A stretch of DNA of 64,000 bases, from the NCBI GenBank assembly GCA_002699025.1, contig PABA01000075.1, positions 26,247 to 90,246 of the forward strand, written 5' to 3'. Origin of the DNA: Sandaracinus sp. Its GTDB lineage: Bacteria > Myxococcota_A > Polyangia > Polyangiales > Houyiibacteriaceae. The notes under the pieces were generated by a model. The model was not told the DNA's origin. It did not search any database and saw only the letters and a list, made by a program, of their open reading frames with translations. A program made the translations under genes and the position numbers. Below are positions 1-64,000 of the stretch, piece by piece; position 1 is the first letter of the stretch, and every line of letters starts with the position of its first letter.

Positions 1-3000
1 GGGCTCCGGGCCTGGCGCGCCGAGCACGATCCGCCCCCGCGCGATCCGCGGGCCGGCGCCATGCCCGACGAGCAGGAGCTCGACTACGTCTACGTGCCGG
101 TCGTGCTGCCCGAGCGCCTCTTCGCCGAGGCCGGCGGCGCGCAGGGCATGGACCTGGTCGTCGTCGCGGACGTCTCGGCGGGCACCGATCGCTCGCACCT
201 CGAGCTCGGCCGGAGCGTCATCGAGGCGCTCGCCGCGCACCTCGAGCAAGGCGACCGGGTGGCGATCCTCGCCGGCGACGTCTCGCTCCGGCCCCTGGCG
301 GGCGACGGCGCGCTCGGGCCCGCGGAGCCGGCGCGGGTGGAGCGGCTCCTCGACGCGCTGGCCCGCGAGCCGGCCGGCGGCGCGAGCGACCTCGGCGGCG
401 CCCTCGCGGAGGCGGCGGCGCTGCTGGATCCGGAGAGGCATGGCGTCGTCGTCTACGTGGGCGACGGCGCGCCGACCGTGGGCGAGCTCGGCGCCGAGGC
501 GCTCCTCGAGCGGGTCCAGCGCCTGCCCCATCCGCTGCGCGCCTACGGCGTGGGCGTGGGCGGCGACGCGAACCTCGACCTTCTCGACGCGGTGACGCGC
601 GGCGGCGGGCTGGCGCTCCGCGTGGAGACGCGCGCGGCCGCGGCGGAGGCGGCCCTCGAGCTGCTCGCCCACGCGCGCCGGCCGGCGGCGCAGCGCGTGA
701 GCGTCGAGCTCGCTGGCGCCGAGCAGGTCTTCCCGCGGGCGGCGACGGATGTCGTGCGCGGAGCCGTGCTCCCGGTGGTCGGGCGCGTCGAGGAGAGCCT
801 CCCCTCGGAGATCGTCGTGCGCGGCCTGGTCGCCGGGAGCGAGTTCGAGGAGCGGCTGGCGATCCGCGAGGTGCGGGTCGAGGACGAGGGCGACCTCCGG
901 CTCCGCTGGGCCGGGGAGCGGCTCCGGCAGCTCCTGCTCGGGGGCGGGCAGCGCGAGGAGATCGCCGACCTCGGCGTGCGCTACGGGCTGATCACGCCCT
1001 TCACCAGCTTCTACGTGCCGAGCGCCGCCGAGCTCGCTTCGCTCGGGCCCGCGGCGCGCGAGCTCTACCGCGATCTGAGGCACCTCCGCGCGCGCCCGTC
1101 GAGCGTGCCTGCGCTCCTGCCGACGACGGCGCTCTTCGCGCTCCCGGGCTGCACCCTGAGCGACGCCGAACCGCCGGCCTCGGAGGCCGCCTCGAGCGCG
1201 GCGCCCGAGCCGGAGGAGGTCGAAGAGGAGGCCTGGGCCGACCAGGAGGGCCAGATGGGCGCGAACCAGGACCGGGGCGAGGCGACCGCCAACCGCTACG
1301 CGATCCAGGGGCCCTCGGACGACATGGATCCGCAGATGGCGCGCGAGCAGGCGCGCCCGACGACCGCGGCGCGTCGCCCGGCGCCCCCGCCCGCGGCCAG
1401 CGCCGAGGCCGAGCCCGCGCCGGAGGTCGCCACGGCGGCCGTCGACGAGGTGCCGAACGAGCCCGCGCCGGGGGGCCTCGACGGGCTCGCGGACGGGAGC
1501 GGCTCGAGCGCCGGCTTCGGCGGCCTCGGGCTCCGCGGGAGCGGGAGCGGCGGGGGCGGCGCGAGCGCCATGGGCTCGCGCACCAGCAGCACGCGCGGCC
1601 CGCGCCGGTCGCGCCGCCGCGCGCGCCCGCGGGGCGCCGAGGAGCGCGAGCGGAGCGAGGCGGACGAAGCGCAGGCGCGGATCGTCGGAGCGCTGGGGGC
1701 GCTGAGCGGCGAGGAGGGCGGGAGCGTGCTCGAGGACATCCTCGGGGGCGACGCCCGCGATCTCGACGTCCCGAACGGCTGGACCGGCCGGGCGGACCTG
1801 ACGGTCTCCCCGAACGCCGCGCGCATCGTCGTCGAGCTCCAGCAGCACCACGACGCGAGCGCCCACCGCACGCGCCGCTGCTCCGACGCCGCCGACCTGC
1901 TCCTCGACGACCGCGTCGCCCTCTGGCGCGAGCGCCTCGGCCGCGCGAGCGGCGTGAGCGGCTTGCTCGAGGTCTACCGGGAGGCCCGCCGCGACTGCGA
2001 GCTCCCGCGCTGGCGCGACCGGCGCGCGCTCCTGAACCTGATGCTTCGCCACGCCGGCAACATCCGCCGCATGGTGCAGCTCTACCGCTTCCTCGACGAC
2101 GGGAGTGCCCGGAGCTACCTCCGCGGGGCCATCCTCCGGCGCGTCCGCAGCCCCGCCGACCTGCGCGTCGCGCGCGAGGCCTTCGGCGCCGTCGCCAACG
2201 ATCCGGAGCTCGTCGCCCAGGTGCTCGAGCGCGCCGGCGAGGGGCCCGGGCGCATCCGCGCGCTGCGCCGGCTCACCGAGCAGTTCCCCGGCAACGTGGA
2301 CCTGAAGCTCCAGCTCCTCGAGGAGCTCGAGCGCCAGGGACGCGTCGCCGAGGCGCGCCGGCTGGCCGCCGAGCTCCGCGCCGATCCGCTCACGGACGCG
2401 GGCGTGCGCACGGCCATCGGCGAGATGTTCCTGCGCTTCGAGGACGAGCCGGAGGCGCGCCGCGTCTTCAGCGAGATCGTCGAGTTCGCGCCGGAGGACG
2501 CGCTCGCGCGCCGGCGCCTCGGCGACCTCTACCGGGCCCACGGCTGGTTCGAGGACGCCTACCGCCAGTACCAGACGCTCGCCGCCATCACGCCCGACGA
2601 CCCGAGCGTGGCGCTCCTCCTCGCGCAGGCGGCGGCGGGGGCCGGGCGCGTCGACGAGGCGCTCCGGCTCGAGCAGGGGCTCGCGGCCACCAGCGACCCG
2701 GGCGCCGTCGGCGGCCTCGGGCGCGTGGCGCTCCTCTGGTCGTCGGTGCGCTTCGCCGAGCTCCGCAAGGAGGCGCGCGCCGAGGGCGACGCCGAGCGGC
2801 TCGAGGCGCTCGAGGCGCGCATGCGGCGGAGCGGCGTGCTCCGGCAGGCGAGCGGGCTCCGCGCCACGCTGACCTGGTCGCACCCGGACGCGGGCCTCTC
2901 GCTCTGGGCCGCGCACCCGCGCCTCGGTCTGACGCGGCCGACCGATCTCGCGCCCGAGTACGGCCTCGAGGCCTTCGACGTCGAGGAGCAGGAGGACGGT

Positions 3001-3198
3001 CGCTACGAGCTCGAGGTGCGCCGGGCCGAGCCCGCGCGCCAGCGGCACCGCACGGACGTCGTGGCGAAGCTGGTCGTCGTCTGGAACGAAGGCCAGGAGG
3101 ACGAGAAGGTCGAGGTGCGCGAGCTGCGCTTCGACGGGGAGCGGGAGCGACTCGCCTTCCACCTCGAAGGTCGCGAGCTCGAGGAGGTGAGCCGATGA
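1..3198 (+). CDS. vWA/TPR cell-surface protein, 5-prime end cut by window
   Basis: The frame is open from base 1, so the ATG at 61 is probably internal: the downstream paralogue has a signal peptide, FecR-like and VIT domains before the point where this one begins. Visible parts, numbered from the ATG at 61: a vWA-like domain at about 28-200 with a degraded MIDAS motif (DVSAG instead of DxSxS), a long Ala/Pro/Glu/Gly-rich linker at about 370-570 with the NRYAIQGPSDDMDPQMAREQ segment typical of TonB/AgmX-like deltaproteobacterial proteins, then helical TPR-like repeats at about 700-900 and a C-terminal beta-rich tail. An odd lipobox-like LPGC lies near residue 360, directly before the linker. 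The stop overlaps the next start (ATGA). Role is unknown; a protein-interaction or envelope scaffold role is inference. Confidence 0.8.
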   Translation, partial: GLRAWRAEHDPPPRDPRAGAMPDEQELDYVYVPVVLPERLFAEAGGAQGMDLVVVADVSAGTDRSHLELGRSVIEALAAHLEQGDRVAILAGDVSLRPLAGDGALGPAEPARVERLLDALAREPAGGASDLGGALAEAAALLDPERHGVVVYVGDGAPTVGELGAEALLERVQRLPHPLRAYGVGVGGDANLDLLDAVTRGGGLALRVETRAAAAEAALELLAHARRPAAQRVSVELAGAEQVFPRAATDVVRGAVLPVVGRVEESLPSEIVVRGLVAGSEFEERLAIREVRVEDEGDLRLRWAGERLRQLLLGGGQREEIADLGVRYGLITPFTSFYVPSAAELASLGPAARELYRDLRHLRARPSSVPALLPTTALFALPGCTLSDAEPPASEAASSAAPEPEEVEEEAWADQEGQMGANQDRGEATANRYAIQGPSDDMDPQMAREQARPTTAARRPAPPPAASAEAEPAPEVATAAVDEVPNEPAPGGLDGLADGSGSSAGFGGLGLRGSGSGGGGASAMGSRTSSTRGPRRSRRRARPRGAEERERSEADEAQARIVGALGALSGEEGGSVLEDILGGDARDLDVPNGWTGRADLTVSPNAARIVVELQQHHDASAHRTRRCSDAADLLLDDRVALWRERLGRASGVSGLLEVYREARRDCELPRWRDRRALLNLMLRHAGNIRRMVQLYRFLDDGSARSYLRGAILRRVRSPADLRVAREAFGAVANDPELVAQVLERAGEGPGRIRALRRLTEQFPGNVDLKLQLLEELERQGRVAEARRLAAELRADPLTDAGVRTAIGEMFLRFEDEPEARRVFSEIVEFAPEDALARRRLGDLYRAHGWFEDAYRQYQTLAAITPDDPSVALLLAQAAAGAGRVDEALRLEQGLAATSDPGAVGGLGRVALLWSSVRFAELRKEARAEGDAERLEALEARMRRSGVLRQASGLRATLTWSHPDAGLSLWAAHPRLGLTRPTDLAPEYGLEAFDVEEQEDGRYELEVRRAEPARQRHRTDVVAKLVVVWNEGQEDEKVEVRELRFDGERERLAFHLEGRELEEVSR

Positions 3199-6100
3199 GG
3201 CGCGCGATCGTCACGGGGCTCCTCTTCGCCCTCGCCTGCGGCGGCGCCGAGGCGCCCCCGCCTTCCCCCACGGTCGCCACGGCCGAGCCCGTGCGCGGCG
3301 GCTTCGCCATCGAGCGCGAGGGCTACACCTGGAACGTGCGCGGCCCGGTCCGCGTCGAGAACGAGGCGGCGGCCATCACCGCCGAGGACGGCCGCGGCGC
3401 GCTCCAGCTCGACGGCGGCGGCTGGGTGCTGCTGGACCGGCAGAGCCGCGCCACGCTCACGCTCGAGGCGCTCACGCTGCAGACGGGCCGCGTGTGGGTC
3501 GACGCGCGCGACGTGGAGGTGCGCGTGCAGACCGAGGAGGGCGAGCTCCGCGGCGTGGACGCCACCTTCGCCGTGGACCGCACGGGCGAGGGCACGGAGG
3601 TCTACTGCGGCTCGGGCGAGGTCGCCTGGGTCGCCGGCGGCGAGGACGGGCGCCTGGCCCAGGGCGAGACGCTCGCCATGCGGGGCGGTGGCGCCGAGGT
3701 CGCGCCGGCCGAGCTCTGGAACGACTGGACCGGGGGCCTCGCGGATCCGACGCCGCGCCACGAGGCCGTCCCCGGCTACGTGGGCGTGCTCGCCGGGCGC
3801 GCGCTCCACGAGCTCGGCAAGGCGCGCCGCCCGCTCTCGCTCCGCGCCCACGAGGTGGACGCCAGCGTGCGCGGCGACCTCGCCGAGACCGAGGTCGTAC
3901 AGACCTTCTTCAACGCCGAGAGCCAGGCCCTCGAGGCCGAGTACCGCATGCGCGTCCCCGAGGGCGCCATCGTCGCCGGCTTCGCCGTGGACCTCGGCGG
4001 CGGCTGGGTGGAGGGCGAGATCCGTCCGCTCGCCACGAGCGGCTACGCCCTGAGCTGGGCGCCCTCGAGCGCCGAGACGAGCCGCCTCTCCTACGACGGG
4101 CCCGGGCGCCTGCGCGCGCGCGTGCACCCCATCGGCCCGGGCCAGACGGTGCGCGTGAAGGTGCGCTACGTGGAGTGGCTCGACCGGGAGGGGGACATGC
4201 GCAGCTACGCCTACCCGATGGTCACGGAGGGCGCCGCGCCGCCCCTGGTCGGCGAGCTCCGCCTGCGCCTCGACGCCAGCGAGGCGAACGTCGGCGCCTT
4301 CCGCGCCGGCATGGGAGCGCGGGTCGAGGAGCAGGCCGTGATCGTGCGGCGGAGCGACTACCGCCCGCTCGCCGACTTCGTCGTGGACCTGGTCGACCCG
4401 GAGGAGGTCGAGCGCGCCGAGGGCGCGGCCGCGTACGTCGTCGACGCGCCGGACGCCGCGCCGGGGCAGGAGGCCGCCGACGGGGACGAGCGCTTCGTGC
4501 TCTTCGACGTGCCGACGAGCGAGATCGTGGCGGAGCTCGAGGAGGACGCCTGGGAGGATCCGGGGCTCGACCTGGTGGTCGTCGTGGACGCCTCCGGGGC
4601 CACCGAGGCCGAGGACCTCGAGCTCGCCCGCGCCGTCGTCGAGACCGTGCTCCAGCAGCTCGCCCCGAGCGATCGCGTCGCGCTCCGCGTGGGCGACGTG
4701 ACGGCGCGGGCCCCCGAGGGCACGGACGCGGGGCTCCAGCCGGCGACGGACGAGACCCGCGAGGCGCTCCTCGGCGCGCTGGCCGAGGTGCCGCTCGGCG
4801 GGGCGACCGACCTGGCCGCCGTGCTCCGCGACGCCGCCGACGTGGTCGCCGGCAAGCCGCGCGGCGCCGTGCTCTACGTGGGCGACGCGATCCCCACGAC
4901 CGGCTCCATGGACACGCCGGCCATCCGCCGGGCGCTCGCGACGCTCGAGGACGCGCCGCGCTTCTTCGGCCTGGCGGCCGGCGAGGGCGCGAACCTCGAT
5001 CTCCTCCGCGCGCTCTTCGGGGAGGACCAGGCCTTCGCCGTCGCCGAGCGCACGGAGGCCTCCCGCACGGTGATGCGCCTGCTCGCCGACGCGGCGCGGC
5101 CGATGCTGCGCAACGTCGAGGTCGACCTCGGGCCGGCCGTCGAGCGCGTCTACCCGCGGCCGCCGATCAGCGTCGCCGAGGGCGCGCCGCTCCGGCTCGT
5201 CGGGCGGCTCCGCGACGACCTGCCGACCGAGATCGAGGTGCGCGGCACGCGCGACGCGCGCCCCTTCGAGCTCACCATGAAGGTGCACGCCGAGGCGCTG
5301 GAGGACGGGGGCGACATCCGGCGGCGCTGGGCCTCGGCGCGGCTCCAGGAGCTCCTCGCGGAGGACGCGGGGCGCGAGGCGCTGGTCGAGCTCGGCGTGC
5401 GCTTCGGCGTGCTCACGCCCTGGACCTCCTTCGTCGCCGTCGGCGGCAAGGTCGAGGGGAGCTACCCGCCCGTGCGTGGCTTCGACGTGGATCCGCGCAC
5501 CATCGACTGGGCCCTCGGCGGCGGCGCGGCCTCGCGGCGCATGCCCGAGCGCGGCGGCTGGCGGCGGCGCGTGCCCGAGGCCTCCGCCGAGGAGGCGCCC
5601 GCCGTGGCCGTCGAGCGCACCTGGGTCTCGCGGGTGCGGGACGTCGCCGACGCAGGTGGGGGAAGCGGCGATGGGGGCCTCGCGCGCGCGGCCGTGAGCC
5701 GGGCCCTGAGCCGCGGCACGCGCGGGCCGAACGCCTGCTTCGAGCGCCGCCTCACCGTGCGCCCCGATCTCCGCGGCAACGTCGCCGTCGAGGTCGAGGT
5801 CGAGGGCGACGGCACGGTGAAGGACGCGAAGCTCCTCTCCTCGAGCCTCGGCGCGGCCGACGTCGACGCCTGCATCCTCACGGAGGTCCGGGGCCTCCGC
5901 TTCCCGGCGACCGGCGGGGCGACCGTCTCCGTGACCCACACCTACCGCTTCGACGGCGGCGGCCGGGCCATCGGCGTGCGCCGCCAGTGCTCGGACGCCT
6001 CGCGCCAGTCCCTCGAGGTGCGCGCGGGGCTCTGGCGGGAGCGGCTCGCGGCGAACGCCGGCGTGCGCGGCGCGCTGAGCGTGTGGCGGGAGGCCCAGCG

Positions 6101-7301
6101 CCAGTGCGAGCTCTCGAGCTGGCGCGCGCGGCGGACGCTCCTCGACCGGATGATCCGCCACGTCGGCGGCGTGCCCGGGCAGGTGCGGCTCTACCAGGCG
6201 CTCGCGGGGAACGCGGCCATCGCGCGCTACCTGAGGCGGGCGATCCTGCGGAACGTGCGCACGCCGCGCGACGTGGTGGCCGTGCGGGCCGGGCTGGGGC
6301 TCGACGCGCCGGTGGACTGGGACGTCTTCGCGCGGCTCTGGAAGCGGAACGACGACCCCGCGGCGCGGCTGCGGCTCGTGCGGCGCTGGCTCGAGGTGCT
6401 GCCCGAGGAGATGGATCTGCGGCTCCGGCTGCTCGCGCTGCTCGAGGAGACCGGCGCCCTCGCCGAGGCCAAGCGCGTGGCGCGGGAGCTCCGGGCCGAC
6501 CCGCTGGCCGACGCGCGCGTGCGGACGGCCGTGGGCGAGTTCTGGCTGCGGCAGGAGGACGAGGCCGAGGCGCGGCGCGTCTTCAGCGAGCTCGTCGAGC
6601 GGACGCCCTACGACCCCTGGGCGCGGCGGAGACTCGGGGATCTCTACCGGGCGCATGGCTGGTACGACGACGCCTACCGGGAGTACGGCGCGCTGGCGCG
6701 GCTCCGGCCGGACGACCCGGCGGTGCTGCTGATGCTCGCGCGGGCGGCGGCGGGGGCCGGGCGCGTGGACGAGGCGCTGAGGCTCGAGCAGCGGCTCGGC
6801 GAGTCCGTCGAGGAGGGCGCGCAGGGGGGCGCGGCCGGCGTGGCGCGGCTCTGGTCGACCGTGCGGCTGGCGGCGCTGAAGGGGGAGGCCGACGCGGCGA
6901 CGCGGGCGATGATCCGGCGGCGCGAGCGGCAGACCGGGGTGCTGCGGGAGCCGCCGGCGGTGCTGGCGGCGCTGACCTGGGCGCACCCGGAGGACCGGCC
7001 CGAGCTGCACGTGAAGCTGCCGAGCACGCCCGAGGACGTGGAGTGGGAGCGCGCGGAGGTGCAGGCGGCGGCGCACGGCATGGAGGCGCAGGCCGTGCCG
7101 CAGCGGGCGGAGGGCGAGGCGCTGCGCTTCGAGGTGCGGCGCGTCGAGGAGGACGCGCTGCGGGACCTCGAGGCGACGCTGACGGTGATCGTCGGGCTCG
7201 GGAGCGAGGGGGAGCGCGTGCATCGCGTGCCGCTGGTGCTCGACCGGGAGACGCGGAAGGCGACGTTCGTGCTGGAGGGGGGCGAGCTGCGGCGGGAGTG
7301 A
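3195..7301 (+). CDS. VIT/vWA/AgmX-domain/TPR lipoprotein
   Basis: A 1368-residue protein starting at an ATG inside the ATGA overlap with the upstream gene, with GAGGAGG seven bases ahead. Signal peptide with lipobox LALAC (Cys15) predicts a lipoprotein. Order of domains: FecR-like beta domain at about 45-165, VIT domain at about 210-340, vWA at about 455-640 with a non-canonical MIDAS (DASGA), AgmX/PglI-type C-terminal domain at about 835-920 (CFERRL, then GTVKDAKLLSSSLG and CILTEVRGLRFP), then TPR-like helices at about 1085-1210 and a beta-rich tail. The C-terminal 600 residues align by eye with the upstream gene, so the two are a tandem duplication. VIT/vWA pairs mediate protein interactions; the degraded metal site suggests metal-independent binding. 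Function not known. Confidence 0.88.
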   Translation: MRRAIVTGLLFALACGGAEAPPPSPTVATAEPVRGGFAIEREGYTWNVRGPVRVENEAAAITAEDGRGALQLDGGGWVLLDRQSRATLTLEALTLQTGRVWVDARDVEVRVQTEEGELRGVDATFAVDRTGEGTEVYCGSGEVAWVAGGEDGRLAQGETLAMRGGGAEVAPAELWNDWTGGLADPTPRHEAVPGYVGVLAGRALHELGKARRPLSLRAHEVDASVRGDLAETEVVQTFFNAESQALEAEYRMRVPEGAIVAGFAVDLGGGWVEGEIRPLATSGYALSWAPSSAETSRLSYDGPGRLRARVHPIGPGQTVRVKVRYVEWLDREGDMRSYAYPMVTEGAAPPLVGELRLRLDASEANVGAFRAGMGARVEEQAVIVRRSDYRPLADFVVDLVDPEEVERAEGAAAYVVDAPDAAPGQEAADGDERFVLFDVPTSEIVAELEEDAWEDPGLDLVVVVDASGATEAEDLELARAVVETVLQQLAPSDRVALRVGDVTARAPEGTDAGLQPATDETREALLGALAEVPLGGATDLAAVLRDAADVVAGKPRGAVLYVGDAIPTTGSMDTPAIRRALATLEDAPRFFGLAAGEGANLDLLRALFGEDQAFAVAERTEASRTVMRLLADAARPMLRNVEVDLGPAVERVYPRPPISVAEGAPLRLVGRLRDDLPTEIEVRGTRDARPFELTMKVHAEALEDGGDIRRRWASARLQELLAEDAGREALVELGVRFGVLTPWTSFVAVGGKVEGSYPPVRGFDVDPRTIDWALGGGAASRRMPERGGWRRRVPEASAEEAPAVAVERTWVSRVRDVADAGGGSGDGGLARAAVSRALSRGTRGPNACFERRLTVRPDLRGNVAVEVEVEGDGTVKDAKLLSSSLGAADVDACILTEVRGLRFPATGGATVSVTHTYRFDGGGRAIGVRRQCSDASRQSLEVRAGLWRERLAANAGVRGALSVWREAQRQCELSSWRARRTLLDRMIRHVGGVPGQVRLYQALAGNAAIARYLRRAILRNVRTPRDVVAVRAGLGLDAPVDWDVFARLWKRNDDPAARLRLVRRWLEVLPEEMDLRLRLLALLEETGALAEAKRVARELRADPLADARVRTAVGEFWLRQEDEAEARRVFSELVERTPYDPWARRRLGDLYRAHGWYDDAYREYGALARLRPDDPAVLLMLARAAAGAGRVDEALRLEQRLGESVEEGAQGGAAGVARLWSTVRLAALKGEADAATRAMIRRRERQTGVLREPPAVLAALTWAHPEDRPELHVKLPSTPEDVEWERAEVQAAAHGMEAQAVPQRAEGEALRFEVRRVEEDALRDLEATLTVIVGLGSEGERVHRVPLVLDRETRKATFVLEGGELRRE

Positions 7302-7450
7302 GGCGGGAGCGAGGGAGCGGGGCGCGGGTGTGAAGCCGTTGCCTCGGTCGCGGGGGCCTGAGCCGCGCGCGGCACGCTTCGGCGCGCTCGCTTTCGTGGA
7401 GAGCCGGGGGATGGGCGGCGCGGGCGTCCGGGCCCGGTCGGCGTGCGCGT

Positions 7451-7466
7451 CGGCACGCGCCTTGCC
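7451..7466 (+). promoter_or_regulatory. sigma-54 (-24/-12) promoter-like site
   Basis: CGGCACG, four bases, TTGCC fits the RpoN consensus TGGCACG-N4-TTGCW at all but the first and last positions. The predicted start of transcription is near 7477, giving a short leader before the ATG at 7498. An FHA-type sigma-54 activator is encoded about 2 kb downstream. Assigned by eye only. Confidence 0.45.
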
Positions 7467-7497
7467 ATGACGGACCCTCGCCGGCCGGCGACCCGTC

Positions 7498-9153
7498 ATG
7501 CTTCGCTTCTCCCTCAGCTTCGTGATCGCGCTCGCCGCGGTCGCCCCCGCGCGCGCCCAGCCGGGGGAGGGCGGCGCGGCGCCGTCCGAGTCGCCGCGCC
7601 CCGCCGCGCCCCCGAGCGAAGCCGCGACCGAGCGCGCCGCCGTCTCCTCGGCTGACGGCGCGCCCTCCGACTCGCCGATCGCCCGGGAGGGAGCGCGCGA
7701 CCCCGCGCCCTCCGAGCTCGAGGCCGAGCGCGCCGCCACCGAGCGCGCCGCCAGCACCCGCCCCGCCAGCACCCGCCCCGCCGCCACCCGCGACCCCGAC
7801 TACCTCCGCGCCTTCTTCGAGGAGGTCCTCTTCCTCGCTGGCGGCACCGCCTGGTACTGGATCGAGAAGGACGACAACTCGGTCGACTGGGACTACGACG
7901 CCTGGGCGCAGCGCTTCGAGCGGGAGGCCTTCCGCTTCGACAACAACCGCTTCGCCATCAACTGGGTCTTCCACCCCTTCAGCGGCTCCGCCTTCCACGG
8001 CTTCGCCCGCGCCAACGACCTCAGCGTCGGCGCCGCCTTCCTCTACGGCTTCTTCACCTCCTTCGCCTGGGAGTGGCTCCTCGAGTTCCGCGAGCGCGTC
8101 TCCATCAACGACCAGATCGCCACGCCGCTCCCGGGCCTCGCCATCGGCGAGTTCTTCATCAAGCTCGGCCGCTACCTCCACGCCCGCGCGCTCACCCCCG
8201 CCCGCCGCGCCGCGTCCTGGACCCTCGGCTTCCCGGTCCAGATGCACCGCGCCTGGGACGACCGCGCCCCCGACCCCGACGAGCGCGCGCAGCTCCACGG
8301 CGCCTTCCGCGTGGCCTACGGCGCGACCCTCGCCCGCGGGGACACGGGCCAGCGCTTCGGGCTCCACACCATGGCCTTCGAGGGCCGCCTCGCCGACCTC
8401 CGCGGCTACCTCCGCCCGGGCCGCCGCCGCACCTTCTTCGCCGACGCCGAGCTCGCCGACCTGCGCGCCCGCGCCACCCGCGGCCCCGGCGGAGGCGGCT
8501 TCGAGCTCGAGGCCGACACCGTCGTCCTCGGCCTGCACGCGCAAGACCTCGAGGACGCGCCCGGCGGCCTCCGCGGCGCCGCCGGCCTCGTCGGCGCCTC
8601 CATCGCCTACCGCTACGCCCGCCAGTCCTACGCCGACTGGACCGACCGGCTCGGCGTCGTGCACCTCCCCGGTCTCGCGCTCGAGGGGCACCTCTTCGGC
8701 GGCCCCGTCGCCCTCCACCTCGGGGCGCGCGTGCACGCCGACTTCGCGAGCGTCCACGCGAAGGCCCCCTTCGACGCCTGGTTCGCCGCCCAGCCCGAGG
8801 GCACGCGCGCCAAGACCATCCTCGAGCGCGAGGGCTACTACTTCGGCTGGGGCCTCAGCACCGAGAGCCGCGTCGCGCTCGCGCTCGGGCCCGTCGAGCT
8901 CGGCGTGCGCACGCGCTTCGGCAGCTGGTGGTCCGACGAGGGCCTCGACCGGAGCCAGGAGGAGGTGAACGCCGACGTCCGCGTCCGCGACCGCGCCCTC
9001 GACGTCGCCACCTGGGCTCGCCTCGACCTGCCCCGCGGCCTCCAGCTCGAGGCCCGCCTCGACCTCACGCGCCGCGACACGGACGTCGCCGCCAGCGTCC
9101 GCACCTCCCGCACCCTTCGCCGCGCCACCCTCCTCCTCGCCTGGCGCCGCTGA
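7498..9153 (+). CDS. secreted/outer-membrane DUF3943 protein
   Basis: A 551-residue protein with an N-terminal signal peptide (hydrophobic run ending ...APARA at about residue 19), an Ala/Pro/Glu-rich low-complexity stretch to about residue 95, and then a DUF3943 domain at about 95-215: the YWIEKDDNSVDWDYD start, the NWVFHPFSGSAFHGFAR segment and the SINDQIATPLPGLAIGEFF segment are characteristic. The C-terminal half is rich in alternating aromatic and charged residues and could form beta-strands of an outer-membrane barrel. Function of the family is not established. It is transcribed alone; a sigma-54-like site lies 32 bases upstream and there is no strong Shine-Dalgarno sequence. Confidence 0.82.
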   Translation: MLRFSLSFVIALAAVAPARAQPGEGGAAPSESPRPAAPPSEAATERAAVSSADGAPSDSPIAREGARDPAPSELEAERAATERAASTRPASTRPAATRDPDYLRAFFEEVLFLAGGTAWYWIEKDDNSVDWDYDAWAQRFEREAFRFDNNRFAINWVFHPFSGSAFHGFARANDLSVGAAFLYGFFTSFAWEWLLEFRERVSINDQIATPLPGLAIGEFFIKLGRYLHARALTPARRAASWTLGFPVQMHRAWDDRAPDPDERAQLHGAFRVAYGATLARGDTGQRFGLHTMAFEGRLADLRGYLRPGRRRTFFADAELADLRARATRGPGGGGFELEADTVVLGLHAQDLEDAPGGLRGAAGLVGASIAYRYARQSYADWTDRLGVVHLPGLALEGHLFGGPVALHLGARVHADFASVHAKAPFDAWFAAQPEGTRAKTILEREGYYFGWGLSTESRVALALGPVELGVRTRFGSWWSDEGLDRSQEEVNADVRVRDRALDVATWARLDLPRGLQLEARLDLTRRDTDVAASVRTSRTLRRATLLLAWRR

Positions 9154-9559
9154 GCCGCCCTCCGATGGCGCCTCGCGCGCGCCGTCCATCGCCCCGTCCG
9201 TCTGTCCGCCCGTCTGCCCGTCCGCCTGCCCACTCGCCTGCCCGCCTCCTCGCTCCGCTCCGCTCTCCCTACCCACCCGACCGTCTCGCCTGATCGCCCC
9301 CGACCATGGTGACCTCCGCCACGACCCCGCACCCTTCCTCCGAGCTGCCCTCCCGCCGTCCGCCGCGCCGCCTCCGCCTCGCCCGCCTCCCGCGTGGGCC
9401 GGGCCTCGCCGCCTTCGCCTCACGCCGGCCCTTGCTTCGGCCCGCCCGGCGACCCAACTTCCCCGCGCCGCGGCGCCTCCCCCCGTCGCGCCCCCCTCTC
9501 CTCGGACCCTCCCCCGCGAAGCGCGCCCGCGCAGCGACCCTCGCGGCCCCCGTGATCCG
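9154..9559. other. intergenic region without a credible gene
   Basis: About 400 bases of pyrimidine-rich, low-complexity DNA. From about 9198 to 9249 there are imperfect 8-10 base repeats of the form CGTCTGCC/CGTCCGCC. An 85-codon open frame at 9306-9563 overlaps the next start but encodes only an Arg/Pro/Leu-rich polypeptide of the kind produced by GC-rich noncoding DNA. No convincing promoter or terminator was seen. Confidence 0.6.
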
Positions 9560-13265
<3,706 letters not shown>

Positions 13266-13278
<13 letters not shown>

Positions 13279-14549
13279 GAGCCACCTGCGCGCTCGCGCT
13301 CCTGGTCGCCTTCGCGTCCCCGGCGGCGGCCCAGCCGCCCGCGGTCGAAGACGCGGAGACCGCTGCGTCCCCCGCCGAAGATGCGGCGGGCTCGCCTCCC
13401 GCCGCCGAGCCCGCGGCGAGCCCCTCGGCCGAGGAGGCCTCGGAGCGGCCCGTCGAGGCGCGCGCTCGCCGGGCGTTCGAGGACGGCGTCGCGGCCGCGG
13501 AGCGCGAGGACTGGGCGGCGGCCGCCGCGCGCTTCCGCCGCTCTCTCGAGCTGGCCCCGCGCCCTCCGGCGGCCTTCAACCTGATCATCGCGCTTCACCA
13601 CCTCGAGCGCCCCGCCGAGCTCGTCCGGGCCGCCGAGCGCTTCCTCGCGGACGCCGCTCCGCTCCGCTACGCCGACCAGCGCGACGAGGTCCGGCGGCTC
13701 CGGGACGCGGCGAGGCCGCGGGTCGCTCGGCTCCAGCTGCGCGACCTGCCGGAGGGCGCCGAGGTGCGCGTCGACGGCGCCGCGGTCGAGGTCGTCGATG
13801 GCCTCTGGCTCTCGCCCGGCGTGCACGTGATCGAGCTCGTCGCCGGGCCCCGCCGCGCGCGCCTCGAGCGGACCTTCGTGGCCGGCGAGCGCGTCGAGGA
13901 GCAGGTGCCCTGGGAGGTCGAGGCCGCGCGCGCCGCCGACCCCTCCCGCGAGCTGCCCGAGGCCGACGCGAACGGGTCTTCGGGAGCGGCCGCGCGCGGC
14001 CCCATCGAGGAGCTCCCCCTCGCCCCCCTCCGCGTGGCCCAGGCGGGCGGCCCTTCGCCCGCGCCTTCCCGTCTCGCGGCGGGCGCGGGCGCCCTCGCGG
14101 TCAGCGGCTTCGGCAGCGCGCTGGTCCTCAGCGCGCTCTCTTTCCGGCAGGCGAACGCCCTCGCCGAGGACGACCCGACCCAGGGCGGCTTCCTCGGCGA
14201 CGCCCTCCGCTACCGCCGCACGCGCGCCGCCTCCGTCTACCTCTCCCTCTCGAGCAGCGTGTTGGCCCAGCTCGCCGTCCTCCTCGGGCGCGGCTGGCGC
14301 TCCCGCGGGCCCTGGCGCCACGTGCTCGGCGGCGTCGGCGCGGCGCTCGTCCTCGCGGGTGCCATCGTCGGCCTCCGCCGGCCGCCGCGGCTCGGCGAGA
14401 GCGCGCTCACCGGCGCGCACCGCACGGTGGGCGCGCTCCTTGTCGCCACCGGGCTCCCCCTCGCCCTCGCGCCCCTGGTCCACGCCATCGACGACTCGGA
14501 CCCGCGCGCCGCCGCCGCGCCCGGGCTCACCGTGGAGGCGCGCTTCTGA
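13266..14549 (+). CDS. TPR/PEGA-like membrane protein of the kinase operon
   Basis: A 427-residue protein read from a GTG that overlaps the kinase gene by 13 bases; GGAG sits 11 bases upstream, and a TTG at 13275 is an alternative start. Signal peptide to about residue 22 (...SPAAAQ), Ala/Pro/Glu linker, a short TPR-like helical pair at about 70-135, a PEGA-like beta domain at about 150-205 (VARLQLRDLPEGAEVRVDGA), then about four hydrophobic segments in the C-terminal 170 residues. The layout is common in myxobacterial proteins encoded beside Ser/Thr kinases. Its stop shares one base with the next start (TGATG), so it is coupled to the lipoprotein genes. Specific function unknown. Confidence 0.82.
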
Positions 14550-16135
14550 TGCGGCCCGCCGCTGCCTTCCTCGCGCTGCTCCCGCTCTTCGCCGCGGGCT
14601 GCCTGCGGAGCGCGAACCCCTGCCCGCCGGGCCTCCGCCCGGACGAGTCGCAGGACCGCTGCGTCGGCCCGGACGCCGGCGTCGAGGCGGACGCGGGGCC
14701 GGACGCACCCGGCGCGCGGGACGACGGGGGCAGCGACTGGGGCAGCGACGCCGGCCCGCTCTGCGTGCCGGACGACGTGGCGGCCTGGCGCGCGATCCAT
14801 CTCGGCGACGCGCTCGTCGCGGAGGTCACGCGCTGCAGCGAGAGCGGCTGCCGCGCGAGCCCCTGCGACGTCGGCGGCTGCCTGGCCGACGCCGCCGGCT
14901 TGGCTCCCTGCGACGCCTGCGCGTGCCGCGACTGCGCGCGCGCCGAGACCGACTGCGCCGCCGACCGCTGCGCCAGCGCCTGCACCAACGGCACGGACCT
15001 CGACTGCCGCCGCTGCCTCTGCGAGGCCGGCTGCATCGCCGCCTTCGAGCGTTGCGCGCGCCGCGACACGGGCATCTGCGAGGGCGCCTTCGGGCGCGAC
15101 GCGAGCGCCGAGGAGCTGCGCCTCGCCACGCCCATCGTCTTCCGTCGCAAGTCGGCGACCGGCTTCTCGCGCGCCGCGCCGTTCTTCTTCGAGGAGCCGG
15201 CGCGCGTCGAGGCGCGCGACGCCCACCACGCCATCGGCTGGACGGCGCTCGCGAGCTTCGCCGTGGCCGGCGTGGACTACCTCTTCGAGCACATGGACGA
15301 CTGCCCGGAGGTCCGCTGCCCGGCGCGCGTCGCGCCCGTGCTCGCCGACGGAACGCTCGGCCGCCCGGTCTGGGAGGCCCGCTGGGGCCGCGGCTTCGAC
15401 GTCTTCACCCCCTTCCGGCTCGGCGGCGCCACCTACCTCCTCGCCTACAAGTCGGGCACGCGCCCCGCCGAGATCGAGCAGCGCGGCGCCGGCCGCATCG
15501 TCCGCTTCGCCCCGACCGGCGAGGGCCCCGACCTCGAGGCCGAGGTGGTCTTCGACGCGGCCTGGAGCCCCTCCATCGGGCCCACCTGGTCGCACGTGCG
15601 CGCCTTCGCCTTCGAGGGCGACGTCCATCTGCTCCAGTACCGGGGCGGCGAGAGGCATGCGGTCGAGGTGGTCCAGGTGCGGGAGGAGTCGGGTGCGCTT
15701 CGTTTCCGGGAGGCGGCGCCGGGCCTCGCGTGGGGACCCGACTGGGACGTGCTGGAGACCTTCCCCGTGGGGAGCGGTCCGGCGCCCCGCTGGTTCGTCC
15801 TGCAGTACGCGGGCCAACGCGGCGACACCCCACCCCGCGTCGAGGTGAGCGCCTGGGCACGCGACGACGCCGGGGAGCTCGTCCAGACGCTCCCGCTGCT
15901 CGCCGCCGAGTGGCCCGACGCGCTCGTCGCCGTGCACCCCTTCCGCAGCCCGACCGCCACCTACCTGCTTCGCCGCGCCCCCAGCCGCGCCGACGTGGAC
16001 GTGCTCCGCCTCGACGGCGACCCGGCCGCCTGGGCCGACGCTCCGGGCGAGGTCGTCGCCACCCGCCGTTGGGGAGCCTTCCCGCCCTGGGACCTCGTCA
16101 CCATCGCCGGCGCCCGCCTCTGGGAGACGCCATGA
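14549..16135 (+). CDS. lipoprotein with Cys-rich module and propeller-like C-terminus
   Basis: A 528-residue protein starting at the ATG in a TGATG overlap. Signal peptide with lipobox FAAGC (Cys20), then a DAG-rich spacer and a Cys-rich module at about 70-185 holding about 20 cysteines in CxxC, CxxCxC and CxxCLC arrangements. The rest (about 190-528) is beta-rich with repeated W-x-R-x-F/D motifs, suggestive of a beta-propeller binding region. The Cys-rich part aligns by eye with the downstream lipoprotein: both begin with Cys, then DVAAW, and end with a GC(I/F)xAFExC block. Probably an envelope protein stabilised by disulfides. No catalytic motif recognised. Confidence 0.8.
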   Translation: MRPAAAFLALLPLFAAGCLRSANPCPPGLRPDESQDRCVGPDAGVEADAGPDAPGARDDGGSDWGSDAGPLCVPDDVAAWRAIHLGDALVAEVTRCSESGCRASPCDVGGCLADAAGLAPCDACACRDCARAETDCAADRCASACTNGTDLDCRRCLCEAGCIAAFERCARRDTGICEGAFGRDASAEELRLATPIVFRRKSATGFSRAAPFFFEEPARVEARDAHHAIGWTALASFAVAGVDYLFEHMDDCPEVRCPARVAPVLADGTLGRPVWEARWGRGFDVFTPFRLGGATYLLAYKSGTRPAEIEQRGAGRIVRFAPTGEGPDLEAEVVFDAAWSPSIGPTWSHVRAFAFEGDVHLLQYRGGERHAVEVVQVREESGALRFREAAPGLAWGPDWDVLETFPVGSGPAPRWFVLQYAGQRGDTPPRVEVSAWARDDAGELVQTLPLLAAEWPDALVAVHPFRSPTATYLLRRAPSRADVDVLRLDGDPAAWADAPGEVVATRRWGAFPPWDLVTIAGARLWETP

Positions 16136-16815
16136 GCTCCTCCCCGCCCGCCCGCCGCTTCGTCTCCCGCCCTCTCTTCGACCGCCGCTCCGCCATGCCG
16201 CCCTCGACGCTCCTCCGCTCCATCGCCTGCCTGGCGCTGGCGCTCCTCACCGCCTGTCCGAGCGACCCGCCCGACGACTGCGCCTCCGACCCGGCCCGCT
16301 GCCTGCCCGACGCCGGCGACGCTGGCGAGGATTCGCCAACCGACGCGGGCGACGCTGGCGAGCTCTCGCCAGCCGAGCGGGACGCGGGCCCGGGCTCGGG
16401 CCCCGACGCCGGGCCGCCGCCCCCCTCTTGCTCCGAGGAGGACGTCGCCGCCTGGACCGCTGCGCACCGGCGCATCGACCTCCCGCGCGTGCTCGCCGCC
16501 TGCGCCGCCGATCCGCGCTGCGCCGAGCCTCCGTGCAGTTTCGAGCAGTGCCTCCGCGAGCGCGCCGGCGTCACCGCCTGCGAGGCCTGCACGTCGCGTG
16601 AAGTCGCCTGTGTTCTCGGGGAGTGCCGCACCGCCTGCGCTCCCTCCAGCCCCAGCGATCGCTGCCGCGGCTGCATCTGCGCGAGCGGCTGCTTCGACGC
16701 CTTCGAGACCTGCGCCGGTCACGCCACGTCCCTCTGCGAGGCCTGCGACCCCGACGCCGCCACCTGCCCGCCCTTCGTCCTCTCCCCGGCGCTGATCATG
16801 ACCATCACCCACTGA
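16132..16815 (+). CDS. Cys-rich lipoprotein, short paralogue of the upstream gene
   Basis: Start at the ATG of an ATGA overlap with a GGGAG five bases upstream, giving 227 residues; an in-frame ATG at 16195 would give a more usual signal length, so the exact start is open. The lipobox LLTAC is followed by a spacer of repeated DAGDAGE-like units and then one Cys-rich module (about residues 100-210) with the same cysteine spacing as the upstream lipoprotein. It lacks the long beta-rich domain of its neighbour. Last gene of the coupled operon beginning at 9560. Function unknown; co-expression with a kinase and FHA activator suggests an envelope sensing or effector role (inference). Confidence 0.75.
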   Translation: MSSSPPARRFVSRPLFDRRSAMPPSTLLRSIACLALALLTACPSDPPDDCASDPARCLPDAGDAGEDSPTDAGDAGELSPAERDAGPGSGPDAGPPPPSCSEEDVAAWTAAHRRIDLPRVLAACAADPRCAEPPCSFEQCLRERAGVTACEACTSREVACVLGECRTACAPSSPSDRCRGCICASGCFDAFETCAGHATSLCEACDPDAATCPPFVLSPALIMTITH

Positions 16816-16839
16816 GCCGCGAGCCCGCCCGACCCGCCC

Positions 16840-16855
16840 TGGCACGCCCCCTGCT
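16840..16855 (+). promoter_or_regulatory. sigma-54 (-24/-12) promoter-like site, near perfect
   Basis: TGGCACG, four C bases, CTGCT matches the RpoN consensus TGGCACG-N4-TTGCW at every position except the first T of the -12 element. The predicted transcription start is around 16866, two bases before the ATG at 16868. The operon immediately upstream encodes a sigma-54 activator. Confidence 0.55.
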
Positions 16856-16867
16856 GAACGAGGGGGC

Positions 16868-17917
16868 ATGGATCGCTCTCCCCGCCTTCGCCGCGCGCTC
16901 GCCCTCGCCGCCTTCGCGCTCGCCCTGGCGTCCTCGGCGCGCCCCGCCGCCGCCCAGGACTGCGCTGCGACCTTCGTTCCGCCTCCCCACGAGCTGAACG
17001 TCTGCGAGCGCCTCGTCCGCGAGCTCACCGTCGAGCGCCTCGTCCCGCGGGAGATCGAGCAGTGCCGGAGCGGGCCCACCTGCGTCTTCCAGCCCGAGTG
17101 CTGCGTGCCGGGCGCCTGCATGGCCATCCCCCACTGCGTCGTGACGGAGACCATCGAGGAGGTCGTGCGGACCGTCTACCACCGCGGCGACCTCTACTGC
17201 GATCCCCACGAGCTCGCGCCGCGTGAGCTCCTCGAGGCCTTCCTCCAGGAGCGCCTCATCGATCCCGACTCGGGGGCCGTCGCCGACCCGCTCGCCGTCG
17301 GGGTCGAGGGGCTCACGAACGCCTTCACCTGGGGCGAGCAGCTCATGCGCTGTCGGGGGGAGCGTCTCCCGGAGCCCATCGTCCAGCTCGTCCTCGACAT
17401 CATCCGCGACCTCCCGGGCGTCGGCTTCTCTCCGGCGGACGTGCGCGCGCTGCGCCTGATCGAGCGCGACGGCTTCCCCTCGAACGTCTTCCTCCGCGAG
17501 GGGTACGGCGCGATCACGCTACGGAGCTCGGTGATCATCCGACCAGACCGCTACGCGGCGCTGATGGGCGCACACGGCTTCTACACGCTCGACGACCTCG
17601 TCCAGCAGCGCGTTCCGTGGGTCTTCCTGCGCGCCATCGACACGCTGATCCACGAGCTCGTGCACGTCCGCCAGTACCGCGAGCAGGGCGAGCGCGACTT
17701 CCTGACCATCTACCTCCAGCAGATGGCGCTGCAGGGCTACGACCACGCGCCCCTCGAAGACGAGGCCTACGGCTGGGCCTCCGACGTCGCGCACCACACG
17801 GGCGGCTTCTACTGCCTCGACCTGGTGCGCCGCTACGACCTCGAGGGCGAGGAGCGGGACCAGGATCTCGACGTCCGGGCCTGCACCCTGCCCGCCGCCC
17901 TCATCGAGATCCTCTGA
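16868..17917 (+). CDS. secreted HExxH zinc-peptidase-like protein (DUF4157-like)
   Basis: A 349-residue protein with a signal peptide ending ...RPAAAQ at about residue 30. The N-terminal part has several cysteines (CERL, CRSGPTCVFQPECC) and probably disulfides. A HELVH zinc-binding motif at 262-266 is followed by RQYREQGERDF and by LEDEAYGWASD, where the acidic cluster could supply the third ligand, as in DUF4157-type proteins. Catalytic activity is inferred from the motif only. It lies just downstream of a sigma-54-like promoter and is followed by another secreted protein gene with 55 bases between. Confidence 0.75.
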   Translation: MDRSPRLRRALALAAFALALASSARPAAAQDCAATFVPPPHELNVCERLVRELTVERLVPREIEQCRSGPTCVFQPECCVPGACMAIPHCVVTETIEEVVRTVYHRGDLYCDPHELAPRELLEAFLQERLIDPDSGAVADPLAVGVEGLTNAFTWGEQLMRCRGERLPEPIVQLVLDIIRDLPGVGFSPADVRALRLIERDGFPSNVFLREGYGAITLRSSVIIRPDRYAALMGAHGFYTLDDLVQQRVPWVFLRAIDTLIHELVHVRQYREQGERDFLTIYLQQMALQGYDHAPLEDEAYGWASDVAHHTGGFYCLDLVRRYDLEGEERDQDLDVRACTLPAALIEIL

Positions 17918-17972
17918 GCGGCCCCGGGTCGCTCGCTCGTGCGCCGCGCCGGCGCGAAGGGAGAGCTGCATC

Positions 17973-19259
17973 ATGCGCATACGTTCGACACTTCTGGTCC
18001 TGCTCCTCGCGGGTCTCGGGCCGACCGCCCGGGCCGACGTCGTCAACTCTTGGGTCGCCTCCCGCGGAGTGGACGGTCCGGGCCAGGTCTGCGGGTACGG
18101 GGACGCGGCCTGCAACCGCTGCGTCGAGGACGTGCCCGGCCAGGTCCGAGCACTCGAGTCGTTCTCCGACGCCTGGAACGACCAGCCGCTCACCGGGCGC
18201 TTCCGCGTGGAGATGCAGGTCGGCGAGCGCCTCGGCGCCTACGACCCGATCGTCGGGATCAACCGCTCGCGGCACATCCAAGGGCTGGCGCGCGTGCCGG
18301 GCGTCGGCGACGAGGACTGGCTCGTCCTCACCCGAGCCACCGGTTCGAGCGACGGCTGGGCGGGTTTCATCACCATGCGCCTCGAAGACTTCGACGGGCG
18401 CGGTGGGCGCGCCTTCTTCCACTCCCCCGACATCCACACCTACGACGCGCCGGCCCCCGCCGAGCGGAGCTTCCGCCGCTTCGTGCAGATGCCTGGCACG
18501 AACCACGCAAGTGGAATCCAGATGCTGGGCCGGACGCTGGTCGTGGGGGCCGCATGCGAAGACGGCGCTCCGGGTTGCCCCGTGGTGCCGGGGGGCAAGG
18601 CGTGGGTCGAGCTCTGGGATCTCGCGGACCCCGTGAACCCCTCCATGCCGACCCGTTTCGCCGCGCCACCCGAGAGCAGCGGGCACTATGCCGCTGCGAC
18701 GCGCCTCCGCAACGGGAGCACGCTCGTGCTCCTCAACGCCCAGGACGCCGGCTGGTTCGACCTCTTCGTCGCGCCGGAGGCGACCCTCGGAGCCGAGACC
18801 GAGTGGGTCTACCTCGGCGGCGCCGACTTCGGCGACCTGGATCCGGAGTGGCATGATGGTGACGACCGCCTCATCGACAACCACGCCTATCAAAACGCGA
18901 GCCTCGTCACCGAGTGCGGCAGCGGGGACCTCTACCTCGTCACGCTCCGCCAGGTTGGCGATGGCGGCGTGGACACCTGGGACAACTGGAACGAGCTCGA
19001 GCTCTTTCGCCTCGACCTCCGGGTGCGCCCCGACCAGCTCTTCACCCGGCGCGGTGCCGTCACGTCTCGCGACCCCTTCGAAGGCGACATCGCCCTCTCG
19101 TACGAGGAAGGGTTCGACTTCCGGGAGCAGAGCGGATGCTTGATGCGCGGGGGTTCCTCCGTCCACGTCACCCCTGACGGGCGCATGGTCCTCTACTGTG
19201 GTCCGAAGGAAGGGGAGGGCGACGGGCAGATCACCCTCGGCGAGATCCGTATGCCCTGA
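17973..19259 (+). CDS. secreted protein of unknown function, propeller-like
   Basis: A 428-residue protein with a clean signal peptide (LLVLLLAGLGPTARA, cleavage near residue 22) and AAGGGAGAG seven bases before the ATG. The mature part contains scattered cysteine pairs and recurring segments such as GLARVPGVGDEDWLVLTRA, ARAFFHSPDIHTYD-like and ATRLRNGSTLVLLN, each a beta-strand-rich unit of about 50 residues, which suggests a beta-propeller or LVIVD-like fold. No catalytic motif recognised. Same direction as its secreted neighbours, but with its own Shine-Dalgarno site. Confidence 0.72.
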   Translation: MRIRSTLLVLLLAGLGPTARADVVNSWVASRGVDGPGQVCGYGDAACNRCVEDVPGQVRALESFSDAWNDQPLTGRFRVEMQVGERLGAYDPIVGINRSRHIQGLARVPGVGDEDWLVLTRATGSSDGWAGFITMRLEDFDGRGGRAFFHSPDIHTYDAPAPAERSFRRFVQMPGTNHASGIQMLGRTLVVGAACEDGAPGCPVVPGGKAWVELWDLADPVNPSMPTRFAAPPESSGHYAAATRLRNGSTLVLLNAQDAGWFDLFVAPEATLGAETEWVYLGGADFGDLDPEWHDGDDRLIDNHAYQNASLVTECGSGDLYLVTLRQVGDGGVDTWDNWNELELFRLDLRVRPDQLFTRRGAVTSRDPFEGDIALSYEEGFDFREQSGCLMRGGSSVHVTPDGRMVLYCGPKEGEGDGQITLGEIRMP

Positions 19260-19314
19260 ACCTGGCGCCCTCTCTGGACGCGTCGCGGGCTTCGCCGCCT
19301 CGGGGGGGCGAGTG

Positions 19315-19360
19315 CACTGGCGCTTCCGTGTAGCCATGGTGAGAAGCGTTCACTGGCGCT
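19315..19360 (+). repeat. pair of 10-bp direct repeats upstream of the lipase gene
   Basis: CACTGGCGCT occurs at 19315-19324 and again at 19351-19360, 36 bases apart, in the 138-base gap before the lipase gene. It could be a regulator-binding pair or chance. No -35/-10 element was identified in this gap. Confidence 0.3.
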
Positions 19361-19398
19361 CGGGGTGAGGTTGGTTCAGACCGCGCCCCGAGCGCCTC

Positions 19399-20466
19399 AT
19401 GCCGCATGTCGACCTTCGCTTCTTCGCGGTCCTCCTCGCCTCGAGCCTCTGCCTCGCCGGCTTCGGCCCGCCCGGCGCTGGCCCCGCCCGGGCCGAGGCG
19501 CAGGTGGTCGAGTGGGCCGCCCACACGCGCGGCCGGATGATCGACGTCTTCGACGCCGAGGCCAGCCCCGAGCACCTCGTCGCCATGGGCCTGACGATGA
19601 TGCAGCTCGCCCGGGCGACCTACGACCACGGCGAGGCGGGCCGGGCGCGCAAGACCGAGGCGGCTCGGTTCGACTACGAGCGCTTCGTGGTGCGGGAGCG
19701 CGTCTCCGCCCAGGCCGTCGTGTCCCGCGATCGGGAGCACGCCGTCGTCGCGATCCGCGGCTCGAGCCACGTCGCCGATTGGTTCTTCGACGCCATGGTG
19801 ATCGACGAGCGCGCCTCCCGCTTTCGCGGCGCGCACCAGGGCTTCGCCTGGCTGAGCGAGGCGCTCCTACCCCGGGTGCGTGACCAGCTCGACCGGCTCC
19901 GCCGCGACGGCGTCGAGCACGTCTGGCTCACCGGCCACAGCCTCGGGGGCGCCATGGCGCAGATCATGGCCCAGGACCTCGACCGGCGCGGCTACCCCGT
20001 CGAGGGCGTCTTCGCCTTCGGCGCTCCGGCCGTCGGGAAGGAGACCTGGTCGTCCATCTATCGGCTCCCCGGCCGCACCCACCTCTTCGAGCTCGAGGGC
20101 GACCTCGTCCCCTGCCTGCCGCCCAACCAGGCCCAATGGCAGAAGAACGGCCACCTCCATCGCATCCGCGACGACGGCCGCGTCGAGCTCTACGCCTTCT
20201 CCGACGTCTGCGCCGCGCGCATCCCCGAAGCCGCCTTCGGCCGCCCCGTCTGCGACGCCCCCTCCCGCGTCCGCCGCGCCCTCGCCGTCTTCGCGCCGCA
20301 CACGCGCCTCATGTGCGAGACCCCGGACCCGCTCCGCGCGCTCGCCGACGTCCTCGCCGACGCCCTGAACGGGAACCGCCACAGCCGCCACAGCCCGAGC
20401 GTCTACCAAACCCACCTCCGCCTCGGCCGCGAAGAGACAGCCACGCGCCTGATCGGCCACTACTGA
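19399..20466 (+). CDS. secreted class 3 lipase (alpha/beta hydrolase)
   Basis: A 355-residue protein with an N-terminal hydrophobic signal and a lipase class 3 fold. The nucleophile elbow GHSLGGA puts the catalytic serine at 181; Asp235 in the ELEGDLVP segment and a histidine in the RHSPSVYQTH segment near the C-terminus complete a plausible triad. The oxyanion region VVAIRGSSHVADWFFD is also typical. It would hydrolyse acylglycerols or related esters outside the cytoplasm, in keeping with a predatory or saprotrophic lifestyle (inference). It stands between other secreted protein genes; a 10-bp direct repeat precedes it. Confidence 0.9.
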   Translation: MPHVDLRFFAVLLASSLCLAGFGPPGAGPARAEAQVVEWAAHTRGRMIDVFDAEASPEHLVAMGLTMMQLARATYDHGEAGRARKTEAARFDYERFVVRERVSAQAVVSRDREHAVVAIRGSSHVADWFFDAMVIDERASRFRGAHQGFAWLSEALLPRVRDQLDRLRRDGVEHVWLTGHSLGGAMAQIMAQDLDRRGYPVEGVFAFGAPAVGKETWSSIYRLPGRTHLFELEGDLVPCLPPNQAQWQKNGHLHRIRDDGRVELYAFSDVCAARIPEAAFGRPVCDAPSRVRRALAVFAPHTRLMCETPDPLRALADVLADALNGNRHSRHSPSVYQTHLRLGREETATRLIGHY

Positions 20467-20652
20467 CCAGTTGCGTTGCCCGTGGCTGGCCAGAAATCAC
20501 CAGTCTCGTGTTCGGTTGTCTGCGAAGATATCGCATTGCCGCGAATCCTCAGCACGCGAGGCTTGGCCTGGTCATTGCTGTTGGCTGAGTAGCGAGGAAC
20601 CAGAAGTCTGGGCGACCTCGTCATTCACATAGCTGACTATGGAGATAGGGAA

Positions 20653-21009
20653 ATGAAGCTGAAGAACATTCTCGCGGCTGCTTGCTGCCTGCTTCTCGGA
20701 ACGCCGCTGATCGCGCATGCGTGGGACAACGGAGGCGTGAACAACGTGACCATCGAGCGGGTCGTCGTGCAGCAGGACGGGACGTTCTACATCGAGGCGG
20801 ACCGAGATCTCTGCGACTCCGGCGACAACCGAGTCGGGTACGTCTACAAGGACGTCACGCTCGAAGGCCGACCGTGGACGCAAGAGGGGGCTGAGATGAT
20901 GCTGAGCACCGCGATGGCCGCACACTTGAGTGGTCGCACGGTTACGGTCTACGCCGACAACTCGGGATCGCGGTGGGGCTGCCAGATGGGCGCCATCGCG
21001 CTGGAGTGA
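20653..21009 (+). CDS. small secreted protein of unknown function
   Basis: A 118-residue protein with a signal peptide ending ...LIAHA at about residue 22 and a strong GGAGAT Shine-Dalgarno site. The mature part of about 95 residues has two cysteine pairs (DLCDSGDN and RWGCQMG) and is predicted to be mainly beta with one helix (AEMMLSTAMAAHLSG). It resembles the many small periplasmic beta proteins of unknown function in proteobacteria. Base composition is visibly lower in GC than the flanking genes, and the 185 bases upstream are also AT-richer, which suggests acquisition. It ends two bases before the metzincin start, so the two genes are probably co-transcribed and may act together. Confidence 0.72.
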   Translation: MKLKNILAAACCLLLGTPLIAHAWDNGGVNNVTIERVVVQQDGTFYIEADRDLCDSGDNRVGYVYKDVTLEGRPWTQEGAEMMLSTAMAAHLSGRTVTVYADNSGSRWGCQMGAIALE

Positions 21010-21011
21010 GC

Positions 21012-21863
21012 ATGAGCGACTCCTTCATTGATTTCGGAGCGCCAAGAGCTCCGGTGGGGGCTGCGCTACTACTGACGCTCATGTCGGCCTGCGGAACCTC
21101 AACCTCCGAGTGGGAGGAGTTCCGGGCGAGCGCCGAGGCGCTCGAGGATGGCCGGCTGGTCGCGGACCACGACATGGTCTTCGAGGACGAGGCCGAGCTC
21201 TACGCCTACTGGGAGGAGATGAGCTTCGGCTCGCCCCTCGCAGAGGACGAGGTCGGCGCCGCACGCCAGCCGCTCACACAGAGCACGCCCGGTGGGGTGC
21301 CCGAGGTCTGGGAGTTCCCCCAGAGCATGCGCCTCACCTACTGCGTCGAGGACGACTTCGGGAGCCGGGAGGCCACGCTGCTGGCGGCCCTGGACCGGGC
21401 CGCCGGCTTCTGGTCGCAGCGCGTCGGCGTCCGCTTCGAGCGGGTCGACCTCACGGACTGTGGAACGGACAGCGACGAGGTCGTCTTCAACGTCCAGCGC
21501 CACACGGGGGTCGCCTACAACGCCATCGCCTTCTTCCCGGATGATCCCCGCTCGCAGCGCGTGGTCGGGGTGGCCGACTCGGCGTTCACGACCAGCTCCG
21601 GCGGCCGTGATCTGGTCGGTATCCTCGCCCACGAGCTCGGCCACGTGCTCGGCTTCCGCCACGAGCACATCTGGACCGCGTGCACGGGCGAGGGTCCGGC
21701 CGACGCCACCGCGCTCACCTCCTACGACCCCAACTCCGTGATGCACTACCCGAGCTGCCGCCCCCCCGGCAGCGCCTCGGGCTACCGCCTCACCGAGTTG
21801 GACTACGAGGGGGCCATCCAGGTCTACGGCCTGGCCCCGGCCCTCATCGGCCTCGTCACCTGA
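21012..21863 (+). CDS. metzincin-type zinc metalloprotease lipoprotein
   Basis: Start at ATG 21012, with GGAG five bases upstream inside the previous gene; an earlier in-frame ATG at 20973 would lie within that gene. The 283-residue product has a signal sequence with lipobox LMSAC (Cys about 25), a pro-region-like stretch, and a catalytic domain with HELGHVLGFRH (zinc ligands His207, 211, 217) followed by a Met-turn in SVMHYPSC, the signature of metzincins (astacin/matrixin type). Conserved cysteines probably form disulfides. Likely an extracellular or surface endopeptidase. It follows the small secreted protein gene by two bases. Confidence 0.88.
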   Translation: MSDSFIDFGAPRAPVGAALLLTLMSACGTSTSEWEEFRASAEALEDGRLVADHDMVFEDEAELYAYWEEMSFGSPLAEDEVGAARQPLTQSTPGGVPEVWEFPQSMRLTYCVEDDFGSREATLLAALDRAAGFWSQRVGVRFERVDLTDCGTDSDEVVFNVQRHTGVAYNAIAFFPDDPRSQRVVGVADSAFTTSSGGRDLVGILAHELGHVLGFRHEHIWTACTGEGPADATALTSYDPNSVMHYPSCRPPGSASGYRLTELDYEGAIQVYGLAPALIGLVT

Positions 21864-21888
21864 CGGCGCTGGCTCCGAACACCCCGCC

Positions 21889-21921
21889 GTGCGCGCCCGG
21901 GCCCACAGCCCGGGCGCGCAC
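21889..21921. terminator. bidirectional hairpin terminator
   Basis: A perfect 14-bp GC-rich stem (arms 21889-21902 and 21908-21921) with a CCACA loop lies between the convergent metzincin and KpsC-like genes. There is no strong T-tract on either side, so it may also act as a transcript 3-prime stabiliser. Confidence 0.75.
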
Positions 21922-21955
21922 GCACTTCTGTGGGGCGAGCTGACGGCCGGCGTGT

Positions 21956-24331
21956 TCAGCTCGGGCGCGCTTCCACGATGTAGTCGAGGACGGCCTCGAG
22001 CTCGCAGACGCGCTGGGAGCGCGGGTCGAAGTAGCGACTCGACTCGATGTAGGCGAAGTGGAACACGTCCTCGAGCGTTCGGCGGCGCGTGCGTCGGGAT
22101 ATGGCGATCGCATCCTCCGTGAGACCCCACCCCGCGTAGAACGGCGCGCCGAAGCAGCGTACGGGCTTGCCCGCCATGAGGGCCTCGAAACCCATGCCGG
22201 AGGTCACGACGAAGACCTCATCGACCTGGTCCAGGATCGCGTACGGATTCACCGAGTCGTATATGGCCCGTATGCGACCGCCCTGCGCGGCCTCACGCAG
22301 CGTGCGCTCATCGAAGCTGCTCTGCTTCCCGCCTGAGATTGCGTCGGGGTGGCGCTTGACGACGATGGTGGAGTCAGGGCGCTCGCGCAGCGCGAACCGC
22401 AGCATTTCGTCGAAGCTGCTCGCGTTTGCCAGTCCGGATTCGATTGACTGGTCGCCGCGGCGCTGGTCGACCAGCAACACCTTGTGTCCAGTCGGTAGGT
22501 CCAGGTTCGGTGCTTCGCGGGGGGTGTGGTTGTACTTGCTGATCCTCTCTCGAACGATCCGAGCCATGAGGGCGCGAGCGCGTTCCCGCTCGGTCTCGCT
22601 CGGATCCCGCTCGGACTGCAGGAGGCGCTCGAGTCGAGAGGGTCGCGTGGCGTCGTAGTAGGCCGTGGTGTCGTCGAGGATCAGGGATAGCCCCGGTTCA
22701 CCGCTCAGGCCGATGTCGATCGAACGTACGAAGCCATCCTCGACGATCAGCTTCGGGCGCCCGAGCGCCACCCGCACTTCCTCCATTCTGACCTTGCCAT
22801 GCGTCGGCGTGATGCCCCATTGAACGAAGACATCGGCGGCACCCATCTTGACGATGTCTTTCATCCCACGGCCGCCGTACACACGGGTCCGCGCCCGGAG
22901 CATGGGGAGAAGGTACCGATGCGCATCGTTCTCTGGAGAGGCTATGGCGATCACGTCGACGCCGTTGTCTTCTCCGTCGTCCAGGATGCGCTTCAGCGGA
23001 TCGCTCCGGAGCTCGATCGGCGAGCCCTGGTCACCGATCGTCGCGAGTAGCTCGGCGATTCGCTTGGAGGCACGACCATCGAAGCGACCTATGGAGAACT
23101 GGCGCGAAGCCCACTCGAGTCCCTCCTCGGAGCAGCGGTCGAGCCGACCCTCCAGGAGAGCGGCGGCGCGATCGAAGAGCTCGGCCCTGTGAGATGCCTT
23201 GGGGATGCCTACGCTCTCCCAAATGCGGACGAAGTCGATGTAGCAGGCCGAGAGGGCGGGGACACCGGCAAGCACGGCCTCGAAGAGCATCGTGCTGTTG
23301 ACCGAGCTCACGAGTGAAGCGTGCAGGACCGCCTCCTCGGGCTCGACGAGATAGCAGACGGCGTCGTCCACGGATGCCGAGCTCGACGAGCTGAGCCGCT
23401 CACGCAGACGCGCCGGGAGAATGTCGTCCTTCGAGGGGGGCAGACGTACGAGGAGCTGCCGGTGCGTCTGCTCGGCGAAGTCGAGCAGATCCTCGATCGC
23501 GCGAGCCTGTGCGTCGAGGGCGGCGCTCTGGTCGAGCTGAAGATCCATCGGCTGCGCTGCGAAGAGCAGTAGCTCACGATCGGGATGGAGGCCGAAAAGC
23601 CGGCAGAACTGCCGGTACGCGAGCTTCGGTTGCGCTTCGTGATATCGGTCGAACTTGGGAGCGCCCGTACGGTGGATGCGGCTTGGCGGAAAGCCCCTCG
23701 ACTCGAAGATGTCGCGCTGCAGATCACCCCAGCAGAAGACGACGTCAGCGGTGGGACACGCGGCTCCGCTGATGTCGTCTCGGTAGTACTTGTCCTTGTC
23801 GAAGAATACGGATTCGTGCGGAACGAGTATGCGAGGAATCTCCAGCTCTTCGCACACGTTCGCGAATCCCCGCATCACGGGATGCCAGTCGAAAGTGAAG
23901 ATGGCACCGGATATGCGGTCTCGAATCGGAGTCAGGCGATGGAGGAGCATCCGCCGATACATGTCCGGCCGCTTTCGAACGTAGCGGCTCACGGAGCGAC
24001 GGCGGCCTGGGGCGTCGAAAGATGGGAATAGGTCTAGCGGCGCAATGGCATACTCATCCGACCGAGAAAACGAATCGATCAATCGATCGCCGTGCTCTCG
24101 AATCCAAGGAATGAACAGGTACACGGGACCCTCGGCGTCTAGCGCGCGCGAGAGCTCGGAGCCGGGCTTCGCGTGAAACCACTTCGGCGGCTTCGGTCGT
24201 TGTGGGGGGCCGTCGGTGGGCTTCGGGGCCTTGAGCCAGGTCGCTCCCGTCCATTCGATGGCGCTCCGGACGACGCGGGAATCGCGGACGAAATCGACGG
24301 GATGGTTGATGAGTTTGCTGAGCTTGCTCAT
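21956..24331 (-). CDS. capsule polysaccharide synthesis fusion: N-terminal glycosyltransferase-like plus C-terminal KpsC-like domain
   Basis: A 791-residue protein. The N-terminal half (about 1-430) starts with KLSKLINHPVDFVRDS, a motif like those at the front of capsule/teichoic-type polymerases, and contains TGAPKFDRYHE and LVSSVNSTMLFEAVLAGVPA, typical of GT-B folds of the CDP-glycerol/capsule type. The C-terminal half (about 450-791) is a KpsC-type beta-Kdo transferase-like domain: VEDGFVRS, ILDDTTAYYDATRPSRLE, SKYNHTP, VLLVDQRRGDQSI, VVKRHPD, TSGMGFEALMAGKPVRCFG and FYAGWGLT. GC content is visibly lower than in the kps operon. It is transcribed divergently from the FkbM gene. Probably makes or terminates capsule polymer; substrate unknown. 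Confidence 0.82.
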   Translation of the reverse strand: MSKLSKLINHPVDFVRDSRVVRSAIEWTGATWLKAPKPTDGPPQRPKPPKWFHAKPGSELSRALDAEGPVYLFIPWIREHGDRLIDSFSRSDEYAIAPLDLFPSFDAPGRRRSVSRYVRKRPDMYRRMLLHRLTPIRDRISGAIFTFDWHPVMRGFANVCEELEIPRILVPHESVFFDKDKYYRDDISGAACPTADVVFCWGDLQRDIFESRGFPPSRIHRTGAPKFDRYHEAQPKLAYRQFCRLFGLHPDRELLLFAAQPMDLQLDQSAALDAQARAIEDLLDFAEQTHRQLLVRLPPSKDDILPARLRERLSSSSSASVDDAVCYLVEPEEAVLHASLVSSVNSTMLFEAVLAGVPALSACYIDFVRIWESVGIPKASHRAELFDRAAALLEGRLDRCSEEGLEWASRQFSIGRFDGRASKRIAELLATIGDQGSPIELRSDPLKRILDDGEDNGVDVIAIASPENDAHRYLLPMLRARTRVYGGRGMKDIVKMGAADVFVQWGITPTHGKVRMEEVRVALGRPKLIVEDGFVRSIDIGLSGEPGLSLILDDTTAYYDATRPSRLERLLQSERDPSETERERARALMARIVRERISKYNHTPREAPNLDLPTGHKVLLVDQRRGDQSIESGLANASSFDEMLRFALRERPDSTIVVKRHPDAISGGKQSSFDERTLREAAQGGRIRAIYDSVNPYAILDQVDEVFVVTSGMGFEALMAGKPVRCFGAPFYAGWGLTEDAIAISRRTRRRTLEDVFHFAYIESSRYFDPRSQRVCELEAVLDYIVEARPS

Positions 24332-24355
24332 GGGTCGAGGTGCATTGGGGGTGGG

Positions 24356-24384
24356 TTGATGGCTGGCGAGGCGGGAGCTAGGAT
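24356..24384 (+). promoter_or_regulatory. sigma-70-type promoter of the FkbM gene
   Basis: TTGATG (24356-24361), 17 bases, TAGGAT (24379-24384), then nine bases to the ATG at 24394. The start of transcription would fall almost at the start codon. It lies in the 62-base divergent gap. Confidence 0.5.
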
Positions 24385-24393
24385 CTTCCGCTC

Positions 24394-25578
24394 ATGAACC
24401 GCCCCCACCCAGAAACCCTGGACGAGACGATGGCCAAGTGCGAGCGGCTTCGGAGGCCACTCAGCCGGGAGTTGGACCAGGGAAAGAGGTTTGTCGTCGG
24501 GGGGAGGCACGGAGATTGGGTCACGGCCGCCGAGCGGGTGAAAGACATCGGCGGAGAGGTGGCTGCGTTCCACGACAGCAGGAAGAAGACGCGCGGGGGC
24601 AAGAAGAACGGGATCGACGTGCTGCGTGGTAAGTTGCCTCGAAGGTTCGCGGGGCTTCCTTATTTGTTTGCCGGAGAGCCCTCAAAACAATGGTTCAGCC
24701 CTGCTCCTTCGTTCGTCGAGTCGTGTATCTGGGACGTGGAGCCCCGCGAGGCGCATCAGCGCGGTAAGGCGATGCCGCGCCTTCTCCAACAGCACCGTGA
24801 GAGAGTCGAGCGCGTCTTTCAGCACTTGGCAGATGGGCCATCACGGCTGCAGTTTGCTTCGATCGTCAAGGCGAGAGTGGAGGGAGATACTTCCTTCCAT
24901 CGGATATCACGATACGCGGAGTACGACCATCCGATCGTGCGCCCCACGCAAGGAGACGTCGCCATCGACGTCGGCGCGTTCAGGGGTGAAACGACGGTTC
25001 GCTTTGCACGAAGCGTGGGTGCCCGAGGGCGGGTCTATTCGCTCGAGCCGGAGCCGTCGAACCACGCGAGGCTCTGCGCGGCGACGAGCGACCTGTTCAA
25101 TGTCGCTCCGATCGCGTTTGGGGCCTGGGACGACACCCGGGTGTTGAGCTTCCAGGGTGGCCGGGGAGGAGCGTCGCGCCTCTCGTCCGAAGGGGAGATC
25201 CGCGTGCCCGTGACATCGATCGATCGGCTCGTGCGGCGCTACCGCATCCCACGCGTCGATCTCATCAAGCTGGACGTCGAAGGCGCCGAGAAGCGGGTGC
25301 TCGAGGGGGCCCGACAGACGATCCGGCGTCACCGGCCGAAACTGCAAGTCAGCATCTATCACCACAAGCCCGATCTGTTCGAGTTGCCGGAGTTGCTGAT
25401 CGATTGGCTCCCCGGGTATCGCTTCTATCTGGGGCACCACAGCTACTACCACGTCGAGACGGATATCTACGCCGTTCCTGTCGAGAAATGGGCGCGGGGG
25501 TATCTGGCGCGCTCGAGCAGGCGCTGGGCTCTTCGGCTGTTGGGGCGGTCTCCAGAGCGAGGGACTTCCACGAGTTGA
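24394..25578 (+). CDS. FkbM-family SAM-dependent methyltransferase
   Basis: A 394-residue protein. The first 150 residues are unusual (basic, no family recognised); the FkbM methyltransferase domain runs from about 170 to 350, with the SAM-binding VAIDVGAFRGETT motif, VYSLEPEP at the acidic loop, and IKLDVEGAEKRVLEGA, the FkbM signature. FkbM enzymes O-methylate sugars or polyketides; next to capsule genes it probably methylates the surface polysaccharide (inference). GC is lower than in the neighbours, as in the divergent KpsC-like gene, so both may have been acquired together. No Shine-Dalgarno site: the -10-like TAGGAT is nine bases before the ATG, implying a leaderless message. Confidence 0.87.
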   Translation: MNRPHPETLDETMAKCERLRRPLSRELDQGKRFVVGGRHGDWVTAAERVKDIGGEVAAFHDSRKKTRGGKKNGIDVLRGKLPRRFAGLPYLFAGEPSKQWFSPAPSFVESCIWDVEPREAHQRGKAMPRLLQQHRERVERVFQHLADGPSRLQFASIVKARVEGDTSFHRISRYAEYDHPIVRPTQGDVAIDVGAFRGETTVRFARSVGARGRVYSLEPEPSNHARLCAATSDLFNVAPIAFGAWDDTRVLSFQGGRGGASRLSSEGEIRVPVTSIDRLVRRYRIPRVDLIKLDVEGAEKRVLEGARQTIRRHRPKLQVSIYHHKPDLFELPELLIDWLPGYRFYLGHHSYYHVETDIYAVPVEKWARGYLARSSRRWALRLLGRSPERGTSTS

Positions 25579-25709
25579 GGTGAGGGCGGAATCCGAGGAC
25601 GGCTGTCGCGGGTTTCTGGTCAAAGCAATCCTCGTGCCATCGAACTGATGCGTCTCCCTTCGCTCTCGCCCGAGTCGAACGTGTCGCGGTGTGCCACTCG
25701 CGCGACAAC

Positions 25710-26996
25710 TCAACGTGCCTCAGGGGCGTGGGCTCGCGTAGGCTGGCTGCGTCTCGATGGGGGAGGCTTCGGGAACCAGCGGATGCCGGTTGGAGAGCTT
25801 CGGCCACGAAGCCGCACGTAGAAGTTGCCATTCGCTTGGTTGTGATGGAGGAGCCAGCGCCGGAAGGATCGGTAGAGTTGCTCGTCGGGCGCGGGGCCGG
25901 GGACCTGTAGGAACTCAGCCAGGGAGCTGCCGTCGACGAGCCCCTTCATGTCGTAGACGGCGGTTCCGAGCACTTTCACGGGCGTGCCGTGGTGGACCGA
26001 CTGGAGCCCGACCGTGCTGTTGATGGTGATCGTGCCCTTCGCGTGCTGGAGGAGCGTCGGCAGGTGGAGGTCGTGGCAGTAGTGGAGGCGCTCGCCGAGG
26101 CCGTGCGTGCGGCGGAGCTCGGCGAAGAGGGGGCCGTACTCCCGGTACGCGCGGTCCATCGGGTGGTGTTTGAAGACCAGGTGGTCGTCCGGGCGTCCGT
26201 GCTCGGCGAAGGTCTCGACGACCTCGTGGACCATCTCGAGGACGTCGTCGTAGGGGGAGTGGCGGAGCTGGAAGTCGCAGTGCACCTGGAGGGGCACGAA
26301 GAAGTAGCGGCCCGATAGCTCCCCGGTGAAGCGCTGGAGCATGCCGCGCTCGGCCCGGCCGAAGCGCCACTTCCGCCAGGCGCTCCGTACGTGCCAGCGG
26401 GCGTGGCGCCAGCAGTTCAAATCGCGGTGGTGCGCGTAGAAGCGGAAGTCGCCGTTGGCCAGGGTGAAGGCCATGGCGTTCAGGGTGGAGTACCAACCGT
26501 TGTATCGGAACGAGGGGCCTGGCGGCGTGGAGGGGGGAGTCTCGCCGGGATCGTGCTCGCGATAGAACGCCGGGTCCCGCGGCATGCGCGAGAAGCCGTT
26601 GACGCCGTGCTCTTCGAGGGTGATCCAGTCCGGGCGGAGGTACCCCTCCTCGAAGACCCAGACCTTCGCGCCGAGCGCTTCGGCGGCCTCCACGGCGCGA
26701 CGGTGGAGCCAGCGGCAGTCGCCGAAGACGAAGACGCCGTCGATGTGTCGCTCTCGGATGAGCTGGCGGACGAAGCCGTCCCAGGCGGCGAAGGGCTCCC
26801 TGAAGGGCACGACGTCCGCGAAGCCGGTCGAAGGAGGGAAGAAGAGCCGGTCGCCCGCGTGGAAGTTGACCTTGGTGACGCGAACGCCGGAGGCGTGAAG
26901 CTCGTGGGCGAAGCGCAGCATGAAGGGACCGGCGGGGCCCTGGAGGAGCAAGGCGTGGCGCACGCCGAGATCGGGGAGGGTGCCCTCAGCGGTCAT
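25710..26996 (-). CDS. kpsS: KpsS-like capsule lipid-linker beta-Kdo transferase
   Basis: A 428-residue protein of the KpsS family. Signature segments: LLLQGPAGPFMLRFA at the N-terminus, FVFGDCRWLHRRAVEAA, VFEEGYLRPDWITLEEHGVN, YFFVPLQVHCDFQLRHSPY, VFKHHPMDR and TITINSTVGLQSVHHGTPVKVLG. In E. coli KpsS adds the first beta-Kdo to lyso-phosphatidylglycerol and KpsC extends it; this linker carries ABC-exported capsules. It overlaps the kpsC stop by 11 bases and is the last gene of the kps operon. About 130 bases without a gene or clear terminator separate its stop from the convergent FkbM gene. Cytoplasmic face of the inner membrane. Confidence 0.92.
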   Translation of the reverse strand: MTAEGTLPDLGVRHALLLQGPAGPFMLRFAHELHASGVRVTKVNFHAGDRLFFPPSTGFADVVPFREPFAAWDGFVRQLIRERHIDGVFVFGDCRWLHRRAVEAAEALGAKVWVFEEGYLRPDWITLEEHGVNGFSRMPRDPAFYREHDPGETPPSTPPGPSFRYNGWYSTLNAMAFTLANGDFRFYAHHRDLNCWRHARWHVRSAWRKWRFGRAERGMLQRFTGELSGRYFFVPLQVHCDFQLRHSPYDDVLEMVHEVVETFAEHGRPDDHLVFKHHPMDRAYREYGPLFAELRRTHGLGERLHYCHDLHLPTLLQHAKGTITINSTVGLQSVHHGTPVKVLGTAVYDMKGLVDGSSLAEFLQVPGPAPDEQLYRSFRRWLLHHNQANGNFYVRLRGRSSPTGIRWFPKPPPSRRSQPTRAHAPEAR

Positions 26997-29058
26997 GGTG
27001 CAGAACTTCTCGGAGCTGCAGGGAGAGCGAGCGCAAGCCGTAGCGTGCCACGTTGCGGCCCTTGCGCAGCTGGCGTGCTGGCCAGGAGCGCAGGAGCCGG
27101 CTGTCCGGGCCGCCTCGCGCCTCGAGGAGCTGGTCGATGACGACTTCGGGGGTCGTGTACCGGTCCGTTACGCGACTCACGTATCTGGGGTAGCGCAGCA
27201 GAGCCGCCGCGACGAGCTCGTCGAGGGTGCGGCGGCGCGTGCGTCGTGGATGCGGGTGCCGATCTTCGGTGAGGCCCCAGCCGGCGTAGAAGGGCTGGCC
27301 GTAGGCGACGACGGGCAGCTCGCGCAGGAGCGCTTCGAAGCCGACCAGGGAGGTCATGGTATGCACCTCGTCGGCCACGGCGAGGCAGTCGGCGAGGGCC
27401 GCGTGGCGGACGACCTCGTCGGCGAGGGTCGCCTCGGTCGCGGGTGGGATCTCGCCGCGTCGGTTGCCGCTCACGACGTCCGGGTGCGGTTTGTAGACGA
27501 CGAAGGCGTCCGGGCGAGCGCGTCGGGCTTCGCGCAGCAGCTCCTCGTTCCGACGCACGTCGAGGCAGCCGAGCCGGATGGAGGCGTCATCCTCGACCTG
27601 TCCGATCACCAGCACCACGTAGCGGTTGGTGGCGCGCTCTGCCACGGGGCGACGCCGACCGACGTTGTACTTGCTCAGACCGGACGCAACGATGCGCTGG
27701 CGCAGGCGGGCCGCGCGCGCGAGCTCGGTCTCGTCGAACTCCGCCTCCTGCAGGAGCACCTCGAGATCGCTGGGTGTGGCGGGGTCGTAGTAGAGCCCGC
27801 GCTGGTCGAGCACCAGCGACGCCGGCGCATAGAGATCGCTGCCGAGCCCGACGCTCCGCAGGAAGCCGTCCTCCATCCGCCAGATCGGCACGTCCCGCTG
27901 CCTCGCCACGGAGGCGAGCTCGTGGTCGCGCCCCGTCCCCCACACCACCAAGCGCCCTCCCTGCCCGAGGTGGGGCGCGGCCTTTCGGGCGTTCGCTGCG
28001 AAGCGCACCCGAGTCTCGGGGCCTTCGAGGAATGCGGGGAGGAAGCCCCGTTTCCATGCCGAGAAGCCCACGCATACGACGGTCCCGCGGGTGGCCTGGC
28101 CGCAGCGCCGCTGCACGTCGAGGTGCTCGACGACGCGCTCGACCTCGCAGCGCTCCCCGGTCTCCGGATCGAGGTAGCGCGCGTAGCGGAGGTAGGCGGC
28201 GGCGACCAGCTCGGTCAGCGAGCGGGTGCGGCCTCGCCGCGGCGGTATCGCACCCCGATCGTCCGTGAGCCCCCAGCCGGCGTACCAGGGCACGCCGAAA
28301 CAGGTCACGGGGAGGCCGTGGACCAGGGCCTCGAAGCCCATCTGCGAGGTCATGACCCAGACCCGGTCCACCTGGGCGAGCAGGGAGGCGGGGTGCGCCG
28401 GTTCGGCGACCACGCGTACGCCGCCCGCGCGCTCCAGGTGGCCGCGCTTCGCGCCCGCCAGCACGTCCGGGTGCGTCTTCACGACGATCTCGGCGTCCGG
28501 GTGCTCGCGCCGGGCCGTCTCGAGCAGCGCCTCGAAATCCACCGCGCAGAGGCCGAGGCGCAGGGATTGATCCCCGGCCGTCTGGTCGACCACCAGGACG
28601 CGTTCGCGCTTCTTCGGGCCGAGGTCGAGGTCGGGCTGGTGGTTGTACTTGGAGAGCCCCGTCTTCCGGAGCTGTCGGATCAGCGCCTCGGCGCGCGCGA
28701 GCTCGCCGCCCTCGAAGTCGTCTTCGGCAAGCCAGCGCTCGAGGCGTGAGGGGCGAGTCGCGTCGTAGTAGATGCCGACGTCGTCGACGACCAGCGAGAG
28801 CGGCGGCTCGGCAGCGCCCCGCCGCACGCTCCGAAGAAAGCCGTCCTCGAGACCCAGATACGGTACGCCCTCCCGCCGGGCGCGCGCGCGCGGGCGGGCC
28901 GTGTTCGGCTTCCGTCCCCAGCCGGCCCAGGCCTCGACGGAGCGGAGCAGGGGCCGGAACCGGAGGCGCTCGGCCCCCAGGAAGGCAGCCAGGTGGGGCA
29001 CCCGGCGCACGCCGGGCGACCAGATGCCCACGGTGCGCGGCTGGGGCGGCTCCATCAT
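26986..29058 (-). CDS. kpsC: KpsC-like capsule poly-Kdo linker transferase
   Basis: A 690-residue protein, close to the usual KpsC length of about 675. Start placed at the first of two adjacent ATGs (29058). Two homologous halves are visible, each with an EDGFLRSV motif, a YYD(A/P)TRPS-like motif, SKYN, an H-P-D segment (VVKTHPDVLAG and VYKPHPDVVSG) and a GFEAL...FYAGWGLT/WYAGWGLT block, matching the dual retaining beta-Kdo transferase domains of KpsC. It elongates the poly-Kdo linker after KpsS. 50 bases separate it from kdsB upstream, with no obvious Shine-Dalgarno site; it overlaps kpsS downstream. The lone C-terminal domain of the 791-residue protein at 21956 is a third relative. Confidence 0.93.
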   Translation of the reverse strand: MMEPPQPRTVGIWSPGVRRVPHLAAFLGAERLRFRPLLRSVEAWAGWGRKPNTARPRARARREGVPYLGLEDGFLRSVRRGAAEPPLSLVVDDVGIYYDATRPSRLERWLAEDDFEGGELARAEALIRQLRKTGLSKYNHQPDLDLGPKKRERVLVVDQTAGDQSLRLGLCAVDFEALLETARREHPDAEIVVKTHPDVLAGAKRGHLERAGGVRVVAEPAHPASLLAQVDRVWVMTSQMGFEALVHGLPVTCFGVPWYAGWGLTDDRGAIPPRRGRTRSLTELVAAAYLRYARYLDPETGERCEVERVVEHLDVQRRCGQATRGTVVCVGFSAWKRGFLPAFLEGPETRVRFAANARKAAPHLGQGGRLVVWGTGRDHELASVARQRDVPIWRMEDGFLRSVGLGSDLYAPASLVLDQRGLYYDPATPSDLEVLLQEAEFDETELARAARLRQRIVASGLSKYNVGRRRPVAERATNRYVVLVIGQVEDDASIRLGCLDVRRNEELLREARRARPDAFVVYKPHPDVVSGNRRGEIPPATEATLADEVVRHAALADCLAVADEVHTMTSLVGFEALLRELPVVAYGQPFYAGWGLTEDRHPHPRRTRRRTLDELVAAALLRYPRYVSRVTDRYTTPEVVIDQLLEARGGPDSRLLRSWPARQLRKGRNVARYGLRSLSLQLREVLHHDR

Positions 29059-29108
29059 CGGGCGGAGAGGGTGAGGGGCACCGAGGCCATCGCCAAGCCG
29101 CCGCCGCG

Positions 29109-29903
29109 TCAGTCGAGGGCGGCGCGCACGCGCTCGAGGTCCTCGGGTGTGTCGACGCCGTGGGGAGGGGCCTCGTCGACCACCGTGACGTGGATGCGCA
29201 CGCCGAGGTGCATGGCGCGGAGCTGCTCGAGGCTCTCGGCGCGTTCCAGGGGGACGGGGGGCGCGCCGGCGAGCGCCTCGAGGGTCGCGACCCGGTAGGC
29301 ATAGAGGCCGAGGTGGCGGAGGAAGGGGGCGCCCTCGGGGAGCGCGTCGGGCGGGCCTCCGGCGAAGGCGTCGCGCACCCAGGGGATGGGTGCGCGGCTG
29401 AAGTAGAGCGCGTAGCCGTCCTCGTCGAGCACGGTCTTGACGACGTGGGGCGAGAAGAGCGTCTGCGGATCGGTGATGGGCACGGCCATGGTGGCCACGC
29501 CCGCGTCGGGGTGGGCCTCGAGGGCCTCGGCGAGCCGAACGAGCAGCTCCGGGGGCATGAGCGGCTCGTCGCCCTGCAGGTTCACGACCATGGCGCCCGG
29601 GCGCCACTCGCAGGCGCGGGCGACCTCGGCGATGCGGTCCGTGCCGCTCGTGTGCTCGGCATGCGTCATGCGCGCCTCGCCGCCGGCGTCGACGACGGCC
29701 GCGTAGACACGCTCGTCGTCCGTCGCGACGATCACCTCGCCGGGCTCGGCCGTGGTGGCGATGGACTCAGCGCCCAGGGCGATCGCCTCGCGTGCGCGCT
29801 CCAGCACGTGGAGCACCATGGGCTCGCCGCCGATCTCGGCGAGGGGCTTGCCGGGGAGGCGCGTCGAGGCGTAGCGCGCCGGGATGACGACGTGGAAGCT
29901 CAT
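29109..29903 (-). CDS. kdsB: 3-deoxy-manno-octulosonate cytidylyltransferase (CMP-Kdo synthetase)
   Basis: A 264-residue nucleotidyltransferase. Motifs: [21 protein letters not shown] for CTP binding, [35 protein letters not shown] and the ISRAPIPW-like segment FSRAPIPW. It activates Kdo with CTP to give CMP-Kdo for KpsC/KpsS and for lipopolysaccharide. It sits between kdsC (four-base ATGA overlap) and kpsC. Equivalent to kpsU of E. coli group 2 loci; whether a second housekeeping kdsB exists elsewhere cannot be seen here. Confidence 0.96.
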
Positions 29904-30469
29904 GCTCCCGAGGATGGCTTCGCGCCGGCCCGGCGCGCCAGGTGATCCTCCACCGCGCCCTCGAGGCGTCCGCGCGCGTCGAGGAGCGCGTCGGCCACCT
30001 CGCGGACGGCGCCCCGGCCGCCCTCGCCGAGGGTCACCCAGTCGGCCTCGGCGCGCACCAGCGGGTGCCCGTCGGCCGGCGTGATACCGAGCCCCACGGC
30101 GCGCATCACGGGGAGGTCGAGGACGTCGTCCCCCATGAAGGCGACCTCGCTGGCGTCGACCTCGAGCTCGCCGAGGAGCTCGTGCAGGGCGGCCAGCTTG
30201 TCGCCGCGCCCGAGCTGGGCGCGCTCCACACGGAGCTCTTTCAGGCGCCGCTCGAGGGCGGGGGCGCGGCGGGCGCTGATCACGGCCACCTCGACGCCCT
30301 CGTCCATGAGCAGGCGAAGGCCCAGGCCGTCCTTCACGTGGAAGACCTTGAGCTGCTCGCCGTCCGGGCCGTAGTGGAGCCGCCCGTCCGTGAGCACGCC
30401 GTCGACGTCGAGGATGAGCAGGCGCGTGGCCGCCGCGCGCTCGCGGAGCGTGTGGGGGAGGCCGCTCAT
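29900..30469 (-). CDS. kdsC: 3-deoxy-D-manno-octulosonate 8-phosphate phosphatase (KdsC)
   Basis: A 189-residue HAD phosphatase. Start placed at the ATG at 30469 because it lies in an ATGA overlap with kdsA and the protein then has the normal KdsC length. Motif [16 protein letters not shown] (catalytic Asp pair), motif II VAVISAR, motif III Lys in [12 protein letters not shown], and motif [16 protein letters not shown] are all present. It removes phosphate from Kdo-8-phosphate. Coupled to kdsA upstream and kdsB downstream. Confidence 0.96.
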
Positions 30470-31308
30470 GCCTCTCCGAGGCCGTCCTCGGCGTAGGGGC
30501 GGCTCTTCACCAGCCGGTCGAGCTCGACGAGCATACCGAGCAACTCCTCCATGCGGCCGAGGGGCCACATGTTCGGGCCGTCGCTCAGCGCCTGGTCCGG
30601 GTTCGGGTGCGTCTCCATGAAGAGCCCGCTCACGCCCGCGCCGACGGCAGCGCGCGCCAGCACGGGCACGTGGCGCCGCTCGCCGCCGCTCGCCGTGCCC
30701 TTGCCGCCCGGCTGCTGCACCGAGTGGGTCGCGTCGAAGACCACCGGGCAGCCCGTCTCGCGCATGCTCGCGAGGCCGCGCATGTCGCTGATCAGCGTGT
30801 TGTAGCCGAAGCTCGCGCCACGCTCGCAGACCATGATCTGCTCGTTGCCGACGGCGCGGCACTTCTCGACCACCGGGCCCATGTCCCAGGGCGCGAGGAA
30901 CTGGCCCTTCTTCACGTTCACCGGCTTGCCGGCGCGCGCGACGCGCTGGATGAAGTTCGTCTGGCGCACGAGGAACGCCGGCGTCTGGAGCACGTCGACG
31001 ACGGAGGCCACCTCGTCGATGGGCGTGTCCTCGTGCACGTCCGTGAGCACGGGAACGCCGACCTTCGCGCGGATCTCCTCGAGCACGGCGAGGCCCTCCT
31101 CGAGGCCCGGGCCGCGGAAGGAGCTCGCGCTGGTGCGGTTGGCCTTGTCGAAGCTCGCCTTGAAGACGTAGGGCACGCCGAGCTTCGCGCAGAGATCGCG
31201 CATGGTCTCGGCGACCTCGAAGACGAGCTCGCGGCTCTCGATGACGCAGGGGCCGGCGATGAGGAAGAGGGGCTGGTCGGGACCGATGTCGTGTCCGGCG
31301 AGCTTCAT
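30466..31308 (-). CDS. kdsA: 3-deoxy-8-phosphooctulonate synthase
   Basis: A 280-residue Kdo-8-phosphate synthase with AGGAG upstream of the ATG. Motifs: [71 protein letters not shown] and [12 protein letters not shown]. The Cys in the AGPCVIES segment marks the metal-dependent class (Aquifex-type), where the metal-independent E. coli type has Asn. It condenses arabinose-5-phosphate, the product of the KpsF-type isomerase encoded at the head of this operon, with phosphoenolpyruvate. 32 bases lie between it and kpsD. Confidence 0.97.
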
Positions 31309-31340
31309 GGCGGTGCTCCTGGAGGCGGGGGAAACGGGGA

Positions 31341-32939
31341 TCAGATGCGCAGCAGGACCGAGGCGGCCACGGCGATCTGGTAGATGATCTGGGAGAGGTC
31401 GACGGCGTTCTGGAAGACCTTCCGGTCGATGCGCGGCGGGACGAGGATCTCGTCGCCGGGGCGGATCGGCGTGTCGTCCGGCGCGAGGAAGACCTCGGCG
31501 TTCGGGCGGAGGACGATGACCGCGTCGGTCTCGGCGCGGTTCGTGTAGCCGCCCGCCATCTGCACGTACTCGCGAACGGTCAGGTCCGGGCGGTACATGA
31601 CGGCCTGGGCGACCTGCACCTCGCCGCCGACGCGCACCACGTTCGTCCGCGGCGGGATGATGATCGTGTCGCCGTCCCGGAGGAGCACGTTCAGCTGGGT
31701 GCCGGCGGTGCTGGTGACCACGCGACCGAGCGGCTGCACGTTGCGGGCGCGCTGCACGAAGGCTTGGACGAGCTCGGCCTCGCGCACGCGGATCTGCGCC
31801 TCGCCGGTCGTGTCCGAGAGGGCGAGCATGGCGCTCCGCTCGAGCCGGTCGAGGCTGTCCTGAATCGTCTGGCGCTGCTGGCGCGCCACGCGCTCGCGCT
31901 GGAGATGCACCGCCTCCATGTGCGCGAGCTCCGGATCCACCGGGACCCAGTTGAGCAGATCTTGCAGCCGCGTCCCGCGACGGACGGCGAGCTCGGCGGG
32001 GCCGTCGAACTCCCCCTCGAGGCGCACGACGATGTGCTCGGCTCGGCCCTCCTCGCGAAAGGTGATCACGTCACCGTCGCGGAGGGGGGCGCTGGCGAGG
32101 GTGGCGGCTTCGAGCGTGCGGACGACCGGCTGACCTTCGCGCACGCCCCGGAGCGTGACCTCGTTCGCGCGCGCCGCGCGGGCGACGACCTCGAGCACCT
32201 GCGCGCCGGTGGCGGTCTCGCCCGCGAGCTCGACGAGCACCGGGCCGCGGCCGCCGCCGCGGACCTCGACGGTGGGTCCCCGGCGGCCGACGAGGATCGT
32301 GTCGCCATCCGTCAGCTGCGGCGTCGGCAGCGTGCCCCGGAGGAGGAAGTCGTAGAGGTCGATCTCGGCCAGCGGTTGACCCTGCCGCATCACCGTGATG
32401 TCGCGGAAGCTACCCGCCCCTGGATCGACGCCGCCGGCCTGGGCGAGGAAGAAGAGCACCGAGTCCGACGGGATCCCCGCGTAGCGCCCGGGCCGCTCGA
32501 CGCCGCCCGTGACGAAGACGGCCACCGGGCTCGCGTTCAGCAGGTTCGTGTAGACGCCGAAGGTGCCGCGGTAGACCCGCCGGATGGCCGCTTCGACGGT
32601 CGGCGTGAGCTGGTCGCTCGCCACCCCCTCGAGCTGGATGGGGCCGATGCCCGGGAGGAAGATGTTGCCCTGCGTGTCGACGGCGAAGACGTCGTTGATC
32701 GTGACGGCGCCCCAGGCGTTCACCATCACCCGGTCGCCCGGGAGGATGCGGTAGTCGGGGTTGAGGCCGTTCTCGCGCTCGGCGGCGTAGTTGCCCGAGA
32801 AGAGGTTCGCGCCGAAGGGCTGCGGACCGCGCGCGACCTCCGCCTGCGCGGCGGCTTCGGGCGAAGGCGGGGCCTCCTCCTGAGCGAGCGCGGGTGAGGC
32901 GACGCCCAGCGCGAGCAGCAGCGGGGCGAGGTGGCGCAT
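31341..32939 (-). CDS. kpsD: capsule export outer-membrane protein (Wza/KpsD family)
   Basis: A 532-residue polysaccharide export protein with a signal peptide ending ...SPALAQ at about residue 20. Poly_export (PES) domain at about 60-145 ([18 protein letters not shown]...), then several SLBB beta-grasp domains ([71 protein letters not shown]) and a coiled helical segment around 345-385, ending with a C-terminal hydrophobic stretch. This is the KpsD/VexA type, which forms the periplasmic and outer-membrane channel with KpsE. Start shares one base with the kpsE stop (TGATG). Confidence 0.92.
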
Positions 32940-34080
32940 CAGACGTTCGCGTGCTCGCGGACCGAGGCGACCAGCAGCGTGCCGATGCCGAGGCCGGCGA
33001 AGCTCAGGACGAGCACCGTGAGGATCGACCAGAGCACGTTCGGGTGGCTCGGCTCGTCGGAGCGCGAGGGACCCGAGATGGTCGCGAGGTAGCGGTGCTG
33101 GCGCGCCGCCTCGACGCGCGCCATCTCGAGGGAGGTCACGGCGGAGGCGTAGGCGCGCTCCGCGAACTCCTTCTCGGCGGCGAGCGGCTCGAAGCGGGCG
33201 ATGGCGGCTCGCAGGGAGGCGGCGTCCTCACCGGCGAGGCGCTCGGCCTGCTGCTCGAGCTGGCGCTCGAGCACGGCGACGCGGCGGCGCTGGGCGACGA
33301 CCTGGGGGTCCGTGCGCGGCATGGTCGCGCTCAAGGCGCTGAGCTCGGCGCGGGCCGAAGCCAGCTCCCCCTCGATGCGTGCCCGGAGCTCGTAGAGCGC
33401 GGCGGCCGAGCGCGTCGGGTCGAGCTCGGTCTGATCGCCCTGGGCCTCCGCGACGGCCTGGCGCGCGGCGGCGAGGCGCTGCTCGGCGCGCTCGAGCTCA
33501 CGGCGAGCGAGGGCCGTCTGGTCGCTCCGCGCCCGCTCGGCGAGCTGATTCACCATCGCTTCGCTCTTGGTGAGGATGGCGCGGGAGAGGCGCTCGGCCG
33601 TCTCGGCGTCGAAGGCGCGCACCGTCAGCGTCAGGATCCCCGAGGCGCTGTCGAAGTCGACCGTCACCTTGTCGCGGTAGTAGTCGTAGAGGGTCTCGCT
33701 CGCCGCGTCCGCGGGGAGGCGCGAGAAGACGTCGATCTCGCCGCTCCGGAAGTGCTCGAGGAAGCCGTGCTCCTCGACCAGGTGGCGGAGCATGTCGCGG
33801 CTCTGCACGTGCTCCTGCACGAGGCGCGCGTCGCGGCCGCCGTTGCCCGGCACGGAGGCGAAGAGGAGCTCGAGCTGGGGGGCCGCCGGTCCGTCGGCCG
33901 CCTGCACGGTGAAGCTCGAGACCGACTCGTACTGGGGCGTGATCACGGCGCCGTAGTAGACGGCGGCGAGGAGGGTCGGCAGGCCGACGCCCAGAAGCAG
34001 CCTTCGCACCAGGCGACGGGCGCGGAGGGTGCGGAGGTCGCGGGCGGTGGCGGCCCGGCGGTCGCTGGGGACGGGTCCGG

Positions 34081-34084
<4 letters not shown>
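32939..34084 (-). CDS. kpsE: capsule export inner-membrane copolymerase/adaptor (KpsE family)
   Basis: A 381-residue protein with transmembrane helices at about 27-48 and 345-372, and a large periplasmic region with long coiled coils at about 165-330 (many Ala, Glu and Arg heptads). This is the PCP-3/KpsE topology: both termini in the cytoplasm, linking the KpsMT transporter to KpsD. The segment YESVSSFTVQ after helix 1 fits the family. Overlaps kpsT by four bases (ATGA) and kpsD by one. Confidence 0.9.
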
Positions 34085-34727
<643 letters not shown>

Positions 34728-34731
<4 letters not shown>

Positions 34732-35510
34732 GTCAGCTGCACCTTGCGCCGGACGACGCGCTCGAGGGTGAGGCCGAAGAAGAGCAAGGCGACGATCCAC
34801 AGGCCCACGTAGCCGGGGTTGGCGTGGGGGGAGTCGAAGGAAGGGAACCAGCCATCCCGGACGAGCTCGATGCAATGGAGGATGGGGTTCCAGAGCAGGA
34901 TGTCGCGAACACGCTGCGGCATCGAATCCGCGGTGAAGAAGAGGCCGCTGATCCAAAAGAGCGGCCGGAAGAGGGGCCCCCGGACGCGGTCCACGGTGCT
35001 CGAGAGCACTCCGAGCGAGCACAGTACGAGGCCGAGGGACATGCCGAGGAGCCCCGAGAGGCCCAGGCCTCCGACGAGAGTGAGCAGGTCGTCGATTCGC
35101 ACTCGCTCCACGGTCAGCGCCCAGCCTCCGGTGATGAGGGCGAAGACCACGCCGTAGGTCGCGAGCTCCAGCGCCCCGCGGGCGAAGATCAGATCGAGCG
35201 TCTGGACTTGTGGATAGAAGAGGAGCGCCTTGTTGCCGTTGATGGCCTGGCTGCCCTTCTCGGCCGTCTTCATCACGAGGTGGTAGGGGACGATGCCCGT
35301 CGCCAGAAAGGGGATGATCTCCATCCCGTTGGGGGCGTGCCGATCGACGACGCGGAAGAGGCCCCAGAAGGTTCCGATCCAGAAGAGGGGCTCGAGGAGT
35401 GCCCACAGGTAGCCAAGCTGGTTCGCACCGAACCGGGTGCGCGTCTCCCGAAGGGCGAGCGCCTGCACGACGCGGAGCTGGGTCATCAAGCCACGTGCGA
35501 AGATGCTCAC
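34728..35510 (-). CDS. kpsM: capsule polysaccharide ABC transporter permease
   Basis: A 260-residue ABC-2 type permease read from a GTG in a GTGA overlap with the upstream lipoprotein gene. Six hydrophobic helices are visible, beginning with LGYLWALLEPLFWIGTFWGLF; the ALRETRTRFGANQLGYLWA segment before helix 1 and the NPILHCIELVRDGWFPSF segment near the end are KpsM signatures. It forms the inner-membrane export pore with KpsT and works with KpsE/KpsD. Overlaps kpsT by four bases. Confidence 0.95.
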
Positions 35511-35977
35511 GAAGCACCCCCGTCGCCTGCAGTGGGACCGGGGGACGGGGTCGGCGTCGCCGTCTCGGAAGGGGTCGACGTGTGGGCCGGCGCTCGGTCC
35601 GTGAACACGTCGGGCACGAAGACCCAGCCGCCTGCTTGCCCATCCTCGCAGGCGAGGCGGGGCCGCGACGGGGTCTGCACGCGCCGGCAGCGCCGTGCGC
35701 TCGCGGCGGTGTAGATGGGTCCGGCGACGAACGTCTCACCAGCCAGCTCGACGGGTTCGTCCACCGGAAGAGAGCTCATCCGTTCCAGCGCGCGCTCCTC
35801 GCCGGGTGAGACGGCGAGCTCCACGCCGGGCCGCAGGGACTCGGCGTACCAGATGTCGGCTTCGCTCGGAGGGGCACTCGCGCCGCAGGCCGTCAGGGCG
35901 CAAGACACCACGCCGGCACCCAGGAGGCGTGCCGAGAGGCGTGGCTTGAGCCGGCGCGGGTGGGGCGCGAAGGACAT
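35507..35977 (-). CDS. small lipoprotein embedded in the kps operon
   Basis: A 156-residue protein with a long n-region, a signal helix and lipobox ALTAC (Cys about 31). The core around 70-125 has a YTAASARRCRRV segment and a second Cys in RLACEDGQ followed by GWVFVPDV, a pattern I recall from small lipoproteins (DVU3141-like) found beside polysaccharide export genes; the assignment is tentative. The tail is Thr/Pro/Ser-rich. It overlaps kpsM by four bases and follows kpsF by 19, so it is almost certainly part of the capsule machinery, perhaps assisting the outer-membrane channel (inference). Confidence 0.72.
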   Translation of the reverse strand: MSFAPHPRRLKPRLSARLLGAGVVSCALTACGASAPPSEADIWYAESLRPGVELAVSPGEERALERMSSLPVDEPVELAGETFVAGPIYTAASARRCRRVQTPSRPRLACEDGQAGGWVFVPDVFTDRAPAHTSTPSETATPTPSPGPTAGDGGAS

Positions 35978-35996
35978 TCTCGAAGTGATGGAAGGG

Positions 35997-36995
35997 TCAG
36001 CTGCGATGTAGCAGCATGCCGCAGACCTGCCCGTCGTCGTCCACGACGACGAGTGCAGGGAGACCGGCGCGTTCCATGAGCGCCTCGGCGTCCACGACCA
36101 ACGCGTCTGCGGCGATGACCGGGGGGTCGGCCTTCATGAAGGACGCCACCGGGGCGTTCAGACCATCCGATGCGTCGAGCGCGTCGCGGAGCTCCGCTTC
36201 GCCGATGACACCCCGAAGGCGACGCCCCTCGAGCACCAGCACCATGGGCACGCGGGATCGAGCGAGGGCTAGCGTGCAATCGCGTGCGCTGGCGTCGGAC
36301 TGGATGGCGGGGAGGAGGTCCCTGCTCATGGCCTCGTCGACGCGGGCGAGCCGGCGTCCGAGTGAGCCGCCCGGGTGGAAGCGCGCGAAGTCGGCGGCCT
36401 CGAACCCTCGAAGCCGGATGAGCGACACGGCGAGCGCGTCGCCCATGGCGAGGGTGGTCAGCGTCGAGCTCGTGGGCGCGAGGTTGTTCGGGCAGACCTC
36501 CCGGTCCACACCGACGTCGAGGGCGATGTCCGCGCCGCGGGCGAGCGTCGAGCTCGGGTTGCCGGCCAGCGACACCGTGGGGATGCCCCGGCGGCGGAGG
36601 TGCGGGAGGAGCTGCACGACCTCCTTCGTCTCGCCCGAGTAGGAGATGAGGATCACGGCGTCGCGCTCGGTGATCATCCCGAGGTCGCCGTGGAAGGCCT
36701 CACCCGAGTGGACGAAGAAGCTCGGCGTCCCGGTCGAGGCGAGCGTCGAGGCGATCTTGCGGCCGATGAGCCCGGACTTGCCGAGGCCCGTGACGATCAC
36801 GTGGCCCTCGACGTCCCGAAGCATGCGTACGGCTCGGCCGAAGTCGGGGCCGATGCGCGACGAGACGGCCGCGAGCGAGCGCGCCATCTCGGCGAAGCAG
36901 TCGCGGGCCTCGTGGGCCAAGGGGTCGAGGACGGTGACGGTCGCGCCGTCACCGGGCGCCCAAGCTCTCTGCGTCGATCCTGCGCCGTCAGGCAT
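35997..36995 (-). CDS. kpsF: arabinose-5-phosphate isomerase (KpsF/KdsD family)
   Basis: A 332-residue protein with a SIS domain at about 50-190 (VIVTGLGKSGLIGRKIASTLASTGTPS, HGDLGMI, ISYSGET, CPNNLAPTSSTLTTLAMGDALAV) and two CBS domains at about 215-330; FHPGGSLGRRL joins them. It converts ribulose-5-phosphate to arabinose-5-phosphate, the first step to Kdo. AGGAG lies seven bases before the ATG. First gene of an 11-gene minus-strand capsule operon; a promoter-like pair lies about 110 bases upstream and a short inverted repeat between that and the start. Confidence 0.95.
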   Translation of the reverse strand: MPDGAGSTQRAWAPGDGATVTVLDPLAHEARDCFAEMARSLAAVSSRIGPDFGRAVRMLRDVEGHVIVTGLGKSGLIGRKIASTLASTGTPSFFVHSGEAFHGDLGMITERDAVILISYSGETKEVVQLLPHLRRRGIPTVSLAGNPSSTLARGADIALDVGVDREVCPNNLAPTSSTLTTLAMGDALAVSLIRLRGFEAADFARFHPGGSLGRRLARVDEAMSRDLLPAIQSDASARDCTLALARSRVPMVLVLEGRRLRGVIGEAELRDALDASDGLNAPVASFMKADPPVIAADALVVDAEALMERAGLPALVVVDDDGQVCGMLLHRS

Positions 36996-37047
36996 TCCTG
37001 AGCTCCTGAGTGGCCGTGGGGGGCTCGCCGTGGAGGCGTGCGGGGGC

Positions 37048-37062
37048 GTGCCAAGCTGGCAC
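37048..37062. promoter_or_regulatory. inverted repeat upstream of the kps operon
   Basis: GTGCCA-AGC-TGGCAC has perfect 6-bp arms. It lies 53 bases before the kpsF start, downstream of the putative transcription start, where a repressor could act. Whether it is an operator is inference. Confidence 0.4.
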
Positions 37063-37106
37063 TCGGTTGTCGGATGCGTGACGCGAGGGCCACGCGACGA
37101 TGACGC

Positions 37107-37135
37107 CGCCTAGCCCGCGTTCTTCCAACCGGCAA
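37107..37135 (-). promoter_or_regulatory. sigma-70-type promoter candidate of the kps operon
   Basis: On the minus strand: TTGCCG (37135-37130), exactly 17 bases, TAGGCG (37112-37107). The leader to kpsF would be about 105 bases and would include the inverted repeat at 37048-37062. Only moderate matches to consensus. Confidence 0.4.
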
Positions 37136-37530
37136 CCTGACGCAGCGCGTCGATGCGATGACCCAACCAAGCGAAACATGCCCGAAACCAAGGGGAACCG
37201 TGAAGTTTTCGGCCACCCTGTGGGAGGTCTACGAAGCAGGTTCCGTACCATGGTGGCTTCGATGGGCGTGAGAATGACGCGTTGCGTCGTGCCGGGCGTC
37301 TTCACCCCGTCACAGACGGCGAAAACGCACGCTCGCGCGTCAGCATGTGCCGTTCCGGGCTCGCTGTGCCTCTGCAGGCGCGGGGCCGAAAGCGCGACAT
37401 CGATGTCAGGGGGGAGCATTCCGCGTGCCTCGGTGGCGACGCGCGACGCCGGCCATGGCGCGTCGAGGCGTCCCTCCTTCGGGGGGTGAGGGGCCTCGGA
37501 CGGCTCACCCGCCGGGCGCGCGCCCGGAAG
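37136..37530. other. intergenic region with no credible gene
   Basis: About 400 bases between the divergent kps and FG-GAP lipoprotein transcription units. It is less GC-rich near 37140-37260 (GCGAAACATG, GAAGTTTTCGG) than the rest of the window. Open frames here have Arg-rich composition and no homologous motif. Nothing else was recognised. Confidence 0.55.
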
Positions 37531-37559
37531 TTGCGCGGGCGGGCGGCCGTTGGTAGCAG
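37531..37559 (+). promoter_or_regulatory. sigma-70-type promoter of the FG-GAP lipoprotein gene
   Basis: TTGCGC (37531-37536), 17 bases, TAGCAG (37554-37559), then seven bases to the ATG at 37567. The message would be leaderless or nearly so. Confidence 0.5.
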
Positions 37560-37566
37560 CGTGACC

Positions 37567-38976
37567 ATGACGCATGTTCAGGGGTCGCGCCGGATGGCGT
37601 GGGTCGGTGCCTTCCTCGCCCTCGCGGGCCTCGTCGCCTGCGGCGGCTCGGAGGAGGAGAGCAGCAGCAGCGAGGGCGAGAGCAGCTCGTCGATGAGCGC
37701 CTCGGCCATGGGCGAGAGCGGCGAGAGCCCGAGCGCGATGGGCGAGAGCGGCGGCAGCGCGAGCGCCATGGGAGGCGCCGCGGCGCGCCCGGACGCGGTG
37801 CCCGACTCGCTCCCGAACGGGCTCCTCGTCACCTACTCGCCCTTCGGACAGAACGATCAGGGCCGCTGGGTCGAGCCGCAGCCCGCGCGCCTCGAGCTCA
37901 TCACCCGCCACGGCGGCGAGTGGCACGTCGAGGCGATCACCGACGAAGACAGCAACGTCTTCCACAAGGCGATGGCCTACACGCCCCCCGGCGGCGAGCC
38001 GGCCATCCTCACCATCGGCGGCATGGGCGCCTTCGTGAAGCTCTGGCGCCGCGGCGACGAGGGCTGGGCCTCCGAGACGCTCTGGACCGAGGACTTCGGC
38101 GGCCGCTTCAACCGCATGCGCGACGTCGAGGTCGGCGACCTCTACGGCGACGGCAAGCCGGCCATGGCCATCGCCACCCACGACCAGGGCGTCTTCGCCA
38201 CCATCCGTCCGACGGACGACGGCTTCCAGGTGCAGAAGACCGATCGGCAGGGGAACCTCTTCATCCACGAGATCGAGCTCGGTGACCTGAACGGCGACGG
38301 CACGCTCGAGGTCTACACGACGCCGTCGGAGCCCAACCGCATGGGCGGCGAGCAGAGCGGGCAGGTGGTGCGCTACGTCCCCGCGAACGGCCTCGAGGGG
38401 GAAGTGGTCGCGGACCTCGGGAACCGTCACGCGAAGGAGATCTGGGTCGGCGACGTGGACGGCGACGGCCGCGACGAGCTCTACGTGAGCGTCGAGGGGC
38501 TCACGGAGCGCGGCGAGCAGGGGCTGAGCATCGTCGAGCCGGTGGAGATCCGGCGCTACGAGGCGGACACGCCGCCGACCGAGGGCAAGGTCATCGCGCA
38601 GATCGACGGCGACCACCTCATGCGCTTTCTGACGGTGGGCGACGTGGACGGCGACGGGCAGCGCGAGATGGTGGCGGCGAGCTTCAGCCGCGGGCTCTGG
38701 CTGCTCCGCCCCGGGAGCGACCCGAACGGGGAGTGGAGCAAGGAGAGCATCGACCGCGACAGCGGCGGCTTCGAGCACGCCTCGGTCTTCGCGGATCTCG
38801 ACGGCGACGGGAGCGACGAGCTCTACGTGGCCTCGGACAACGACGGCGAGCTCCGCCGCTACGTCTGGGTGAACGGGCGCGCGCGGCGCACGGTGATCCA
38901 CGGCCGGGACCAGCCGCGCTCGATGATCACCTGGAACATCATGCCGGCGCCGGCCTCGCTGCTTCGCGGCGAGTGA
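37567..38976 (+). CDS. FG-GAP/VCBS-repeat lipoprotein
   Basis: A 469-residue protein whose signal sequence ends in the lipobox GLVAC (Cys about 22), followed by a Ser/Glu/Gly-rich spacer with repeats of GESG and SAMG. The body holds at least four FG-GAP/VCBS units with calcium-loop motifs: VGDLYGDGKPAMAIA, LGDLNGDGTLEVY, VGDVDGDGRDELYV, VGDVDGDGQREMVAA and FADLDGDGSDELYVA. These form a seven-bladed propeller as in integrin alpha-like proteins. Likely surface-exposed and calcium-binding; ligand unknown. No Shine-Dalgarno; the -10-like TAGCAG is seven bases upstream. Confidence 0.9.
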   Translation: MTHVQGSRRMAWVGAFLALAGLVACGGSEEESSSSEGESSSSMSASAMGESGESPSAMGESGGSASAMGGAAARPDAVPDSLPNGLLVTYSPFGQNDQGRWVEPQPARLELITRHGGEWHVEAITDEDSNVFHKAMAYTPPGGEPAILTIGGMGAFVKLWRRGDEGWASETLWTEDFGGRFNRMRDVEVGDLYGDGKPAMAIATHDQGVFATIRPTDDGFQVQKTDRQGNLFIHEIELGDLNGDGTLEVYTTPSEPNRMGGEQSGQVVRYVPANGLEGEVVADLGNRHAKEIWVGDVDGDGRDELYVSVEGLTERGEQGLSIVEPVEIRRYEADTPPTEGKVIAQIDGDHLMRFLTVGDVDGDGQREMVAASFSRGLWLLRPGSDPNGEWSKESIDRDSGGFEHASVFADLDGDGSDELYVASDNDGELRRYVWVNGRARRTVIHGRDQPRSMITWNIMPAPASLLRGE

Positions 38977-39124
38977 GCGCGCCCCGCCCTCGGGGAGCCT
39001 CGCGCCGATGCGCCACCCACTCCCCGAGGGGCACGACTTCGCTTGCGACCCTGGGGCGCGTGTGCAAGAACGCCGGCCCTTCCACCGATCGCGCGTATGG
39101 CAACCGCGCGAGACAGGAACCACG

Positions 39125-39463
39125 ATGAAGCCCGAAATCCACCCCGAGTACCACCCCGTGGTCTTCGTCGACGGCGAGCACGAGATCATCACGCGCTCGA
39201 CTCTCACGTCGAAGGAGACGCGGAACATCGACGGCGTCGACCACTTCGTGGTGCACGTCGACATCTCCAGCTTCTCGCACCCCTTCTACACCGGTCGCCA
39301 GAAGATCATGGACACCGAGGGCCGCGTGGAGCGCTTCAAGAAGCGCTACGCCAAGCGGACCAAGAAGAAGGCTGCCGCGAAGGCCGAGGCGCCGGCCGCG
39401 GAGACGCCGGCCGCCGAGGCGCCGGCCGCGGAGACGCCGGCCGACGAGAACACCGAAGCCTGA
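39125..39463 (+). CDS. rpmE2: 50S ribosomal protein L31 type B
   Basis: A 112-residue protein starting at the ATG at 39125 with AGGAAC eight bases upstream. MKPEIHPEYHPVVFVDGEHE, STLTSKET, ISSFSHPFYTGRQK and DTEGRVERFKKRY identify L31 of the type B (Cys-free, zinc-independent) group. The C-terminal 35 residues are a Lys-rich stretch followed by repeated APAAETP units, an extension not usual in L31. A TTGCGA-N17-AAGAAC pair at 39043-39071 could be its promoter, giving a leader of about 50 bases. Immediately downstream lies a tandem repeat block. Confidence 0.95.
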   Translation: MKPEIHPEYHPVVFVDGEHEIITRSTLTSKETRNIDGVDHFVVHVDISSFSHPFYTGRQKIMDTEGRVERFKKRYAKRTKKKAAAKAEAPAAETPAAEAPAAETPADENTEA

Positions 39464-39528
39464 GAGCTGGGGCCGGCCCTCGCTCGGGGGCCGACCCGGA
39501 ATCGGTGGAACGCGCGAGGCGCGGGGAT

Positions 39529-40172
39529 GGCGAGCCCATCTCCGTGCCTTCGTGCGTCTGGCGCTCGCGGCGCTCGCTGCGCTCGCTGCGTTCCGCTCTC
39601 CGCTTTCCGCTTTCCGTAGGGGGCGGATACGGCGGCGGGGGAGGCCGCGTTCGCGGAGCGCGGGGGTGCGGATGGGCGCTCGCCATGACGGCGAGGCCAT
39701 CACCGTGCCTGCGCTCGCTGCGCTCGCTGCGCTCGCTGCTTTCCGCTCTCTGCTTTCCGCTCTCCGCTTTCCGCTTTCCGTAGGGGGCGGACGCGGCGGC
39801 GGGGGGAGGCCGCGTTCGCGGAGCGCGGGGGTGCGGATGGGCGCTCGCCATGACGGCGAGGCCATCACCGTGCCTTCGTGCGTCTGGCGCTCGCTGCGCT
39901 CGCTGCGCTCGCTGCGCTCGCTGCTTTCCGCTCTCCGCTTTCCGCTCTCCGCTTTCCGCTTTCCGTAGGGGGCGGCGCGGCGGCGGGGGGAGGCCGCGTT
40001 CGTGGAGCGGGGGTGCGGATGGGCGCTCGCCATGACGGCGAGGCCATCACCGTGCCTTCGTGCGTCTGGCGCTCGCTGTGCTCGCTGCGCTCGCTGCGTT
40101 CCGCTTTCCGCTGTCCGTAGGGGGCGGACCGGGGCGGCGGGGGAGGCGGCGTTCGCGGAGTGCTGGGGTGGG
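39529..40172. repeat. four-copy tandem repeat block, 161-182 bp units
   Basis: The anchor GGCGAGGCCATCACCGTGCC recurs at 39690, 39855 and 40037, with a variant at 39529 (periods 161, 165 and 182). Each unit contains a run of CTCGCTGCG nonamers, a run of CTTTCCG/CTCTCCG heptamers, TAGGGGGCGG, a CGG/GGGG-rich part and GGTGCGGATGGGCGCTCGCCATGAC. Unit length differs mainly by the number of nested microrepeats. Several frames are open on both strands, but they give only Ser/Glu/Arg or Ala/Arg repeats; I take it as noncoding. It fills the whole space between L31 and hemB. Confidence 0.88.
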
Positions 40173-40211
40173 GAGCGGAGTGCGGCGGAGAGCTGCGGAC
40201 GGCGCGCGTGC

Positions 40212-42318
<2,107 letters not shown>

Positions 42319-42319
<1 letters not shown>

Positions 42320-43203
42320 TGGACGCCCCCGACCCCGATCTCCTGCCCGGCCTCGAGGAGGGCTGGGCGGACCTCGCCACCGGCGTGCGCCTCCACTGGG
42401 TCGCGAAGGGGAGCGGCCCGCTCGTGGTCCTGCTCCACGGCTTCCCCGAGCACTGGTACGGCTGGCGGCACGCGATCGAGCCGCTCGTGGAGGCCGGCTA
42501 CCGCGTCCTCGCGCCGGACCTGCGCGGCTACAACCTCTCGAGCAAGCCGGCGGAGGTCGACGCCTACCACCCGGAGGTGCTCGGGGACGACGTGGCCGCG
42601 CTCCTCGACGCGCTCGGCGCGAGCGAGGCGACGGTGGTCGGGCACGACTGGGGCGGCGCGGCGGCCTGGTTCTTCGCCATGCGCCACCCGGAGAAGCTGA
42701 CGAAGCTCGTCGTGATGAACATGCCGCACCCGGTGGTCTTCGCGGAGGCCTGGAAGACGCTGCGGCAGAAGCTCCGGAGCGCCTACTTCTACTTCTTCCG
42801 GCTGCGGTCCTTCGCGGCGTTCTTCTACCGGCGCTTCCGCGCCTTCCCCCAGCGCTTCATGCTCTGGTTCTTCGCGCGGCGGAAGCCCGCCTGGCGCGAC
42901 CTCGATCCCTACGCGCGGGCCGCGCTCCGCGAGGGCGCCATGAAGGCGATGATGAGCTACTACACGGCGCTCCTCTCGCGGCCGCCGGACGAGACCATCG
43001 CGCTGGCGCGGAAGCTCGAGGGCAAGCCCGTGCACGTGATCTGGGGCACGGAGGATCCGGCCTTCGCCGAGCGCCTCGCGGACCCGGGGGAGCACGTCAC
43101 GCCGGCGGCTACGGTACACCGGGTCGTCGGCGCCGGGCACTTCCTCCACCTCGAGCGACCGGACGAGGTGAACGCCGCGCTCCTCGCCGCGCTCGCCGGC
43201 TGA
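42319..43203 (+). CDS. epoxide-hydrolase-type alpha/beta hydrolase
   Basis: A 294-residue alpha/beta hydrolase. HGFPEHWYGWRHAIEPL provides the oxyanion HGxP motif; the nucleophile elbow VVGHDWGG has Asp110, as in soluble epoxide hydrolases and haloalkane dehalogenases rather than esterases; VIWGTEDPAF and VGAGHFLHLERPDEV supply the acid and the catalytic His. A cap domain with an aromatic-rich stretch (SAYFYFFRLRSFAAFFYRRF) lies at about 150-190. Probably hydrolyses epoxides to diols. Third gene of the operon; start at a TGATG overlap. Only 28 bases separate its stop from the convergent gene. Confidence 0.9.
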
Positions 43204-43231
43204 GCGCTCGCCCCGACTTCGACGCGCGGTG

Positions 43232-44407
43232 CTAGCGAGCGGAAGACGACGCCACGTCGAAGCGAAGCCCGGCCGCCCGCAGGCGCGCGAGGAGCGGCTC
43301 GCCCATGGCGCTCGCCGTCGTCAGCACGCCGAGCCGCTCGGGCAGCCGGTCGCGATCGCGCGCCAGGCAGAGGGCCGCCTCCGCGAGCATCTTCGCGGTC
43401 TCGTCGTAGCCCGGGTCGCCCCCGGACACATCGACGCGCGCCCGCCGTCCCCCGCCCTCGCCGAGGTAGGTGCAGCAGAACCAGCTCGCCGCCCGCGTCG
43501 CCGCGCTCGGCCCCTCCCCGGGCGGCCGGAGCCTCCCCAGCGCGCGCCGCAGCGGCGGTAGCTGCGCCGCGGCGACGAGCGCGCCGAGCCCGAGCGCGCC
43601 GCCGACGAGCGTCCGCTTCCGCCGCACCTGCAGGTAGTGCCCGTAGCGGAAGTCCGGGCCGAACTCCGGGAGCGCCCGCGCGCTCCGCTTCACCACGTCG
43701 GGATCGATGGTCGGCATGGGCACGGCCCAGCAGTCGAGGCGCGGCTCCCAGTGCAGGCGCGCCGGCAGCGAGCTCACGCGCCGCCCCTCCACCTCGTCCC
43801 CGCCGCGGGATCGGGAGCGCGCCCCGCGCAGATCGCCGAGCGCGTCCAGCACGCTCTGCCAGCTCCCCCCCGAGGGCGCGAGGGACCCCTCGACGAAGCC
43901 CTCCACCGCCTTCGGCGCGCCCTCCGGCAAGGCCCGCGCGCAGAGCCAGGCGCCGAGGTCGTGCGGGATCGAGTCGAAGCCGCAGCAGCTCACGACGCGC
44001 ACGCCCGCCGCCTCCGCCGCCTGCGCGTGCTTCGTCAGCGTCCGCTCCACGAAGGCCGGCTCGCCCGTGATGTCCACGTAGTCCGCGCCCTCCGCCACGC
44101 AGGCCTCCACCACCGGCTCGCCGAAGCGCACATAGGGCCCGACCGTGCTGATCACGACCCGCGCCCGCCGGGCCATGGCGCGCAGCGACGCCGCGTCCCC
44201 CACGTCCGCTTCGATCAGCCCGACCTCCTCGCAGCGGAGATCGATCCCCTCGAGGCGGAGGCGCACCCGCTCGAGCTTCGCCGCGTCGCGCCCGGCCAGC
44301 GCCCAGCGCCCGGGCTCGAGCTCTCCCTTCGCCGCGAGGTACTCGGCCACGAGCCCGCCCGTGAAGCCGGTGGCGCCGAAGAGGACGAGGTCGAGCTCGC
44401 GGGTCAT
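43232..44407 (-). CDS. saccharopine dehydrogenase-like / trans-acting enoyl reductase family protein
   Basis: A 391-residue oxidoreductase. The N-terminal Rossmann motif LVLFGATGFTGGLVAEYLA, followed by ALAGRDAAKLE, ARVVISTVGPYVRFGEPVVEACVAEGADYVDITGEPAFV and SCCGFDSIPHDLGAWLCA, is typical of the family that includes mycobacterial Rv2953-like trans-acting enoyl reductases and eukaryotic SCCPDH. Substrate cannot be told from sequence; a lipid or polyketide enoyl group is one option. Monocistronic. TACCCT lies seven bases before the ATG and no Shine-Dalgarno is visible. Confidence 0.88.
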   Translation of the reverse strand: MTRELDLVLFGATGFTGGLVAEYLAAKGELEPGRWALAGRDAAKLERVRLRLEGIDLRCEEVGLIEADVGDAASLRAMARRARVVISTVGPYVRFGEPVVEACVAEGADYVDITGEPAFVERTLTKHAQAAEAAGVRVVSCCGFDSIPHDLGAWLCARALPEGAPKAVEGFVEGSLAPSGGSWQSVLDALGDLRGARSRSRGGDEVEGRRVSSLPARLHWEPRLDCWAVPMPTIDPDVVKRSARALPEFGPDFRYGHYLQVRRKRTLVGGALGLGALVAAAQLPPLRRALGRLRPPGEGPSAATRAASWFCCTYLGEGGGRRARVDVSGGDPGYDETAKMLAEAALCLARDRDRLPERLGVLTTASAMGEPLLARLRAAGLRFDVASSSAR

Positions 44408-44414
44408 GGGCGGG

Positions 44415-44420
44415 AGGGTA
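44415..44420 (-). promoter_or_regulatory. -10-like hexamer of the saccharopine dehydrogenase-like gene
   Basis: TACCCT on the minus strand, seven bases before the ATG. No clear -35. An identical hexamer stands six bases before the GTG at 59720. Confidence 0.4.
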
Positions 44421-44576
44421 GATCAGAAGCCTCGCGCGCCGCGCCCGCTCCCGGCCCGGCGCCCGCCTCGAGCTTGGCCCGCGGGCCCCAGCCTGGTACG
44501 CAGCCGCATGGGCAGCACCGTCGACGGCGACGAGCCTCGGCTCGCCTCGCGCCCGCTCCCCGCCCGAGAGCGCCGC

Positions 44577-44605
44577 CTGGTCCCCCGCGGCGCGCACGGT
44601 ATAAG
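44577..44605 (+). promoter_or_regulatory. sigma-70-type promoter of the membrane protein gene
   Basis: CTGGTC (44577-44582), 17 bases, TATAAG (44600-44605), then six bases to the GTG at 44612. A strong -10 with a leaderless arrangement. Confidence 0.5.
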
Positions 44606-44611
44606 GGCGCC

Positions 44612-45229
44612 GTGGCTCTGATCGTTCTCGGCGCCGCCGCGCTCGTCGTCGTGGGGCTGCTCGTCCTCGACCTCGTGGTGATGCGCGGCCAGGACCGCTA
44701 CGACGGCGTCCCCCCGACGAGCGGCGGGTCCGCCGACGGTCCCCGCGAACCCGGCGAGCTCGTCTGGCGCCGCGCCGAGGTCCCCGGCCTGGTGCGCGCG
44801 GGCGCCGTGTTCTCCGCGGTGCTCGGCCTGCTCTACTTCCCGGCCACGCTGGCCCCCGTGATCCTCACGGCGCTCGCCTTCCAGGCCCAGCCGCTCCTGA
44901 CCGACGGCTGGGTCGCGCTCGTGGCCGTCGTCGTCGCCGGCCTCTCCATGAGCGTCGCGCTGAAGGCGCTCCGGACCAGCCACCTGCTGATCCGCCTCAC
45001 GGACGACACCGCGCTCCTCCTGCGCAACACGCTGCTCTACCAGGCCGCCTGGACGATCTTCGTGCTCCTCCTGCTCCTGGTCGCCGACGTGCCCGGCGGG
45101 CTCGTGGGGCTCGTCGTCTGGGCCTACGTCGGCACCCTCCTCGGGGGCGCGCTCCTCGTGGGGTTCGCCGGCCGCGCCGCCCTCGCCTTCGTCGCGCGCA
45201 CCCACGCGACCCCGGCCGCCGACGACTGA
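44612..45229 (+). CDS. predicted inner-membrane protein of unknown function
   Basis: A 205-residue protein read from GTG. About five hydrophobic segments: the first at 2-22 (ALIVLGAAALVVVGLLVLDLVV), then about 60-80, 95-115, 140-158 and 160-185. A short polar loop near 30-55 carries Gly/Ser/Pro. No family recognised. It sits alone between the divergent oxidoreductase and the photolyase gene; the start is supported by TATAAG six bases upstream, which replaces a Shine-Dalgarno site. Confidence 0.72.
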   Translation: MALIVLGAAALVVVGLLVLDLVVMRGQDRYDGVPPTSGGSADGPREPGELVWRRAEVPGLVRAGAVFSAVLGLLYFPATLAPVILTALAFQAQPLLTDGWVALVAVVVAGLSMSVALKALRTSHLLIRLTDDTALLLRNTLLYQAAWTIFVLLLLLVADVPGGLVGLVVWAYVGTLLGGALLVGFAGRAALAFVARTHATPAADD

Positions 45230-45302
45230 ACGGCCGGATTGTCGGCGAAGCGAGAAGCCGCTGCGGGCCCGAGGGATCGGGCGAGAGCGCGCCGGCGTGC
45301 CC

Positions 45303-45331
45303 TTGGCCGGGCGCCTGGTCGACCGTAGAAC
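45303..45331 (+). promoter_or_regulatory. sigma-70-type promoter of the photolyase gene
   Basis: TTGGCC (45303-45308), 17 bases, TAGAAC (45326-45331), then six bases to the ATG at 45338, so transcription should begin at the start codon. Confidence 0.55.
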
Positions 45332-45337
45332 CGCGCC

Positions 45338-46858
45338 ATGGCCGTGCCCGAGGTTCGCATCCGTACGCTCACCGACGCGCCGCTCCGCGACGGGGACCAC
45401 GTCCTCTACTGGATGACGGCCTTCCGGCGCCCGCACCACAACTTCGCCCTCGACCGCGCCATCGAGCTCTGCCGCGAGACCGATCGGCCGCTCCTCGTCC
45501 TGGAGGCGCTCCGCGTCGGCTACCGCTGGGCGAGCGATCGCTTCCACCGCTTCGTCCTCGACGGCATGCGCGACCACCGCGCCGTCTTCACGGAGGCCGG
45601 CGTCGCCTACCACCCCTACGTCGAGCCCGAGCCCGGCCACGGCTCCGGCCTGCTCCGCGCCCTCGCGGAGCGCGCCGTGGCCGTCGTCACGGACGACTAC
45701 CCGGCGTTCTTCCACCCGCGCATGCTCGAGCGCGCCGCCGAGCTCCTCGAAGAGGACGACGTGCTCCTCGAGGCCGTCGACGGGAACGGCCTCTACCCGA
45801 TGCGCGCCACCGAGCGCATCTTCAGCCGCGCCGTCGACTTCCGGCGCCACCTGCACAAGGAGCTCCTGCCGCACCTCGAGGTGCGCCCGAGCGCCGACCC
45901 TTTCGCCGCCCTCGCCCAGCCCACCGCGGCCATCCCCGACGCGATCCGCGAGCGCTGGCCCGCCGCCTCGCCGGCCCTCCTCGACGGCGGCGCCGCCGAG
46001 CTCGCCGCCTTCCCCATCGACCACGGCGTCCCCGTCGCGCTCGAGGAGGGCGGCCACCGCGCCGGCGAAGCGCGCATGGAACGCTTCCTCGCCGAGCGCC
46101 TCGAGGCCTACGGTGAGGGGCGAAACCACCCGGACGACGACGTGGCCTCGGGCCTCTCGCCCTACCTCCACTTCGGGCACGTCTCCATTCACGATCTCTT
46201 CGCGCGCCTCGAGGAGCTCGAGGGCTGGTCGCCCGCGAAGACGAACCCGAAGCGCCTCGCCAAGCGCGAGGGCTGGTGGGGCATGAGCGCCGGCGCCGAG
46301 GCCTTCCTCGACGAGGCGATCACCTGGCGCGAGCTCGGCTTCAACATGTGCGGCCATCGCCTCGATTACGACCGCTTCGAGACGCTCCCGGACTGGGCGA
46401 AGAAGACGCTCGCCGAGCACGAGGGGGACACGCGCCCCGTGCTCTACGATCTGGCGACCTTCGAGGCGGCCGAGACCCACGACGACATCTGGAACGCCGC
46501 CCAGCGCCAGCTCGTGGCCACCGGGCGCATGCACAACTACCTGCGCATGCTCTGGGGGAAGAAGATCCTCCACTGGACGAAGACGCCGCGCGAGGCGCTC
46601 GAGATCATGGTCGAGCTGAACAACAAGTACGCGCTCGACGGGCGCGACCCGAACTCCTACTCGGGGATCTTCTGGGTGCTCGGGCGCTACGACCGGGCCT
46701 GGGGGCCGGAGCGCGAGGTCTTCGGGAAGATCCGCTACATGACCTCGGACAGCACGCGGAAGAAGCTGCGCCTCTCGCGCTATCTCGAGCGCTTCGCGAC
46801 GATGGAGTCGGCCGCGGCCGGGGCGCCCGAGCCGGCGCAGCGCGCGCTCTTCGACTGA
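45338..46858 (+). CDS. phr: class II deoxyribodipyrimidine photolyase
   Basis: A 506-residue DNA repair flavoprotein. The C-terminal FAD-binding half shows class II features: RNHPDDDVASGLSPYLHFGHVS, AFLDEAITWRELGFNMC, WNAAQRQLVATGRMHNYLRMLWGKKIL, NNKYALDGRDPNSYSGIFWVLGRYDRAWGPER. The N-terminal half (VLYWMTAFRRPHHNFALDRAIE) matches the class II antenna domain. It splits cyclobutane pyrimidine dimers using light. The convergent neighbour encodes a DUF2256/DUF3253 protein, a frequent companion of photolyases. Promoter is leaderless (TAGAAC six bases from ATG). Confidence 0.95.
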   Translation: MAVPEVRIRTLTDAPLRDGDHVLYWMTAFRRPHHNFALDRAIELCRETDRPLLVLEALRVGYRWASDRFHRFVLDGMRDHRAVFTEAGVAYHPYVEPEPGHGSGLLRALAERAVAVVTDDYPAFFHPRMLERAAELLEEDDVLLEAVDGNGLYPMRATERIFSRAVDFRRHLHKELLPHLEVRPSADPFAALAQPTAAIPDAIRERWPAASPALLDGGAAELAAFPIDHGVPVALEEGGHRAGEARMERFLAERLEAYGEGRNHPDDDVASGLSPYLHFGHVSIHDLFARLEELEGWSPAKTNPKRLAKREGWWGMSAGAEAFLDEAITWRELGFNMCGHRLDYDRFETLPDWAKKTLAEHEGDTRPVLYDLATFEAAETHDDIWNAAQRQLVATGRMHNYLRMLWGKKILHWTKTPREALEIMVELNNKYALDGRDPNSYSGIFWVLGRYDRAWGPEREVFGKIRYMTSDSTRKKLRLSRYLERFATMESAAAGAPEPAQRALFD

Positions 46859-46967
46859 GCGCGGCGTCTTCGGTCCTCGCGGCGTCCTCGCGGCGCTCTC
46901 GGAGCGGGGGCGCGCTCCTCCAGGGAGCGGCCCCGAGGGAGCGCGGCGTCGCCCCGCCGGCGAGGCC

Positions 46968-47345
46968 TCAGCGCTTCGGGGCGGCGAGGCGGATGGGGCC
47001 CTTCGCCGTGGCGGGGTCGACCTCGCGGCCCTTCTGGAGGACGCGCAGCCGGCCCGCGGCGTGGAGGCGGCGGGCGGCGCGGCGCGTGCGCTCCATCAGC
47101 GGACGCCAGTCGTCCGGCCGCACGGCGCGGGCCGCCTCGCTCGGGCAGATCGACTTCGCCGGTCCGCGCGCGGAGACCAGGCGCCGGATGGCCTCCTCGA
47201 GCGCCCCGTCGAGCGCGCCCGGCTTCTCGCTCCGGCAGCGCTTCGAGCAGTAGCGGACCGCCTCCCACTCCGCGGCCCACTTCTTCCGCCAGGCGAACGG
47301 GCGACCGCAGGTCGCGCAGAGCTTCTCGGGGAGCGGAGCCGGCAC
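46968..47345 (-). CDS. DUF2256-DUF3253 small protein
   Basis: Start placed at a GTG at 47345, giving 125 residues; a longer reading from 47507 would add an Arg-rich stretch overlapping the divergent gene and is unlikely. N-terminal DUF2256 zinc-finger-like motif: KLCATCGRPFAWRKKWAAEWEAVRYCSKRC, with CxxC and a CxxxC pair. C-terminal DUF3253 winged-helix-like part: GALEEAIRRLVSARG, SEAARAV, WRPLMERTRRAARRLHAAGRLRVLQKG. The domain pair is often next to photolyase/cryptochrome genes, as here. Function unknown. Confidence 0.8.
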   Translation of the reverse strand: MPAPLPEKLCATCGRPFAWRKKWAAEWEAVRYCSKRCRSEKPGALDGALEEAIRRLVSARGPAKSICPSEAARAVRPDDWRPLMERTRRAARRLHAAGRLRVLQKGREVDPATAKGPIRLAAPKR

Positions 47346-47464
47346 ATCCCGACGCTGGGGTCGCGGGCGCGCCCAGGCCACGCGGGGGCTTCGCCCGGAG
47401 CGCAGGGCCCTTGCGGCGCGCGCGCCACGACTTACCCGTGGGCGCCCGTGCGCCGGGAGCCGCC

Positions 47465-48457
47465 ATGTCTCGCCTCGCCCCTCTGATCGTCGACCTGGAG
47501 CAGCCACCCGAAGCGCGCTGGGCGGGGCTCGCGCCGCACGCCGCCGCCGTCCGCGAGCTCTGCGCGACCTACCTGGAGGACCTCGGCGGGCTGGACGAGT
47601 ACGGCCTCGCCCTCGCGCTCTTCGAGACCCAATGCGTGCCGGCGGGGACCCGCGCCGAGCTCGACGCCGTGGCCGCCCTCGCCGGGCTGCCGCACGCGGA
47701 GGTGGCCCTCGCGAACCTCTACTACGACGCCATGAAGGTCGCCTTCTCGGGGCTCCTCGGCTGCACCGCCGTCGCCGTCGAGACCCCCGCCGGACCGCTC
47801 CACGCGCGCAACCTCGACTGGCACGCCCCGAACGACGTCCTCGGGCGGCTCACCCAGCTGACCGAGCTACGGCGCGGGGACGCGCTCGTCGCGCGCACCG
47901 TGGGCTGGCCCGGCTTCGTGGGGGCCTTCTCCGGCGTCGCGCCCGGTCGCTTCGCCCTCAGCCTGAACGCCGTGCTGAGCGAGGAGGCGCCGCGCCTCGC
48001 GCCCTCGATCGCGCTGCTCCTCCGCGATGTCCTCGAGCGCGCGCCGAGCTTCGACGCGGCCCTCGAGCGGTTGGCCGAGAGCGAGATCGCCAGCGACTGC
48101 CTGCTCCTCCTGACCGGGACGGCGCCTGGCGAGCGGGTCGTCATCGAGCGCACCCCGACGCGCTACGCGCTGCGGCGGAGCGAGGGGCCGCTCGTCGTCA
48201 CCAACGACTACCGCGCGCTCGAAGGCGGCGGCGCGGCGGGGCTGCTGGGCGCCACGGCCTGCGCGCGCTTCGACCGCGCGGCGGAGCTCGCGGCGGGCGG
48301 GCTCGATCCGGAGGCGGCCTTCGCGCTCCTCTCGGACGACGCCGTGCGCATGGCGATCACCGTGCAGCAGATGGCCTTCCGCGCCGCGACGGGCGAGGTC
48401 TGGATCGGCGGCGAGCGCGTGCCCGCGCCCGGCTCGGAGCCCGCTCCCGGGGGATGA
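47465..48457 (+). CDS. acid ceramidase / NAAA-like N-terminal nucleophile amidase
   Basis: A 330-residue protein with GGGAG six bases before the ATG. The segment GLLGCTAVAVETPAGPLHARNLDWHAPNDVLGRLTQLTELRRG matches the linear-amide C-N hydrolase family (acid ceramidase, NAAA, choloylglycine hydrolase fold); Cys100 is the expected autocatalytic nucleophile, with NLDW and ...ALSLNAV as supporting motifs. Human relatives are cleaved at the Cys to give two subunits. No signal peptide is visible, so it may act in the cytoplasm on N-acyl amides. Divergent from the DUF2256 gene. Confidence 0.85.
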   Translation: MSRLAPLIVDLEQPPEARWAGLAPHAAAVRELCATYLEDLGGLDEYGLALALFETQCVPAGTRAELDAVAALAGLPHAEVALANLYYDAMKVAFSGLLGCTAVAVETPAGPLHARNLDWHAPNDVLGRLTQLTELRRGDALVARTVGWPGFVGAFSGVAPGRFALSLNAVLSEEAPRLAPSIALLLRDVLERAPSFDAALERLAESEIASDCLLLLTGTAPGERVVIERTPTRYALRRSEGPLVVTNDYRALEGGGAAGLLGATACARFDRAAELAAGGLDPEAAFALLSDDAVRMAITVQQMAFRAATGEVWIGGERVPAPGSEPAPGG

Positions 48458-48614
48458 GCACCGAGCCGGAGCGCCCGCGGCGTCGTCGTCGCGAGCGCGG
48501 TGGCGGTCTCTCCGTGCACAGCCTCAGCGCGCGAAGCTTCCGCGCGCAGCCTCCACGCGCGCTGCCTCCGCGCGCGCTGCCCCACCGCCCGCGGTGCTCG
48601 CTGCGGCGGTCCCC

Positions 48615-48640
48615 CTCCGCCGAGAGCGCGTTCGGCGGAG
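48615..48640. terminator. hairpin between convergent genes
   Basis: Perfect 9-bp stem CTCCGCCGA/TCGGCGGAG with an 8-base loop, between the amidase stop at 48457 and the P-domain lipoprotein stop at 48705. No T-tract. The rest of this 247-base gap is imperfect repeats of CGCGCGCTGCCTC type at about 48530-48590. Confidence 0.45.
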
Positions 48641-48704
48641 CGGCGATCCGCGGCGGGCCCGAAGGATGGTGCGAGGGCGCGTCGATGGGGGACGAATCCG
48701 AAGC

Positions 48705-50852
48705 TCAGCGCGCCTCGAGCGCGAAGGCGCGGACGCGGCCGACGTCGCGGGCGGCGTGGTCGATCACCCGGAGGCGCCAGGGGCCGCGGCCGTCGGTGCC
48801 GGCGAAGCGATCGGTCTCCACGTCGAGGTCGAGGTCGGTCGCGGAGCGGCCCTCCCGGTCGTGGAGCACGACGATGCGGCCGGCGTGCTCGAGGCGCACC
48901 TCGAGGTCACCGCGCCAGCTGTGCTCGACGGCGAGGCGCACGCGGACGCGCTCGGCCGCCGCGCCCGGGCCCTCGAGGACGAGCTCGACGCCCGTGGGGT
49001 CGTCGTCGGGGATCGCGACGGGATCGCCCTCCCAGCGGGCGGACCAGGCCTCGGCGGGGGGCGGCGCGTCGCTCGGGCGGATGGTGAGACGGACACGCTC
49101 GAGCTCGCCGACGTCCGCGCGGGCCTCGTCGGCGACGCGGAGCGTCCAGACGCCCTGGCTCGTGGAGCCGGCGAAGAGGTCGGTCTCGAGATCGAGGACG
49201 AGGTCGTCGGCGCCGCCGCCGGCGCGCGCGTGCAAGGGCCAGATGCGCCCGTCGTGCTCGAGCTCGACGCGGAGGTCGCCGCGGTAGCTGTGGCGGATCG
49301 AGAGCTCGGCGCGGACCGTGCCCACGACGAAGGCGCGCTCGGAGGAGAAGGTGAGGGTGGTGCCGCGGGCGTCGGCGTCCGGGATGGCGCGGGGCGTGAC
49401 GTCCTCGAAGCCGAGGGCGTCGGGCGTGGGCTCGGGGTCCGGCGTGGGGGCGGGGTCGGGCGCGGGTTCCGGGTCGGGCGCGGGTTCCGGGTCGGGCGTG
49501 GGGTCCGGGTCGGGCGTGGGTTCCGGGTCCGGCGTGGGTTCCGGGTCCGGCGTGGGGTCGGGGTCGGGCGTGGGGTCGGGGTCGGGCGTGGGGTCGGGGT
49601 CCGGCGTCGGCGCCGGCTCGCCGCCGAGGTTCGCGCGGATCCACGCCAGGTCGAGGGCCACGTCGCGCTCCACCCGCGGCGCCACGGTCACGTCCCGATC
49701 CTCGAGGTAGGAGAGGTTGTGGAAGTCGAAGGTGAGCGGGTTGAGCTTGTGGCAGCTCGCGCAGCTCGTGTGCGGGACCAGGCGCTCGCGCCGGTCGGCG
49801 ATGACCGCGCCGAGCCGCTCCCGATCGCCCGCCTCCAAGAGCACGCTCGCCTCGATGGCGTCGCGCTCCAGCGTCGGCAGCGCCGCGTGCAGCGCCTCGT
49901 CGTCCCGCCCCTGGCTCGCGACCTGCGCGAAGCCGAAGTCGAAGAGCTCCCGGCCGTCGTCGGGCGCCGTGAGGCGAATCGGCACCGGCCGGATCGCGCC
50001 CTCCTGGCCCTCGAAGGCCACGAAGATCCAGGCGTCGAGGTGCGCGGGCTCGCGCCCCTCGGGGAGGCTGAACGCGGTGAGCTCCCGGAGCGCGCGCGGC
50101 GCGGCGTAGCGCTCGAGGAAGCGGACGACGCGCGCCCGGAAGAGCTCGGCGCTCGCCGCGTCGAAGGTCTCGGGGCGCGCGGCGAGCCCCTCGAAGGCCG
50201 AGCGCGGGAGCCCCTCGCCCCGGAGCGCGACCGCGGCCTCGACCAGCGCGCGCGCGGCCGCGTCCCGCTGCGCGACGAAGGTCGCGCGCTCGGCGCTCGT
50301 CAGGCGGCCGCCCTCGCGGAGGCGCGCGATCCACGCCCGCACGCGCGCCGCCGTCTCCGCGTCCGCCGTGCGCTCGGGGGCGACGTCGTAGAGCGCGTGG
50401 ATCGCGCGGTCGTCGGCGAAGGCGGGCGAGAAGCGCGCGTGGATGCGCTCGTCCTCGAGGACCGGCTGCCAGACGAGGCGCACCTCGGGCCAGCACAGCG
50501 CCTCGGTGTCCGGGCCGAGGGCCGGCTGGAGTGGGCTGCAGGGCGCGACGCGGAAGGAGACCAGGCGCCAGTCGCCGTAGCGGTTCTCGTGCTGGAGGGC
50601 GTCCTCGGCGTCCGTTCCGTCGAAGGCGCGCTCGACGGCGCGGTACCAGCTCTCCGGGAGGGCCCGCCCCGCGGTGCCGAGCGAGGCCTCCGCGTGCACG
50701 GGGGCGTCGTCGATCAGCGGGAGGATCACGGCGAGGTCCCGGGGGGCGACCTCGTCGGGCTGGAGCGCCTGCTTGGAGGACGCCGAGGGGGCCTCGGGGG
50801 CGCTCGAGCAGGCGAGCATCAGGAGGAGGAGGGAGCGCGTGGCCGTTCGCAT
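48705..50852 (-). CDS. lipoprotein with CxxCH motif and two C-terminal P-domains
   Basis: Start placed at the ATG at 50852 so that the signal peptide MRTATRSLLLLMLAC is complete (lipobox LMLAC); a longer in-frame start at 50900 exists. The 715-residue product has a 400-residue N-terminal domain of unknown type that ends in HTSCASCHKLNPLTFDFHNLSY, a single c-type-haem-like CxxCH motif, then a linker of repeated PDPDPTP/PDPEPTP units, then two proprotein-convertase-type P-domains (IRHSYRGDLRVELEHDG... and VEHSWRGDLEVRLEHAG...). P-domains usually bind or stabilise secreted proteases; here they stand alone. Envelope protein, role unknown. Confidence 0.82.
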   Translation of the reverse strand: MRTATRSLLLLMLACSSAPEAPSASSKQALQPDEVAPRDLAVILPLIDDAPVHAEASLGTAGRALPESWYRAVERAFDGTDAEDALQHENRYGDWRLVSFRVAPCSPLQPALGPDTEALCWPEVRLVWQPVLEDERIHARFSPAFADDRAIHALYDVAPERTADAETAARVRAWIARLREGGRLTSAERATFVAQRDAAARALVEAAVALRGEGLPRSAFEGLAARPETFDAASAELFRARVVRFLERYAAPRALRELTAFSLPEGREPAHLDAWIFVAFEGQEGAIRPVPIRLTAPDDGRELFDFGFAQVASQGRDDEALHAALPTLERDAIEASVLLEAGDRERLGAVIADRRERLVPHTSCASCHKLNPLTFDFHNLSYLEDRDVTVAPRVERDVALDLAWIRANLGGEPAPTPDPDPTPDPDPTPDPDPTPDPEPTPDPEPTPDPDPTPDPEPAPDPEPAPDPAPTPDPEPTPDALGFEDVTPRAIPDADARGTTLTFSSERAFVVGTVRAELSIRHSYRGDLRVELEHDGRIWPLHARAGGGADDLVLDLETDLFAGSTSQGVWTLRVADEARADVGELERVRLTIRPSDAPPPAEAWSARWEGDPVAIPDDDPTGVELVLEGPGAAAERVRVRLAVEHSWRGDLEVRLEHAGRIVVLHDREGRSATDLDLDVETDRFAGTDGRGPWRLRVIDHAARDVGRVRAFALEAR

Positions 50853-51050
50853 GGCGCGCGAAGCTGTGGGCCTGATCGGCGCGCTGCAAGCGAGCCGCAT
50901 TCAAGCCGTGGGGGCGCTCACGGAGCCCGCCGCGCAGCCTCGAGCTCGGGTCGCCGCGCGCGCTGCGAGGGCGTGATCGGGGGCGCCGGCGACCGCCGTG
51001 AGAGCGCCTCGTCCCCGTGAAACGGGTCCGCCTCGGAGGACGGGGTCGTC

Positions 51051-51170
51051 CGCGTGCGTCCGCGTGCGTCCGCGTGCGTTCGCGTGCGTCCGCGTGCGTT
51101 CGCGTGCGTCCGCGTGCGTTCGCGTGCGTCCGCGTGCGTTCGCGTGCGTTCGCGTGCGTTCGCGTGCGTC
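51051..51170. repeat. 12 x 10-bp tandem repeat (CGCGTGCGTY)
   Basis: Twelve uninterrupted decamers CGCGTGCGTY from 51051 to 51170; only the last base varies (C C T C T C T C T T T C). It lies in the 407-base divergent gap between the P-domain lipoprotein and the small protein at 51260. Ten bases equal one helical turn. Followed by GGTCCGTTTTTTCC at about 51180. Confidence 0.95.
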
Positions 51171-51245
51171 CGCGGCGCGGGTCCGTTTTTTCCGGGTGGG
51201 CACACGCTCGAAACAATGAGGTCATCGACGGCGCGCGAGTTTCGG

Positions 51246-51251
51246 TATGCT
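51246..51251 (+). promoter_or_regulatory. -10-like hexamer of the small RaiA-like gene
   Basis: TATGCT, eight bases before the GTG at 51260; the same hexamer and distance as at hemB. No clear -35. Confidence 0.4.
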
Positions 51252-51259
51252 GCGGGGCG

Positions 51260-51592
51260 GTGGGCTCGATTCCCGAGGCGCTCCCGGCGGAGCGGGTCGT
51301 GTTTCGCGAGCTGGCGCGCGACGAGGACGTCGTGCGCTACGCGCAGGACTGCGCCGATCGGATGGTCGACACGACCGACGTCGGCGGCGGGGACTTCGAG
51401 GTGCGGGTCGGGCCCTGCCCGCACGGGGCGCGCACGCTCGTGCAGGTCTACCTGGACGGCTCGCTGGTCTCCGAGGCGCGCGACAACGACGCGATGCTGG
51501 CCGTGCGGGCGGCCTTCGCGGTGCTCTTCGGGGGGCGCGTGAGCCGGGCCTCGTTGACGCCGCCGCCGATCAGCATCGAAGACCTCGAGTAA
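51260..51592 (+). CDS. small protein, possible ribosome-hibernation (RaiA/HPF-like) fold
   Basis: Start set at GTG 51260, where the credible sequence begins; upstream in-frame codons run into the decamer repeat. The 110-residue product has a helix (ARDEDVVRYAQDCADRM), then strands FEVRVGPCPHGARTLVQVYLDGSLVSEARD and a final helix NDAMLAVRAAFAVLFGG. The order and the D-x-x-x-AVRxAF ending recall HPF/RaiA proteins that bind the 30S subunit in stationary phase, but the resemblance is weak and the usual basic residues are sparse. It could equally be an unrelated small alpha-beta protein. Monocistronic, convergent with the GHKL gene. Confidence 0.6.
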   Translation: MGSIPEALPAERVVFRELARDEDVVRYAQDCADRMVDTTDVGGGDFEVRVGPCPHGARTLVQVYLDGSLVSEARDNDAMLAVRAAFAVLFGGRVSRASLTPPPISIEDLE

Positions 51593-51778
51593 CCGCAGGG
51601 GCGCAGCGCACGTCTTCGTATGTGCCCGTCCGCGACCCTCCTCGGCGCATCGGGGAGCGCATCGGCTCGAGGTGTACGAAGGGCTCCTTCGCCTCTCGAT
51701 GAGCCCGCTCCTCGACGGGGTCCATGACGCGGCGGGCGTCGAACGACGCCGCGTGCTCATCGCGGCGCCGCGCGTGTC

Positions 51779-53212
51779 CTACCCGTCCGGGTCGCCCGTG
51801 CGCAGCCGGCTCGCGAGCAGGGGCCCCCCTTCGGCCAGGACGCGGCTCGTCTGACCCGCGAGCCACTGCAGCCGGTCGATGAAGCGGTGGTCGTGCTCCG
51901 GGGTCTCGAGGTGCGCCAGCTCGTGGAGCACCACGCCGAGCGTGTGCGGGTCGAGCAGGTCGTCGAAGCGGAGCGGGCCGCGGACGTTGAAGCTGAGGAT
52001 CTTCGCCTCGGCGTCGCACGTGGCGTCCTCGAGGAGCCCCGCGTCGGAGGGGTCGCGGGCGAAGAAGCGCACGCGCACGACCCGGCCGGCGACGCGCCGG
52101 GCGAGCCAGCGGACGGCCTCGGCGAAGCGGCGCTGCGTCTCGTCGGGCTCCACCTCGGCGCCCCCGAACTCGGCGGCGCGGCGCCGCACGTAGTCGTCGG
52201 CCGTCTCCACGACGCGGCCGAGGGCGAGGTAGGCGCCGTGGCTCACGCTCGCGGCGTCGATGACGTGGGCGCCGAGCTGGCGGGCGCGGTCGTTGGCGCG
52301 GCGTGTCCCCCCGAGGACGGCGCCGCGCGGGTAGGCCCGGCTCACGTAGGCGTCGAGGACGGAGGTCTTCACCGGGAAGCGGCCGATCACGTCGTGCACC
52401 CAGTCGGCGCGGAGGTCCTTGGTCTCGAGGTAGCGGTGGATCATCGACTCGAGCAGGAGCGCCTTGAGGCGGAGCTCGAAGCGCTCGGGCACGCCGTCGC
52501 GGTCGCCGCGCAGGGGGACGCGCTGGTGCACGTCGACGTGCCAGGGGACGTCCCAGGCCTGGAGCGGCACGCCCATCTCGAAGAGGTGCGGGAGCTGGCC
52601 CGGGCGCGGCGCGTAGAGGGCGACGCTGGCCTGGCCGGTGACGGCCCGCTCGACGCCGCCGACGAGCTCGACCGTCTCGAGCTCGCAGGAGCTCAGGGTC
52701 AGCACGCCGTCGGGGCGGCGGACGGGCTGGCCGTCGACGCGGAGCGAGGTGCCCTTGGGGGCGATGCAGAGGCGGAGGACGCGCCGGGCCTCCTCGAGCT
52801 CGTCCGGATCGAAGCGGCGCGTGAGGACGATGCGGGTCCCGGCTCGGCGCTCGTTCGGCTCCTCGCGGCGGCCCGCGGCGTCGAAGAGGACGGTCGTGCC
52901 GACGGTCTCGACGCGGGCGCGCTCCATGGCGGCGATGAGCTCCTTCAGGCCGCGGCCGAGGCGCCCGCGCTTGGCCGGGTCGCCGCGCTTGTCCGAGAGG
53001 AAGACGGTGTAGACGAGGCGCCCGTCGGCGAAGCCCTCGCTGGCGTCGTCCTCCACGTGGATGGCGCGCTCGTCGAGGGTGACGCGGACCGAGCGGGCGG
53101 CGGCGTCGAAGGCGTTCTGGACCGCCTCGAGGAGGAGACGGCCGAGGGGGCGCGAGCGGGAGCGCTGCTGCCACCCCTCGTGGGAGAGCTCGAACCAGTC
53201 CGGACGGGCCAC
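51779..53212 (-). CDS. GHKL ATPase fused to a C-terminal HExxH zinc-peptidase-like domain
   Basis: Start at GTG 53212, with a strong GGGAGG six bases upstream. The 477-residue protein has a GHKL (Hsp90/MutL-type) ATPase domain at about 20-140: N-box LLLEAVQNAFDAAAR (Glu29, Asn33), DD at 55-56 and a glycine-rich lid GRLGRGLKEL at 83-92. The middle part (about 205-300) has FEMGVPLQAWDVPWHVDVHQRVPLRGDRDGVP, which I recall from phage-encoded rIIA-like GHKL proteins. The C-terminus has VVLHELAHLETPEHDHRFIDRL, a HExxH site (430-434) with further His at 440 and 442, as in YgjP/WLM-type peptidases. An ATPase-protease fusion of unknown role; not linked to an operon. Confidence 0.83.
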   Translation of the reverse strand: MARPDWFELSHEGWQQRSRSRPLGRLLLEAVQNAFDAAARSVRVTLDERAIHVEDDASEGFADGRLVYTVFLSDKRGDPAKRGRLGRGLKELIAAMERARVETVGTTVLFDAAGRREEPNERRAGTRIVLTRRFDPDELEEARRVLRLCIAPKGTSLRVDGQPVRRPDGVLTLSSCELETVELVGGVERAVTGQASVALYAPRPGQLPHLFEMGVPLQAWDVPWHVDVHQRVPLRGDRDGVPERFELRLKALLLESMIHRYLETKDLRADWVHDVIGRFPVKTSVLDAYVSRAYPRGAVLGGTRRANDRARQLGAHVIDAASVSHGAYLALGRVVETADDYVRRRAAEFGGAEVEPDETQRRFAEAVRWLARRVAGRVVRVRFFARDPSDAGLLEDATCDAEAKILSFNVRGPLRFDDLLDPHTLGVVLHELAHLETPEHDHRFIDRLQWLAGQTSRVLAEGGPLLASRLRTGDPDG

Positions 53213-53492
53213 GGGTACCTCCCAGTATGGACCACGCCCCCGGGCTCCGCCTTGGGCCGGTCCCCCGCGTCGGGCTCCGATCCGATGACGCGCCGCGGCA
53301 CGAGGGCCCGGGTCGGACGCGCTCGGGAGTGAGACGCGTTCGCGGGAGGGCGCGGAACGGTTGCGTTTTCGGGCGCCGTCTTGAGAGAATGGCGCCCAGC
53401 GGCGCGAGGTATTCGAGGGGGCCCGCTCCCGCTCGCTCCGCGCGAGCCGGCGCGCGCCGGTCCGACCGACGCTGCGAGAGGAAAAGCTTTTC

Positions 53493-54014
53493 ATGGCGGC
53501 TGCGAACGAGATCATCTGCACGATCTGCGGGGCGAAGAACGACCCCTCCGCCGAGCGCTGCACGGCCTGCGGCGCGAAGATCGAGGACCTCAGCTCCCGG
53601 GAGCTCACCGCCGAGGAGCAGGCGGCGCGGCGCTACCAGCAGGACAGCTTCGAGTGGAAGTGGGTCGCCATCGCGTTCCTCATCTACGCGACGCTCCAGG
53701 GCATCGCGCTCGTGGCCCTGCCGATGGTGATCGAGGCCTACGACCCGCAGGGGCTCCCGGGCCTGCTCATCTCCGCCGGCGTGTGGTTCGTGGGGGGCAT
53801 CCTCGTGGGCTGGATCTCGCCCGGGAAGACCTTCATCGAGCCGGCCGTCGGCGCGCTGATCGCCGTCGTGCCCACGCTCCTCTGGCTCAACCACATCGCC
53901 GACGTGTACGAGCTGAGCCTCCTCGCCAACATCACCGGCGGCATGATCGGCGTGATGGTGACGCTGCTCGGCGGCTTCATCGGCGAGAAGATCCAGATGT
54001 CGACGCGCGGCTGA
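53493..54014 (+). CDS. zinc-ribbon membrane protein
   Basis: A 173-residue protein with AGAGGA upstream. N-terminal zinc ribbon ICTICGAKNDPSAERCTACGAKI (two CxxC pairs at about 9-12 and 25-28), a charged helix, and four transmembrane helices at about 52-73, 85-105, 113-130 and 140-165. Such proteins are common and uncharacterised in this group. The 280 bases upstream include TTGCGT-N18-GAGAAT at 53361-53390 as a weak promoter candidate, with an inverted GGCGCC pair around it. Convergent with the next gene, 90 bases away. Confidence 0.8.
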   Translation: MAAANEIICTICGAKNDPSAERCTACGAKIEDLSSRELTAEEQAARRYQQDSFEWKWVAIAFLIYATLQGIALVALPMVIEAYDPQGLPGLLISAGVWFVGGILVGWISPGKTFIEPAVGALIAVVPTLLWLNHIADVYELSLLANITGGMIGVMVTLLGGFIGEKIQMSTRG

Positions 54015-54104
54015 GCCTCATCCGGCGGCCGCGTTCTCGCTTCCCCAGAGCCCGACGGGGCTGGCCTCGCTCGGTCTTGCGCGCGGCGGCCTCAAGCGGC
54101 GGCC

Positions 54105-55550
54105 TCACTCCACGTCCGCGGTGGCCGCGCGCGTCCTCCGTCCGGGGTCCAGCTCCTCCCAGGCCTCGTCGAGGAGGCCGTCGGGGCCGTCCGTCTCGAT
54201 GACGCGCACCCGCCGCCGGGACCCGCCCGGCCGGGCGTCCAGCGGCTGGGCGTCGAGTGGCTGGGCGTCGAGTGGCTGGGCGTCGAGCCGCTTCCCGGTC
54301 GGTCCGAGCTCCCGCGCCGGGTCCTCGGCGGCGCGCTCGGAGAGGGCGAGGAGCGTGGCGTCCTTCACCGCGCCGGCGGCCAGCTCGCGGAAGGCCTGCG
54401 CGAGCGCCGGGTCGACGACGCTCCCGGCGAGCTCCGCGCAGCGCCGCCTCGCCTCCTCGGGCGCGATGGCCTCCAGCGCGAGCGCCGCTCCCACGCGCCG
54501 CGCGGCCGGCGCGCTCGGATCCTCGAGCACGTCCAGCACCTGCCGCTGGGGCACGCGGGCGCTCCGGTAGTCGGCGGCGCCGCAGACCGTCGCGAGGTGC
54601 TTGCGCCAGGCCGCCGCCGTCCGGCCCCGGCGGTCGAGGAGCGCGACGGGCGCGCTCGGGCGGATCGCCATGGCCTCCTCGAGCCGCTCCGCCGCCGCCG
54701 CCGCCTTCGCCCAGTCCGTGTCGCCGAGGTCGATCTCCTCGGTCCAGCCGTCCGTGCGGAGGATCTTCAGCGCCTTCGCCGTTCGGTCGAGCCAGGCGCG
54801 CCGGATGTGCCCGTGCTTGAGCTCGCGCCACTTCCCCTGGTGCTGCCAGCGCAGGCCGTCCGCGCCGATCTCCACCGGGCCGGTCTTCAGCGCGCGCGCA
54901 GCCAGCAGCACCAGGGCCACGGTGCCGAGCTCGCTGATGGCGAAGACGGGCCAGGACCAGATGAGCATCACGCCGAACATCAGCACGCTCGGCACGAGCA
55001 GCCACCCGATGGCCTTCCGGCCCTCGCTCTCGAGGCGCTCGAGCCGGACCGTCCGGCGTCGCGCGTCGAGGCCCACCGCCTCGAGCAGCTCGAGCCCCTC
55101 GGCCACGTCGGCGACCTCCACGGTCCACTCGTCGGCGTCCGTGTGGAGCGTGACCTCGACCGTCTCGCCCACGGGGGCGACCCAGCCCTCCCGGAGCGTC
55201 TCGCGCGGCACCCGTACGCCGCCGATGCGCACGGCGCCGTCTTCGATGCGCACCTCCCCCGCGCCGCGCGCCCGCTGCCCGCGCCGCCAGACGACGAAGG
55301 CGCCGATGCCGAGGGCGAGCGCGCCGAGCGCCAGCAGCTCGGCCGTCGTCTCGGGCACGCGCGGGCCGGTGTTCGGGGTCCCCTCGATCAAGCGCTCGTA
55401 GGGGTCGCTGACGAACAGGCGCTGCACCACCCCGTCGAGCGCCGCGCCGAGCCCGGCGAGCGGGAGGCTCAGGCCGAAGAGCGTCTTGGCGAGGCGGCGG
55501 CGGAGCCGGCGGATGGCGACGCTGACGAAGCGCACCCACCCATCATGCAC
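54105..55550 (-). CDS. paralogous membrane protein A (PH-like, unknown function)
   Basis: A 481-residue protein, GTG start at 55550 not certain. Two pairs of hydrophobic helices (about 25-50 and 68-90; then about 190-240) separate two small beta domains that look like PH-type modules (GEVRIEDGAVRIGGVRVPRETLREG... and TGPVEIGADGLRWQHQGKWRELKHGHIRRAWLD). The C-terminal part (about 340-430) has a helical module with RVPQRQVLDVLEDPSAPAARRVGAALALEAI, shared with two neighbours on the same strand. Near the C-terminus are four LDAQP units. Function unknown; the shared module suggests a locus-specific family. Confidence 0.78.
   Translation of the reverse strand: MHDGWVRFVSVAIRRLRRRLAKTLFGLSLPLAGLGAALDGVVQRLFVSDPYERLIEGTPNTGPRVPETTAELLALGALALGIGAFVVWRRGQRARGAGEVRIEDGAVRIGGVRVPRETLREGWVAPVGETVEVTLHTDADEWTVEVADVAEGLELLEAVGLDARRRTVRLERLESEGRKAIGWLLVPSVLMFGVMLIWSWPVFAISELGTVALVLLAARALKTGPVEIGADGLRWQHQGKWRELKHGHIRRAWLDRTAKALKILRTDGWTEEIDLGDTDWAKAAAAAERLEEAMAIRPSAPVALLDRRGRTAAAWRKHLATVCGAADYRSARVPQRQVLDVLEDPSAPAARRVGAALALEAIAPEEARRRCAELAGSVVDPALAQAFRELAAGAVKDATLLALSERAAEDPARELGPTGKRLDAQPLDAQPLDAQPLDARPGGSRRRVRVIETDGPDGLLDEAWEELDPGRRTRAATADVE
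54233..54292 (-). repeat. 15-bp in-frame tandem repeat, four units
   Basis: Four 15-bp units at 54233, 54248, 54263 and 54278 encode the pentapeptide LDAQP near the C-terminus of paralogue A; the middle two are identical. Confidence 0.88.
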
Positions 55551-55686
55551 TTCCCGGAGCCCACCGCCACGCCCGGCGCCTCCCTCCGGAGATCCGGCTC
55601 GTGGATGGGGCTCGCCGGGCTCGGGCTCCTCGGCGACCCGAGCCCAGCCCCGGGGGCGCGATCCGGTCGCGTCGTGGGCCCGCGGC

Positions 55687-56819
55687 TCAATCGTCGGCGA
55701 GCCGCTCGGCGGTCTCCTCCTGGAGCGCGTCGTCGGCCAGCTCGACGAAGGCCCGGGCGAGGTGGGGATCGGCCACCGCCTCGGCGAGCTCGGCGGCGCG
55801 GCGTCGGGCCAACTTCGCGCTCTCCGGGTCGCCGCTCTCGACCAGCGCCAGCGCGGCGCCGAGACGTTGGTCCGGCGGCGCGCCGTCGTCGTCGAGCGTC
55901 TCGATGACGCGCACGCGGGGCACGCGCGGGCTCCGCAGGCCGCCGGCGAAGAGCTTCTGGAGCTCGGCCTTCCACTCGGCGAGCGAGCGACCCCGCCGAC
56001 CGAGCGCCTCGAGGCGGGCGGCCTCCTCGGGGCGGAGCCGGGCGAGGGCCCGGGCGACCCGCGCGCGCACGGCCTCGCGCAGGGCCGGGTCGACGGGGCC
56101 GAAGGGGATCCGCTCGATCCCGTCGTCGGTGTGGAGGAGCAGCGTCGCCCCCTCGGTGGTGATGGCGCGGAGGTCGCGGAAGGAGACGAAGCGATCCTGG
56201 CGCTTCTCGCGCCAGGCGAGGCCGTCGGCGCCGACCTCCACGTCGCTCGGCTGGATCGCGAAGAGGATGCGCATCCAGACGGCGATGCCGAGGGCCGGCA
56301 GGGCGAAGAAGGCGGCCACGCTGTCGAGGAGCTGGGCCGAGACCATCCAGAGACCGAAGATCCACGGGAAGATCAGGACGCCCGCGAGGAAGCTCGTCAG
56401 AAAGGTGGTCCCGCGGCGAGGTGGCGGAGCTCGGGCCTCCCCGGCGCGAGGGGCTCGCTGCGGACGGCGCCGGTGGCGATGGAGGCGAGCGGGACGCGCA
56501 CCTCCCGGGCGCCGACGCGGAAGACGAGCGCGCCGCCCTCCTCGCGCACCGCCTCGCCGGGGGGCGCGGTCCGGCGCCAGCGTCGCCCGCCCAGCCAGAC
56601 CAGCCCCGCGCCGACGAGCGCGAGGAGGGCCGCCCAGGCGGTGCCCCGGCCGAGGGCGCGCACCCACTCCCAGGTGCTCCCCCGGACGAAGGTCGAGCCG
56701 ATGCCGAAGAGCGCCGTCGCCGCGAAGGCGCGAACGCCGACCTTGGCGAGGCGCCGCTGGAGCCCGTCGCGGATGCGGCGGAGCGCCTTGCCGAAGCGGG
56801 ACCGGGAGGGCGCGCCCAT
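55687..56819 (-). pseudogene. paralogous membrane protein B, frameshifted with internal loss
   Basis: The N-terminal part is read in one frame from ATG 56819 to a stop at 56397 (LQRRLAKVGVRAF..., one membrane region, REVRVPLASIATGAV), and the C-terminal part continues in another frame down to 55687 (TTFLTSFLAGVLIFPWIFG, VEVGADGLAWREKRQ, RVPRVRVIETLDDDGAPPDQRLGAALAL). Compared with the paralogue at 58542, the frames meet at about 56400-56420, where roughly 40 residues (about 120 bases) between the first beta domain and the second membrane pair are absent. One deletion not divisible by three would explain both. Alternatives: an assembly error, or two separately translated proteins. TAGAAC stands five bases before the ATG. 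Confidence 0.7.
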
Positions 56820-56889
56820 GGGGCGTTCTACCGCAGCCCGGAGGGGCGAGGCGACGGAGGCTGCGCGGCGCGTCCGAGCTGCGACGCGC

Positions 56890-58545
56890 TCAGCTCGCGC
56901 GGCTGGCGAGCCAGCGCCGCAGCGCGTCCAGGGGCCGCGCGTTGAGCACGTCCTCGGCCGTGAGCCCCGCGCGCCGCGCGACCGCCACCCCGTGCTCGAG
57001 GTTCGCGAGCTCGCCCATGGAGTGCGCGTCGGCGGCGATGGAGACGGGCACGCCGCGGGCCTTCGCCATCGCGAGGTGCGCGGCGGAGAGGTCGAGGCGG
57101 GCCGGGTTCGCGTTCAGCTCCACGGCGCAGCCGCCCTCCACGCAGGCGTCGAGCACGGCGGCCATGTCGACGTCCGTGGGGGCGCGCCCGAGCAGGAGGC
57201 GCCCCGTGGGGTGGCCGAGCACGGCGGCGCGCGGGTGCCGCGCGGCGTTCGCCAGCCGGCGCGTGGCGGCCTCCCGGTCCTGCGCGTAGCGCCGGTGCAC
57301 GGACGCGACGACCACCTCGAGCTCGGCGAGCACGTCGTCCGCGTAGTCGAGGGCGCCGTCCTCGAGGATGTCGCTCTCCACGCCCGTCAGGAGGGTGCAC
57401 GCGCTCCCCTCGGCGTTGAGCTCGGCGATCGCTTCGCGCTGCGCGCGGAGCCGCTCGACGTCGAGGCCGCGCGCGTAGAAGGCGCTCACGCTGTGCTCGC
57501 TGATGCCGAGGTAGCTCAGGCCGGCGGCGGCGGCGGCGTCGCGCATCTGCCGCAGCGTGTGGGCGCCGTCGGAGGCGGTGGTGTGGTTGTGCAGCGCGCC
57601 CCGCAGGTCCTCGCGGCGCACCAGCGGCGTGCGCGCCTTCCCGGCCGTGACCAGGGGCACGCCCGGCTCGCGGCGCTCCGGCGGCGTCGGCGCGAGGCCC
57701 AGGGCGTCGTAGACATCCTCCTCGCGCTCGGCCTCGAGGGCCTCGAGCTCGACGCCTCGCTCCGCCGCGCGCGCGCGGAGCGCCTCGAGGTGCGCTTCGC
57801 TGGCGCTCCGCTGGAGCAGGGCCCAGCCGAAGGCGCCCGGGCGCACGTGCACCCGCTCCACGGCGTCGGCCGCGCCCTCGTCGGTCGAGCCCGCGCCAGC
57901 GGATCCCGCGCCGGCGGATCCCGCACCGGTGGCGGCCGCCGCGTCGGGGGGCGCGGTGGTGACGATGGGCATGGCCTCGACGAGCTCCATGCCGCGCCGG
58001 AGCGCGCCGCCCACCTCGGCCCGCCCGTGCTCGCGCAGCGCGCGCAGCACCGGGCGGACGAGGGCCCAAGCCTGGTCGCGCCGGCGCTTGCCCGCGCTCT
58101 CCCGGAGCCGCGCGATCTCCGCGAGCACCTTCTGCTGCGTCTTCGCGCCGAAGCCCTTCAGCTCGACGAGCCGGTTCTCCCGGCAGGCCTGCTCGAGCTC
58201 CGCGAGGCTGGCGACGCCGAGCGCCTCCCAGAGCGCCTTCACCTTCTTCGGGCCGAGGCCCTTCACCTTCCGCAGCTCGAAGAGCCCGGCGGGGAGGTCC
58301 GCCTCCAGCTCGTCGAGGAGCGCCGGGCGGAGATCGTCGAGCAGGTCGGCGACGAGGGCCGCCGTGGAGCGCCCGACGCCCTTCAGCTCGGTCAGCCGAC
58401 CCTCCTGCGCGAGAAGGTGCAGATCCTCGTCGCTCTGGCGCAGGGCCCAGGCGGCGCCGCTCCAGGCGCGCGCTCGCCGGTCGCCCTTCATCTCGGCGGC
58501 GAAGGCGAGGCGCTGGAGCGCGCGGACGATCTCCTTCCGCCTCAC
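56890..58545 (-). CDS. PolX-like HhH/PHP protein with degenerate polymerase domain
   Basis: Start at GTG 58545 in a GTGA overlap with the upstream paralogue gene; 551 residues. An HhH/lyase-like helical region at about 1-160 (ELKGVGRSTAALVADLL, KVKGLGPKKVKALWEALG, ELKGFGAKTQQKVLAEI) is followed by the family-X nucleotidyltransferase region (GALRRGMELVEA at 180-191) that lacks the GDxD catalytic aspartates and is replaced by a Gly/Ala/Ser-rich stretch. The PHP phosphoesterase domain at about 315-540 is intact: HNHTTASDG, GISEHS, GVESDI, ASVHRR, GHPTGRLL, VELNANPARLDLS and IAADAHS. Expected to keep 3-prime nuclease or phosphatase activity but not polymerase activity. Confidence 0.88.
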   Translation of the reverse strand: MRRKEIVRALQRLAFAAEMKGDRRARAWSGAAWALRQSDEDLHLLAQEGRLTELKGVGRSTAALVADLLDDLRPALLDELEADLPAGLFELRKVKGLGPKKVKALWEALGVASLAELEQACRENRLVELKGFGAKTQQKVLAEIARLRESAGKRRRDQAWALVRPVLRALREHGRAEVGGALRRGMELVEAMPIVTTAPPDAAAATGAGSAGAGSAGAGSTDEGAADAVERVHVRPGAFGWALLQRSASEAHLEALRARAAERGVELEALEAEREEDVYDALGLAPTPPERREPGVPLVTAGKARTPLVRREDLRGALHNHTTASDGAHTLRQMRDAAAAAGLSYLGISEHSVSAFYARGLDVERLRAQREAIAELNAEGSACTLLTGVESDILEDGALDYADDVLAELEVVVASVHRRYAQDREAATRRLANAARHPRAAVLGHPTGRLLLGRAPTDVDMAAVLDACVEGGCAVELNANPARLDLSAAHLAMAKARGVPVSIAADAHSMGELANLEHGVAVARRAGLTAEDVLNARPLDALRRWLASRAS

Positions 58546-59720
58546 GTCGCCTCGCCCAGCCGCTCGGCCGTCTCTGCGCGCAGCCGATCCTCGGCGAGCT
58601 CCTCGAGGGCGAGCGCGAGGTCCGGGTCGGCGCAGCTCCGGGCGAGCTCCGCGACCCGGGCGCGCACCACGCCCTGCTCGTCGTCGGCGGCGAGCGCGAG
58701 GGCGGCGCCCAGGCGCTGGTCCGCGGGGGCGCTCGCGTCCTCGAGGGTCTCCAGCACGCGGGCGCGGGGCACGCGCGCGGCCCGGTAGCTCGAGCCGGTC
58801 TTCAGGTCGGCGACCCACTCGTCGAAGCGGCGCCCGCGGCGCGCGAAGCGGTCGGCGTCGGGGCGCTCGCCCACGCCGGCGAGGCGGGAGACCAGGCGCT
58901 GCACGGCGCGCTGCACGCCCGGTCGCACCGAGCCGAGGTCGATGCGGCGGGTCCGTTCGTCGGTCTCGAGGACCAGGTCGCCGCGCTCGAGGCGGGCGGC
59001 GCGGATCGCGCGGTAGGGGAGGAAGACGGGCCTGCCCTCTCGCCAGGCGACGCCATCGGCGCCGATGTCGAGGGGCGGTGGCCCGAACGGGTCGCGGGAC
59101 TCGAGGCCGACGCCGAGCGCGAGGAGGGCGCAGGCGAGGGCCGTCAGCGGGTCGGGCCAGGGGGGCGCCGCGCCGAGGCCGAGCTGCCCGAGGAGCAGGG
59201 CCAGGGCGCCGCCGGCGACGGTGCTCAGGGCCAGGAGCGTGCCGACGCCGACGTGACGCTCGATGCGGACGCGGCGCTGCTCGGGCGCCAGGCCGAGCTC
59301 GGCGAGGAAGGCCTGGCCGGCCGCCTCGTAGGGCGCCTCGACCTGCCAGAGGTCGCCGTCGCGGGTGCGGAGCTCGACGGTGCAGCGGGGGTCCTCGGCG
59401 CGGGGGCTCGGGACGAGCAGGCCGCTCTCGAGGTCGGCGAGGGGGAGCTGCGTCTCGTGCCCGCCGCGGACGATGGTGAGCCGATCGCCCTCCACGCGGA
59501 GGCCTCCGGGGAGCTTGCGGCGGCCCTCGGCGCCGAGGGCGGCGGCGCCGGCGAGGGAGGCGAAGCCGAGGGCCGAGAGGACGTCGACGAGGGGGGCGTC
59601 CACGTGGATCGAGGCGAGGGCCAGCGCCACGCTCGCGCCGAGGCCGCCGAGCCCCGCGTGGACCAGCCAGCGCTGGGTCCGACGTGCGACGCGGCGCACC
59701 ACGGGGGAGAGGAGGGCCAC
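58542..59720 (-). CDS. paralogous membrane protein C (PH-like, unknown function)
   Basis: Start placed at GTG 59720 because TACCCT stands six bases upstream; an in-frame GTG at 59762 is the alternative. The 392-residue product has the same plan as paralogue A: N-terminal basic segment (VVRRVARRTQRW), paired hydrophobic helices, a beta domain (LTIVRGGHETQLPLADLES...ELRTRDGDLWQVEAP), a second helix pair, a second beta domain (LDIGADGVAWREGRPVFLPYRAIRAARL), and the C-terminal module ARVPRARVLETLEDASAPADQRLGAALALA. It is translationally coupled to the PolX-like gene (GTGA). Function unknown. Confidence 0.8.
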   Translation of the reverse strand: MALLSPVVRRVARRTQRWLVHAGLGGLGASVALALASIHVDAPLVDVLSALGFASLAGAAALGAEGRRKLPGGLRVEGDRLTIVRGGHETQLPLADLESGLLVPSPRAEDPRCTVELRTRDGDLWQVEAPYEAAGQAFLAELGLAPEQRRVRIERHVGVGTLLALSTVAGGALALLLGQLGLGAAPPWPDPLTALACALLALGVGLESRDPFGPPPLDIGADGVAWREGRPVFLPYRAIRAARLERGDLVLETDERTRRIDLGSVRPGVQRAVQRLVSRLAGVGERPDADRFARRGRRFDEWVADLKTGSSYRAARVPRARVLETLEDASAPADQRLGAALALAADDEQGVVRARVAELARSCADPDLALALEELAEDRLRAETAERLGEAT

Positions 59721-59726
59721 GGAGAA

Positions 59727-59732
59727 AGGGTA
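59727..59732 (-). promoter_or_regulatory. -10-like hexamer of paralogue C
   Basis: TACCCT on the minus strand six bases before the GTG at 59720, the same hexamer and position as at the gene starting at 44407. Confidence 0.4.
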
Positions 59733-59779
59733 GGCGCTCCGCGTCCCCCCCGCACGAGGCACGGGCCTGTGCGCGAAGA

Positions 59780-59929
59780 CCCGTGCCCGTGCCCGTGCCC
59801 CTGCCCGTGCCCGCCGGTCTCCACGGCTCGCGACCCAACCAAGAGCCAGAAGAGACGGAAAGCCCGAGCCCGAGCCCGAGCCCGAATCCCGAGCCCGAAT
59901 CCCGAGCCCGAGCCCGAGCCCCCAGCCCG
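59780..59929. repeat. hexanucleotide repeats (CCCGTG)n and (AGCCCG)n
   Basis: About six CCCGTG-type units at 59780-59815 and about eleven AGCCCG/AATCCCG-type units at 59861-59929 fill the intergenic space between paralogue C and the next minus-strand gene. Slightly imperfect; no other feature seen here. Confidence 0.85.
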
Positions 59930-59939
59930 TTCGACCGCC

Positions 59940-60926
59940 CTACTGCCAGTCGCCGTCACTCACCGGGAGCGCCCCGGGCGGCAGCGCGACGACCGCCCCG
60001 GGGGAGACGGGCGCGTCGTCCTGGAGGGGCTGGCCGAAGGTGGCTTCGTCCATCTCCTTCACGGACTTCACGTCGGCGAGCGCGGGGCTCCCCCCGATCG
60101 CCGCGGCGCCCTCGTCCTCCAGCTCGAACCAGGGCAGGCCGGCCTCCGCGTAGGCCTTCGCCGTCACCGGCGTCGGCGGCGGCGCCTCTCCCGTGAGCTC
60201 GCGCCAGCGCATGGCGTCCACGAGGTGGACGAAGACGCGCAGCCTGCGCGCCGTGTCCCACGTGCCGATCCCGTGCGGGTCCCGGTAGATCTTCTGCACC
60301 ATGCTCCCGCCCGCGCCGAGGCCCATCGCGCCGGCCGCCGCGGGCGCGCAGGGAGCCGGAGGGCCGCCGGCGGCGCGGCAGCGGCGGAGCGGGCGCGGCG
60401 GGATGGCGCCGGGCTTCGGCGGGTAGGCCTGGAGCTGGAGGCCGCCGTGCTTCTCTTCGCCGCTCACCTGCCCCTCGACCGTGTAGCCCATGCCGAGGGG
60501 CATGGCGACGAACTGGCGGATCGTGCCGCGTCCGGTGGCGATGCCGTCGAGCCAGGGCTGCCGGCCGGTCACGAGGTAGTTCTGCGGCCGGTCCGCGAGC
60601 CCCTCGCGCCAGCGCTCGCCGGTCAACGCGCAGACCTTGCCCACGCCGACCTTCAGCGCGTGCGGGGCGTGGCCGAAGGAGAGCCAGAGGGCCTCGCGGC
60701 GGTACATGGGAAGGAGCACGCCGCCGGCCCGGCGCATGGCCTCGGGCACGCGGTCGGCGTGGTCGGCGACGCGGCGGAGCGGGAAGGTGCCGAGGCCGGG
60801 CGGCAGCGGGTAGCGGCGGCCGTCGTCGGGGATGCGCAGCGTGCGGACGAACCGGATGCTCAGGCCGCCGAGCTGGAGCCGGTCGCGGTGGATGGTGAGG
60901 GGCGGGGTCGTCGGGTTCGGATGCAT
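59940..60926 (-). CDS. conserved protein of unknown function
   Basis: Start at ATG 60926 with AGAGGAG six bases upstream, a strong choice. The 328-residue protein has long, highly patterned segments: IRFVRTLRIPDDGRRYPLPPGLG, GGVLLPMYRREALWLSFG, KVGVGKVCALTGE, YLVTGRQPWLDGI, GTIRQFVAMPLGMGYTVEGQVSGEEKHGGLQL. I recall these from an uncharacterised family found in bacteria, fungi and plants. No signal peptide, membrane helix or catalytic motif is evident. The middle contains CRAAGGPPAPC, then a hydrophobic Gly/Ala run. Divergent from the ECF sigma factor gene with 172 bases between. Confidence 0.8.
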   Translation of the reverse strand: MHPNPTTPPLTIHRDRLQLGGLSIRFVRTLRIPDDGRRYPLPPGLGTFPLRRVADHADRVPEAMRRAGGVLLPMYRREALWLSFGHAPHALKVGVGKVCALTGERWREGLADRPQNYLVTGRQPWLDGIATGRGTIRQFVAMPLGMGYTVEGQVSGEEKHGGLQLQAYPPKPGAIPPRPLRRCRAAGGPPAPCAPAAAGAMGLGAGGSMVQKIYRDPHGIGTWDTARRLRVFVHLVDAMRWRELTGEAPPPTPVTAKAYAEAGLPWFELEDEGAAAIGGSPALADVKSVKEMDEATFGQPLQDDAPVSPGAVVALPPGALPVSDGDWQ

Positions 60927-61049
60927 GTCGTTCTCCTCTCGGGGTTCGGGGAGATCGACCGCGGGTGCCCGCCGTCCGTCACGGCCGCCGCCGGCGAGAG
61001 AGGCATGAGCCCGAGATCGCGGCGCTTTTCGGGGCGGCATGAAAAAGTC

Positions 61050-61076
61050 CGTGACAGATCCGGGCGCGCGTCGTCC
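61050..61076 (+). promoter_or_regulatory. possible ECF-type autoregulatory promoter
   Basis: An A-rich stretch (GAAAAAG at 61040-61046), GTGACA at 61050-61055, then CGTCCA at 61071-61076 (15-base spacing) upstream of the ECF sigma gene resembles ECF-dependent promoters (AAC/GAC-type -35, CGTC-type -10). Spacing is a little short. Tentative. Confidence 0.3.
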
Positions 61077-61098
61077 ATCCTCCCGGGAGCCTCACGCC

Positions 61099-61950
61099 GT
61101 GCCCGAGCCCACCACCCACCCCGACGCGCCGCTGCTCCGCGCCCTCCGCGAGGGGGACGTGCGCGCCGCCGCCGAGGGCCTCGTGCGCCGCTACGCGGAC
61201 GAGGTCCACGCGCTCTGCCGCGCCATGGTGCGCGACGCGACGGCCGCCGAGGACCTCGCGCAGGACGTCTTCGGGCGCGCCTTCGCGGCGCTCCCGGCCT
61301 TTCGCGCCGAGGCCTCGCTCCGGACGTGGATCCTCCGCATCGCCCGGAACCGCTGCGTCGATCATCTCCGCGCCCGGCAGCGCGAGCCCTGGGGACCGGG
61401 CGCCGAGGAGGAGCCGGACGCGCAGCCGGCGGCCGAGCCCTCGGTCGCGCAGCTGCTCGTGCATCGGGAGCAGCTGCGCGCCGGGCTGGACGCGCTGAGC
61501 GAGGGGGAGCGCGCGCTGGTCGTGCTGCGCTTCGGGCACGAGCTCGGCTACCCGGAGCTCGCGGACGCCTTCGGGCTGAAGGAGGGCGCCGTGCGCATGC
61601 GCGTGAGCCGCGCGGTGGCGAAGATGCGCGCCGTGCTCGAAACGCCTGGGGCCGGCGCGATGCGTTCGCGAAGCGCCGGAGCGCCGCCGGCCCCCGCGGC
61701 GCCGCGCCGGCCCTCCGCGCCACGGGCGTCCGGAGCCCGTCCGCCCGAAGCCCGTCCAGAAGCCCCGCCCGGCGCGCCCGCGCCCGGAGCGCCGCCGGCT
61801 CGAGCCCCCGCACCCGGTCTCGCGCGCGGGGGCGCGCGTCGTCGCCTCGGGGCCGCCCCGCCGGCGCCGCCCTCGCCCTTCGCGCTCCCGGCGAGCGACG
61901 CCCTCCGCGCCCGCCTCCACGACCTCCTCGACGCGCTGAGCCCGACGTAG
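61099..61950 (+). CDS. ECF-family RNA polymerase sigma factor with long C-terminal extension
   Basis: Start at GTG 61099 (GGGAG nine bases upstream); an in-frame ATG at 61039 lies in promoter-like DNA. The 283-residue product has sigma region 2 at about 20-85 (LVRRYADEVHALCRAMVRDATAAEDLAQDVFGRAFAALPAFRAEASLRTWILRIARNRCVDHLR) and region 4 at about 130-180 (LSEGERALVVLRFGHELGYPELADAFGLKEGAVRMRVSRAVAKMR). The last 90 or so residues are Ala/Pro/Arg-rich and end in a short helix (DALRARLHDLLDAL). No anti-sigma gene is adjacent, so the extension may regulate activity. Confidence 0.92.
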   Translation: MPEPTTHPDAPLLRALREGDVRAAAEGLVRRYADEVHALCRAMVRDATAAEDLAQDVFGRAFAALPAFRAEASLRTWILRIARNRCVDHLRARQREPWGPGAEEEPDAQPAAEPSVAQLLVHREQLRAGLDALSEGERALVVLRFGHELGYPELADAFGLKEGAVRMRVSRAVAKMRAVLETPGAGAMRSRSAGAPPAPAAPRRPSAPRASGARPPEARPEAPPGAPAPGAPPARAPAPGLARGGARRRLGAAPPAPPSPFALPASDALRARLHDLLDALSPT

Positions 61951-62028
61951 CGAGCGAACGGCCGGAGACGACTCCCGCCGCTCGCAAGCGCGACCGACTC
62001 GCTCGGCGCCGGTCTCTCGTCCGGGCGG

Positions 62029-62126
62029 CCTCGCATCGGGCCCGGCCTCGCATCGGGCCCGGCCTCGCATCGGGCCCGGCCTCGCATCGGGCCCGGCCTT
62101 GCATCGGGCCCGGCCTTGCATCGCGG
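62029..62126. repeat. 17-bp tandem repeat upstream of astB
   Basis: Units of CCTCGCATCGGGCCCGG at 62029, 62046, 62063 and 62080; a fifth (62097) and a truncated sixth (62114-62126) carry CCTTGCAT instead. Each unit contains the palindrome CGGGCCCG. The sixth supplies the TTGCAT used as -35 candidate for astB. Confidence 0.93.
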
Positions 62127-62144
62127 CGGCCGGGGCGCGACAAC
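62116..62144 (+). promoter_or_regulatory. sigma-70-type promoter candidate of astB
   Basis: TTGCAT (62116-62121, inside the last 17-bp repeat), 17 bases, GACAAC (62139-62144), then seven bases to the ATG at 62152. The -10 is weak, but spacing matches other leaderless starts in this window. Confidence 0.4.
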
Positions 62145-62151
62145 GCCGCCC

Positions 62152-63477
62152 ATGGCCACCCGCCTCGAGATGAACTTCGACGGCCTCGTCGGGCCCTCCC
62201 ACAACTACGCGGGCCTGGCGATCGGCAACGTCGCCTCGGCGACCCACGCCGGCCAGGCGAGCGCCCCCCGCCGCGCGGTCATCGAGGGCCTCGAGAAGAT
62301 GGCCGCCCTCCACGCCCTCGGCGTGCCCCAGGGCCTGCTCCCGCCCCAGGAGCGGCCGCGCCTCGACGTGCTCCGCGAGCTCGGCTTCGCCGGGGCGGAC
62401 GAGGCCGCCCTCCTCGCCGCCGCCGCGAAGGAGGCGCCGGGCATCCTCGCGGCGGTCTACAGCGCCTCGGCCATGTGGTCGGCCAACGCGGCCACCATCA
62501 GCCCGTCCGGCGACACGAGCGACGGCCGCGTGCACATCTCGCCGGCGAACCTCCAGTCGAGCTTCCACCGTTCCCTCGAGGCCGCCGACACGGCCCGCGC
62601 GCTCGCGCGCCTCTTCCCCGGGGAGCGCTTCCGCCACCACGCGCCGCTCCCCGCGACGCCGGCCTTCGGCGACGAGGGCGCCGCCAACCACACCTACCTC
62701 GACGCGCCGGGGGGCGGCCTCGAGGTGTTCGTCTTCGGCCGCGCGTCGAGCGGGCCCACGCCCACGCGCTTCCCGGCGCGGCAGACCCGCGCGGCCTCCG
62801 AGGCGGTGGCCCGGCGGCACGGCCTCGCCCCCGAGCGGGCGCTCTTCCTCCAGCAGCGGCCCGAGGCCATCGACGCGGGCGTCTTCCACAACGACGTGAT
62901 CGCCGTCGGGCACGGGCGCTGGCTGCTCTGGCACGAGCAGGCCTTCCTCGCCGAGGACGCCGTCGCCCGGATCCGCGAGCGCTTCGCGGCGCTCGGCGGC
63001 GAGCTCGTCTCCTGGCGCGTGACGAGCGAGGAGCTCTCCGTCGCGGAGGCGGTGCGCACCTACCTCTTCAACTCGCAGATCGTGTCGACCGGCGCCGGCC
63101 CCGTGCTCATCGCGCCGAAGGAGTGCGAGGAGAGCGACGCGGCGCGGGCGGTCGTCGAGCGGCTGAAGGGGGAGGGGCTCGCCGACGCGCGCTTCCTCGA
63201 CGTGCGCCAGAGCATGCGCAACGGCGGCGGTCCGGCCTGCCTCCGGCTCCGGGTGCAGCTCGGCGAGGAGGAGCGGGCGGCGATCCACCCGGGGGCCGCC
63301 TACACGCCCGAGCGCCACGCGGCGCTGAAGGCCTGGGCGGAGAAGCACTACCGCGAGGAGCTGAAGCCCGCGGAGCTCGCGGACCCGCGGCTCCCCGGCG
63401 AGATCCGCGCGGCCCTCGACGAGCTCACCCAGCTCCTCGACCTCGGCGGCGACTTCTACCGCTTCCAGCGCGCCTGA
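62152..63477 (+). CDS. astB: N-succinylarginine dihydrolase
   Basis: A 441-residue enzyme of the arginine succinyltransferase (AST) pathway that converts N2-succinylarginine to succinylornithine, CO2 and ammonia. MNFDGLVGPSHNYAGLAIGN, MWSANAATISPSGDT, VHISPANLQSSFHRS, FGDEGAANHTYLD, QQRPEAIDAGVFHNDVIAV and MRNGGGPACLRLRV are strong family motifs; the active-site His/Glu and the Cys in GGPACLRLR near the C-terminus are present. Normal length. No other ast gene is in the window, so the pathway genes are scattered or incomplete. No Shine-Dalgarno. Confidence 0.96.
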   Translation: MATRLEMNFDGLVGPSHNYAGLAIGNVASATHAGQASAPRRAVIEGLEKMAALHALGVPQGLLPPQERPRLDVLRELGFAGADEAALLAAAAKEAPGILAAVYSASAMWSANAATISPSGDTSDGRVHISPANLQSSFHRSLEAADTARALARLFPGERFRHHAPLPATPAFGDEGAANHTYLDAPGGGLEVFVFGRASSGPTPTRFPARQTRAASEAVARRHGLAPERALFLQQRPEAIDAGVFHNDVIAVGHGRWLLWHEQAFLAEDAVARIRERFAALGGELVSWRVTSEELSVAEAVRTYLFNSQIVSTGAGPVLIAPKECEESDAARAVVERLKGEGLADARFLDVRQSMRNGGGPACLRLRVQLGEEERAAIHPGAAYTPERHAALKAWAEKHYREELKPAELADPRLPGEIRAALDELTQLLDLGGDFYRFQRA

Positions 63478-63511
63478 GCGTCTTCGCGCCGCGCGTCCCG
63501 ACTCGCCCGCA

Positions 63512-64000
63512 CTAGAAGACGTCTTCGACGAGGGGGACGTCGTCGGCGCGCACGTCGCGGCGACGGCGGCGGCGCATCGGCGAGCTCTCCCGCTCCGCCC
63601 CTTCCGTCGCGCGCGACCGTTGCGTGGCGCGCCGCCGCCGGGATGCCGCCCGCGCGCGGCGAGCTCGCGCGGCGTCCTCCTGCGCGGCGCTCTGCTGCGC
63701 GTTCTCTTCCGAGCCGGGGGTCTCGGCGCGCTCCGCGGGCGTCGGCGGGGTCTCGTCGGCGGGCGCCGCCTCCGCGAGCTCCTCGGGCGCGGCCTCCTCC
63801 TCCGGCGCGCGCTCCTCGGCCTGGCCCGAGGTGGCCTCGTCCGGGGTGGCCTCGGCCTGCTCGGCGGTCGCCTCGATCTCTGCCTCGGCGGCCGTATCGC
63901 CGGCCTCGTCCGGCGCCGACGCACCGAGCTCGGCTCCCGGGGGCGTCGCGGTGGGCGCGCCGCTCGCTTCCGCCGCCGGGCCCGAAGCCGGCGCGAGCGG
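63512..64000 (-). CDS. C-terminal part of an acidic/Arg-rich protein, start outside window
   Basis: The minus-strand frame ending with TAG at 63512 is open to the end of the window (162 codons, no start needed). It encodes an Ala/Glu/Pro-rich acidic stretch (many EEAAPEE-like runs) followed by a basic stretch (ARRARAASRRRRATQRSRATE and MRRRRRRD) and the end VPLVEDVF. The sharp acidic-to-basic change and the composition look like a real disordered tail rather than random GC-rich DNA. Convergent with astB, 34 bases away. Nothing can be said about function. Confidence 0.6.
   Translation of the reverse strand, partial: PLAPASGPAAEASGAPTATPPGAELGASAPDEAGDTAAEAEIEATAEQAEATPDEATSGQAEERAPEEEAAPEELAEAAPADETPPTPAERAETPGSEENAQQSAAQEDAARARRARAASRRRRATQRSRATEGAERESSPMRRRRRRDVRADDVPLVEDVF

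Follow-up and report, generated by a model that had tools for sequence, protein, structure and literature searches.

A family of predicted GHKL ATPase-metalloprotease fusion proteins in bacteria, plasmids and phages

A GHKL ATPase and a Wss1-Like Domain in One Chain

We identified, in the window (the whole stretch of 64,000 nucleotides of Sandaracinus sp. DNA that was analysed), a gene whose 477-aa product consists of a GHKL ATPase domain with a conserved predicted nucleotide site, a middle domain and a C-terminal domain whose predicted fold is Wss1-like and which bears a conserved HExxH...H site, in this order. Both domains are of known kinds; what is new here is that they are joined, in a broad family that lacks its own model. 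The features of the gene were as follows.

51779..53212, minus strand: whole gene (477 aa, GTG start at 53212), encoding the GHKL ATPase, the middle domain and the HExxH metallopeptidase-like domain
53218..53223, minus strand: Shine-Dalgarno-like GGGAGG in the sequence, 5 nt upstream of the GTG start
52763..53212, minus strand: GHKL ATPase domain, about residues 1-150 (sub-threshold HATPase_c/HATPase_c_3 matches, sacsin model, fold match)
53105..53128, minus strand: N-box E29..QN33..D36, with E29, N33 and D36 invariant across subfamilies
52943..52969, minus strand: G2/lid RGRLGRGLK, R82-K90, with R82, G83, R84, G88 and K90 invariant or nearly so
52178..52762, minus strand: S5-like/Hsp90-middle-like domain and linker, about residues 151-345
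52496..52525, minus strand: QxxPxxxxRD motif, Q230-D239, with Q230, P233 and R238 conserved in 3/3 subfamilies
51782..52156, minus strand: Wss1/WLM-like minigluzincin domain, residues 353-477
51893..51925, minus strand: predicted zinc site H430-E431-x-x-H434-x5-H440 (HELAHLETPEH, 430-440), invariant in subfamilies

The full-length model of the protein reached a pLDDT of 90.2, and its sequence contains no hydrophobic stretch of membrane length. The ATPase part exhibited the N-box E..N..D, the G1 motif (D55..G60), the G2 motif and a Bergerat-type fold, so that invariant residues and fold match together place the protein in the GHKL ATPase superfamily, with a predicted nucleotide site that is intact and conserved. 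Sequence libraries recognised this part weakly: Pfam HATPase_c scored 19.6 bits (cut-off 26.4) and a sacsin-type model of an N-terminal ATP-binding domain 31.6 bits (1.7e-7, cut-off 50), and Pfam HATPase models were above cut-off for two relatives (P0126 and P0123).

The C-terminal domain gave a confident separate fold model for which Wss1 entries were the best rows of the structure search. The HExxHx5H site on a minigluzincin fold, seen in the sequence and the predicted structure, is that of a Wss1-like metalloprotease, H440 occupying what we take to be the third-ligand position of Wss1-type HExxHxxxxxH sites. Extra histidines had been noticed at this site by an earlier reading of the DNA; H440 was indeed invariant, whereas H442 showed no conservation in the alignment of homologues. 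The Pfam WLM model scored 18.5 bits over the whole protein and 20.9 bits over the domain, under its curated cut-off of 26, and we thus refer to a predicted Wss1-like zinc-protease domain rather than to a member of the WLM family. The YgjP-like model was also sub-threshold (18.8 bits, cut-off 26).

Scans of the window protein against Pfam, NCBIfam, PHROGs and PADLOC returned no model that spans it: the matches were partial and mostly sub-threshold, those from PHROGs corresponding to unnamed families. In the relatives scanned, Pfam, PHROGs and NCBIfam covered the ATPase part only, save for one weak YgjP-like match.

Conservation of the Two Sites

Of 7993 candidates scored against the window protein, 197 were relatives at E<=0.001. 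In an alignment of the best 120 of these 197 with the query, H430, E431, H434 and H440 were identical in the 119/119 rows reaching them (P0002 and P0110 stop short of the motif), and E29, N33, D36, D55, R82, G83, R84 and K90 were identical in every row reaching them; P0002 and P0086, both among the 120, are fragments of the window protein itself, with 100% identity. The family is large: a relative from Rhodovastum, used as query, matched 3310 of 7992 scored proteins at E<=0.001. For this second subfamily, the best 120 of the 3310 were examined, giving a set of 122 proteins with HExxH in 122/122 and the third histidine in 121/122 at the scripted spacing and in 122/122 in the aligned column. A cyanobacterial plasmid relative recovered 288 proteins; in the set of 122 built from the best 120 of them, HExxH...H was present in 121, the exception (P0358) being a truncated sequence.

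The three subfamilies share about 25% mutual identity, and only 24 positions were invariant across 31 representatives of them. These include E29, N33, D36, K75, R82-R84, G88 and K90 in the ATPase part, E212, G214, P216, Q230, P233, R238 and W271 further on, and H430, E431, H434 and H440. More than 400 examined relatives, found in bacteria, on plasmids and in phages, pair the ATPase with the protease-like domain, and the retention of both sites despite such divergence argues that both are in use. The complete N-box, lid and C-terminal HELAH described in the earlier note were present, and their key residues were invariant across the three subfamilies; that note would have given up its proposal had the HExxH varied among homologues or the ATPase residues been absent from most of them, and neither was observed. 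A divergent variant (L142 5001-6389), encoded on a viral contig of 113.8 kb, suggests that further subfamilies exist: it shows 27% identity and has HEVSH followed by a histidine further on.

Long spurious open reading frames fill the window on both strands, and the gene could have been one more of them in G+C-rich DNA, or its HExxH a chance motif in a GHKL protein of the usual kind. Both ideas were refuted by the conservation seen in hundreds of homologues; together with the confident separate fold model and Wss1 as the nearest structure, this leaves them practically no credit.

Another explanation would be that of an Hsp90-like remodelling ATPase whose C-terminal domain binds zinc or peptide without cutting, as a client-binding or dimer module replacing the Hsp90 C-terminal domain. 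We consider this improbable: E431 was as invariant as the histidines, whereas loss of the glutamate would be expected at a non-catalytic site, and the site was degenerate in only 1/79 viral loci reaching it (SELAH in L129, see below).

Comparison With Known Systems

The QxxPxxxxRD motif of the middle part resembles the LPLNxSRE catalytic loop of the Hsp90 middle domain, and hhalign paired this region with HtpG, although not significantly (E 0.13). We thus did not retain an equivalence to the Hsp90 catalytic arginine, which amounts to a likeness between motifs. Hsp90, TRAP1 and HtpG end in a C-terminal dimer domain, in contrast to the protease-like domain of the window protein. The latter had no match to Pfam HSP90 (PF00183), and the profile of 8 HtpG proteins aligned from the N-domain only to column 152 (A4), 172 (A3) or 214 (A6). 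The combination of N, middle and C-terminal dimer domains with an HSP90 profile match, which would indicate membership of Hsp90, was thus not found, the C-terminal domain being Wss1-like. As a side observation, the own genome, a 96%-complete assembly, contained no full HtpG and only a 25-bit HSP90 match; a strong HtpG/HSP90 match was present in 9/22 genomes searched.

The ATPases of MutL, MORC and topoisomerase II carry C-terminal domains of their own, at the place where the window protein has the protease-like one; the comparison with MutL in the same profile analysis was a thin one, its set having shrunk to one sequence. FtsH-type AAA+ zinc proteases unite an ATPase and an HExxH protease in one chain, with an AAA+ ring and a membrane anchor. 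The window protein shares the one-chain arrangement but its ATPase is of the GHKL type and it has no membrane anchor-like segment.

T4 rIIA and rIIA-like proteins share with the family an N-terminal GHKL ATPase and occurrence in phages, and rIIA-named models appeared in the viral structure search. However, T4 rIIA (725 aa) lacks HExxH and aligned to the family by hhalign over 96 columns of the ATPase only, with a probability of 0.7%; no rIIA-named PHROG was found among the matches of the window protein and its relatives. We thus rejected orthology with T4 rIIA. Of the earlier suggestion that the protein recalls phage rIIA-like proteins, the link to phages survived, as the largest subfamily includes proteins from viral contigs and from a 485-kb phage record, and the rIIA identity did not.

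The resemblance to Wss1/WLM and SPRTN (SprT) proteins lies in the predicted C-terminal fold and the HExxH...H site. Yeast Wss1 relies on Cdc48, an ATPase in another chain, whereas the window protein has its ATPase in the same chain. Wss1 associates with Cdc48 and has no ATPase in its own chain, and both Wss1 and SPRTN cut DNA-bound proteins (PMC4559962). A literature search for YgjP with SPRTN returned nothing. Passages of PMC7824862 on jumbo phages mention SprT-like peptidases that stand alone and a fusion of vWA with a metallopeptidase, and not the GHKL/HExxH pairing. Among the open-access papers listed by our searches, judged by titles and the starts of abstracts, none described the fusion of a GHKL ATPase to an HExxH protease. 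With no scanned library model covering the architecture, this agrees with the earlier view that the system may be undescribed.

Occurrence and Locus in Myxobacteria

Close relatives were found in Sandaracinaceae and their kin. There were strong matches in 9/57 near genomes, own included (a tenth, G019, with 2e-4, was left out of the count), and in 8/377 genomes across the phylum, own included, leaving out 26 weaker genomes (E 1e-6 to 1e-3) that matched by the ATPase part only. With A2 as query and E<=1e-10, a scan across the phylum recovered 5/188 genomes, none of them new. In one genome (G043), 10.9 kb including the gene occur twice at 99.9% identity (L048 3900-14776 and L049 1-10877), one copy at the very start of its contig; this duplicate is probably an assembly overlap.

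A head-to-head neighbour (53493-54014) adjoined the gene in 9/12 myxobacterial loci, two of which (L012 and L047) are near-identical. Its product has a zinc ribbon and hydrophobic, probably membrane, helices, without a Pfam family above cut-off. This neighbour was present in 52/57 genomes, 43 of which have no ATPase-protease gene, and no trace of the latter was found beside it in 6 loci from genomes lacking the gene (two of them, L179 and L181, extend less than 1 kb beyond the neighbour there). The neighbour is thus a core gene and the ATPase-protease an accessory gene at a stable spot; the association is positional and does not mark the neighbour as a partner.

Other elements of the window can be mentioned. 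Three predicted proteins on the minus strand (54105-55550, 55687-56667 and 58542-59762) look alike by eye, have no Pfam match at E<=0.01 and lie near a PolX/PHP-type polymerase gene. The open reading frame at 48705-50900 encodes P-domains and a PDPDPTP repeat tract, and a short-period DNA repeat lies at about 51000-51200, its minus-strand open reading frames reading RTHANARERT.

Members on Plasmids, Phages and Viral Contigs

A tblastn search against plasmids and phages recovered 7 records with 26-30% identity, namely 6 plasmid records and one 485-kb record deposited as phage. All matches ended by residue 358, and HExxH...H was found beyond the BLAST match in all 6 that were translated. The scan of viral contigs with the window protein alone as query recovered no relative; in total, 163 stretches of viral contigs were found to encode relatives, of which 80 were kept for analysis. 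HExxH was present in 78/80 of these loci, the others being L125, cut by the contig end, and the degenerate L129. The third histidine was at the scripted spacing in 74/80, while 4 loci have HExxH without it, and the N-box pattern was recovered in 74/80, the other six keeping E, N and D with another residue in place of Q. The 80 loci do not represent 80 independent cases: L070 has the same C-terminal sequence as the protein on the Rhodovastum plasmid, and there are several pairs of near-copies (L058/L059, L071/L072, L107/L109 and L067/L114).

In a tree of 58 chosen rows, with midpoint rooting (the root is arbitrary) and a bootstrap that had not settled, the myxobacterial proteins formed a single clade (support 100/99), two cyanobacterial rows branched apart, and viral members of the second subfamily were mixed with its other members.

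The leading alternative to our reading is a conflict protease of mobile elements, with ATP-driven cleavage of host defence or takeover targets, the myxobacterial gene being captured or defensive; we regard it as possible but rather unlikely. The distribution of the largest subfamily over viral contigs, plasmids and the phage record is consistent with it, as are the mixing in the tree and the patchy occurrence of the myxobacterial gene beside a core gene. Two plasmid settings point the same way. On the Rhodovastum plasmid (L037), the distance from the family member to SIR2 and HerA anti-phage-associated genes (1782-4813 and 8010-9461) is 3-6 kb. On Picosynechococcus plasmids (L038 7388-13859, L041 5386-10663), the GHKL/HExxH gene stands between same-strand genes for a diadenylate cyclase (Pfam DAC, 1.3e-29) and a CHAT-domain protein, a set that looks like a second-messenger-linked conflict cassette; a literature search for diadenylate cyclase with CHAT returned nothing.

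Against a conflict role, PADLOC, run on the window protein, returned only TmtA (20.2 bits, residues 27-92 of 477, in the ATPase part) and thus no fitting family of a known defence system. By Pfam, none of the gene's neighbours in the window was a defence gene, of the kind that the earlier note had proposed to look for across genomes. No fixed partner gene was found among the 80 viral loci. The commonest neighbour family was recombinase-like (15/80), mostly at a repeated spacing which suggests that the contigs are related; a DNA helicase family followed with 5 loci and DNA polymerase and topoisomerase-like families with 4 each. Terminase was detected in 11/20 viral records (PF03237 in 1/20, PF17289 in 2/20 and phrog_2, presumably the terminase large subunit, in 10/20), including records of 485, 435, 416, 407 and 331 kb, but phrog_2 also matched 11/14 cellular control genomes. 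The terminase evidence is thus soft, and part of the records may be fragments or belong to elements other than viruses.

On one viral contig, the family member is adjoined by another protein of GHKL appearance (L059 10306-11751), in which an EExxH-like stretch was seen by eye close to the C-terminus; this protein matched phrog_8203 (6.6e-20) and phrog_6077, both of unknown function, and had no Pfam match.

Discussion

The reading that we favour, although tentatively, is that the Hsp90/MutL-type ATPase and the Wss1-like domain form an ATP-gated protease; this would close around its target, probably a protein stuck to DNA, and cut it. In Hsp90, MutL and MORC proteins, the GHKL clamp closes upon ATP binding. 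By likeness to these, the protein would dimerise through its ATPase part and ATP binding would close the clamp; closure would then open the protease or present the substrate to it, and zinc would be bound at the H430/H434/H440 site. The least certain step is the nature of the substrate, which may be a DNA-bound or DNA-crosslinked protein, an idea that we draw from the resemblance of the protease to Wss1/SPRTN and from the clamping of DNA by related ATPases. It is conceivable, if doubtful at present, that the family is the first class of GHKL-driven proteases, a one-protein counterpart, in bacteria and phages, of the eukaryotic Wss1-Cdc48 pair that strips or degrades proteins fixed on DNA, and that large phages carry it to rid their own genomes of host or crosslinked proteins.

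To our knowledge, the ATP-dependent proteases known so far are built on AAA+ rings. If our reading is true, regulated proteolysis would have a second engine, namely a clamp of the gyrase/Hsp90 type. The family is also a concrete candidate, in bacteria as in phages, for dedicated proteolysis of DNA-protein crosslinks or for a weapon based on a protease.
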